37,455 bases of DNA from an uncultured Celeribacter sp. GTDB lineage: Bacteria; Pseudomonadota; Alphaproteobacteria; Rhodobacterales; Rhodobacteraceae. This document shows positions 1 through 37,455 of this stretch, one piece after another (the stretch's first letter is position 1; every line of letters starts with the position of its first letter). The notes beneath the pieces are model-generated. The model was not told the DNA's origin, ran no database searches, and saw nothing but the letters and a program-made list of their open reading frames with translations. The DNA lies in contig CALLMA010000064.1 of NCBI GenBank assembly GCA_938008015.1, positions 1-37,455 on the forward strand, in the 5' to 3' direction. The position numbers and the translations under genes were made by a program.

Positions 1-40
1 GGTGTGTGAAATCCCGAAAAGTACTTCCAGTGTGTGAAAT

Positions 41-918
41 GGCCCTGTTGCAAAAAACTCATGGTTGTTTGATTTTGACGCAGGTTGAGGAGATTTTCAA
101 TGAGTGTTGATTTCAAATGGCGTCATTATCGAGGTGAGATCATCCTTTGGGCGGTGCGTTGGTATTGCCGCTACGGAATAAGCTATCGAGATCTCGAGGA
201 AATGCTCAAAGAACGTGGCATTGATGTAGATCATTCGACGATTTACCGGTGGGTTCAGCGCTATGCGCCTGAAATGGAAAAGCGGCTTCGTTGGCATTAC
301 AGGCCCCGCAGTTTTGCCGGATCTTGGCGGGTTGATGAGACGTATATTAAGGTCAAGGGTGAATGGACTTACTTGTATCGCGCAGTAACCAAAACTGGCG
401 ACACTATTGATTTCTATCAGTCGCGGACGCGGAAGGCTAAGGCTGCCAAACGCTTTTTAGCAAAGGCATTGCGCCCCTTAAAGGATTGGGAAAAACCTTA
501 TGCGACCAACACCGATAAGGCTGGCTGCTATACCCTAGCGATCCGTGAATTGAAGAATGAGGGGAAATGTCCAGAAGAAACCGAACATAGACAGACCAAA
601 TATTTGAACAATGTTGTTGAAGCTGGTCATGGTAAGTTAAAGCGGTTGATCAAACCAACGTTAGGGTTCAAGTCGATGAAAACCGCCTACGCCACAATCA
701 AAGGTTTTGAAGTCATGCGAGCGTTGCGCAACAACAGGCCCGTTCTTTTAATTTCACGGACGATATTCATGGTGAAATTCGGATCATCGAACGTGCTTTT
801 GGATTCGGAAATGATGTTATTGCTGACATGATGAACATGCTCGCAAACCATCTAAAAGCCGCGTAAATAAGGCAAAGGATGCCAAATCTTTGCGGTCTCA
901 TTTTTTTACAACAGGGCC
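41..918 (+). mobile_element. IS6-family insertion sequence, complete ends
   Basis: Both ends are visible. The left end GGCCCTGTTGCAAAAAAC (41-58) matches the reverse complement of the right end (901-918) at 16 of 18 positions. The interior holds one IS6/IS26-type transposase, and the 878-bp length is usual for the family. No 8-bp target duplication is seen: 33-40 reads TGTGAAAT and 919-926 reads CAAATTTG. That fits either an old insertion or loss of one flank by cointegrate formation or recombination. A decayed left end of a related element lies at 25931. Confidence 0.88.
100..866 (+). pseudogene. IS6-family transposase, frameshifted near the C-terminus
   Basis: This is a DDE transposase with an N-terminal helix-turn-helix (ISYRDLEEMLKERGI). 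The catalytic residues sit in VDETYIKVKG, NTDKAGCY and NNVVEAGHGKLKR, followed by the usual RALR segment. After about base 730 the open frame departs into a non-family tail ending at 831. The family C-terminus (DDIHGEIRIIERAFGFGNDV, then an MLANHLKAA end) continues in another frame to the TAA at 864-866. One base is missing, or two are extra, around 730-737. The start at 100 is preferred over 85 because GAGGAG (87-92) precedes it and IS6 transposases begin with M-x-x-FKWRH. The catalytic core is intact, so activity cannot be excluded. Confidence 0.85.
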
Positions 919-986
919 CAAATTTGGGCTGCGAGCATTTGGTTTGAATATCCATCATCACTTTACGCCTGAGAATGTCGTGAAAT

Positions 987-1922
987 TTAGAGCATTTTGG
1001 TGTCGTTAAGGGACCAAATGTTTTGAAGGGTTTTAATGAAGGCTTGGTGGAGGGGTGTGTTTAGCTCTTTTTGAGGGGCAAGAAAATTTAGGCGTGCGGG
1101 GATTTGAATATCGCGGCATACGGATAAACCCCATGTATGATGATGTTCTAGCGCGATAGATTCTCTACATAGGCATAGGCCAACGCCTGCGCGCACCATC
1201 TCCAGCATAGATGCTTCCTGATCGACTTGCGCAACGATATTTGGGGCGCAATTATGTTTTTCAAAAATGGGTTGGAGGAGGCGGTTGTGGACTGATAGTT
1301 CGGGCGTTCCAATCCATGGTAGTTTCGCCAAATCGGGCCAATTCGCGGCGTTGATTTTTGCATCCCAGCCACTAGGAGCGATCACTGTATAATTAAACTC
1401 GGCTAATTGATCGATAAAAAGTGGTTCAGAATTTGAGGTGATCAGAGGATCACTTCCCTCAGCGGCGCTCAAATAGAAGCCCGCATTGATTTGGCCTTTG
1501 TTTAAGCGCTGCAAGGTTTCACCACTGACACCATGTATGAGCTGCGTTTCGATTTGAGGATATTCATTTTGCAGTTGGCTCAGCAGATCCCCAAGACGGA
1601 TAAAGGCGGGATCAACAATGGTGCCAATAATGAGTTTGCCCGTGATGAGGGATGATTGTTTTTGGGCCGCTTGGTGGAATTCTGCAACGGCGTTGACAGC
1701 GCTTTCTGCCTTTTTATACAATTGCTCGCCTTCTGGCGTTAGGCGCAGCCCATGAGAGGCGCGCGTGAATAAAGAGACATTTATATCTTCGCTCAAACGC
1801 TTCAATTGGTGACTAACGGCAGGCTGCGTTAAATTAAGCACATCGGCTGCAGCGCAGACATTGCCTTCTTTTACCACGGTAACGAAAGCCAATAGGCCAT
1901 TTATATTTGAGAAACGAGTCAT
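987..1922 (-). CDS. LysR-family transcriptional regulator, likely local regulator of the DMSP genes
   Basis: The protein has 311 aa, the usual LysR length. Residues 1-60 form the winged HTH (GLLAFVTVVKEGNVCAAADVL, then LTQPAVSHQLKRL and LFTRASHGLRLTPEG). The rest is a substrate-binding-like effector domain. It is divergent from the GMC/CoA-transferase/BCCT genes, with 159 bp between the start codons. LysR regulators named DddR lie beside dddD-dddT clusters in Marinomonas, so control of that operon is likely by context. The spacer holds a perfect dyad at 1935-1953 and an 11-bp direct repeat (1956-1966 and 1979-1989), which are candidate operator sequences. The family call is firm; the regulon is inferred. 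Confidence 0.9.
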   Translation of the reverse strand: MTRFSNINGLLAFVTVVKEGNVCAAADVLNLTQPAVSHQLKRLSEDINVSLFTRASHGLRLTPEGEQLYKKAESAVNAVAEFHQAAQKQSSLITGKLIIGTIVDPAFIRLGDLLSQLQNEYPQIETQLIHGVSGETLQRLNKGQINAGFYLSAAEGSDPLITSNSEPLFIDQLAEFNYTVIAPSGWDAKINAANWPDLAKLPWIGTPELSVHNRLLQPIFEKHNCAPNIVAQVDQEASMLEMVRAGVGLCLCRESIALEHHHTWGLSVCRDIQIPARLNFLAPQKELNTPLHQAFIKTLQNIWSLNDTKML

Positions 1923-1934
1923 ATAAAGAACTCT

Positions 1935-1953
1935 AATATGAATTACTCATATT
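1935..1953. promoter_or_regulatory. Perfect dyad next to the LysR start, candidate autoregulatory operator
   Basis: AATATGA (1935-1941), five bases, then TCATATT (1947-1953) form a perfect 7+7 inverted repeat starting 12 bp outside the LysR start codon. LysR proteins commonly bind AT-rich interrupted dyads and repress their own promoter from such a position. Binding is inferred. Confidence 0.5.
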
Positions 1954-1955
1954 TG

Positions 1956-1989
1956 TCATTAGGCTTCCGTTAATATTTTCATTAGGCTT
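1956..1989. repeat. Direct repeat of TCATTAGGCTT in the divergent promoter region
   Basis: TCATTAGGCTT occurs at 1956-1966 and again at 1979-1989, 23 bp apart start to start. It lies between the LysR dyad and the GMC gene. It may be part of the regulatory region or a chance duplication. Confidence 0.5.
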
Positions 1990-2081
1990 TTTAGAATTAC
2001 GTTTGAGGAGGAAGCGTGATCTCATATTTTGTATGATTTTAAGCATCACCCCTCTTCAAAGAATTTTTAAGGGAAGTCGGA

Positions 2082-3758
2082 ATGAATCGCTCAAACTCAA
2101 ATATGGATCAATTTGACTATATCATTATAGGAGCAGGATCAGCAGGGTGTTTGCTTGCCAATAGACTAAGCGCTGACCCTAAAAATAAGGTCCTACTTCT
2201 AGAAGCAGGTAAGCCAGATACCTATCCTTGGATCCATATTCCGGTTGGATATCTGTATTGCATTGGTAATCCGCGGGCGGATTGGATGTATAATACACAG
2301 CCCGACAAAGGCCTAAATGGCCGCACCTTGCGGTATCCACGTGGGAAAACATTGGGCGGGTGTTCTTCGATTAACGGCATGATTTATATGCGCGGGCAGT
2401 CGCGCGATTATGATCATTGGGCGACGCTCACGGGCGAAGAATCTTGGAAGTGGGAAAACTCCCTAGAAGATTTTAAAGCCCATGAAGATCATCATAAATT
2501 AGATCATGGGAACAACCCTAAAACGGGCGATAATGAGCATTTCTCCGATACACATGGCCATGGTGGTGAGTGGCGTGTTGAAAAGCAGAGATTGCAATGG
2601 GATGTCTTAGATAGTTTTGCGGATGCGGCTGAAGAGACTGGCATAGATAAAACCGATGATTTTAATAGCGGCGATAATGCTGGGGTCGGTTATTTTGATG
2701 TAAACCAACGCTCAGGGTGGCGCTGGAATACATCGAAAGCCTTTTTGCGTCCTGCGAAAAAGCGTGAGAATTTGACGGTTTGGACGCAAGCTCAAGCCAA
2801 AAAGCTGATCATTGAAGAAAAAACGCCGGGGCAATTAGGCTGTGTTGGTGTGGTGATCAATCACAATGGTGTTGAGCGCAGTCTGCGCGCCCAAAAAGAA
2901 ACAATCTTAAGTGCTGGCGCGATCAACTCACCGCAAATCTTGCAGCTTTCAGGCTTGGGCCCGAAAGATTTGCTGGAAAAACATGGGATCGAAGTCAAAT
3001 TAGATGCGCCATATGTTGGTGAAAATTTGCAAGATCATTTGCAAATTCGCGCTGTTTATAAGGTTAAAGGAACACGGACTTTAAATACGCTCGCCAATTC
3101 AATGATAGGGAAGATGAAGATCGGGCTTGAATATGTCTTAAAACGCTCTGGCCCTATGTCCATGGCGCCAAGCCAATTAGGCGCGTTTACGCGCTCTGAT
3201 CCAAGCAGATCACACGCAAATCTTGAATATCATGTGCAACCTTTAAGTCTTGAAGCTTTTGGAGAGGGGTTGCATGAATTTCCAGCGATGACCGTTTCTG
3301 TATGTAATCTTAATCCGACAAGTCGTGGTAACGTTCGCATTGCGTCTTCAAACTATAAAGATGCGCCTGAAATCACACCTAATTATCTCGATACGGCAGA
3401 TGATCGCCTTGTCGCCGCGCAAAGTTTGCGGCAGGTACGTGAAATTATGGGCATGCCGGCGATGGAAAAATATCAACCAGAAGAATTCAAGCCCGGGCTT
3501 GAATATCAAAGCGATGAAGAATTGGCCAAACTGGCGGGAGATATTGCAAACACAATCTTCCATCCGGTTGGGACGGTTAAAATGGGGAAAGAAAGCGATG
3601 AAACGGCTGTTTTAGACCCATATTTGCGAATGAAAGGTGTCGCTAATCTTCGTGTCGTGGATGCCTCTGTGATGCCAACAATTACCTCTGGTAATACAAA
3701 TTCTCCAACCTTAATGATTGCAGAAAAAGCCGCCAAATGGATTTTGGCGCAAGCATAA
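2082..3758 (+). CDS. dddA: GMC-family FAD oxidoreductase, probable 3-hydroxypropionate dehydrogenase DddA
   Basis: The protein has 558 aa, typical of choline-dehydrogenase-like GMC enzymes. The FAD-binding dinucleotide fold is at the N-terminus (DYIIIGAGSAGCLLANRLS, with the acidic residue in LLLEAG). GMC signature 1 is at about residue 85 (RGKTLGGCSSINGMIYMRG) and signature 2 at about 275 (GAINSPQILQLSGLG). The C-terminal catalytic region carries HPVGTVKMG and NTNSPTLMIAEKAA. The start at 2082 has an AAGGGAAG ribosome site. In Halomonas HTNK1 a GMC enzyme, DddA, oxidises the 3-hydroxypropionate made by DddD. The adjacent dddD and dddT genes are the reason for this name rather than choline or another alcohol dehydrogenase. 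The family is certain; the substrate is inferred. Confidence 0.8.
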   Translation: MNRSNSNMDQFDYIIIGAGSAGCLLANRLSADPKNKVLLLEAGKPDTYPWIHIPVGYLYCIGNPRADWMYNTQPDKGLNGRTLRYPRGKTLGGCSSINGMIYMRGQSRDYDHWATLTGEESWKWENSLEDFKAHEDHHKLDHGNNPKTGDNEHFSDTHGHGGEWRVEKQRLQWDVLDSFADAAEETGIDKTDDFNSGDNAGVGYFDVNQRSGWRWNTSKAFLRPAKKRENLTVWTQAQAKKLIIEEKTPGQLGCVGVVINHNGVERSLRAQKETILSAGAINSPQILQLSGLGPKDLLEKHGIEVKLDAPYVGENLQDHLQIRAVYKVKGTRTLNTLANSMIGKMKIGLEYVLKRSGPMSMAPSQLGAFTRSDPSRSHANLEYHVQPLSLEAFGEGLHEFPAMTVSVCNLNPTSRGNVRIASSNYKDAPEITPNYLDTADDRLVAAQSLRQVREIMGMPAMEKYQPEEFKPGLEYQSDEELAKLAGDIANTIFHPVGTVKMGKESDETAVLDPYLRMKGVANLRVVDASVMPTITSGNTNSPTLMIAEKAAKWILAQA

Positions 3759-3785
3759 AAATATTGCACGTCTATGGGAGGACAT

Positions 3786-6293
3786 ATGCATAATTCATTT
3801 TCTCAAAGGCCACTCACTGGAGTGAAAGTCGTTGATTTTGGACAATATATCGCAGGCCCCGCGGTGGGAATGCTGTTGGGTGATTTGGGGGCGACGATCG
3901 TTAAGATTGATCCTCCAGAGGGCGCGATGTGGGATAGTCCCGCAAATGCCGCACTGAACCGCAACAAGTTGATCGTCAATCTCGATCTGAAATCTCCCGA
4001 AGGCCTCGCCCAAGCTTTAGAGCTTTGTCATGAGGCTGATATTATCATTGAAAATTTCCGCCCTGGAAAACTACAAAAACTCGGCATTGATTTTGCGAAA
4101 ATGTGCCAAGACCGTCCAGAGCTGATAACACTTTCAATTCCTGGATTTGCGTCGAATGACGAAGAGCGCCGCGAATTACGGGCCTTTGAAAGCATCGTTG
4201 CGGCGAGTTCGGGGGTCTTTACAGATATGGGGCTCAATCGGGTATTGATGGGGTTAAACCCGTCGTTTTCTCCACTTCCCATATCTTCGGCCTACGCCTC
4301 ACAAATTGCAGCTTCTGCAACAGTTTTGGCGCTTCAATCGCGCCAAGTTACAGGGCAGGGGGATCAAATCGAAGTGCCTCTAGCGGCGGCCGTTATGGAA
4401 GGGCTGTGCTATAATTCGATTAAAGTGGACAATATGCCACAGCGATATTTGACACAGCGGGAAGTCGAAATTGAGCGCCGTCGTGTCGAAGGCTTACCCA
4501 TGAATGTGAGCTATGAAGATCTGCAAGAACTTCTGGATCCGTTTTTCCGCAGTTACATGTGCAAAGATGGGCGCATGTTTTATGTGGTCTGCCCAAGCCA
4601 TAAATATCACGCCAAAAGATGTTTGGAAGTTTTAGATCTTTATGATGAAATGATCGAAGAGGGGCTGACGTCAGAAGACGACACTTATAAATCCTATAAA
4701 GACTGGGAGAGTGATACATCATTAGGTGTGTATCCGATGCCAAAATTTTGGGCCGACAAATTATCAGCGCGCATGAAAGAGGTGTTCAGCACGCGTACCT
4801 CACATGAGTGGAAGAAGATGTTTGGGCGCGCGGGTGTGCCTGGTGCTCCACAGCGTTGGCTTCAAGAGTGGGTCAATGATGAGTATGCAGAAGCTTCTGG
4901 ATTGATGATTGATATCAACGACGAAGAATATGGCACCATCACGCAACCTGGCCCTGTTGTTTGGATGGAAGAAAGCGGTGAGGAGGCTTTGGAGCCAAAA
5001 CCGCGTCGTTGGGTTGGGTTTGAGGAAGCGCTTAAAACGCTGAAAGCTGAGAAGACTGTTTTGCCTGAGGTGGTTGAAAACACCAATGAAGGCTGGCTTT
5101 CAGGTGTGCGCGTTCTGGATTTATGCAATGTGATTGCGGGGCCTCATTCTGTAAGCTACTTAGCGCGATTTGGTGCGGAAGTCATCAAATTGGACCCTTC
5201 TGAGCCTTTATATGATAGCTGGAATACGGTGATTTATGGCCTTTCACAAATGCGCGGTAAGAAATCTATTCTGGCCGATATGAAATCTCATCACGGCCGA
5301 CAAGTGTTTGAAGATTTGGTGAAAAGTGTTGATGTGATTGTATGGAATGCCCCTGATAGCCAGATTAAGAAAATGGGGCTTGATCGTGACAACCTTCGAA
5401 AACTCAATCCAAGCGCTATATTTTGCAAGTTAGATTGTTTCTCTGGCGTCAAGCGTGGCGTGCGCACGGATTACATCGGGTATGATGATCTTGTGCAAGC
5501 GGCAACGGGGATTATGCTTCGTTTCGGTGGTGCGATGGATCGCCCTGAAGAACATGCGCATGTTGGCACAATTGATGTGATGTGCGGGTTTGGCGGCGCT
5601 TTGAGTGTGGCGGCGGCGCTTTATCAAAAATATCGCTTTGGGCGCATTGGCCGGGGGCGTACGTCTCTTTCCTCTAATAGTGGTCTGCTACAAATTCCAT
5701 TTGCTTATGATTATAAAGGGCGAGGGCTCTTTGATGAACCATCTGGGCCAGATGTCATTGGATATGATGATTTAAGCCGTTTTTATTCGACTGCGACAGG
5801 GAATTATATTCTGTTAAGCGCGTATGAATCGGACTTGCCGCGCTTTGAAAAGGTGGAGGGGCTGGAAGAGTTGCCAAATTTAGAGATTGGGCAACGCGCA
5901 GCATATTTGGCGACAGCATTTCAAACGCAGCCTGCACATGAATGGGTTGAACGCTTAAAGGCGGCTGACATTGGGGGCGCTGTTTGTGAAAACATTGATG
6001 CGCTGCGCGCTGAAAATTCTCGCATCGCAGATGGCACACCTGGGACTGAAAATGGGAGCTATTCATTCTCTACATATCCGGATCATCCGAGTGGGCATGA
6101 AATTACGCAACTTGATCCATATGCGGTGCGAACAAAGAGAAGTAAAATTTTTGCTTTGTCCACACCAGAAAAATTTGGTACATCGACTCGTAGCATATTG
6201 AATAATCTTGGATACTCGCAGCAAGCGATCGAGATTATGTTAAAGTCTGGAGATCTTTGCGAGAGTTGGAGCGATGAATATTTGCCGAGCTAA
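3786..6293 (+). CDS. dddD: DMSP CoA-transferase/lyase DddD (tandem class III CoA-transferase)
   Basis: The 835-aa protein has two tandem CaiB/BaiF domains, about residues 8-400 (GVKVVDFGQYIAGPAVGMLL) and 440-830 (GVRVLDLCNVIAGPHSVSYL). Double-domain proteins of this size next to a BCCT carrier are characteristic of DddD, which attaches CoA to DMSP and releases DMS and 3-hydroxypropionyl-CoA. In the formyl-CoA transferase alignment the catalytic Asp169 falls in a G-D-x-x-x-G setting. The second domain keeps it (GTIDVMCG, Asp597), matching the reported active-site Asp602 of Halomonas DddD. The first domain has Ser there (PISSAYAS), as expected for its non-catalytic half. The start at 3786 is chosen because GGGAGG (3776-3781) lies just upstream; an in-frame ATG at 3774 overlaps that ribosome site. 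Confidence 0.87.
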   Translation: MHNSFSQRPLTGVKVVDFGQYIAGPAVGMLLGDLGATIVKIDPPEGAMWDSPANAALNRNKLIVNLDLKSPEGLAQALELCHEADIIIENFRPGKLQKLGIDFAKMCQDRPELITLSIPGFASNDEERRELRAFESIVAASSGVFTDMGLNRVLMGLNPSFSPLPISSAYASQIAASATVLALQSRQVTGQGDQIEVPLAAAVMEGLCYNSIKVDNMPQRYLTQREVEIERRRVEGLPMNVSYEDLQELLDPFFRSYMCKDGRMFYVVCPSHKYHAKRCLEVLDLYDEMIEEGLTSEDDTYKSYKDWESDTSLGVYPMPKFWADKLSARMKEVFSTRTSHEWKKMFGRAGVPGAPQRWLQEWVNDEYAEASGLMIDINDEEYGTITQPGPVVWMEESGEEALEPKPRRWVGFEEALKTLKAEKTVLPEVVENTNEGWLSGVRVLDLCNVIAGPHSVSYLARFGAEVIKLDPSEPLYDSWNTVIYGLSQMRGKKSILADMKSHHGRQVFEDLVKSVDVIVWNAPDSQIKKMGLDRDNLRKLNPSAIFCKLDCFSGVKRGVRTDYIGYDDLVQAATGIMLRFGGAMDRPEEHAHVGTIDVMCGFGGALSVAAALYQKYRFGRIGRGRTSLSSNSGLLQIPFAYDYKGRGLFDEPSGPDVIGYDDLSRFYSTATGNYILLSAYESDLPRFEKVEGLEELPNLEIGQRAAYLATAFQTQPAHEWVERLKAADIGGAVCENIDALRAENSRIADGTPGTENGSYSFSTYPDHPSGHEITQLDPYAVRTKRSKIFALSTPEKFGTSTRSILNNLGYSQQAIEIMLKSGDLCESWSDEYLPS

Positions 6294-6424
6294 CTTTTAT
6301 CATTTTCCTGCGGAATTCTAATGCAACGGCGATAATATAAGCAGAAGAAATCTGCACAAAGGCAAATCATTTAAAGGGAATGATCACATTTCCAATGTTT
6401 TGCCATAATTTTATGGGAGGACGT

Positions 6425-8065
6425 ATGTCTAACAAACCACCTTTAACTGATTTGCCTATAAAAACCTCTGATGACGGTTTTTATGAAGGCTTTAATAAGT
6501 ATGTTGCGATAACATCAAAAATATTAATTGCGGTCCTTATCGTTTGGGCAATCTTCTTGCCCGTTAACGCAGATGCCGTCCTTAAAGAACTCAACAATGG
6601 CATCCTCAAAGGCTTTGCGAGCTGGTATATCTATGTATCTGCCTGCTTCATTATTGTTTGTGTTGGCTTGGCCATTATACCCCTCACCGGCCGACTTAAA
6701 CTTGGCACGGATGACCGCAAGCCAGAATTTTCAAGATTTTCATGGTTTTCGATGATGTTTGGTGCGGGGATTGGCGTTGGGATGCTTACATTTGCAACCG
6801 CTGAACCTATGTATCACTTTGCAACAAACCCGAATGTAATCATGGGCGAAACAACGGCAAGCGGCGCTGATAACGTGACGCAAGCTTATGTTTGGTCGTA
6901 CATGCATTGGGGCTTTAGCGCTTGGGCTTGTTATTCGCTTGTGGGCCTTTCACTTGCGTATTTCTCATTCCGCCGTGGCCTCCCTTTAACCATCCGTTCA
7001 GGTCTTGCGCCGCTATTTGGCAAGAGCCTCTCCGGGGTTCTTGGCCATGTTGTTGATGTTGTTGCAGTTGTGGCGACAATCTTGGGTGTGGCGCAAACGC
7101 TTGGGTTTGGCGTTGAACAATTCGTTTCAGGGCTTCACCGTGTAGGGTTTGGCGATTGGCTCGTTGGCGCTGACAGCAAACCATCGATTGCTGGTATTTT
7201 GGTTGCGCTTGTGATCATCATGGGTGCTTCTACGCTTTCTGCGCTTTCAGGTGTCGGCAAAGGGATCAAGTGGCTTTCTAACCTTAACATGGGTTTGAGC
7301 TTCATCATCTTAGGCTTCTTCTTGATCTTTGGCTCAACGTTCTTCGGCTTAGGCGCGCTCTTTGGCGGCTTGTTTGAGTATCTCATTCAACTACCAAAAT
7401 TACTCTTCACTGTCTGGAAGCCAGATGGAACAGAAACAGGCGATGCGCTTGCTGGATGGCAAGGTGGCTGGTCTGTCTTCTACTGGGCATGGTGGATTGC
7501 ATTTGCACCATTCGTGGGTGTTTTCCTAGCGCGCATCTCAGCAGGCCGTAGCATCCGCGAATACGTTTTAGGCTCAATTATTGTCCCTTCATTGATGTGC
7601 TTCGTTTGGTTTGCAATGGTTGGCGGCACTGCGATTGATCTGACGCTCAATGGCACGGCTGGCGATGCAATCTCTGGTGCAGGTCAGCAGAACCAACTCT
7701 TTGCAATGCTCGACTTCATGCTTTCAAGCGGTATTGCTTGGGTAATGGCGGCGATTGTTGTTGTTTTGCTTTTAACTTACCTTGTGACAACAGCAGATAG
7801 TGCGATTTTGATTGTGAATACGATCAATGCAGCTGGTGAAGAAAAGCCGAGCAGCCGTCCGCATATCATCTTTTGGGGCGTTGCCTTGAGTTTGACTGTC
7901 GGCGGATTACTTATCGCTGGTGGTGTTGGTGCGATCCAAAAAGCGATGGTGATTGGCGCGTTGCCATTTAGCCTCGTGATGGCATTGATGGGTGTTGCTT
8001 TGGTAAAAGCGATTATCCGTGATGCGATCCGCGAGAAAAATGGAATTTCTCAATTTAACGATTAA
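6425..8065 (+). CDS. dddT: BCCT-family transporter, probable DMSP importer DddT
   Basis: This is a 546-aa membrane protein with about 12 hydrophobic segments and the betaine/carnitine/choline transporter signature. The conserved stretches are FSMMFGAGIGVGMLTFATAEP and WAWWIAFAPFVGVFLARISAGRSIRE; the latter contains the aromatic WxWW box that binds the trimethylammonium or sulfonium group. BCCT carriers take up compatible solutes with Na+ or H+, and DddT members import DMSP. The start at 6425 has GGGAGG at 6415-6420, the same arrangement as dddD. An upstream in-frame ATG at 6380 has no such site. The 131-bp gap after dddD could hold a separate promoter. The gene ends in a strong terminator at 8087-8113. 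Glycine betaine or choline are alternative substrates. Confidence 0.85.
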   Translation: MSNKPPLTDLPIKTSDDGFYEGFNKYVAITSKILIAVLIVWAIFLPVNADAVLKELNNGILKGFASWYIYVSACFIIVCVGLAIIPLTGRLKLGTDDRKPEFSRFSWFSMMFGAGIGVGMLTFATAEPMYHFATNPNVIMGETTASGADNVTQAYVWSYMHWGFSAWACYSLVGLSLAYFSFRRGLPLTIRSGLAPLFGKSLSGVLGHVVDVVAVVATILGVAQTLGFGVEQFVSGLHRVGFGDWLVGADSKPSIAGILVALVIIMGASTLSALSGVGKGIKWLSNLNMGLSFIILGFFLIFGSTFFGLGALFGGLFEYLIQLPKLLFTVWKPDGTETGDALAGWQGGWSVFYWAWWIAFAPFVGVFLARISAGRSIREYVLGSIIVPSLMCFVWFAMVGGTAIDLTLNGTAGDAISGAGQQNQLFAMLDFMLSSGIAWVMAAIVVVLLLTYLVTTADSAILIVNTINAAGEEKPSSRPHIIFWGVALSLTVGGLLIAGGVGAIQKAMVIGALPFSLVMALMGVALVKAIIRDAIREKNGISQFND

Positions 8066-8086
8066 TTCCATATTGGTAAAAAATTG

Positions 8087-8113
8087 AAGGGAGGCAACTA
8101 TGCCTCCCTTTTT
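8087..8113 (+). terminator. Rho-independent terminator after the BCCT gene
   Basis: AAGGGAGGCA (8087-8096) pairs perfectly with TGCCTCCCTT (8101-8110) around the loop ACTA, and a run of T follows. It ends the DMSP operon. Confidence 0.88.
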
Positions 8114-8117
8114 CGCT

Positions 8118-8145
8118 TGTCGGGTTTTATATGTCGGGTTTTATA
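8118..8145. repeat. Perfect 14-bp tandem duplication TGTCGGGTTTTATA
   Basis: The two copies are directly adjacent (8118-8131 and 8132-8145), between the two convergent operons and just past the terminator. This looks like a slippage duplication in non-coding DNA. Confidence 0.85.
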
Positions 8146-8177
8146 AATTCAGAACAAACCTGTTTCGGCCCTCTGGC

Positions 8178-9440
8178 TCAGATATAAGTTCTTGCTAATT
8201 TTGCAGCGCCGACAGCCGCTTCACTTTGCGCGGCTTCCGATAAGCTCACCTTCAGGTGACGTGATCTGATTTGAGACCAAACGGCATTGTGACTGCCGCC
8301 CCCTGCAGTATAAATTTCTCGCGGAGCCGGCCCGCCTCTTGTCGCGATTTCTGTGTAACATTGCGCTTCTATCCGCGCGATGCTTTCAAGAAGACCATGC
8401 AAAAATTCCACATCACTCTCGGGTCGTGGCTCAAGAATTGGCGCAAGTTCGGGATCGTTGATTGGAAATCTTTCACCAGGTTGCAATAAGGGGTAATAGT
8501 TCAACGGCGAGATTGTATCGGGATCGATCAATGTGCTCAGAGTGTGCAACTGCGTTGGTGTGAAAAAAGATTTCAGCACAGCGCCACCGGTATTTGAAGC
8601 GCCGCCAACGAGCCAAAGATCTCCAAGGCGGTGCGAATAAAGGCCAATTTCAGGCGCATCAATGCGCTTTTTGGACAGTAATTTGACCGCGAGTGTCGAT
8701 CCTAAAGATGTAACCGCATTGCCTTCGATGCAGGGCGCGCTGGCAAGAAAGGCGGCAATGCTGTCGGTGGTTCCAGCGTGAATGATCGTTGCTTTGGATA
8801 AGCCAAATGTCTCAGCGCTTTTTTTGTAAATGGTAGATATTGCTTTGCCAGGCATATGAATTTTGGGTAAAAGATCTGGATCGATCACGGTAGAAATCCA
8901 GCTTGGCCAGTGTCCTGTTTCGGGATCAAATCCTAATTTTAGCGCGTTGTTGAAATCTGAATGGCCACCAAAACCCATCAACTTTGCGGCTATAAAATCT
9001 GCCTGATGCAAGAGATGACACGGCTTGCTCGTGGTCATGGTCATAAGTCGCATTGCACGAGCGAGGGCTGAGTTTGAGCCGCTGGTGATATGGGTTTCAT
9101 TTGTCAACTTGGCGATGCGTGCGGCCTCTGCGTGAAACCCTTTGGAATTATACATCAAGGCTGGGCTCACGGGGATGAGATTGGCATCTGTCAGAACCAT
9201 TGATCCAGACGTGCCATCGACCGCGATTGCGCCAATGCGGGCGGGGTTAACCTGCAATGCATTCAGGGCATCCATTTGGGAGTGCAGGCAGGTTCGGACC
9301 GCGTGCCACCATGCATTCGCATCGATTATATTGCCCGTCGAAGGGGGGTGATCGGCTTTGGCATCAGAAAGGACTGTGTCACCTTCTAATACGGCCGTTC
9401 GAACACCAGATGTTCCAATATCTATACCGAGTGTAAGCAT
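8178..9440 (-). CDS. FGGY-family carbohydrate kinase
   Basis: The protein has 420 aa, slightly short for FGGY kinases (usually 450-550). The N-terminal phosphate-binding loop is GIDIGTSGVRTAVLE, and the catalytic-base region is probably AVDGTSGSMVLTD. The second actin-like domain carries HAGTTDSIAAFLA and TSLGSTLAVKLLS, with the adenosine motif in AGGGSHNAVWSQI. It would phosphorylate a sugar, ketose or polyol with ATP. It is the last gene of the minus arm: its ATG overlaps the aldolase stop (TAATG), so the two are translationally coupled. A kinase followed by a class II aldolase suggests a sugar-phosphate cleaved to dihydroxyacetone phosphate plus an aldehyde. The sugar cannot be named from the sequence. 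Confidence 0.87.
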   Translation of the reverse strand: MLTLGIDIGTSGVRTAVLEGDTVLSDAKADHPPSTGNIIDANAWWHAVRTCLHSQMDALNALQVNPARIGAIAVDGTSGSMVLTDANLIPVSPALMYNSKGFHAEAARIAKLTNETHITSGSNSALARAMRLMTMTTSKPCHLLHQADFIAAKLMGFGGHSDFNNALKLGFDPETGHWPSWISTVIDPDLLPKIHMPGKAISTIYKKSAETFGLSKATIIHAGTTDSIAAFLASAPCIEGNAVTSLGSTLAVKLLSKKRIDAPEIGLYSHRLGDLWLVGGASNTGGAVLKSFFTPTQLHTLSTLIDPDTISPLNYYPLLQPGERFPINDPELAPILEPRPESDVEFLHGLLESIARIEAQCYTEIATRGGPAPREIYTAGGGSHNAVWSQIRSRHLKVSLSEAAQSEAAVGAAKLARTYI

Positions 9441-10414
9441 TAGCTGCGCTCAGCCAAAGCTTGTCTGTATTTTTCGGCGTCCCAGTTGAGCAGTTCCGCC
9501 TCCGCCTCCGCTCCAATGGGCTCAACGCTCCAGTCTTCGGGGAGGCGCAGGAGGATATCTGATAGGCATTTGAGCATTGCTTTTTGGGATATGCTCGCCC
9601 CATCTCGGAGCAATACGCCTTCGCCGCGTTTCAATATTGCCGGAGGAGTGGCCGCTGAATCGCGGGTTGCGAGCGCAGGGCCAAGGAAGACGACATGGTC
9701 GGGGTAATATGTTCCACTGAGTGCCAAGTCTGCGGCGCGCGCATTTTGCCCCAACCAGCTGTGCTCAGACCATGAAAATCCGTCTGCGGCAGGGGATGGG
9801 GGGGATGAAAAGGCTGCATCTTGGGTTGGCATTTCTAAGCGGGCTTCAACGTCACGTATTAAGGTGTCTACGGCTTGAACGCTGCTCCCACAACATATCA
9901 GGCCGTGGTTTTGCAAGATAATAACTTGGGTTTGAGGCGTCACGCGATTCAGGATTTCGCGGGTGAGTGGCAAACCTGGTTTGGCGTAAGGCACGACAAC
10001 AAATGGCAATCCATCCAATTTATCGGCTAAAGCGGTGCGGCCTTCTGGACTGATTGCATGCACCAAAGTGGCAATCGAATGAGTGTGGGCAACAACGGGC
10101 CACTCCAGTGCCGCGTGGAATGTTGTTTCTATCGAGGGGCGGAGGGTGATATTAGGGTCTAAACCAGTGGTTTTGCAACTTCCATCGCCTGCGAGCTCTC
10201 GCGCTTCTGCAACGGCTGCTGCCCGATCAACGGCCACAAAAATATCGGTGGTCTGCGCGTTCGCAAGCTCTGTGCCTGAGGCTTTAATCCACATGACATT
10301 CTCTGATTTAATGGATGTGTTCCCCCCTGGCCCTTGGACTTGTAAAGGATCTTGCCCTAGCCGAGCTGAGAGCGCGCGAAATTCAGGAGAGAGGAGATTG
10401 GAATGCGTATTCAT
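9440..10414 (-). CDS. Class II aldolase/adducin-family protein (long form)
   Basis: The protein has 324 aa, longer than the usual 210-260 because of a C-terminal extension. The first part shows the family pattern: GPGGNTSIKSENVMWIKASG near residue 30, the Zn-ligand pair in VVAHTHSIATLVHA and a third His in LQNHGLICCG. Family members cleave sugar phosphates or epimerise pentulose phosphates using Zn2+. The ATG overlaps the HAD gene stop by 4 bp and the gene runs into the FGGY kinase. A second, shorter class II aldolase lies in the opposite arm at 18555, so the pathway has two members that probably act on different intermediates. Confidence 0.86.
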   Translation of the reverse strand: MNTHSNLLSPEFRALSARLGQDPLQVQGPGGNTSIKSENVMWIKASGTELANAQTTDIFVAVDRAAAVAEARELAGDGSCKTTGLDPNITLRPSIETTFHAALEWPVVAHTHSIATLVHAISPEGRTALADKLDGLPFVVVPYAKPGLPLTREILNRVTPQTQVIILQNHGLICCGSSVQAVDTLIRDVEARLEMPTQDAAFSSPPSPAADGFSWSEHSWLGQNARAADLALSGTYYPDHVVFLGPALATRDSAATPPAILKRGEGVLLRDGASISQKAMLKCLSDILLRLPEDWSVEPIGAEAEAELLNWDAEKYRQALAERS

Positions 10415-11247
10415 CGGATTTCTTTCATGCGGTATGTAGGCTGTTGGCAGGCGTTTTTTGTGAGCAGTCGGTGAAGCGTTGCATCACTTGGGTCTGCGGC
10501 AAAAGCATCACGGTACAGACCGCCCTCGATCAGAACGCTATCCCAACCCGCCTTTTGTGCGCCCGCGATGTCATGTTCCAAACTATCCCCCACCATGAGG
10601 AACCGCCCCTTGCCCATGGCGGCCTCAATGGAACGGAAAATTGGCAGATGTGGTTTGCCATAGAAGGAAACTTCGCCGCCGATGTCGCGGTATGCATAAG
10701 CCAAGGCGCCTGGTGAGATGACATCGCCTTGTGCCCGTGGGCTGCGGCGATCTGGATTGGAGCAATAGACGGGCAGTTTGCGTTGTATCCATGTTTGGAG
10801 TTGATGTGCATAATCTGACATTTGTGCGCCATCGGGCAGGCCCATAAGTAAAACGGCTTGCGCTTCTTCGGGATCATCGGTGATTTGGATGTCGAGGCCA
10901 TCGGCCCAAATTAGCGCGTCGCCTTTATGACGTTCAATCGGGAAAAAGCGGCGTTGTGCAATGACGCCTTGCCGAAGATCTTGCCAAAGCGCTTCACCGC
11001 TGGTCATGACGTAATCAAACAGCGAAATGTCAAATCCCATTTGCGCGATGCGTGTTGCATTGGGAGCGGCGCGTTTTCCAGAATTGGATAAGACGCCGAG
11101 TTTATAGGGGCCATCGCCGAGCGCGCTGATTGCGGCCACGGCGCTAGCATAGGGGGATGTTCCATTGTGCAAAACACCCCACTGATCAAAGACAAGGGCA
11201 TCGTAGAGAGGCGCAATGTCTTTGAGTGATGTTAGAACTTTGGTCAC
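10411..11247 (-). CDS. HAD-superfamily class IIA hydrolase (TIGR01459-like)
   Basis: The protein has 278 aa. Motif I is FDQWGVLHNG with nucleophile Asp21, in the DxWGV form of this NagD-related subfamily. Motif II is in LSNSGKRAA, the lysine motif in GKPHLPIF and the acidic motif in MVGDSLEHDIAGA. The cap domain sits between motifs II and III, as in class IIA. It is probably a cytoplasmic sugar-phosphate phosphatase acting on a product or side product of the kinase/aldolase steps. It starts 4 bp after the upstream hydrolase gene and overlaps the aldolase gene by 4 bp. The exact substrate is unknown. Confidence 0.86.
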   Translation of the reverse strand: MTKVLTSLKDIAPLYDALVFDQWGVLHNGTSPYASAVAAISALGDGPYKLGVLSNSGKRAAPNATRIAQMGFDISLFDYVMTSGEALWQDLRQGVIAQRRFFPIERHKGDALIWADGLDIQITDDPEEAQAVLLMGLPDGAQMSDYAHQLQTWIQRKLPVYCSNPDRRSPRAQGDVISPGALAYAYRDIGGEVSFYGKPHLPIFRSIEAAMGKGRFLMVGDSLEHDIAGAQKAGWDSVLIEGGLYRDAFAADPSDATLHRLLTKNACQQPTYRMKEIR

Positions 11248-11251
11248 GGCT

Positions 11252-12184
11252 CTAGTATTCTGCCATATCTTTTGGATCGACTAAGCTTGCGATAAATGCA
11301 TCCGCATCTGCTTGGCTCAGTTTTGGGGCTGCTTTATCGGCCATCCCTGCGGGCATATCTCCAAAGTAGAACTTATAGCCGGGAATTGGCTGGCGGCGTT
11401 TGCGCAGGGGCATGCCTTCATATGGGAAAACATCTGAGCGTGCGTTCGCCGCTTCATCGTGACAAGGCAGGACATAATCTGCACGCTTGTCGATCTCTTC
11501 AACAGATTTCCAACCTTCATAAGAATTTACAAAACGCGCGGGAACCCAATAGCGCCATTGCTCTGAAGGGTTTGGATCGAGATTGCGCTCAACGAAAATA
11601 GCATCGCCTGCGATGACAATATCCCCCATGGCGGTGGCCACACTCACGCACATATGTCCAACTGAATGGCCGGGTGTGTGGAACATTGTGATGCCTGGAA
11701 GAACTTCGCATTCATCTTCAATGGCTTCAAAGACGCATCCTGCATAGGCTTGCTCGACGCCGATGTTCGCTTCGTAGGTCCGATAATAGAGTGGCAAAGG
11801 ATTATAGGCCATTTCGATTTCGGCTTTAGGCGCAATATAGCGGGCGTTTTTGAACTCTTTCATGTTCTGCACGTGATCCCAATGCAAGTGTGTGAACACA
11901 ATCGCATCGATTTCATCAGGGTGTACGCCAAGCTTTTGTTCGAGATGCTCATGCACTTGAAGGCAGCCGCGCTTTTCGCATTTATGATGGTATTTCGTCG
12001 CGCGCTCTTCGTCTGGCAGGCCTGTATCAATTAGAATTTTATGGGTGCCTGTGTCGACATAGTGGCAATAGACCGGATTCCAGTATTTCTTTCCCGCAGG
12101 TCCCTTCCAAAAGATATAGGTGCCCAAATCAGCCTCGAGCCAACCTGTATTGATTGGGTAAATCTTTGTTTCGGTAACGCCCAT
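11252..12184 (-). CDS. Metallo-beta-lactamase-fold hydrolase, lactonase-like
   Basis: The 310-aa protein has the MBL metal motif FTHLHWDHVQN (HxHxDH), a further His in FHTPGHSVGHM, the bridging Asp in VIAGDAIF and a final His in LPCHDEA. The layout resembles N-acyl-homoserine lactonases of the AttM/AiiB type. In this sugar operon a lactone or ester hydrolase for a sugar lactone is at least as likely as quorum quenching. The start at 12184 (ATG) is chosen because AAGGAG precedes it by 8 bp; the in-frame TTG at 12202 lies before that ribosome site. It is the first gene of the minus arm, and the GntR-type operator at 12211-12224 covers its promoter. Confidence 0.84.
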   Translation of the reverse strand: MGVTETKIYPINTGWLEADLGTYIFWKGPAGKKYWNPVYCHYVDTGTHKILIDTGLPDEERATKYHHKCEKRGCLQVHEHLEQKLGVHPDEIDAIVFTHLHWDHVQNMKEFKNARYIAPKAEIEMAYNPLPLYYRTYEANIGVEQAYAGCVFEAIEDECEVLPGITMFHTPGHSVGHMCVSVATAMGDIVIAGDAIFVERNLDPNPSEQWRYWVPARFVNSYEGWKSVEEIDKRADYVLPCHDEAANARSDVFPYEGMPLRKRRQPIPGYKFYFGDMPAGMADKAAPKLSQADADAFIASLVDPKDMAEY

Positions 12185-12210
12185 GACTATGTCTCCTTGC
12201 AATCATTCTA

Positions 12211-12242
12211 TTTTGTATACAAAAATAAGAAACTGAATGCAA
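12211..12242 (-). promoter_or_regulatory. Promoter and perfect GntR-type operator of the hydrolase-kinase operon
   Basis: TTTTGTATACAAAA (12211-12224) is a perfect 14-bp palindrome. Read on the minus strand, a -35 TTGCAT (12237-12242) and a -10 TATACA (12214-12219) are 17 bp apart, so the palindrome overlies the -10 box, a position expected for repression. The same core recurs twice before the ABC transporter operon (12969 and 12989), which ties both arms to one regulator. Confidence 0.75.
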
Positions 12243-12271
12243 TTGCAAGGATAAATTCAATAACGAGGCAA

Positions 12272-12916
12272 TTAATTTGCCCTTAGTGCTTGTAAAAAGC
12301 TCTCTGTCATGTGGCTGCGCATACCTTTGGATGCGGCGGCCGAATCTTCGCTAAAGATGTCGTTGATTAACTCTTGGTGGCTTTGAGCGGATGCGATGAG
12401 ATCCTCTTTCGTTTGGAATTTTTTGGAACGGAAGGGGCCGGTTCTGCGACGAAACTCCGATGCAATTTCAGCCATATAGGGGTTGCCTGTTGATTTGTAG
12501 ATGGCCATATGGAAGGCTTCGTTGGCGCGGAGGTATGCTGTGCGATCGCCCGCTTTTGCGGCGGCAATGCAATTCGCTTGGGCTGTCTCAATATCTGTGC
12601 GAGATAGTAGGGTAAGCCGTTGCGAGGCAATGCGAGCACAGGCTGCTTCGATTTCATGCATAGCTTCAAAAATTTGTGCCAGTTCCTCTCGATCATATTG
12701 CGCGACAAAAACGCCGCGCCGCGCTCCTTCGACAAGGATGCCTTGTGCCGTCAGGCGAGTGAGTGCTTCTCGCACAGGTGTTCGGGACGCTTCAAAGCGC
12801 GCCGCCAGCCCAGCTTCATCAAGACGCACCCCGGGCTCGAGCTCGCCGGCGGCTATTTCTTCCATAAGAGCGGCTTCAATTCGTTTGGTGACTGAAATTT
12901 TTGCTGGTTCGCGCAT
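12272..12916 (-). CDS. GntR-family regulator (FadR/FCD subfamily)
   Basis: The protein has 214 aa. The N-terminal winged helix is RIEAALMEEIAAGELEPGVRL, then FEASRTPVREALTRL and GVFVAQYD. The C-terminal all-helical FCD ligand domain includes FHMAIYKSTGNPYMAEI, with metal-binding His positions such as SHQELI and MRSHMTE. FCD regulators usually repress until they bind a sugar acid or organic acid. The gene lies between the two arms: it is divergent from the ABC operon and codirectional with the minus operon, whose own promoter is downstream of it. AGGAG precedes the ATG. Binding to the TTTTGTATACAAAA sites on both sides is inferred from position. Confidence 0.9.
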   Translation of the reverse strand: MREPAKISVTKRIEAALMEEIAAGELEPGVRLDEAGLAARFEASRTPVREALTRLTAQGILVEGARRGVFVAQYDREELAQIFEAMHEIEAACARIASQRLTLLSRTDIETAQANCIAAAKAGDRTAYLRANEAFHMAIYKSTGNPYMAEIASEFRRRTGPFRSKKFQTKEDLIASAQSHQELINDIFSEDSAAASKGMRSHMTESFLQALRAN

Positions 12917-12968
12917 TATTATCTCCTAATGTTGGCAAGAATATATCATCAAAAAGGTAAATAATCAA

Positions 12969-13002
12969 TTTTGTATATTTACTTTTCACTTTGTATGCAA
13001 AA
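12969..13002 (+). promoter_or_regulatory. Two GntR-type operator half-matches over the ABC-operon promoter
   Basis: TTTTGTATATTT (12969-12980) and CTTTGTATGCAAAA (12989-13002) match the perfect palindrome at 12211 at 9 and 12 of 14 positions. They are spaced 20 bp apart, about two helical turns. A plausible promoter coincides with them: -35 TTGTAT (12971-12976) and -10 TATGCA (12994-12999) with a 17-bp spacer. Occupancy would block the ABC operon and could also affect the divergent GntR gene. Confidence 0.68.
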
Positions 13003-13031
13003 TGATCAATTAAGACAGGGAGAGAGATTCG

Positions 13032-14129
13032 ATGCCAAAAATTGAACTAAAAGGTCTGATTAAGCGCTATGGTGATGTTCAGGTGCTGCACGGCATTGAT
13101 CTAACGATGGCAGATAACGAATTTACAGTTCTCGTTGGGCCTTCTGGTTGCGGCAAGTCGACAACCTTGCGGATGATCGCGGGATTAGAGAGCGTGTCTG
13201 ACGGCGATATATATGTCGATGGGAAGCGGATCAGTCATCTGGAGCCGAAAGACCGCGGGTTGGCGATGGTTTTCCAAGATTATGCACTTTATCCTCATAT
13301 GAACGTTGCCCAAAATATCTCATTCGCATTGCGCCTTCAAAAGGTCGCTAAGTCTGACATTGATAAGAAGGTTAAAGAGGTGGCAGATCTTGTCGGTTTG
13401 ACCTCCTTTTTACACCGCAAACCGGGAGCGCTTTCTGGGGGGCAACGCCAACGTGTTGCAATGGCGCGCGCGCTTGCAAAAGATAGTGACATTTTTCTAT
13501 TCGATGAGCCTTTGTCCAACTTAGATGCGAAATTACGTGGCCAGATGCGCGCAGAGCTTGCAATTATGAGCCAACGCGTTCAAAAAAATATGATATATGT
13601 GACCCACGATCAAGTTGAAGCTATGACTTTGGCGGATCGTATTGTGGTGATGAATGGAGGATATATTCAGCAGCAAGGCACGCCAGAAGAATTGTTCAAA
13701 CGACCAGCTAATAAATTCGTTGCGGGCTTTCTTGGGATGCCACCTATGAATTTTCTGGATGGTGAAATTGAGCACCGTGATGGGGCGGCATTTGTTGTGG
13801 GTGAGGGGTTCGCGCTGCGGCTTGCGGGAGAGAAAGCACAGATAGCGGCCACGCATTCTAATAAGGCGGTGACTTTGGGCATTCGCCCATCTGATTTGAA
13901 TTTCGCGGCGGATACGCCTGAGGATCAATCATTGACGCTGGATGTTATGGTTTCAGAATATATAGGCGCCCAATCGGTGCTCATGTGTAGTTGCGGGTCA
14001 AATCGGGTCACCGTTGAGGTGAATTCGGAGACTCCGATGGCTTTGGGGGAAACCCTAAGGTTCGAGGTAAACCTGAATCGGGTGCACCTATTTGATCGTC
14101 AGAGCGGAGAGGCGCTTAGACGTTTGTAA
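13032..14129 (+). CDS. Sugar ABC transporter ATP-binding protein (CUT1, MalK/UgpC type)
   Basis: The protein has 365 aa. It carries Walker A GPSGCGKST (36-44), the Q-loop in MVFQDYALYPHM, the signature LSGGQRQRVAMARAL, Walker B IFLFDEPLSNLDAKLR and the switch His in YVTHDQVEAMTLA. The C-terminal TOBE/OB regulatory domain is of MalK type. It powers uptake through the two permeases encoded downstream. It is the first gene of the plus arm, with GGGAGAGAG before the ATG. In many CUT1 operons the ATPase comes last, so this order is a slight variation. Confidence 0.93.
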   Translation: MPKIELKGLIKRYGDVQVLHGIDLTMADNEFTVLVGPSGCGKSTTLRMIAGLESVSDGDIYVDGKRISHLEPKDRGLAMVFQDYALYPHMNVAQNISFALRLQKVAKSDIDKKVKEVADLVGLTSFLHRKPGALSGGQRQRVAMARALAKDSDIFLFDEPLSNLDAKLRGQMRAELAIMSQRVQKNMIYVTHDQVEAMTLADRIVVMNGGYIQQQGTPEELFKRPANKFVAGFLGMPPMNFLDGEIEHRDGAAFVVGEGFALRLAGEKAQIAATHSNKAVTLGIRPSDLNFAADTPEDQSLTLDVMVSEYIGAQSVLMCSCGSNRVTVEVNSETPMALGETLRFEVNLNRVHLFDRQSGEALRRL

Positions 14130-14148
14130 TCTCTTGGGAGGAGAAAAA

Positions 14149-15465
14149 ATGAAGATGTTTAAGACAGCAACAGCGGCCCTAGCTCTGATGTCCAGCGCAG
14201 TGCTCGCAAACCCATATGCAGAGTATGAAGGCACGACACTGATTGTCAATTTTCCAGCACATCCGCATTATGATGCGGTTATGCAAATTTTGCCTGAATT
14301 TACGGCACAAACAGGTATCGAAGTTGAAGTGGATCAATTGCCATATCTTGCGATGCGTGAACGTCAGACGTTGGAATTGTCACAAGATGAGGGCGAATAT
14401 GATTTGATTGCATATGTCGTCTTTTCTAAGGCGGATTATGTCTATGCCGATCAGCTCGAAAACTTAGCCAAATATTTCATGAACCCAACCCTCGCCGATC
14501 CGAGCTATGATGCCTCTGATCTGATCGATGGTTATGTTTATAATATTGGTTTTGCCGGTGGTGATCGGGGTTATCTATCTGGTCCAACAGGATCTTTGTT
14601 TGGTTTGCCTTATGGTTCTGAGACATCTGTTTTGGGATACCGTAAGGATATTTTTGAAAAGCATGGTTTAGAAGTGCCAAGCACCTATGCTGAAATGTTG
14701 GAATTGGCATGTTTAATTCCAACTCTTGAGCCTGGAATGGGAGGACTTGCTTCTCGTGCGGCATCTGGCCACCATGCGGCACATGCCTTTCTGTTACACC
14801 TCAACCCATTAGGCGGCGGCATTTTTGATGATAATTGGCAGCCTATAATGAACAGTGCTGAAGGTGTCGCGGCGGCTCAGGCTCTAAAAGACATTGTCGA
14901 TTGTGGTCCAGAAGGGGCAACAACCTTTGGCTTTGGTGAAGCGTTGGGCGCTTTCTTGAATGGCGATACAGCAATGTATCTCGATACAACAGTTGTTGCA
15001 GGGCAGATTGATGATCCTGAGCGTAGCCAAGTTGTTGGAAAAGTTGGTTGGGCGATGCATCCAATGGGCACAGAGCGGGCCAGCCAAACGGGTGGTTTTG
15101 GCATCGGCATCCCAGCAAATGCGGAGCACAAAGAAGCTGCTTTCCTTTTGATGCAATGGCTAACATCGCGTGAAGGCGATAAATTGGTCGCACTTGCAGG
15201 GGGGAACCCATCTCGCTTCTCGACACATGCAGATGCCGATGTGAACGCCGCCTTCCCACATATGGCCACCTTCGGGGAAGCCTTGCAATATGCGGATCCT
15301 GATTGGCGTCCTATTATTCCAGTGTGGGGTAAGATCAATGCAGATCTTGGAACAACACTCAGCCAAGTTTTAACGGAAGATTTGGATATCCAAGAAGCGC
15401 TCGACGGTGTCGCAAAACGCACACGCGTTACGATGGAAGAAGCGGGCTACTACACTTGGAAGTAA
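14149..15465 (+). CDS. Sugar ABC transporter substrate-binding protein (family 1)
   Basis: The protein has 438 aa with a clear signal peptide (KMFKTATAALALMSSAVLA, cleavage near ANP). The mature part has the family 1 solute-binding pattern, with GLPYGSETSVLGYRKDIFEKHGLEVP and FLNGDTAMYLDTT, and it would bind the substrate in the periplasm. The start at 14149 is preferred because GGGAGGAG lies directly upstream; an in-frame start at 14092 overlaps the ATPase gene and would bury the signal peptide. A stem-loop follows the gene (15485-15509). Acidic and aromatic residues are plentiful, but the sugar cannot be deduced. Confidence 0.92.
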   Translation: MKMFKTATAALALMSSAVLANPYAEYEGTTLIVNFPAHPHYDAVMQILPEFTAQTGIEVEVDQLPYLAMRERQTLELSQDEGEYDLIAYVVFSKADYVYADQLENLAKYFMNPTLADPSYDASDLIDGYVYNIGFAGGDRGYLSGPTGSLFGLPYGSETSVLGYRKDIFEKHGLEVPSTYAEMLELACLIPTLEPGMGGLASRAASGHHAAHAFLLHLNPLGGGIFDDNWQPIMNSAEGVAAAQALKDIVDCGPEGATTFGFGEALGAFLNGDTAMYLDTTVVAGQIDDPERSQVVGKVGWAMHPMGTERASQTGGFGIGIPANAEHKEAAFLLMQWLTSREGDKLVALAGGNPSRFSTHADADVNAAFPHMATFGEALQYADPDWRPIIPVWGKINADLGTTLSQVLTEDLDIQEALDGVAKRTRVTMEEAGYYTWK

Positions 15466-15484
15466 GCTGATCTCATAAAAGCGG

Positions 15485-15509
15485 CAGCCCCTTTTGAAAT
15501 CTGGGGCTG
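15485..15509 (+). promoter_or_regulatory. Intercistronic stem-loop after the binding-protein gene
   Basis: CAGCCCC (15485-15491) pairs with GGGGCTG (15503-15509) around an 11-base loop, in the 86-bp gap before the first permease. No T-run follows. This suggests an mRNA-stabilising or partial-termination hairpin that lets the binding protein be made in excess over the permeases, a common arrangement. Confidence 0.6.
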
Positions 15510-15551
15510 TTGCATCGATCACTCAAATAACCTGATTAAAGGATAGCATTC

Positions 15552-16463
15552 GTGAACCGCCAATTTATGAACCGCATGACGCCCTATATGTTCATGGCTC
15601 CGGCCGCGATCATACTTGCGATCGCGTTGATCTATCCGCTGGGCTATATGATGTATGGATCCTTGTTGAATTGGAATCCAAGCCAAAGCATTTCTGAAGC
15701 CGAGTTTGTAGGGTTCAAAAATTACGTTGATCTATTTTATGATCCGTTCTTTCGCAAAAGTTTTTCAGTGACGCTGACTTTCGCCTTTGTGGTTGTTATT
15801 GCTGAGATGGTCATGGGGGTAGGGCTTGCGCTGCTTCTCGATCGCAATATTCGCGGCATGTCTGTGTTGCGCACATTATTCATTTTGCCGATGATGATCG
15901 CCCCTGTCGTGGTTGGTCTCATGTGGCGCTATATGTATCATCCAACTGTGGGCACATTTAACCGTACTTTAGAAAGTATAGGGTTGGAAAAGATAGATTG
16001 GCTTGGCCAGAATGCGCTTTTATCTGTGATTATTGCTGATATCTGGCAATGGACTCCCTTTATCTTCATTCTCTCATTGGCTGCGCTGCAATCTTTACCG
16101 CAATCGGCGATGGAGGCTGCGCGCATTGATGGGGCGACTGGATGGCAGCAAATTTGGTTTATTAAATTGCCTATGATGCTGCCCATCTTAATCGTTACGG
16201 CCTTACTTCGGTTGATTGACGCTTTCAAAGTTCTCGAAGTGATTTTGGTTATGACGGATGGTGGGCCGGGCCAAACGACTGAAATTTTGGCCATGCGTAT
16301 TTCGCGCACCGCCTCCGAATTCCGCGAATTGGGCGTTGCAGCGGCAATGTCAAACTACTTGCTGCTCATGTTGATGTTTTTCACAGTTTGCATGTTTGGC
16401 TTCACCCGTTGGCAAGAACGCCGCGCTGTTAAAATAGCGGCCGCGATCCAAGAGGACGAATAA
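15552..16463 (+). CDS. Sugar ABC transporter permease (MalF-like)
   Basis: The protein has 303 aa and about six membrane segments. The first is PYMFMAPAAIILAIALIYPLG. The EAA loop that contacts the ATPase is AMEAARIDGATGWQQIWFIKLP (about 188-209). The start is GTG at 15552, with AAAGG 9 bp upstream; the next in-frame ATG is at 15570. It ends one base before the second permease gene begins, so the two are coupled and form the heteromeric channel. Confidence 0.92.
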   Translation: MNRQFMNRMTPYMFMAPAAIILAIALIYPLGYMMYGSLLNWNPSQSISEAEFVGFKNYVDLFYDPFFRKSFSVTLTFAFVVVIAEMVMGVGLALLLDRNIRGMSVLRTLFILPMMIAPVVVGLMWRYMYHPTVGTFNRTLESIGLEKIDWLGQNALLSVIIADIWQWTPFIFILSLAALQSLPQSAMEAARIDGATGWQQIWFIKLPMMLPILIVTALLRLIDAFKVLEVILVMTDGGPGQTTEILAMRISRTASEFRELGVAAAMSNYLLLMLMFFTVCMFGFTRWQERRAVKIAAAIQEDE

Positions 16464-16464
16464 A

Positions 16465-17403
16465 ATGGCTGATAAGGTTTACGAAAAACAAAATCCTGCA
16501 TTCTATGCTTTATTGGTGGCATTGATCTTTATGTCGGTTGGTCCGATTGCCTTGATGTTTATCAACAGCTTTAAGTTGGACGTTGATATTATTGGCGGGA
16601 CTGGCGGGCTTTTGTTTATGCCGACCATTCAGAATTATGAAACTGCTCTATGTGATGTGTTATGGTACGAACCTGAGCATCTGCGGTTTTGCCAACTTAA
16701 GTTTGGTGGCGCCTTCACCAATTCTTTGATCATTGCGCTCATTTCAACGGTGCTCACCTTGGTGATCGGATGTATGGCGGCCTATGCATTGGTGCGCTTT
16801 CGGTTTTTTGGCCGCGATACGGCATCATTAACAACCCTTCTTGTTCGCATGGTGCCACCCGCCGTTCTTTTAGTGCCTGTTTTTGGCTTATGGAATAATG
16901 AATTTTGCTTAGATCGTGATGGCTTGATTGGCGGTTACATCCGCGAGACCTTTGGTGGCCGAGGCGATGTCTGTTTGGCGGGGACGCACTCTGGCATCAT
17001 CTTGATCTATGTTGCGATGAACTTGCCGTTTGTGATTTGGATTTTACAGAGTTTCATTGTTCAAGTGCCCAAATCTTTGGAAGAGGCGGCGCGCGTCGAT
17101 GGGGCTGGGCCGTTTCAAGTCTTTTTTATGGTGGTTTTACCTTTAATAAAACCAGGCCTCGCGGCCGCTGCCATTTTTACTTTCCGCATTGCGTGGAACG
17201 AATATCTCTTGGCTTCTGCTTTATCTGATCGTGATACACAAACGGTGCCGATCTTGATTGTGAATAACATGTCTGAATTCAATGTAGAATGGGGTGTTGT
17301 CATGGCAACGGGCATGCTGCTGGCCATTCCACCCATTATTTTCACCCTCTTTGCCAGCCGCCAAATTATCACAGGCATGACGGCCGGTGCTGTAAAAGGG
17401 TAG
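16465..17403 (+). CDS. Sugar ABC transporter permease (MalG-like)
   Basis: The protein has 312 aa. Its EAA loop is SLEEAARVDGAGPFQVFFMVVLP and hydrophobic segments run throughout (ALLVALIFMSVGPIALMFI at the start). It is slightly longer than usual: a Cys-containing periplasmic loop (CDVLWYEPEHLRFCQLKFG) and a second insertion (NEFCLDRDGLIGGYIRETFG, continuing GRGDVCLAG) are present. These Cys pairs could form periplasmic disulfides. It partners the preceding permease, with one base between the genes, and is followed 3 bp later by the Tm-1-like gene. Confidence 0.91.
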   Translation: MADKVYEKQNPAFYALLVALIFMSVGPIALMFINSFKLDVDIIGGTGGLLFMPTIQNYETALCDVLWYEPEHLRFCQLKFGGAFTNSLIIALISTVLTLVIGCMAAYALVRFRFFGRDTASLTTLLVRMVPPAVLLVPVFGLWNNEFCLDRDGLIGGYIRETFGGRGDVCLAGTHSGIILIYVAMNLPFVIWILQSFIVQVPKSLEEAARVDGAGPFQVFFMVVLPLIKPGLAAAAIFTFRIAWNEYLLASALSDRDTQTVPILIVNNMSEFNVEWGVVMATGMLLAIPPIIFTLFASRQIITGMTAGAVKG

Positions 17404-17406
17404 ACC

Positions 17407-18543
17407 ATGTCCAAAGTCATTGTCCTTGCGACTGTTGCAACAAAATCTGAAGAAGTTGATTTTTTCGTTGCACGGTTGGCTGAGTGTGGGATGCAGGCCC
17501 AGATCCTTGATATTTCCTTGAATACGGGGGGTGTCATTCTTGGAGGCAAAGAAAAATGCCATGCAATGGATCAGGTGGCACAAATGGCCCTTGCGCAGGT
17601 TGATGCGGCACGCATGGAGGATGCGCAAGGGGTTGTGGCGATTGGAGGGGGAACGGGCGGTGAAATAGCCTTGCAGGTTTTGCGCGCGTTGCCTATTCAC
17701 TTTCCTAAAATTATGGTGACGACTTTGCCCTTTGATCCGCGTTTTGTGGTGGCAGATAATTCGATCATTATTGTGCCCACTTTGGCCGATATTTCCGGAT
17801 TAAACGCGACGCTGCGCGAGGTATTGGCCAATGCTGCTTTGATGACGAGTGGTTTGTGCGGACGCGGCAAAAAAGATGAGCTCACGCGCCTTAATCGTTC
17901 AGTCGGAATTACGGGTCTCGGGGCGACGGATGGTGCGGTCAAACCTTTGTTGAAGAAATTCTCCCAACAGGGCAGGGAGGCCACGGTATTTCACGCCAAT
18001 GGTTTTGGGGGGGCGGCCTTTGCTCGGTTTGCACAGCAAGATGCATTTGATGCGATTATCGATCTCACACCCCATGAGCTGACACGCATTTATCTCGCTG
18101 GTGTTCATGCGGATATGCCAACACGATTTTCAGCAGGGGGCAGTTTGCCTCGTATCGTTTTGCCAGGTGGTATGAATTTTATTGGCCTTGGAGAAAAATC
18201 ACTGGTTCAATCGCATTACCTCTATCGTCCGCATTATGAACATTCGGGGCTTTTTACCCATGTCAAATTGATGGCGGAAGAAATGGCTCTGGTCAGCACG
18301 CAGCTCGCCGTTCATCTGAATGCCCTTGCCGGCCCTTGCTCTGTTATTGTGCCGATGGGGGGATTTTCTCATCAAGATTGTGCAGGCGGCCCGATTGAAG
18401 ATGAAGATTTGCGAGCGGTTTGCTTGGAGACGCTGCGCCGACATCTCAGAGATAATATTACAATAACCCCAATTGACGCACATATTTTTGCGCCTGAAAT
18501 TACAGAGGCGATCATGAGTAAACTTGCAGATATTTCTTCTTGA
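17407..18543 (+). CDS. Tm-1-like ATP-binding domain protein (UPF0261)
   Basis: The protein has 378 aa. It matches the UPF0261/Tm-1-like pattern from memory: MSKVIVLATVATKSEEVDFF at the start, GVVAIGGGTGGEIALQVLRALP, PKIMVTTLPFDPR and a second half with IVLPGGMNFIGLGEK and VIVPMGGFSHQD. The plant Tm-1 protein binds ATP and inhibits tobamovirus replication. In bacteria the family is mostly uncharacterised and is often fused or adjacent to a TIM-barrel partner, which is not seen here. It lies 3 bp after the ABC permease and 11 bp before a class II aldolase. A catabolic role, perhaps an ATP-dependent step on the imported compound, is inferred from context only. Confidence 0.85.
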   Translation: MSKVIVLATVATKSEEVDFFVARLAECGMQAQILDISLNTGGVILGGKEKCHAMDQVAQMALAQVDAARMEDAQGVVAIGGGTGGEIALQVLRALPIHFPKIMVTTLPFDPRFVVADNSIIIVPTLADISGLNATLREVLANAALMTSGLCGRGKKDELTRLNRSVGITGLGATDGAVKPLLKKFSQQGREATVFHANGFGGAAFARFAQQDAFDAIIDLTPHELTRIYLAGVHADMPTRFSAGGSLPRIVLPGGMNFIGLGEKSLVQSHYLYRPHYEHSGLFTHVKLMAEEMALVSTQLAVHLNALAGPCSVIVPMGGFSHQDCAGGPIEDEDLRAVCLETLRRHLRDNITITPIDAHIFAPEITEAIMSKLADISS

Positions 18544-18554
18544 AAGGACACCAG

Positions 18555-19205
18555 ATGCACGATCTGAACGAAAAAAAAGACGCCCTTATCGCAGCGGCAA
18601 AGCGCTGTTTTGATCTGCGTTTGCAAACAAATGCAGGGGGTAATTTATCTGTTCGGTTGGAGAGTGCTGATGCTATTGTGATCAAGCCTTCTGGCGTTGG
18701 GTTCAACGAATGCACGCGTGACAATTTACAAGTGGTTCATTTGGATGGGACGATTGAAACATCCGACTATAAGCCATCCAAAGATCTTGATTTTCATCTC
18801 GATCTCTACCGTATTCGCCCCGATATCAATGCCGTGGTCCATTGTCATAGCCCTTGGGCGACAGGTTATGCGAGTGCCGGCATCGAAATTCCATGTCTGA
18901 CTGTACAGACCATCGAAAAAATCGGGCGCATGCCGCTCATCCCCCTATCGCCTCAAGGTGGGCCGCAAACGGACAAAGAAATCAGCCCCGTTTTTCAAGA
19001 TACCAATGTTGTCGCGGCAGTTCTGGCCAATCATGGCACCATTGGCGTGGGGTCTACCTTAATGAAGGCACAGTATTTGGCGGAAATCATTGAAGAGACA
19101 GCTCACATTGCTTTTGTCCGCGATACAGTGATGGCCGCGCACGGCAAGACGGCTGCGGATTTGCCACAATACGGCACTGCAGCGGATGCTCGCAAAGCGG
19201 GCTAA
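18555..19205 (+). CDS. Class II aldolase/adducin-family protein (short form)
   Basis: The protein has 216 aa, the classic FucA/AraD length. It shows RLQTNAGGNLSVRLE (phosphate loop), IKPSGVGF, the Zn-ligand pair in VVHCHSPWATGYA and the third His in VLANHGTIGVG. It would catalyse a retro-aldol or epimerase step on a sugar phosphate. ATG at 18555 is chosen because AAGGA (18544-18548) is 6 bp upstream; the in-frame TTG at 18540 overlaps the previous stop. It is the last gene of the plus arm and is followed by a terminator at 19269. Confidence 0.88.
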   Translation: MHDLNEKKDALIAAAKRCFDLRLQTNAGGNLSVRLESADAIVIKPSGVGFNECTRDNLQVVHLDGTIETSDYKPSKDLDFHLDLYRIRPDINAVVHCHSPWATGYASAGIEIPCLTVQTIEKIGRMPLIPLSPQGGPQTDKEISPVFQDTNVVAAVLANHGTIGVGSTLMKAQYLAEIIEETAHIAFVRDTVMAAHGKTAADLPQYGTAADARKAG

Positions 19206-19268
19206 GGCGATGAATTCTGGCCTCACATATGGTGCGGATTGGCTCGAGTGATCTTTTCAATCTGCCTA

Positions 19269-19292
19269 AAAAGCGCTTCGTTAGGCGCTTTT
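19269..19292 (+). terminator. Rho-independent terminator of the ABC/aldolase operon
   Basis: AAAAGCGC (19269-19276) pairs perfectly with GCGCTTTT (19285-19292) around an 8-base loop. CCTAA (19265-19269) and TTAGG (19281-19285) could form an alternative hairpin. Confidence 0.72.
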
Positions 19293-19770
19293 GTGGGTGA
19301 AAACGAATCAAAACATCGCCGTTTCGATTAGTCAGAAGAATTTGAGCGAAGAAACCGCTCATAGCCTGACGTTATTTAACGTATTGTTTTTGCACCTTAA
19401 TGTTCGTTATTGAGGGGGCCTTGCCTGTGGATATTAACCTTTTGCTGAGAACCTGTTTTCATTCTTGACACCAATCAATTATACCGTATTTACCACACTT
19501 TAAAAAGCGCTCGGCGAAGTTGACTTCGTGACTTGAGCTGGTTTTGGCATGGCAAATGATCGTGAGTTTTTGATGTCTGTTTCTAACTTAGAGCTTCGCA
19601 CACCGTTTTGTGTCACGGATGTGTTCTGCGTACTCAGGGCGCTGAAAGTTGCCCCGCATTCTCAACGGTTGAGATGTGGCCCCTAACCTACATATCTCAC
19701 ACCATGCAATGAACAGGCGTTGAAATGTAGGCTCATTTCCGCCCAAATATTCGAATATAAAGGCAAGAAC
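19293..19770. other. Non-coding stretch upstream of Hint protein 1
   Basis: No convincing gene was found in this 478-bp stretch. It holds a second copy of TAAAAAGCGCT (19501-19511; first copy 19267-19277 in the terminator) and a CGAAGT/ACTTCG inverted repeat at 19515-19528. A possible promoter is TTGACA (19465-19470) with TATTTA 16 bp downstream (19487-19492). If that promoter is real, the Hint gene has a leader of about 270 bases. Confidence 0.4.
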
Positions 19771-21609
19771 ATGGCAATAATTGATTATCGTGGTTTCTCT
19801 ACAAATACCGACTCCATTCGTGTGAACGATGGGGATACGATCATTGTGCATCAGTTCGAAGCAGATGGCGTCACCCCTGTTGATTTTAATGGCAGCACGC
19901 TTCGCATCAGCTCCGATACCGGCCAACCCGTTAAAGTTACGATTATTTTTGATGGCGATTATTCAGCGTCAAACTTGGGCACATTTGTTATTAACAACGG
20001 AGTTGGGGTCAATGGTGATGATGTCGTCGCTGATCTTATTGTAAAAGAAGGCAGTACGGTTGTTAACGATTTTGAATATTCTGGTTTCCCAGGGGGAACA
20101 GCTGCGGATCCCACAATAACAACTATCACGCTTGAGGATGATGTCACGTTCGAAGGCTCAATTGAGCTGAATGATCCACAAAGTAACAACACCAATGCGA
20201 TCATCAATATTACCACTGGTGATAATGTGAAAATTGGTGTGGATGGCACGGATACCAATGATACATTCATCTCTGGTAATATTCGTGGCTCGGACGATCA
20301 TCAAGTCAACGTCACACTCGGTGAAAACAACACTTTATTTAGCATTCTAAACGATACGCAATTTTTGGCTCTCAACAGCAGTGGGACAACGCCCCTGAAT
20401 ATCAGCGGTAGCACAATTGATGTTGATAACTCTGCATTTCTAACAACTAATGGTCTAAGCAATCTCGATATTACGACGATTACCAGTACAAATATTATTG
20501 CCAATAATGTGACTATCGAAAGTTCGACTCACCAGTTTGTTCTTGGGCATCAGGGCGATGATGTCATTGAGATGAATGGCTTGGTGGTCAATAATATAAC
20601 AACTGACGGTCGTCTTGTTCTTACAACCGGGACGGGCGATGATACTTGGACAATTGGTGGTGATGCCATTCATACTGGCACGGATCCCGCCGACTCCATC
20701 ACATTTCGGGCCCTGACCGTTGATGGCGGCCTCCCTGACGATGATAACGATACGCTGATCTTCCGCCCTGTCAATCAAGCCCAGCTTGATGAGTTTATCG
20801 CCAGTTTGGAGGCGAACCTTGATGAAACAAAAACTTCAGGCACAGCTGGCGTAAATGCCGTTGGGGATGCATATACAATCGCGAATGCAGACGCTGACGC
20901 CAACAATGGGGTGTTCATCAACCAGACTGATGGGTCAGGCAATATATTATTCACTCAATTTGAGACGATTATTATCGGTGACTTTATATGTTTCGCCGCG
21001 GGTACGCTCATCGATACACCCAATGGGCGCACCGCTGTTGAGGATTTAGTTGTTGGCGATCTTGTTGAGACATTTGATAACGGGGCGCAGCCTGTGCGCT
21101 GGATCAAAAGCCGTAAAATATCAAAAGCTGATTTGGCAGCCAATCCAAAGTTGACGCCAATAAAAATTCAAGCCGGCTCACTTGGGCAGAATATGCCTAT
21201 GCAAGACTTGGTTGTCAGTCCTCAGCATCGCATTATGGTGTCTTCAAGGCTGTCTAAGCGGATGTTTGGCGAAAGAGAGGCGTTAGTCGCTGCAAAACAA
21301 CTCTTGCCAATAGCAGGCGTGGACTATGCGGATGTGGATGAAGTTACCTATGTTCACTTCATGTGTGATCAGCATGAAATCGTATTTGCGGAAGGTATGC
21401 CCTCTGAAACGCTTTATGCTGGGAAAGAGACGCTCAAAACGATCCCTCGTGAATCTGTAGAAGAACTTTTTGCGATTTTTCCAGAGCTTCATGAAGTTGA
21501 AAATGGATTTGTTCCTGAACCAGCTCGCTTGTTGGTAAGAGGCCGATTGGCGCGCAATTTCGCCAACCGTGCGGCGCGAAATAAGAGAGAGTTGTTTAGC
21601 TTGCGCTAA
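19771..21609 (+). CDS. Hint-domain (hedgehog/intein-like) protein 1 with repetitive beta-rich N-terminus
   Basis: The protein has 612 aa. Residues 1-400 are rich in Asn, Asp, Thr and Gly, with RTX-like stretches (GHQGDDVIEMNG, TGTGDDTWTIGGDA) suggesting a secreted beta-solenoid or Ca2+-binding region. No N-terminal signal peptide is seen, so type I export is a possibility. The C-terminal Hint domain starts at Cys407 (CFAAGTLIDTPNGRTAVEDL), with a block-B type His in VVSPQHRIMV and DQHEIVFAEGMPSETLY further on. Such Hint_2 proteins are abundant in Rhodobacteraceae and their function is unclear. The start at 19771 has AAAGG upstream; an in-frame start at 19720 has none. Confidence 0.85.
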   Translation: MAIIDYRGFSTNTDSIRVNDGDTIIVHQFEADGVTPVDFNGSTLRISSDTGQPVKVTIIFDGDYSASNLGTFVINNGVGVNGDDVVADLIVKEGSTVVNDFEYSGFPGGTAADPTITTITLEDDVTFEGSIELNDPQSNNTNAIINITTGDNVKIGVDGTDTNDTFISGNIRGSDDHQVNVTLGENNTLFSILNDTQFLALNSSGTTPLNISGSTIDVDNSAFLTTNGLSNLDITTITSTNIIANNVTIESSTHQFVLGHQGDDVIEMNGLVVNNITTDGRLVLTTGTGDDTWTIGGDAIHTGTDPADSITFRALTVDGGLPDDDNDTLIFRPVNQAQLDEFIASLEANLDETKTSGTAGVNAVGDAYTIANADADANNGVFINQTDGSGNILFTQFETIIIGDFICFAAGTLIDTPNGRTAVEDLVVGDLVETFDNGAQPVRWIKSRKISKADLAANPKLTPIKIQAGSLGQNMPMQDLVVSPQHRIMVSSRLSKRMFGEREALVAAKQLLPIAGVDYADVDEVTYVHFMCDQHEIVFAEGMPSETLYAGKETLKTIPRESVEELFAIFPELHEVENGFVPEPARLLVRGRLARNFANRAARNKRELFSLR

Positions 21610-21633
21610 TGCGTGCAAACGATCTGGCCTTAT

Positions 21634-21670
21634 CCCCCTATGTTGTTTTATGTGCACCATAGGGGGCTTT
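21634..21670 (+). terminator. Terminator after Hint protein 1
   Basis: CCCCCTATG (21634-21642) pairs perfectly with CATAGGGGG (21658-21666) around a 15-base loop, followed by CTTTTA. Confidence 0.78.
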
Positions 21671-21753
21671 TACGGGTGGTCTGCAAAGGCGGTTTTAGTT
21701 TGCGGCTTATAGCCGTGATGAGGATCATGTCTGCTCGCTGGGTGTTCGATGTC

Positions 21754-22338
21754 TCATGTTGTTTTGGGAGTCATCTGTGGAAGGATCATCTCCAACGGCG
21801 TGTTGGTTTCATTTTCAAACAGAACCATTTTATTATTGGCCCGCAAGCAGGCATATCCGTGAACGAGCGACCATATCATTATTGCATTGCTTCTATTACC
21901 ATGAGGCGATGGTTCAAAAAGATCGCAGGTTTCTTGTAGGAGTTGGAAGGCCTGCATGGAGCATTTTTCCAAATTTTCGTCAGCATGGTTTTTGACGTCG
22001 GTTGAAAAAATTAACTCGAATAAGGCTTCATGTTGTGCCGCGAAACCGAGGTATCCTTGGCATAGTCCGATGAGTTTGCTACGAGGGTCTGCCGCTGCTT
22101 TGTCGCGGCTTTCTTCCATCATTTGAGAAAAGATTAAAAACCCTTCAGCTGCGATGGCGACGAGCAAGGCAATTTTGCCATCAAAATGATGTGCAGGCGC
22201 GGCATGTGACACGCCAACGCGGACCGCAATTTTGCGCAATGACAGGCCTGAAATCCCTTCCGCTTCTAAGATATCAATGCCGGCTGATATGAGGGCAGGG
22301 CGAAGATTGCCGTGATGGTGTCGTGTTTGTGTTGTCAT
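21754..22338 (-). CDS. TetR-family transcriptional regulator
   Basis: The protein has 194 aa. The TetR HTH is RPALISAGIDILEAEGISGL, then SLRKIAVRVGVSHAAPAHHF, preceded by the HHHGNLR tag of the WHG-containing TetR subgroup. The C-terminal ligand domain is all helical. It is divergent from the DUF2306 membrane protein gene, and the gap holds two copies of a CTTGACAGTGTCAAG-type palindrome. It probably represses itself and the membrane protein. The ligand is unknown. The ribosome site before this ATG is weak (AACTAAG). Confidence 0.9.
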   Translation of the reverse strand: MTTQTRHHHGNLRPALISAGIDILEAEGISGLSLRKIAVRVGVSHAAPAHHFDGKIALLVAIAAEGFLIFSQMMEESRDKAAADPRSKLIGLCQGYLGFAAQHEALFELIFSTDVKNHADENLEKCSMQAFQLLQETCDLFEPSPHGNRSNAIMIWSLVHGYACLRANNKMVLFENETNTPLEMILPQMTPKTT

Positions 22339-22362
22339 CTTAGTTGAAGCATCATCATTATG

Positions 22363-22404
22363 CTTGACAGTGTCAAGATCAAACCATAACTTTACAGTGT
22401 CAAG
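22363..22404. promoter_or_regulatory. Twin TetR operators between tetR-type gene and DUF2306 gene
   Basis: CTTGACAGTGTCAAG (22363-22377) is a perfect palindrome with a central G. CTTTACAGTGTCAAG (22390-22404) differs at one base. The copies are 27 bp apart. The first contains a TTGACA that, with TAACTT 17 bp downstream (22387-22392), could be the promoter of the plus-strand gene, so binding would block it. Confidence 0.78.
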
Positions 22405-22440
22405 TTTGTTTTCGTTATTCTCATTATTGCAAGAGGTCCT

Positions 22441-23031
22441 ATGCGCTTTTTAGCTGTAACAAAGCCCATCACTATATGCCTGTGTATATTCGTTGCCTTG
22501 ATTTCATGGCGGTTTTTAGTGCTCGGAGTCGAAGTCAGCATGAATTTCATGCTCTATCATGCTCAGCAACGCCCCGTTTTCTTTTACGCACATGTAGGAT
22601 TTGCGCCCTTGGCGCTTTTGTTGATGCCCCTTCAATTTTATAGAAAGCTGCGCGAAGCTCGCCCTGATTTTCATCGATGGATCGGAAGAGTTTATGGCGT
22701 GGCGATCTTGGTGTCTGGGGTCTCGGGGCTTTTTTTGGCGGTAAACTCAAATGCAGGGTTAATCGCCGCAGGAGGTTTTTTTGTTCTATCAGTCCTTTGG
22801 TTGGTGACGACGGCGATGGGTATTTGGTGCGCGTATAAAGGCCTGATCGTTGAACATCGCGTCTGGATAATGCGATCCGCCGCCCTCACATTCGCGGCCG
22901 TAACATTGCGTTTATATCTTCCGATATTGCCTGCAATGGGGCTGTCGTTTGAGGCGTCTTACTCTCTTATCGCATGGGCGTGCTGGGTGCCTAATTTGAT
23001 ATTTGTTGAATTTTTTCGACGTCACTCGTAA
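22441..23031 (+). CDS. DUF2306-type integral membrane protein
   Basis: This is a 196-aa protein of about six hydrophobic segments, beginning ITICLCIFVALISWRFLVLG. The conserved-looking polar patches are FYAHVGFAPLALLL, FHRWIGRVYG and VEHRVWIMRSAALT. His residues near membrane edges resemble DUF2306 proteins, which have been compared with haem- or redox-linked membrane proteins, but no function is established. It is the only gene facing the TetR operators, so it is probably the main target of that regulator. Confidence 0.75.
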   Translation: MRFLAVTKPITICLCIFVALISWRFLVLGVEVSMNFMLYHAQQRPVFFYAHVGFAPLALLLMPLQFYRKLREARPDFHRWIGRVYGVAILVSGVSGLFLAVNSNAGLIAAGGFFVLSVLWLVTTAMGIWCAYKGLIVEHRVWIMRSAALTFAAVTLRLYLPILPAMGLSFEASYSLIAWACWVPNLIFVEFFRRHS

Positions 23032-23167
23032 TATTTTGCCAAGCGAATGAGTGTGCGCGAGGCATATCATAGAGTTGCGCGCTGTTTGGGGCATGTGATG
23101 AATGGTTTGTCTTATAAGGTTTAAAAATACGCCTTGGTTTTTTCTGTCGTATCTGCGATGAGTGCTT

Positions 23168-24682
23168 ATGGCTGCCTCATTCGTTAAAAAAATTTGGTTA
23201 TACGTATTTTTATGGCTGTTTTCCATTATACTTGCCTTAAGCGCGTTAGCCTTTTTTGAACGCCAAAGCTTAGTGCGTGAACTAACAGTCAAAAGTGAAA
23301 TCCTACAGCGCTTAGCCTCCCAGCGGGCTGATCAGCATGATGCCCATCTCACATCCCTATCGGCAGTTTTTGTGACAGGTGGGATCGAGAGGGAAGATTT
23401 GTTGTTAGATGTTGCGAGGACAATCACGCGGTTTTATCCACGTATTACGTCGGTAAATGTCATTCCATTCAACTTGTCAGAGCCAACAATAGAAACACAG
23501 CCTGGCGTTTCCATAAAAGCCAAAGAACAGATCATCGATTTAGCACGCCACTCAACGGGCGCCTTGCAAATGGGACCGATGCCAAATCTTCCCCACCATT
23601 ATTTGCTTGTAAAACGCACGCCAAACTCTTCGGCCGCGCAGCATGGTTTGGCATTGGTGGTTGATGCTCGCAAATTGATTGCAACAGATGATCCCTTTTG
23701 GCAGACGCAATCCGCCTCCCTCTCTCTTGCGGCGCCTGATAATCAAATTGCTTCAGCGGAACAGTTTTCAATCAAGGAAGCTGGCTTTTCCAAACCTCTT
23801 AGCAGCGCTTCGCAGCCCTTGATTTTAAACACCTCTTTGATGATTGATATGGCTGATATCCTACCATTGGGGAAAGTCTTTGCCGCTATTGCTGCGATTA
23901 CGGCGGTTTTTGGCGTTGCGGCACTTGGGTTGCGGCAGCGCACACGCACCAAAGATGCAGAAACGAGAGCGCAGCTGAGTGCACAAGAAACACGATTGGC
24001 CCATGCATCGCGTGTCAATGCAATGGGCGAAATGGCCAGCGGCATGGCCCATGAATTAGCGCAACCACTGACAGCCATCCTTAGCCAAGCTCAGGCTGGA
24101 AGACATTTAAGTCGGCGGGGTGATTTAGAGCGTCTGAATAGAGTGTTAGATGAGACAGTCTCACAGGCGCAACGGGCGGCAAATATCCTCGATCGATTGA
24201 GGCGCTGGAGCAAGCCGAACCGTAGGCCATCGAAGGCGTGCTCAGTCCATGACGCGGTGCGTAACGTGCAAAATTTACTCGCGACAGAAGTCAAGGCGAA
24301 GGGCGCGCTGATGGTGTTATCCTTGCATGATGAGCCACTTTTTATCAACGCCGATCCCGTTGAGTTGGAGCAAGTCGTCTTCAATCTCGTGCGCAATGCG
24401 CTTGATGCGTCAGATGCGGCGCGGATCGAGATCAGTACATATATAGAGGATCATAGGATTGTACTTGATGTGGCTGATAATGGGCCGGGCATTCGCGATG
24501 ACATCAAGGCGCATATCTTTGAGCCCTTTGTAACCAGTAAGCGGGACGGAACGGGGCTGGGCTTGGCGCTTTGTCAAAGATTAGTGGACGAAATGGATGG
24601 CAATATTATGCTTTTAGATAATGTTGAACAAACCACTTTCCGTCTGTGTTTTTTACGCTCAAATGTGGAGGTAAAGCCATGA
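23168..24682 (+). CDS. Membrane sensor histidine kinase (FixL/TtrS/DctB-like core)
   Basis: The protein has 504 aa from the ATG; a GTG at 23162 would add two residues and neither start has a strong ribosome site. A membrane segment near residues 8-30 and another near 235-257 (VFAAIAAITAVFGVAALGL) bracket a periplasmic sensor of about 200 aa that matches no domain I can name. The H-box is MAHELAQPLTAILSQAQAG with His295. ATP-binding boxes follow: N (VVFNLVRNALDAS), G1 (DVADNGPGI), F (IFEPFVTSK) and G2 (GTGLGLALCQRL). The stop overlaps the response regulator start by 4 bp. Together they form a two-component system, probably for the secreted HbpS-like protein downstream. Confidence 0.91.
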   Translation: MAASFVKKIWLYVFLWLFSIILALSALAFFERQSLVRELTVKSEILQRLASQRADQHDAHLTSLSAVFVTGGIEREDLLLDVARTITRFYPRITSVNVIPFNLSEPTIETQPGVSIKAKEQIIDLARHSTGALQMGPMPNLPHHYLLVKRTPNSSAAQHGLALVVDARKLIATDDPFWQTQSASLSLAAPDNQIASAEQFSIKEAGFSKPLSSASQPLILNTSLMIDMADILPLGKVFAAIAAITAVFGVAALGLRQRTRTKDAETRAQLSAQETRLAHASRVNAMGEMASGMAHELAQPLTAILSQAQAGRHLSRRGDLERLNRVLDETVSQAQRAANILDRLRRWSKPNRRPSKACSVHDAVRNVQNLLATEVKAKGALMVLSLHDEPLFINADPVELEQVVFNLVRNALDASDAARIEISTYIEDHRIVLDVADNGPGIRDDIKAHIFEPFVTSKRDGTGLGLALCQRLVDEMDGNIMLLDNVEQTTFRLCFLRSNVEVKP

Positions 24683-25287
24683 CCAACACTGTTTATCTCG
24701 TAGATGATGATGAAGCCGTTCGCAATGCGTTGAGTTTGCTTTTAGAGACAGTCGGGCTCAATGTGTTTTGCTTTGCCACGCCTGAGATGTTTTTGAGCCA
24801 AGCAAAGGATCTAACGCCGGGTGTTTTAATATTTGATATCAGGATGCCCGCGATTTCAGGTCTGAAGCTGCAAGAAAATTTAGGCGATTATGATATCAAA
24901 TGGCCAACCATTATCATCAGCGGGCATGGCGATATTGAAGCATGCCGACGGGCTTTTCGCAACGGCGCGATCGATTTTTTGAGCAAACCTATAGATGAGC
25001 ATGATCTTATCGACGCGATCCAAAGAGGGCATGAAAAACTCAAAGTCCAGCAACAGGCATACGCCGAACGTGCTGAGGCTTTGGCCTTGTTGCAGCATCT
25101 TTCGGCGCGTGAAAAGCAAGTATTGGAAATGATCGCAAAAGGCTTGATGACAAAGCAAATTGCGGAAGCGCTGAGTTTGTCGCCACGCACTGTGGAAAGC
25201 CACCGTTCTGCCATTGCGGCCAAGGTTGGGACATCTTCCGCAGCTGAATTGACGCGCTATTGGTTGGATGCGCAGATTGCTCCGTAG
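24679..25287 (+). CDS. FixJ/NarL-type response regulator with LuxR HTH
   Basis: The protein has 202 aa. The receiver domain has acidic DDDE near residue 10, phospho-acceptor Asp53 (LIFDIRMPAISG), a conserved Ser in IISGHGD and Lys in FLSKPID. The C-terminal LuxR/FixJ HTH is LSAREKQVLEMIAKGLMTKQ, then IAEALSLSPRTVESHR. ATG at 24679 is chosen because of GGAGGT (24667-24672) and the receiver boundary. It is translationally coupled to the kinase (ATGA). The stop codon lies inside a CGTAG-AA-CTACG dyad that may be the regulator's own binding site for the next gene. Confidence 0.92.
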   Translation: MTNTVYLVDDDEAVRNALSLLLETVGLNVFCFATPEMFLSQAKDLTPGVLIFDIRMPAISGLKLQENLGDYDIKWPTIIISGHGDIEACRRAFRNGAIDFLSKPIDEHDLIDAIQRGHEKLKVQQQAYAERAEALALLQHLSAREKQVLEMIAKGLMTKQIAEALSLSPRTVESHRSAIAAKVGTSSAAELTRYWLDAQIAP

Positions 25288-25320
25288 AACTACGCAATTT
25301 TTTGTGAATTCTACGAATAA
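25283..25320 (+). promoter_or_regulatory. CGTAG/CTACG dyad and direct repeat before the HbpS-like gene
   Basis: CGTAG-AA-CTACG (25283-25294) is an inverted repeat overlapping the response regulator stop codon. CTACG recurs at 25311-25315, exactly 21 bp after the first CTACG (25290), so two half-sites lie on the same helix face. A dyad plus a phased third half-site before the next gene is a reasonable target for the FixJ/NarL-type regulator. Binding is inferred. Confidence 0.55.
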
Positions 25321-25375
25321 CACTCAGATGGGATGCGCACTACAATAAGGGCATAAGTTCAACAAAAGGAAATAT

Positions 25376-25861
25376 ATGATGATCCGTTCTATTGCTCTTG
25401 CGACTGCTTTGCTCACACCGATCGCGTCTGTCGCGCAAAGCTTGCCGACAGCACCTTATCTACCGCTTGAAATGGCGACTAAGGCTGCCCAAACAGCTGT
25501 AGAAGCATGTGCTGCTGAAGGCTACAATGTAAGTGTTGCCGTGGTTGCGCGCAGCGGTGAGACGAAAGTTCTTTTACGTGCTGATAATGCGGGCCCGCAC
25601 ACAGTTGGCTCAAGCACAGGCAAAGCCTTTACATCTGCGAGCATGGGCCGCGACACGAAAGGCCTTGCTGGCTTTATCGGCGCGAAACCTGAAAATGGTG
25701 GTCTACGCGATATGGACAACCGTCTCGTCATTCAAGCGGGTGGTTTGCCAATCCGCATCGAAGGCGCTTTGGTTGGCGGTATCGGTGCTGGTGGCGCTCC
25801 ATCAGGTGTTATCGATGAAACATGCGTGCGCGCAGGCCTAGACGCAATCGGCGCTGAATAA
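25376..25861 (+). CDS. Secreted GlcG/HbpS-like haem-binding family protein (DUF336)
   Basis: The protein has 161 aa with a signal peptide (MIRSIALATALLTPIASVAQ). The mature part has the family pattern: ATKAAQTAVEACAAEGYNVS, VVARSGETKVLLRADNAGPHT, SSTGKAFTSASMGR and the Gly-rich GALVGGIGAGGAPSGVIDE. In Streptomyces, secreted HbpS binds haem and interacts with the SenS/SenR two-component system; here a family member follows a two-component operon directly. AAAAGGA precedes the ATG. A candidate regulator site lies upstream and a terminator follows. The haem link is family knowledge and is not visible in the sequence. Confidence 0.86.
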   Translation: MMIRSIALATALLTPIASVAQSLPTAPYLPLEMATKAAQTAVEACAAEGYNVSVAVVARSGETKVLLRADNAGPHTVGSSTGKAFTSASMGRDTKGLAGFIGAKPENGGLRDMDNRLVIQAGGLPIRIEGALVGGIGAGGAPSGVIDETCVRAGLDAIGAE

Positions 25862-25867
25862 GTTATG

Positions 25868-25905
25868 TGGCCCGTCTCTTTGTAGGGCGGGCCATATTCT
25901 TTTCT
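25868..25905 (+). terminator. Terminator after the HbpS-like gene
   Basis: TGGCCCG (25868-25874) pairs with CGGGCCA (25888-25894) around a 13-base loop, followed by a pyrimidine-rich TATTCTTTTC tract. Confidence 0.7.
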
Positions 25906-25930
25906 AGGGTCTCATAATTTTATTCATTTT

Positions 25931-26140
25931 GGCCCTGTTTTAAAAATTTAGAGTATCGATTTTTGCTCAGTTTGAGGCGTTTTCCATGAGCAGATTTTAA
26001 ATGGTGCCATTGCCCGAGGTGATATTATTCTTAGGGCGGTATGTTGGCATTGTGGTGGAGGTGTTCCCCATTAAGATTTGACAGATATGCTCTCAAATCA
26101 TTGATAAATAGCATGAAAAGACGTTGGAAGTGCTCGTTTT
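25931..26140 (+). pseudogene. Decayed left end of an IS6-family element
   Basis: The sequence starts with GGCCCTGTTTTAAAAA, matching the IS6 terminal repeat at 41. It then tracks the complete element base by base with many changes: TTGAGGCGTTTTCCATGAG against TTGAGGAGATTTTCAATGAG, then AAATGGTGCCATTGCCCGAG against AAATGGCGTCATTATCGAG, and TTAGGGCGGTATGTTGGCAT against TTTGGGCGGTGCGTTGGTAT. Similarity is clear to about 26060 and weak to about 26140. No right end or open frame remains. It lies directly upstream of Hint protein 2. Confidence 0.8.
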
Positions 26141-26203
26141 CGGCCTTTACAATATAGCAGGATCGGGGCACATCAGAGTGCTATATTCGCGAGGAGCCCT
26201 AGT

Positions 26204-27463
26204 TTGCCAGTCACTACAACTTTAACGTATGATAACCACGATTTTGGCGATGAAGATGTAACTATTGGTAATGGTGGGTCTTCGAACACCAATCCGAACG
26301 GATGGGTTGTCACAGAAACCGGTGCCAGTGGCGTCGGAGTAAAAGACGGAGATTCCTCCTCTGGAGTCGATGCTGTCGGTACAGTTAAAGGGGTTGGCGG
26401 CAGCATCTTTGCGGCGGGCACGTTTTCTTCTCTCGGCAATGTTTCCGACGAGGGATTTGATGCTGATCTGACTCATATTTCGACTCAAATCACCTTGAGC
26501 CGGGCCAGCGATCTGCAAGACAGCAATTTTATCAGACTGTTTGCGGACATTGATGGGGACGGCGTTGCAGATAGCAATGAAATTATTGCAACATTTGCTA
26601 TCGGCATCTCAAATACCAACTTAGCAGACGATGTTACATTTGCCTCTGGCTCTGACACCACGGGCTTTGGCCTATCTACTGCAGGAGCAAATACCGAAGT
26701 TACCCGAAATTACACCCTTGATTTGACGGGGATATCTGCCTCCCAAAGGGCCCTATGGGCAGATCACGGGATTGGGATTGAGTTTCGATCAAACAGTGGC
26801 AGCGGCGAGTATGCTGTGCACAGTATCGGAGCTCAGATGGTGGTGTGTTTCGCCGCGGAAACACAAATACAGACGCCTGAAGGCCTGCGCGAAATTCAAG
26901 ATCTAAAAGCGGGTGATTTGGTGAAAACCGCTCAAAACGGCGAGCAGCCCATCCTCTGGATCGGCTCTAGAAAGCTTTCTGCAGCTGATCTGCGGGCCAA
27001 CCCCAAGCTGCGCCCAGTGCGCATTCTTGCGGGGGCGTTGGGCGGCGGCCTCCCCAAACACGACCTGTTGGTGTCGCGACAGCATCGCATGCAGATTTCC
27101 TCCAAGATTGCCGAGCGCATGATTGGCCATCGCGACGTACTCGTTCCTGCGATCAAGCTGACGGCAATGCCTGGGATATTTGTTGATGACACTGTCGAAA
27201 GCGTAGAGTATTTCCATATGCTCTTTGGCCAACATGAGGTGGTGTTTGCTGAAGGTGCACCGGCGGAAAGCCTTTTTACGGGCCCTGAGGCCCTCAAGGC
27301 GGTTTCGGAAGACGCGCGGATCGAAATCCTTACGCTGATGCCGGAATTGGAAAGGTTGGAGCTTGCGCCTAAGCCCGCGCTTGCGATCCCTGGCCTGAAA
27401 GCTCAAAATCGATTGCTTTCGCGGCATGCTAAAAACAAAAAAGTATTATTGACGGACTATTGA
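26204..27463 (+). CDS. Hint-domain (hedgehog/intein-like) protein 2 with an EF-hand-like loop
   Basis: The protein has 419 aa and starts with TTG at 26204, supported by GAGGAG (26191-26196) 7 bp upstream; no ATG is near. Residues 1-214 form a Gly/Ser/Asp-rich beta domain with one textbook EF-hand loop, DIDGDGVADSNE, so calcium binding outside the cell is likely. The Hint domain begins at Cys215 (CFAAETQIQTPEGLREIQDL), with VSRQHRMQISSKI and FGQHEVVFAEGAPAESLFTG. It aligns along its length with the Hint domain of protein 1, while the N-terminal halves share nothing obvious. No signal peptide is seen. A decayed IS6 end precedes the gene. Confidence 0.85.
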   Translation: MPVTTTLTYDNHDFGDEDVTIGNGGSSNTNPNGWVVTETGASGVGVKDGDSSSGVDAVGTVKGVGGSIFAAGTFSSLGNVSDEGFDADLTHISTQITLSRASDLQDSNFIRLFADIDGDGVADSNEIIATFAIGISNTNLADDVTFASGSDTTGFGLSTAGANTEVTRNYTLDLTGISASQRALWADHGIGIEFRSNSGSGEYAVHSIGAQMVVCFAAETQIQTPEGLREIQDLKAGDLVKTAQNGEQPILWIGSRKLSAADLRANPKLRPVRILAGALGGGLPKHDLLVSRQHRMQISSKIAERMIGHRDVLVPAIKLTAMPGIFVDDTVESVEYFHMLFGQHEVVFAEGAPAESLFTGPEALKAVSEDARIEILTLMPELERLELAPKPALAIPGLKAQNRLLSRHAKNKKVLLTDY

Positions 27464-27918
27464 AGGCCAGCGCCGCGCGGATTGAAGCCTTCGCGCGCCT
27501 TGAGAGTCCTGCCTGCAAAATTGCGCATCTGAGCATGGTGAACTGAGCCCATAGCATGGAGCAGTGGTCTTCGAATGGTGCGGTTAATCAGCGCCAAAAA
27601 CAGCCGATTTGCGCCATGAAGATGCAAATGCAAGGCTGATATTTTGCCCTTAGATTAACCATATGTTAATCAGTTAATCGGTAATTATTTGGTGTGAGAT
27701 AATTTTTCCAAAAAAGAGTTGAGAAATATTTCAAACAAATACAAGATGAACCATCTCAGTGCAGACTATTCAATGGATAGAATTGTAAGGTGGAATTAGG
27801 GTTGGAATGGGAAATTGTACAAAATAGCAGGCGAGATTATTTTGCCAGTTGGCAGTTTTATTAAACTGTATTTTGTTTTTCCGATAGTTACGCTCGCAAG
27901 TATTAAGGGAGATACATT
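27464..27918. other. AT-rich intergenic region with a GATTAAC dyad
   Basis: No gene is supported here. The region changes from GC-rich just after the Hint gene to strongly AT-rich after about 27650. It contains GATTAAC (27653-27659), five bases, GTTAATC (27665-27671), a perfect dyad, plus a further GTTAATC at 27673-27679. It probably holds the promoter and operator of the peptide-binding protein gene. Confidence 0.5.
27653..27679. promoter_or_regulatory. GATTAAC/GTTAATC dyad with extra half-site
   Basis: GATTAAC-CATAT-GTTAATC is a perfect 7+7 inverted repeat at 27653-27671. A third half-site GTTAATC lies at 27673-27679, 8 bp after the second. It sits about 240 bp before the binding-protein start, and no regulator gene is adjacent. 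Confidence 0.45.
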
Positions 27919-29499
27919 ATGAAAACGACAGCTAGTATTTTAGCATTGACGGCATTTGTTGGCTCAATGAGCGCGGCTGGTGCAGAGACTTTGAATTGGG
28001 CACGAGCTGGGGATGCATTAACGCTCGATCCACACGCTCAAAACGAAGGTCCAACACATACAGTCCGACACCAAATGTATGAGCCACTTATTATTCGTGA
28101 TCAGACGGGCGCTTTTGAAGCGGCGCTTGCAACAAGCTGGGCGCCAAGTGAGAGCAATCCAAATGTTTGGGTGTTTAAGCTGCGCGAGGGTGTCAAATTC
28201 CATGATGGCGCTGATTTTACGGCTGAAGATGTTGTGTTCAGTTATAAGCGTGCCACTCATGAAAATTCGGACATGAAAGAGCTCCTTAATTCTATCAAAG
28301 AAGTCCGTGCAGTTGATGATTACACTGTTGAGATTGAGACGAATGGCCCCAATCCTATTTTGCCATCTAACCTGACTGATATCTTTATCATGGATAAAGA
28401 TTGGGCGGAGGCGAATGATTCTGTTCAAGTGCAAGATTTTGAAGGGGGCGAAATCACTTTCGCAACAACAAACGTGAACGGGACGGGTGCATATATCCTC
28501 GAAAGCCGTGAACCGGATGTGAAAACTGTGATGGTGCGCAATGAGAACTATTGGGGAAAAGATCAATTCCCAATGGAAGTGAGCAAAATTGTCTATACAC
28601 CTATTCAAAACGCGGCAACGCGCGTTGCGGCCCTCTTATCTGGCGAAGTGAACTTTTTGCAAGATATGCCGGTACAAGATATTAACCGTGTGAACAGTGT
28701 AAATGGCCTAACAGTTAAAAAAGCGCCGCAGAACCGAGTTATTTTCTTCGGGATGAACCAAGGCGCACAAGATTTAGATTCTGATAATGTGGACGGCAAA
28801 AACCCACTCTCAGATGTGCGTGTGCGCAAAGCGATGTCGATGGCAATCAATCGCGACGCGATCCAAAAGGTTGTGATGCGTGACCAATCCGAACCTGCTG
28901 GTATGATTGCGCCGCCGTTTGTGAATGGTTGGACAGCTGCGATGGATAGCGAAAGTTCAACAAATGTTGAAGCGGCTAAAGAGCTGATGAAAGAAGCAGG
29001 ATATGCGGACGGCTTCTCAATTCGCCTCGATTGCCCAAATGATCGCTACGTGAATGATGAGGCGATCTGTCAAGCGGCTGTTGGGATGCTGGGCCAGATT
29101 GGCGTTAATGTAAATCTTGACGCAAAACCAAAAGCACAGCACTTCCCGCTCATCACAGATGGGAAGACAGACTTCTATATGCTGGGTTGGGGCGTTCCTA
29201 CATATGATTCCGAATATATCTTTAACTTCCTTGTCCATGGTCGTGAGAGCGATATTGGCACGTGGAATGGAACGGGCTTCAATAATGCGGAAGTAAACGC
29301 GAAAATTAAAACACTGCCATCAAATACGAACCTAGAGCAGCGTAACGCGGATATCGCAAGCATTTGGCGTGTTGTGCAAGACGAGCAGCTTTATATCCCG
29401 ATCCACCACCAAGTGTTGAACTGGGGCATGGCAAGCAATGTCGGCATTTCTGTTGATCCGGAAGATAAGCCGGTGGTTAAATACTTCACAATGAAATAG
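27919..29499 (+). CDS. Peptide-type ABC transporter substrate-binding protein (DppA/SBP_bac_5)
   Basis: The protein has 526 aa, the usual family length. A signal peptide (ASILALTAFVGSMSAAGA) is followed by family 5 features: TLDPHAQNEGPTHTVRHQMY, EPLI, WVFKLREGVKFHDGADFTAE, DVVFSYKRA and SDVRVRKAMSMAINRDAI. It would deliver peptides, opines or other solutes to a Dpp/Opp-type importer. No permease or ATPase gene lies nearby, so it is an orphan that must use a transporter encoded elsewhere. AAGGGAG precedes the ATG. The downstream gene is convergent. Confidence 0.9.
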   Translation: MKTTASILALTAFVGSMSAAGAETLNWARAGDALTLDPHAQNEGPTHTVRHQMYEPLIIRDQTGAFEAALATSWAPSESNPNVWVFKLREGVKFHDGADFTAEDVVFSYKRATHENSDMKELLNSIKEVRAVDDYTVEIETNGPNPILPSNLTDIFIMDKDWAEANDSVQVQDFEGGEITFATTNVNGTGAYILESREPDVKTVMVRNENYWGKDQFPMEVSKIVYTPIQNAATRVAALLSGEVNFLQDMPVQDINRVNSVNGLTVKKAPQNRVIFFGMNQGAQDLDSDNVDGKNPLSDVRVRKAMSMAINRDAIQKVVMRDQSEPAGMIAPPFVNGWTAAMDSESSTNVEAAKELMKEAGYADGFSIRLDCPNDRYVNDEAICQAAVGMLGQIGVNVNLDAKPKAQHFPLITDGKTDFYMLGWGVPTYDSEYIFNFLVHGRESDIGTWNGTGFNNAEVNAKIKTLPSNTNLEQRNADIASIWRVVQDEQLYIPIHHQVLNWGMASNVGISVDPEDKPVVKYFTMK

Positions 29500-29513
29500 T
29501 ACTTTAAGATATG

Positions 29514-29545
29514 ATCCTAGCCCCGCCGGCGGTGGGACTAGGGAT
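29514..29545. terminator. Hairpin between convergent genes
   Basis: ATCCTAG (29514-29520) pairs with CTAGGGAT (29538-29545) with one bulge, enclosing a GC-rich inner helix of CCCC/GGTGGG type around CCGGCG. It is a strong imperfect stem-loop at the end of the binding-protein gene, without a clear T-run. Confidence 0.55.
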
Positions 29546-29562
29546 TCGTAGAAAGAGAAATT

Positions 29563-30549
29563 TTATAAAGTGGTGCTGTTAAATCGCTTACGATATTGGA
29601 TAGGCGGAATAGAAAATTGTTGTTTGAAGTCTTTTCGAAAAGCTTCTTCGGAACCAAAGCCACAAGTGTGCCAAATATCGGCAAGTGGCAAATTAGAATT
29701 TTCTAACAATTCCGCAGCACGTGAAATGCGTTCAAATTTAAGCCATTTGAGCGGTGTGATCCCAAGCTCATCATGAAATCGCCGCGTTAAAGTTCGGCTG
29801 CTAATACCTGAAAAATCTGCCATATTTTCTACAGACCAAGTTCTATTAATGGTTGCGCGAACGTGCTCTTGTAGCAGCGATATGCTTTTGCCTATTCTTT
29901 CTGATGGGGCAGGGTATGGAATGAATTGCTTTTGTCCACCATCGCGTTGTGGTGGCAAGATAAGCCTTTTTGCAACACTTGCCGCAGCTTTTGCACCAAA
30001 GTCTTGGCGAATGATATGGAGTCCTAAATCAATGCCTGAGGCAGAACCAGCCGCAGAATAGATTCTATTATTTTCAATAAATAAAACGTCAGGATTAACA
30101 TCTATACGAGGGTATTTTTGTGCCAACTCATTTGCGAAGCGCCAATGCGTTGTCGCGGTTTTGTTTTCAAGTAATCCGGCAGCAGCTAGTACAAATACGC
30201 CCGAACAAAATGATGCGATGCGCGCACCATTTGTATAAGCTTTTTGTAATGCGGCACATAAAGACGATGGGACTTCTGTATCAATGGATGTCCAACCCGG
30301 TATAATAATGATGTCCTTGTATTCTATAGCACTCAAACTAGCATTCGCATCAATCGTTATGCCACCAAGTGCCTTTATGGGGCCGTCTTCGGCTTTAATG
30401 ACTTCACACTGGTACCAGTTTTTAAATTCAGGACGAGGCAGAGCAAACAGCTCCGTCGCAATACCAAATTCAAAGGTACACAATTGATCATAAATAAGAA
30501 TGCCAACTGAGGGGACAGGTCTCATCTCATTCGTATAGCCTGACATCAT
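29563..30549 (-). CDS. ftrA: FtrA-like GATase1/AraC transcriptional regulator
   Basis: The protein has 328 aa. The first half is a DJ-1/PfpI (GATase1-like) domain with VGILIYDQLCTFEFGIATEL, the nucleophile-elbow region SFCSGVFVLAAAGLLENKTA and THWRF. The second half is an AraC DNA-binding domain: NMADFSGISSRTLTRRFHDE, LGITPLKWLKFERISRAAEL, LADIWHTCGFGSEEAFRKDF. This domain order matches FtrA. Cys is kept in the elbow motif, as is usual in this regulator group. It is divergent from a small NTF2-fold gene and a long dyad sits between them. The name is by family; the target is unproven. Confidence 0.85.
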   Translation of the reverse strand: MMSGYTNEMRPVPSVGILIYDQLCTFEFGIATELFALPRPEFKNWYQCEVIKAEDGPIKALGGITIDANASLSAIEYKDIIIIPGWTSIDTEVPSSLCAALQKAYTNGARIASFCSGVFVLAAAGLLENKTATTHWRFANELAQKYPRIDVNPDVLFIENNRIYSAAGSASGIDLGLHIIRQDFGAKAAASVAKRLILPPQRDGGQKQFIPYPAPSERIGKSISLLQEHVRATINRTWSVENMADFSGISSRTLTRRFHDELGITPLKWLKFERISRAAELLENSNLPLADIWHTCGFGSEEAFRKDFKQQFSIPPIQYRKRFNSTTL

Positions 30550-30566
30550 GATTGTCCGTTTTATAC

Positions 30567-30594
30567 TGAATATTGTCTTTTCAGACTATATTCA
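30567..30594. promoter_or_regulatory. 28-bp imperfect dyad in the FtrA/NTF2 divergent promoter
   Basis: TGAATATTGTCT (30567-30578) and AGACTATATTCA (30583-30594) are inverted repeats matching at 11 of 12 positions around the 4-base centre TTTC. It starts 18 bp outside the ftrA start and lies about 50 bp before the NTF2-type gene. It is the best operator candidate for the AraC-type regulator. Confidence 0.62.
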
Positions 30595-30643
30595 TGTTTC
30601 GAAGCTTGTGGCACGTAGACTGTGATAAAAATAGGAGAAGAAA

Positions 30644-31042
30644 ATGGATACTTTAAATGAACTCACAAGTGCGGTTCAAACGTATTTTGATGCACTATAT
30701 GAATGCGACATTGATAAATTAGCCTTGGTATTTCATCCGGAATCGAGTTTGTTTGATGCGGACACAGGCGAGGTTTTTGTGGAGCCAATTGCAAGTTATA
30801 AAAATGATGTATCAACGCGTGTATCAGCCAAAAGTGTTGGTTTGCCTTTGGAAGCAGCGATATTACTGATTGATTATCTATCCCCGATCAGCGCAGTTGT
30901 TAAAGTGCGCATTCGTATTCATGATAATGTATTTCTTGATCATTTGTCTTTTGTGAAAGGCACGATTGGCTGGCAAATAGTTTCAAAAATATGGCACTTA
31001 GAAAAAGTCATGGATCATCAAGTCTATGAAGCGCAGCTATAA
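30644..31042 (+). CDS. NTF2-fold (lumazine-binding/SnoaL-like) small protein
   Basis: The protein has 132 aa, the size of a single NTF2-like cone fold. It begins ELTSAVQTYFDALYECDIDK, then LALVFHPESSLF; later strands read SAVVKVRIRIHDNVFLDHLS and FVKGTIGWQIVSKIWHLEK. Such proteins bind small ligands or act as isomerases or hydrolases. AGGAGAAG precedes the ATG. It is the only gene facing the divergent FtrA-like regulator and is probably controlled by it. The reaction is unknown. Confidence 0.78.
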   Translation: MDTLNELTSAVQTYFDALYECDIDKLALVFHPESSLFDADTGEVFVEPIASYKNDVSTRVSAKSVGLPLEAAILLIDYLSPISAVVKVRIRIHDNVFLDHLSFVKGTIGWQIVSKIWHLEKVMDHQVYEAQL

Positions 31043-31270
31043 AGCTTTTAAATGCACTCATTTGGCGAACCTAATTCTAATTGTCTTAAACTGTGACATA
31101 AAACGGTATTTGGCACTTGTACTTAAAGAAGTTCATGTAACTCTCTCCTCATTGGGAGCTAGATGAAAAATCTGGCCACCTTGGGTTGGGCAGGGCCTTC
31201 AATGGGTTCTGCGGTTATTTTTTTGGTACAGCTGAAAATACGATGATGGCGTTTTTTGCCGCAATTTTAC
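31043..31270. other. Non-coding or decayed sequence before the binding-protein pseudogene
   Basis: No intact gene is seen. One frame reads AENTMMAFFAAILLCICAFN at about 31230-31290, which resembles a signal peptide and may be the corrupted start of the pseudogene that follows. Frames break repeatedly. Confidence 0.35.
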
Positions 31271-31273
31271 TGT

Positions 31274-31742
31274 GTATTTGCGCCTTTAACCTTTAGCAAT
31301 TCCTTCCTCGTTATTTCCAATCGCGCAGATGCAAGCCAGTTCAACTCATGTCAACTCATGGGCCGATGTAAACTCAGCCGATCTTACTTTTGCGACAATA
31401 CCTGGGACAATTTTCACCAAAATAATTCAAAAATCTGCTCCTCAAGCCAATATTCGGTTACAAGAAGAAGATGAGGTTTGGCATAATCTCGTCGTATCGG
31501 GGCAGGCGGATGTTTCTATGGATTCTGTTATTGGCTGGAATAGCAGGCAAGCACAAAGATATCCTGAGTTAACAATCGCCTTTGGTACAGATGAGCCTAT
31601 CAACCCTATAGAATTTGCGATGATGCTGCCCAAAAACGATCCTGAATGGGCAGATTACATTGCCGAATGGACAAGAAAGCACATCAATAGTGGTTTTCTC
31701 TCCTCCCTTCAGGATAAGCATAAGATGAACCCGCCTAAATAA
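31274..31742 (+). pseudogene. Polar-amino-acid-type ABC substrate-binding protein, C-terminal remnant
   Basis: Two frames join to give a family 3 solute-binding tail. PLTFSNSFLVISNRADASQF is in one frame, and WADVNSADLTFATIPGTIF followed by WHNLVVSGQADVSMDSVIGW is in another. The joint is a perfect tandem duplication of TCAACTCATG (31341-31350 and 31351-31360). Removing one copy restores a continuous reading through DASQF, NSW and ADVNSADL. The N-terminal ligand-binding half is absent. The end (INSGFLSSLQDKH) is a normal family C-terminus, stopping at the TAA at 31740-31742. It is therefore a truncated and frameshifted pseudogene. Confidence 0.75.
31341..31360. repeat. 10-bp tandem duplication TCAACTCATG that breaks the binding-protein frame
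   Basis: The two copies are adjacent and identical. A 10-bp insertion shifts the frame by one, and deleting one copy joins the two homologous frames exactly. Confidence 0.85.
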
Positions 31743-31769
31743 CGGGTGTTTGCATATTCATGCGTCTAT

Positions 31770-31789
31770 CGGCTCACATAGTTGAGCCG
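31770..31789. terminator. Hairpin after the pseudogene
   Basis: CGGCTCA (31770-31776) pairs perfectly with TGAGCCG (31783-31789) around a 6-base loop. No T-run follows, so it is a weak terminator candidate. Confidence 0.4.
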
Positions 31790-32085
31790 GTATGATTTGA
31801 AGTAATATTACATAATTCGCATAAATTATGCCCCTATAGGTGAGTGTTGCTTGACAGCAGAGCAAGGAAGGCCCATATGCCGATTGAAATGTTGTCGCGT
31901 GAGCGATTCGCAGGTCGAATCAAACGACAACTCATTCTGACTGTTCCCCATCACGCAGGGTTCAAATTGTTGCTCCGATAGATTGGGAATCGCCTAATCG
32001 TTCAGGACAGCAAAACCCTCACAGACGATGATATCGTCTACATATAGATACACGCATTAATGGCGATCAGATCGGACTACTTATA
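31790..32085 (+). other. Leader region of the RNA helicase gene, with a short ORF and hairpin
   Basis: A 34-codon ORF (31877-31981, MPIEMLSRERFAGRIKR at its start) has a good AAGGAAGG ribosome site but no recognisable family. AGACGAT-GAT-ATCGTCT (32023-32039) is a perfect inverted repeat 47 bp before the helicase start. Broken frames downstream could be a decayed gene, or this may be a long regulated leader, which cold-shock-type genes often have. Confidence 0.4.
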
Positions 32086-33360
32086 ATGAAAAGCTTCGAA
32101 GAGCTGAATTTAACAGCAGAGCTCGCGACAGCCTTGGCGAATGGTGGATTTAGTGTCCCAACGCCTATCCAAGCCCAAGCAATACCTTTGGCACTTAGCG
32201 GCCATGATATCATGGGTTTGGCTCAAACAGGTACGGGGAAAACTCTTGCCTTTGGCTTGCCAATGCTCAATGCGATTATGCAAAGCCCGAGCCGCCCAGA
32301 ATCGAAAACAACAAAAGCTTTGATACTTGCGCCAACACGCGAGTTGGTCAATCAAATTGCTCAGACGTTCAAAACATTGACACGTCAATCTAAAATTCGC
32401 GTAACTACAGTGGTTGGTGGCGCGTCCATAGGCAAGCAACAACAAGAGCTTGCTAAAGGCACTGATGTTCTTGTTGCAACACCTGGCCGTTTGATCGACT
32501 TGTTAGAAAGAGGCGCCATTGGGCTGCGCAAAACGCAGCATTTGGTTTTAGACGAAGCGGATCAGATGCTCGACATCGGATTTATTCATGCGCTCCGTAA
32601 AATAGTTTCGTATCTAGGCGATAATCGCCAAACGCAGCTCTTTTCAGCCACGATGTCTAAACAAATGGAGCAGCTGAGCCGTACGTATCTGACTGATCCG
32701 CAACGCGTTCAGGTTAATCCTCCAAATCTTGCAGCAGAGAAAATCGCGCAAAGTGTTCAATTTGTAGAGAAGCCCAAGAAGTCTATGGCGCTTCGCGATA
32801 CCCTTGCGAAGCATCCCAACGTCGCAACATTGGTTTTCGCACGCACAAAACATGGCGCAGAAAAGCTAAAAAATGGTCTCGTAGCAGACGGTTATGCAGC
32901 AACATCTGTGCATGGTAATAAATCACAAGGTCAGCGTGACCGCGCGATCAAACAATTCCGCTCAGGCGATATGCAAATCTTGGTTGCAACTGATGTTGCA
33001 GCACGTGGGATCGATATTCCTACGGTTGGCTTAGTCGTTAACTATGAGCTACCAAATGTGCCAGAAAACTATGTGCACCGCATTGGGCGTACTGCTCGAG
33101 CAGGGCGTTCTGGTGTTGCTGTTAGCTTTTGTGCAACGGATGAAGGTAAACTCCTCAGAGATGTTGAAAAACTCATTAAATCGAGTATTCAGGTTGTAGG
33201 AGATGTTCCAGAGCAATTGAAAGTTCTGGGTCAAGATGGTCCAAAGGCCAAGCGGAACAAAAATCGTAGCCATAAGCCAAAGGCGCATAGCCCTGGCAAT
33301 GCTTCGAACTCGAACAAGAATCGCAGGCACAAGCCGCGATCACAGAAAACCGCAGCATAA
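32086..33360 (+). CDS. rhlE: DEAD-box ATP-dependent RNA helicase (RhlE-like)
   Basis: The protein has 424 aa. It shows the Q motif (SVPTPIQAQAIP), motif I AQTGTGKT (46-53), Ia PTRELVNQIA, Ib TPGRLIDLLE, II DEAD at 156, III SATMSKQ, IV LVFARTK, V ATDVAARGID and VI HRIGRTARAGRSG. A Lys/Arg/Asn-rich tail after about residue 380 is typical of RhlE and probably binds RNA. It unwinds structured RNA, for example in ribosome assembly or at low temperature. A cold-shock protein gene follows 58 bp later on the same strand. The ribosome site before the ATG is weak. The start is fixed by the conserved MKSFEELNL beginning. Confidence 0.93.
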   Translation: MKSFEELNLTAELATALANGGFSVPTPIQAQAIPLALSGHDIMGLAQTGTGKTLAFGLPMLNAIMQSPSRPESKTTKALILAPTRELVNQIAQTFKTLTRQSKIRVTTVVGGASIGKQQQELAKGTDVLVATPGRLIDLLERGAIGLRKTQHLVLDEADQMLDIGFIHALRKIVSYLGDNRQTQLFSATMSKQMEQLSRTYLTDPQRVQVNPPNLAAEKIAQSVQFVEKPKKSMALRDTLAKHPNVATLVFARTKHGAEKLKNGLVADGYAATSVHGNKSQGQRDRAIKQFRSGDMQILVATDVAARGIDIPTVGLVVNYELPNVPENYVHRIGRTARAGRSGVAVSFCATDEGKLLRDVEKLIKSSIQVVGDVPEQLKVLGQDGPKAKRNKNRSHKPKAHSPGNASNSNKNRRHKPRSQKTAA

Positions 33361-33418
33361 CGCTGTGTAACCAAACGTCGTCAATCTGACGATCGTGATG
33401 AACGAAAGGAAACTCATC

Positions 33419-33628
33419 ATGCCTCAAGGTACAGTAAAATGGTTTAACGCAACTAAAGGTTTCGGCTTTATCGAGCCAGCAGACGGAGGCAAAGATGTGT
33501 TCGTACACATTAGCGCAGTCGAGCGTTCAGGTCTTAACGGTTTGAAAGACGGCGAAAAAGTGTCTTTTGAAATCGAAACAGACAAAATGCGCGGCAAGAC
33601 ATCTGCAGTAAACTTGACTGTAGCATAA
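33419..33628 (+). CDS. Cold-shock domain protein (Csp)
   Basis: The protein has 69 aa, a complete single cold-shock domain: [20 protein letters not shown] with RNP1 (KGFGFIEP), then RNP2 (DVFVHISA), and the end [10 protein letters not shown]. It is a single-stranded RNA/DNA-binding chaperone. ATG at 33419 is chosen because GAAAGGAAA lies upstream and family members start MPxGTVKWFN. An in-frame start at 33395 would add eight residues and overlap that ribosome site. It is codirectional with the RNA helicase and ends in a strong terminator. Confidence 0.95.
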
Positions 33629-33640
33629 TTGCGTGAATTC

Positions 33641-33665
33641 TGCAGGGGCTATCATGGCCCCTGCA
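33641..33665 (+). terminator. Terminator after the cold-shock gene
   Basis: TGCAGGGGC (33641-33649) pairs perfectly with GCCCCTGCA (33657-33665) around a 7-base loop. The following ATCTT is only modestly T-rich. Confidence 0.8.
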
Positions 33666-33668
33666 ATC

Positions 33669-33686
33669 TTACGAGCTTGCTCGTAA
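33669..33686. repeat. Palindrome TTACGAGC-TT-GCTCGTAA
   Basis: This is a perfect 8+8 inverted repeat with a 2-base centre, immediately after the cold-shock terminator. The loop is too small for a good hairpin, so a protein-binding site or a recombination scar is possible. Confidence 0.6.
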
Positions 33687-34130
33687 ACTCCCACCTGCAG
33701 CAGAGTTTTTGCACAAGTAGTGTAAATGTGCCGGGTGACAGACAGACAAATCAACCTATTTGAACAGCTGTCTCAATTTTTCAAACTTGCTTTAATATTT
33801 ATCATCAAGTCACGCGTTTTGCACGTTGTGCTGTGCGATTTTCCGCGCGTCATTCTTCCAAGAGACGGTCAGATTGGGGCGATGGTGTGAGCCACCTGCA
33901 CAATTTGTTTGCAAAAAAAATTAAAAAGATCCTTAATGTATTAAGGAAGGGAACGTGATGTCGCTTTTTGATCGATTTTGATCGCTAGGTGTTTAGGGTT
34001 TTAAATATCCAGATCGCGTAGGTTGAAATCTTTTAGAGTATTATGGTCCACCTGATTTTTAGCATCATGATATTTATTTAGTTTATAAAAATTGCGTCTC
34101 TATTGAATTATTACTGAGGGAGAAAAATTA
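33687..34130. other. Intergenic region upstream of the TRAP operon
   Basis: No gene is supported in this 444-bp region. It becomes very AT-rich towards the TRAP genes. It holds a perfect palindrome at 33930-33947, a tandem TTTTGATCG pair at 33966-33984 and A-rich stretches, which are probably the promoter and operator of the TRAP operon. Confidence 0.45.
33930..33947. promoter_or_regulatory. Palindrome TCCTTAATGTATTAAGGA, candidate operator for the TRAP operon
   Basis: TCCTTAAT-GT-ATTAAGGA is a perfect 8+8 inverted repeat with a 2-base centre, 183 bp before the TRAP binding-protein start. It is followed by TTTTGATCG at 33966-33974 and 33976-33984, a 10-bp period. No local regulator gene lies beside it. 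Confidence 0.48.
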
Positions 34131-35114
34131 ATGTTTAAAAATATTACTGTGGGTGTGCTTGCATCATTTATGGGAGTTCAGGCTGGACTTGCGGATGACA
34201 TTCAAATCAACATGAGCTTGATTTTCCAAGAATCTGAATTGCTGACACAAGAATTAATCAAGGTAACCGAAAATATTCGTGAGCGCACGGATGGATCTGT
34301 GGATATTCAGGTGTTCCCCGGTGGTCAATTGCCAACCTACAAGGACAATCTTGAGCAAGTCGTCAATGGCGCGAACTGGATTGCGGTCGAAGACTTAACA
34401 TATGTAGGCGATTATGTTCCAAATTTTGGCGCGCTTGCTGGCCCGATGCTATATGATAGCTATGATGAATATCTAGCAATGATGGATACAGATCTTGTTG
34501 CAGATTTGACGGCCCAAGCAGAAGAAAAAGGCATTAAAATTCTTAATGCGGATTACATGTTTGGTTTTCGCCATATGATCACCAATAAAGCGATTGAAAC
34601 ACCAGAAGATATGGCAGGCATGAAAATTCGTGTTCCGGGAAGCCAGATTTTCATCAGTACGCTTGCAGCAATGGGCGCATCCCCGCAATCGCTTCCTTTC
34701 ACTGAAACTTACTCAGGTGTGCAGCAAAAGGTTGTTGATGGTCTCGAAGGCTCAATCTTGACGATGTATTCAACAAAAATCTACGAAGTGGCCAACGTCA
34801 TGTCACTTACCAAGCATTTCCTTGGCACCGTTGGAATTTATATTTCTCCAAGCGTATGGGATAAATTGACACCTGAACAGCAAGCGATTGTTGATGAGGA
34901 ATTTGCCGCAGGCGCAGTTTCCAACACAAAAAACCTCGTGAAACTTGATGAGGAATATCGTGGTCTGCTTGAGGCAGAAGGGGTGAGCTTTGTTGAGGCG
35001 GATACGGCTGCATTCAGTGAGCTAACGGCCAGCGTATATTCTGAGTTCCCTGCATGGAGCGATGATATTCGCGCGACCATTGGCGCAGAGCTTGATAAAA
35101 TCCGCGGTAACTAA
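34131..35114 (+). CDS. TRAP transporter substrate-binding protein (DctP family)
   Basis: The protein has 327 aa with a signal peptide (NITVGVLASFMGVQAGLA). The mature part has DctP features: VFPGGQLPTYKDNLEQVVNG, the carboxylate-clamping Arg region in MAGMKIRVPGSQIFISTLAA, then MGASPQSLPFTETYSGVQQK and VVDGLEGS. It captures organic anions in the periplasm for the Q/M membrane pair. GAGGGAG precedes the ATG. The Arg suggests a carboxylate ligand; which one cannot be told. It is the first of a three-gene operon. Confidence 0.92.
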   Translation: MFKNITVGVLASFMGVQAGLADDIQINMSLIFQESELLTQELIKVTENIRERTDGSVDIQVFPGGQLPTYKDNLEQVVNGANWIAVEDLTYVGDYVPNFGALAGPMLYDSYDEYLAMMDTDLVADLTAQAEEKGIKILNADYMFGFRHMITNKAIETPEDMAGMKIRVPGSQIFISTLAAMGASPQSLPFTETYSGVQQKVVDGLEGSILTMYSTKIYEVANVMSLTKHFLGTVGIYISPSVWDKLTPEQQAIVDEEFAAGAVSNTKNLVKLDEEYRGLLEAEGVSFVEADTAAFSELTASVYSEFPAWSDDIRATIGAELDKIRGN

Positions 35115-35177
35115 ACGCGATATAGGCGCCGTCTGACTTTTGAGTTGGGCGGCGTGCAGCGAAAGGGATTTAGAGTT

Positions 35178-35642
35178 TTGTTCACTATCGTTAAAAATAT
35201 CGAAGAAATTCTGGCATCGATTGCCATTAGCATCACCGTCGTTTTGGTCATTGTGAATGTCTTTTTGCGCTATGGATTTGGCTTCACTTTGCCTTGGGGG
35301 CAAGAGCTTTCCGTCATTTGTTTCATTTGGGCTGTCTATTTGGGCATTAGTTCATGTTATAAAAACAATTTGCACATGGGTGTGGATGCCATTTTATCTG
35401 TTCTGCCCCAAAGGGCCCTTGCGCCATTTAGGCTTTTAGTGTTGTTTTTTCTATTAAGTTTGAATGGCTTGTTGGCTTTTTTGAGTTATCAATACACAAT
35501 GTTGTCGAATAAAACGACGCCGGTGATAGGCCTGTCCTATTTCACGATCAATATTGTTTTAATTTTATGCTTTGGCCTTATGACCCTTCATACAATGCGG
35601 TTCATTCTCAATGAGCTAAAACAATTCAAACAAAATACATAA
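35178..35642 (+). CDS. TRAP transporter small membrane subunit (DctQ family)
   Basis: The protein has 154 aa with four hydrophobic segments. The first is IEEILASIAISITVVLVIVN; then come VFLRYGFGFTLPWGQELSVI, and a middle with NNLHMGVDAI and FRLLVLFFLLSLNGLLAF. The pattern NVFLRYGFG...PWGQEL is the DctQ hallmark. No ATG start is available. TTG at 35178 fits AAAGGGA (35162-35168) with 9-bp spacing, while a longer TTG start at 35145 would include that site. It lies between the P and M genes and ends 13 bp before dctM. Confidence 0.86.
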   Translation: MFTIVKNIEEILASIAISITVVLVIVNVFLRYGFGFTLPWGQELSVICFIWAVYLGISSCYKNNLHMGVDAILSVLPQRALAPFRLLVLFFLLSLNGLLAFLSYQYTMLSNKTTPVIGLSYFTINIVLILCFGLMTLHTMRFILNELKQFKQNT

Positions 35643-35655
35643 GAGGCGCGCAAAC

Positions 35656-36942
35656 ATGGTAGACTATATCCCAATAATCTTATTGTTCGTCTTGTTTTTG
35701 ATGAATGTGCCGATCGCTTTCTCTCTTATCGCTTCTGCTTTGGCTTATTTTCTATTCATCAATAATTCTTTGCCAATTGCTTTGGTGATGCAGCGTTTTA
35801 TTACATCTGCAGAATCCTTCCCCTTGCTCGCCATCCCCTTCTTTATCATGGTCGGATCCGTGATGAATTTTTCGGGGATCAGCCGAAGTCTGCTGGGATT
35901 TGCCGACTCTTTGATTGGCCATAAAACGGGCGGACTTGCCCAAGTAAATGTTATCCTCAGTACGATGATGGGCGGTATTTCTGGATCGGCCAACGCGGAT
36001 GCGGCCATGCAGTCAAAAATATTGGCGCCTGAAATGACCAAACGCGGCTATGATTTGCCCTTTACGGCAGCTGTCACTGCAGCTTCGTCTTGCATTAGCC
36101 CCGTCATCCCGCCGGGTATTAATTTGATCATCTTTGCTTTGCTTGCGAATGTCTCCGTTCATCAGATGTTTATTGCAGGTTATGTGCCGGCGTTTTTGAT
36201 GGCTTTGGCATTGATGGCCACAATCGCGGTGATTTCTAAGCGGCGGGGGTATAAACCATCGCGCTCACAAGCCGCTTCTGCGCAAGAGCGGTTGAACTAC
36301 TTTGGCAAAGCCATCCCAGCCCTTTTGATTCCATTTGGTGTGATCTTAGGTATGCGATTTGGCTTGTTTACCCCAACAGAGGCGGGGGCGGTTGCGGTGC
36401 TCCTTTGTTCAATAATCGGATTTTTTATCTATAAAGAGCTAAAGATAAAACATTTTGCGCCGATTTTAAAAGAGACTGTTCAAGGGACAAGTACGGTGAT
36501 GTTTATCATCATTGGCGCATTGTTATTTGGGTATTATATGACGCTAGAGCGCATCCCACATAGCATCGCTTCGGCTTTAATTGATTTGACTGATAGTAAA
36601 TTCATGCTGTTGCTCTTGATCAATATTTTACTTTTAACCATTGGTATGTTCATCGAAGGCGGTGCCGCGATGATCATATTGACGCCGCTTTTATTACCTG
36701 CGGTGCTCAACTTGGGGGTTAATCCAGTACATTTTGGCGTGATTGTTATTGTGAACATTATGATCGGCGGGGTGACCCCTCCTTTTGGATCCATGATGTT
36801 TACGGTGTGCTCGATCTTAAAAGTCAAAATCCTTGATTTCGTGCGCGCGGTTATCCCACTGCTGCTCGCGCTATTAGGCGTTCTTTTATTACTCACTTAC
36901 TCGGAAAGTTTGGTCATGTTCTTACCAAACGCTCTCAAATAA
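35656..36942 (+). CDS. TRAP transporter large permease (DctM family)
   Basis: The protein has 428 aa with about 12 hydrophobic segments. DctM features are LLAIPFFIMVGSVMNFSGIS, GGISGSANADAAMQSKILAP, PVIPPGINLIIFALL, FTPTEAGAVAVL and the late GGVTPPFGSMMFTVCSI. It forms the Na+-driven channel with the Q subunit. GAGG precedes the ATG. It is the last gene of the operon and is followed by a long hairpin. Confidence 0.93.
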   Translation: MVDYIPIILLFVLFLMNVPIAFSLIASALAYFLFINNSLPIALVMQRFITSAESFPLLAIPFFIMVGSVMNFSGISRSLLGFADSLIGHKTGGLAQVNVILSTMMGGISGSANADAAMQSKILAPEMTKRGYDLPFTAAVTAASSCISPVIPPGINLIIFALLANVSVHQMFIAGYVPAFLMALALMATIAVISKRRGYKPSRSQAASAQERLNYFGKAIPALLIPFGVILGMRFGLFTPTEAGAVAVLLCSIIGFFIYKELKIKHFAPILKETVQGTSTVMFIIIGALLFGYYMTLERIPHSIASALIDLTDSKFMLLLLINILLLTIGMFIEGGAAMIILTPLLLPAVLNLGVNPVHFGVIVIVNIMIGGVTPPFGSMMFTVCSILKVKILDFVRAVIPLLLALLGVLLLLTYSESLVMFLPNALK

Positions 36943-36948
36943 AAGCAA

Positions 36949-36976
36949 GTGTCTCGCAGGTTCTGCTGCGAGACAC
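36949..36976. terminator. Perfect 11-bp hairpin after the TRAP operon
   Basis: GTGTCTCGCAG (36949-36959) pairs with CTGCGAGACAC (36966-36976) around a 6-base loop. The A-rich flank lies on the gene side and no T-run follows, so it may work better as a barrier or 3' stabiliser, or as a terminator for the opposite strand. Confidence 0.7.
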
Positions 36977-37240
36977 CCCTGTGCGATGTATAAGCTAGCC
37001 AAGCCAATTGGTTTTCGAAAGAAAGGCAATTTAATATAAAGCATAGATCAGAACTATTGTGGCATAAGGCCATGTAAGATTGGAAACCCAAACGCTCCGC
37101 AATAATCAAAATTATTTTTGACCGGATCACTATAATGCGTCAATGATGCACATGGTTTTTACCTAGGCTCAGGACCCATTAATTTTCTTGTAGCTTGGGC
37201 TATGCTGTGATTCACGTTTCCTAATTTATAGGGAGCATTG
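36977..37240. other. Intergenic region leading into the IS5-family element
   Basis: No gene is supported. The left end of the IS5-family element must lie here, probably within the last 60-90 bases before 37241, but I could not fix its terminal repeat because the right end is outside the window. Confidence 0.4.
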
Positions 37241-37455
37241 ATGAGTAATCTTTACTGGCTAAGCGAAGCGCAGATGGATCGGCTTCGGTCTTATTTTCCG
37301 AAGATTCGTGGGCGAGCACGAGTTGACGATCGTCGAGTTTTGAGTGGTATAATATTTATAAATCGTAATGGGTTAAGGTGATGCTCCTGCAGAATACGGG
37401 CCTGCGAAGACGCTGTACAACCGATGGAAACTTTGGAGCGATCTTGGCGTGTTTG
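37241..37455 (+). pseudogene. IS5-family transposase, N-terminal part, frameshifted, cut by window end
   Basis: ATG at 37241 has GGGAGC upstream. The frame reads YWLSEAQMDRLRSYFPKIRG, ARVDDRRVLSGIIFINRNGL and R, then stops at TGA (37379-37381). The family continuation DAPAEYGPAKTLYNRWKLW, then SDLGVF, follows one base on, from 37380 to the window edge. The expected text between them is NGLRW-x-DAP, so two or five bases have been lost. The break comes after about 46 codons, too early for the usual programmed frameshift between the IS427-type orfA and orfB, so a disabling mutation is more likely. Confidence 0.8.

Follow-up and report, generated by a model that had tools for sequence, protein, structure and literature searches.

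Which role does a UPF0261 (Tm-1-like) protein play among the genes of a sugar importer and of two class II aldolases? This question is raised by a divergent gene cluster of an uncultured Celeribacter sp., of which we analyzed a DNA stretch of 37,455 nucleotides (the window). A sequence-only reading had named the genes, arranged them in two divergent arms, and singled out the Tm-1-like protein as the main question of the locus. All of this was borne out by the analysis: the genes lie where they had been placed, the divergent layout is real (Table 1), and UPF0261 is indeed what most needs explaining.

The divergent gene cluster

In the Pfam run, ten of the eleven proteins each scored above the cut-off of a family, and the short aldolase was compared with NCBIfam only. 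There are two kinase/aldolase pairs, each at the end of one operon. As no redox enzyme or isomerase is found among the eleven genes, a complete route cannot be drawn. A promoter scan gave no excess (12 found versus 14.0 expected from shuffles), and a terminator scan did no better than shuffles (16 versus 14.8).

Table 1. Features of the divergent cluster, with positions in the window
Feature	Position	Strand	Basis
FGGY carbohydrate kinase	8178-9440	-	Pfam, phmmer
Long class II aldolase	9440-10414	-	Pfam, NCBIfam
HAD-IIA protein	10411-11247	-	Pfam, TIGR01459
Metallo-beta-lactamase-fold (MBL) hydrolase	11252-12184	-	Pfam, NCBIfam
Operator palindrome TTTTGTATACAAAA, exact; GntR-MBL gap, ahead of minus-strand operon	12211-12224	.	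Motif scan
GntR/FCD transcriptional regulator	12272-12916	-	Pfam, NCBIfam
Second operator CTTTGTATGCAAAA, 2 mismatches; divergent GntR/ATPase gap	12989-13002	.	Motif scan
CUT1 ATPase, UgpC subfamily	13032-14129	+	NCBIfam (450.6 bits, cut-off 432)
Extracellular solute-binding protein	14149-15465	+	Pfam; nearest solved 5iai, 4rya
CUT1 permease A	15552-16463	+	Pfam
CUT1 permease B	16465-17403	+	Pfam
Short-clade UPF0261 (Tm-1-like), predicted ATP-dependent kinase	17407-18543	+	Pfam, tree, PDB match
Short class II aldolase (AraD/FucA superfamily), adjoins short-clade UPF0261	18555-19205	+	NCBIfam

Conservation and regulation of the cluster

Palindromes resembling TTTTGTATACAAAA, with up to three mismatches, are present in both promoter gaps of 61 of the 67 distinct loci, and none of 3350 simulated control gap pairs contained the palindrome in both. 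Because the operator is conserved in both gaps and no control pair shows this, a single regulon over both arms is well supported at the level of sequence, as had been expected from the shared motif, and the GntR/FCD regulator probably binds TTTTGTATACAAAA-like sites of both arms. A wider regulon in the own genome was considered and rejected, since the reversed control pattern outnumbered the operator pattern genome-wide (6 versus 2 per strand); beyond the copy in the window, one TTTTGTATACAAAA-like site with one mismatch occurs (C14:2861).

The genes also stay together: all eleven are found in 48 of 53 loci of named relatives (at least 20 kb each), which agrees with the earlier view of one catabolic unit. 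The cluster is a well-conserved and apparently co-regulated eleven-gene set, common to marine Alphaproteobacteria, for import and breakdown of a compound that would resemble a sugar or an acid. Two independent catabolic modules that merely have the regulator in common, most simply the operon arms, would be an improbable alternative. Such modules would be in line with protein distances that correlate chiefly inside each arm, GntR tracking the plus arm, and with the behavior of FGGY kinase and long aldolase, which both show their strongest distance correlation with each other (r 0.75) and have jointly diverged to 37-43% identity in three loci (L086, L170, L131) in which MBL hydrolase, solute-binding protein and short aldolase remain at 68-83%. 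The FGGY/long-aldolase pair varies independently of the rest. Against separate modules speaks that both arms lie in one cluster in these 48 loci and that they share the operator.

Co-occurrence was computed for MBL, UPF0261 and short aldolase. All 19 MBL-positive genomes, which span seven genera and include the window's genome, have both UPF0261 and short aldolase, compared with none of the 20 MBL-negative genomes. In a divergent locus, L088, only these three genes were found, and FGGY, long aldolase and HAD genes were missing from the 13.0 kb that were read of the 18.9 kb contig. A unit of these three is nevertheless not favored, because the MBL distances track FGGY (0.53) and long aldolase (0.50) better than short aldolase (0.44) and UPF0261 (0.38). 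Median identity is 49% for UPF0261, the lowest of the set, versus 82% for the short aldolase and 84% for MBL.

UPF0261 as a likely kinase

Sampling of 295 genomes in the family of the window gave 132 with UPF0261/Tm-1-like proteins, which Pfam models still label uncharacterized. The protein of the window exceeds the cut-off of 27 bits for both Pfam domains (PF06792, 82.7 bits; PF23189, 151.7 bits), with the N-terminal domain matched only from model position 67 onward, and it stays below the NCBI subfamily NF002674 (PRK02399.1-2; 285.6 versus 335 bits). According to tree and gene neighborhood, the short UPF0261 proteins that are encoded beside the short class II aldolase form a clade of their own.

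The best PDB match by E-value (1.3e-59 in the profile comparison) is 9mpy, which is Saro_1862, a UPF0261 protein of Novosphingobium with bound acetovanillone. Saro_1862 is probably MarK, and a citing paper describes MarK of N. aromaticivorans as a single-component kinase that initiates catabolism. Because the family thus has a kinase precedent, UPF0261 need not be accessory. We consider an unusual kinase more probable, one that likely uses ATP at an early step and supplies the aldolase with its substrate. Family and fold are common to 9mpy and the window protein, and 24 of the 27 positions that are conserved across three UPF0261 clades (28, 44 and 12 aligned rows per clade, after eight divergent rows had been dropped) are identical in 9mpy. 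However, 9mpy belongs to a separate clade and has only about 26% identity to the window protein; it sits apart on a long branch, with best BLAST scores of 150 bits to the short clade versus 214 bits to the TBST group. Unlike 9mpy, the window protein is encoded together with aldolases and the components of a CUT1 importer. Two stretches also set it apart, namely GGGTGG, which corresponds to GGSMGS in 9mpy, and PFDPR, which 9mpy lacks, and its chemistry may therefore differ. H223, R227, H285 and R336 are specific to the short clade. K50, R112 and R207 were dropped as clade-specific charge gains, as basic residues are found there in other clades or in 9mpy.

When the structure model was searched against the PDB, Tm-1 reached a higher TM-score (0.78) than 9mpy (0.63). 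The Tm-1/UPF0261-TBST system shares the fold up to that score, but it has a TIM-barrel partner (TBST, PF09370), which was not found in the window's genome (2.0 Mb draft, 86% complete). The absence that had been noted for the operon holds throughout this draft genome, but it is not unusual: when 15 genomes of the family with another kind of UPF0261 were sampled, 10 likewise had no PF09370, and MarK is described as a single-component enzyme. Two of 15 genomes with the short clade or with its divergent relative G209 have TBST, and both carry additional UPF0261 copies.

In annotated loci, UPF0261 neighbors importer genes. It is the last but one gene of the CUT1 operon here, it adjoins TctABC in an example of the aldehyde-dehydrogenase clade (L191), and it is fused to an ABC ATPase in an example of the TIM-barrel clade (L204). 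This placement fits an early step after uptake. Adjacency to transport genes, the ATPase fusion and the rapid divergence would also suit a protein without catalytic activity that serves the importer or the aldolase as an ATP-dependent subunit or chaperone, and that could evolve fast due to its structural role. We regard such a function as unlikely, as polar and glycine positions are retained across clades, as a kinase precedent exists in the family, and as the gene is kept in loci that have no CUT1 importer.

In a survey of plasmids, 334 records had UPF0261 relatives, and among the best 15 of these 334, with 27.9-29.5% identity, there appears to be no relative of the short clade; three inspected plasmid genes all adjoin a 'phosphoenolpyruvate hydrolase family' gene. 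The available parts of PMC9618137, PMC13406360 and PMC12607616 do not mention UPF0261, and in the first of them the two-component kinase HpeHI is linked to phenylphosphate synthase.

The partner enzymes

Among NCBIfam models, the best 25 of 28 families for the short aldolase are of the aldolase/epimerase type, all under cut-off, and H96, H98, H160 and D77 are near-invariant. These models include OtnC (3-oxo-tetronate 4-phosphate decarboxylase, NF043034; 95.2 bits, cut-off 250) and AraD (83 versus 389). OtnC is a class II aldolase-fold decarboxylase that is paired with an acid-sugar kinase in the 3-oxo-tetronate pathway. The logic of a non-classical kinase beside a short class II aldolase is common to both systems, but the kinase of that pathway belongs to another family than UPF0261. 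In case of the MBL hydrolase, the metal motif HxHxDH is present (H99, H101, D103 and H104 near-invariant in 53 rows), and the nearest families, 4-pyridoxolactonase (88.3 versus 325) and AiiA (79 versus 375), both remain below cut-off. The ascorbate (Ula) pathway uses an MBL lactonase and an AraD-like epimerase, and it is not known to have a place for UPF0261 or FGGY. Enzyme folds are alike, and the OtnC and AraD models do score on the short aldolase, but with equivalog cut-offs so far off and with no publication on the eleven-gene set among the listed results of our literature searches, it is very unlikely that the cluster is a variant of ascorbate, 3-oxo-tetronate or apiose/apionate catabolism. 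The set had not been recognized as a named pathway, and among the results listed in the searches for a matching characterized set there was likewise none.

The nearest solved relatives of the FGGY kinase are AtXK-1 and then SePSK (phmmer 4.5e-94 and 1.3e-84), and its score for xylulokinase XylB (TIGR01312) is 98 bits at a cut-off of 380.25. PMC4880283 reports D-ribulose kinase activity for SePSK, only limited stimulation by D-ribulose for AtXK-1, and D8, T11 and D221 as important SePSK positions, which are retained in the window FGGY as judged from the alignment by eye. Unlike these relatives, the window kinase adjoins a class II aldolase. This long aldolase resembles the aldolase domain of PRK08324/RhaD-type bifunctional proteins, with an extra C-terminal stretch, and its His110, His112, His170 and Glu96 are near-invariant.

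The HAD protein passes TIGR01459 for HAD-IIA (146.6 bits, cut-off 103.75). HAD phosphatases usually carry a DxD catalytic motif. Since DQWG is found at this position, with D21 and Q22 near-invariant, the dephosphorylation that had been assigned to this protein is doubtful. This touches the linear route that had been envisaged, in which an imported lactone is opened by MBL and then phosphorylated, cleaved by an aldolase and dephosphorylated; we took it with FGGY as the kinase, HAD as the phosphatase and UPF0261 as no more than an accessory. The import and catabolic gene families for it are all present, MBL is closest to lactonases, and MBL distances track FGGY and long aldolase. As the sole route it is nevertheless hardly probable: a single path leaves two aldolases unexplained, one of the two kinase/aldolase pairs varies on its own, UPF0261 accompanies MBL and short aldolase wherever these occur in the genomes tested, L088 lacks FGGY, long aldolase and HAD in the stretch read, and the HAD protein has no DxD.

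Substrate clues

Seven loci have no CUT1 importer, five of which have sulfatases and five carboxylate-transporter genes. As these loci bring in such genes, an anionic and perhaps sulfated substrate is a lead. Upstream of the TctC gene, operator-like sites were found with three mismatches in L090 and two in L157, and none with up to three mismatches in L154 and L101, and operator control of TctC is suggestive only. Assignment of the substrate by binding-protein homology was abandoned: of the relatives 5iai and 4rya, the latter is named a sorbitol-type binding protein, and they only suggest a polyol-like ligand.

Proposed route and implications

We give an even chance to the explanation that one GntR/FCD regulator controls the locus as an inducible cluster for catabolism, in which UPF0261 is the early kinase for the short aldolase, and FGGY and long aldolase are a second pair. 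GntR/FCD would bind the TTTTGTATACAAAA-like sites ahead of both arms, and the substrate, a small and polar molecule that is probably a polyol, a sugar acid or an anion resembling a lactone, would be imported by CUT1 here, and apparently by a tripartite carboxylate transporter, together with desulfation, in some relatives. The first steps would fall to MBL, UPF0261 and short aldolase, with ring opening by MBL if a lactone is present, early ATP-dependent phosphorylation by UPF0261, and then C-C cleavage or decarboxylation by the short aldolase; FGGY and long aldolase would process one product, plausibly a ketose. We infer this order of steps. Among the observations that speak against the explanation are the low conservation of UPF0261, which ranks last in the set and is thereby odd for a central enzyme, and the finding that AtXK-1, the closest FGGY relative, responded little to D-ribulose.

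More tentatively, and with a probability clearly short of even, the short UPF0261 clade might be a new kinase class for carbohydrates or sugar acids. Its members would act straight after uptake on a marine metabolite that is anionic and, in some strains, sulfated, and would pass the product to a dedicated class II aldolase, in an undescribed pathway across Alphaproteobacteria. As the enzyme partner of this clade is fixed and its operon, operator and importer are defined, its role is directly testable, and the replacement of the sugar importer by a carboxylate transporter plus sulfatases is a concrete hint as to the substrate. If true, carbohydrate metabolism would gain a type of kinase, and marine roseobacters and some other Alphaproteobacteria a new pathway of carbon use.

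Layout, conservation and distribution

The genes that the sequence-only reading had assigned to this cluster were all recovered in place, and the cluster is real and conserved.

Features of the cluster and its surroundings in the window
Feature	Position	Strand	Remark
IS6 family transposase	85-831	+	at window edge; above its cut-off
GMC oxidoreductase, 839-aa protein with two class III CoA-transferase stretches, BCCT transporter	2082-8065	+	row of genes, presumably like a DddD-type DMSP catabolism operon
MBL-fold hydrolase (MBL)	11252-12184	-	first gene of minus operon
HAD-IIA protein, long class II aldolase, FGGY kinase	end at 8178	-	follow MBL in this order
Operator	12211		exact TTTTGTATACAAAA
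GntR/FCD regulator			between the two arms
Second operator	12989		CTTTGTATGCAAAA
CUT1 importer with UgpC-type ATPase		+	450.6 bits against a cut-off of 432
UPF0261 (Tm-1-like) protein	17407-18543	+	downstream of importer genes
Short class II aldolase	18555-19205	+	after UPF0261
Two Hint_2-domain proteins	19720-21609; 26204-27463	+	no NCBIfam name; flank a histidine kinase/response regulator pair

With an alignment of 15 UPF0261 proteins (A1), including that of the window, as starting point, species genomes yielded 96 confirmed loci; the 80 most similar in UPF0261 were retained, which makes counts from them conditional on this similarity. With tblastn matches of at least 35% identity counted as presence, all 11 genes were matched in 48 of the 53 loci that span at least 20 kb. 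Locus L101 lacks all four importer genes, L154 lacks three and keeps an ATPase-like match of 49%, L164 lacks the ATPase and L169 the HAD gene, and L117 (Pseudovibrio axinellae) retains importer genes and UPF0261 alone. According to record titles and tree taxonomy, the loci belong mostly to Rhodobacterales, and also to Stappiaceae, Rhodospirillaceae, Beijerinckiaceae, Tepidamorphaceae and others.

Among 385 sampled genomes of the class, 29 contain a UPF0261 relative at E 1e-30, and only four have one at 45% identity or more (the window's own genome, G485, G294 and G671). The cluster is accessory in the window's genus, as the sole other sampled genome of this genus (G260) lacks MBL, short aldolase and the UPF0261 clade that adjoins the short aldolase (short clade). 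Genome G056 carries the full cluster and, on a different contig, a further UPF0261 stretch that has decayed (C22:13379-13867; L073, L092); it is interrupted by four stop codons and lies close to a match for the short aldolase.

Co-regulation and co-occurrence

The proposed sharing of one operator by two co-regulated arms is borne out by the footprint. Among 67 distinct loci with both gaps extractable (76 before removal of identical pairs), both gaps contain an operator match at up to three mismatches in 61 and at up to two in 47. Gaps simulated by first-order Markov models of these sequences reached three or fewer mismatches in 1.6% and 1.4% of cases, and in none of 3350 pairs did both gaps match at once. 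Although the compared loci are related, this footprint argues strongly for co-regulation, and it is probably this GntR protein that binds the operator.

At a cut-off of E 1e-60, MBL was detected in 19 (own included; seven genera) of the 196 genomes from this order. In the co-occurrence test, which covered MBL, short-clade UPF0261 and short aldolase, the latter two were found together in all 19 MBL-positive genomes and in none of the 20 MBL-negative genomes examined (the first 20 of 177). The divergent locus L088 of genome G209 has MBL (71%), UPF0261 (35%) and short aldolase (51%), and no other cluster gene was matched in the 13.0 kb examined of its 18.9-kb contig; a long-aldolase relative (45%) lies on another contig.

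Pairwise distances over the 52 loci with matches to all 11 genes correlate chiefly inside each arm. The coefficients of UPF0261 are 0.78 against the importer ATPase, 0.76 against GntR and 0.67 against the short aldolase; FGGY and long aldolase correlate at 0.75. In L086, L170 and L131, FGGY and long aldolase have jointly diverged (37-43%), while MBL, binding protein and short aldolase remain at 68-83%. Because of these correlations and this joint divergence, the cluster would contain two kinase/aldolase pairs, one made up of UPF0261 and the short aldolase, the other of FGGY and the long aldolase. MBL correlates at 0.53 with FGGY and at only 0.38 with UPF0261, so that its module membership is less clear than co-occurrence suggests; that MBL does not closely track UPF0261 weighs against the reading of the cluster as one catabolic unit with an early UPF0261 kinase.

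The UPF0261 protein as a predicted kinase

The predicted UPF0261 model is good (mean pLDDT 89.8), and in a PDB search its best E-value was to 9mpy, followed by Tm-1, which had the higher TM-score. Structure 9mpy shows the Novosphingobium aromaticivorans protein Saro_1862 in complex with acetovanillone. According to a 2026 paper (PMC13101465), which cites Hall et al. 2025, this organism begins its catabolism of acetovanillone with the single-component kinase MarK; Saro_1862 is presumably MarK.

In a careful 64-row tree (25 of 48 rows with the TIM-barrel partner PF09370, 13 short-clade rows including the window, five long-branch rows omitted), the short, TIM-barrel-paired and aldehyde-dehydrogenase-linked groups each fall on one side of a branch, with 12 unlabelled rows uncounted, and 9mpy stands apart on a long branch. 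A second, larger tree has 103 rows, among them the window and 28 of the 82 short-clade rows, and separates the short clade by a branch of 100% support; with labels taken from neighbours within 2.5 kb, where some loci extend only 1.5 kb, it requires more label changes than the first tree, namely six for the TIM-barrel partner, five for aldehyde dehydrogenase and three for the short aldolase. Within the short clade, 29 rows adjoin the short aldolase and two do not (L117 and L164, the latter adjoining a different class II aldolase gene).

Excluding eight divergent rows (L036, L037, L042, L053, L057, L088, L117, L181), 27 positions are conserved across UPF0261 clades, 24 of them identical in 9mpy. 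Of 24 clade-specific positions, H223, R227, H285 and R336 are basic or histidine, unlike other groups and 9mpy, and would suit an anionic substrate. Near residues 80-84 and 108-112 the protein is unlike 9mpy, and of all proteins in the set UPF0261 evolves fastest, with a median identity of 49% (HAD 52%, short aldolase 82%, MBL 84%); both observations weigh against the predicted early kinase role.

PF09370 was present in seven of 40 genomes: two of the 15 carrying short-clade UPF0261 or its divergent relative, five of 15 with other UPF0261 only, and none of ten without UPF0261. Passages of a 2016 paper, which do not claim the converse, report UPF0261 in 97.4% of bacterial genomes that encode the TIM-barrel protein (491 of 504; PMC5028733). 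In the TIM-barrel example L204 (6289-8448), UPF0261 forms the C-terminal part of a 719-aa fusion with an ABC ATPase domain, adjoining BPD_transp_2 permeases and with PF09370 just downstream; in L191, UPF0261 follows TctABC (by Pfam) and an aldehyde dehydrogenase. L184, L191, L194 and similar loci represent another, aldehyde-dehydrogenase-linked clade lacking the TIM-barrel partner. UPF0261 therefore tends to occur alongside importer genes, consistent with a role in the first step inside the cell.

Importer exchange, substrate and pathway

Upstream sequence was sufficient in 74 of 82 loci (the 80 plus L088 and L090), and in seven of the 74 the CUT1 importer is missing nearby (L088, L090, L101, L135, L153, L154 and L157). 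Five of these have sulfatases and five TctA or TctC (four sulfatase loci and L135; at L153 the contig breaks off), compared with two with sulfatases and two with TctA among the 67 importer-bearing loci (Fisher p 2.6e-5 each, kinship ignored; L090 and L157 look alike). Operator-like sites lie at the start of TctC genes belonging to the transporter/sulfatase genes of L090 (18778, three mismatches) and L157 (14620, two), with none at TctC in L101 or L154. Five sulfatases tested fell below cut-off on choline-sulfatase, arylsulfatase and PehA models. One family of ten has C-x-P-A-R in nine members, the tenth lacking its N-terminus, and no signal peptide is evident by eye in its complete members; it is therefore plausible that such strains import an anion and desulfate it in the cytoplasm. 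The annotated window genes include no sulfatase.

The FGGY kinase retains the positions reported as important in SePSK, which makes a D-ribulose-like ketose a fair guess for its substrate. AtXK-1, the closest FGGY relative, responded little to D-ribulose according to passages of its report (PMC4880283). The short aldolase is closest to 6btd and under the cut-off of all 25 NCBIfam models listed, of 28, and the HAD motif is DQWG. As the 11 genes include no redox enzyme or isomerase, a full route is not drawn, and the openly licensed papers covered, a part of those matching, contain no description of this gene set or pathway.

Judged from sequence comparison, the cluster would be a GntR-controlled catabolic operon with a possibly anionic substrate. 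We give roughly even chances to the reading as a whole, in which one such unit employs a predicted UPF0261 kinase early and FGGY with the long aldolase as second pair. The short clade of UPF0261 is likely a new kinase clade.
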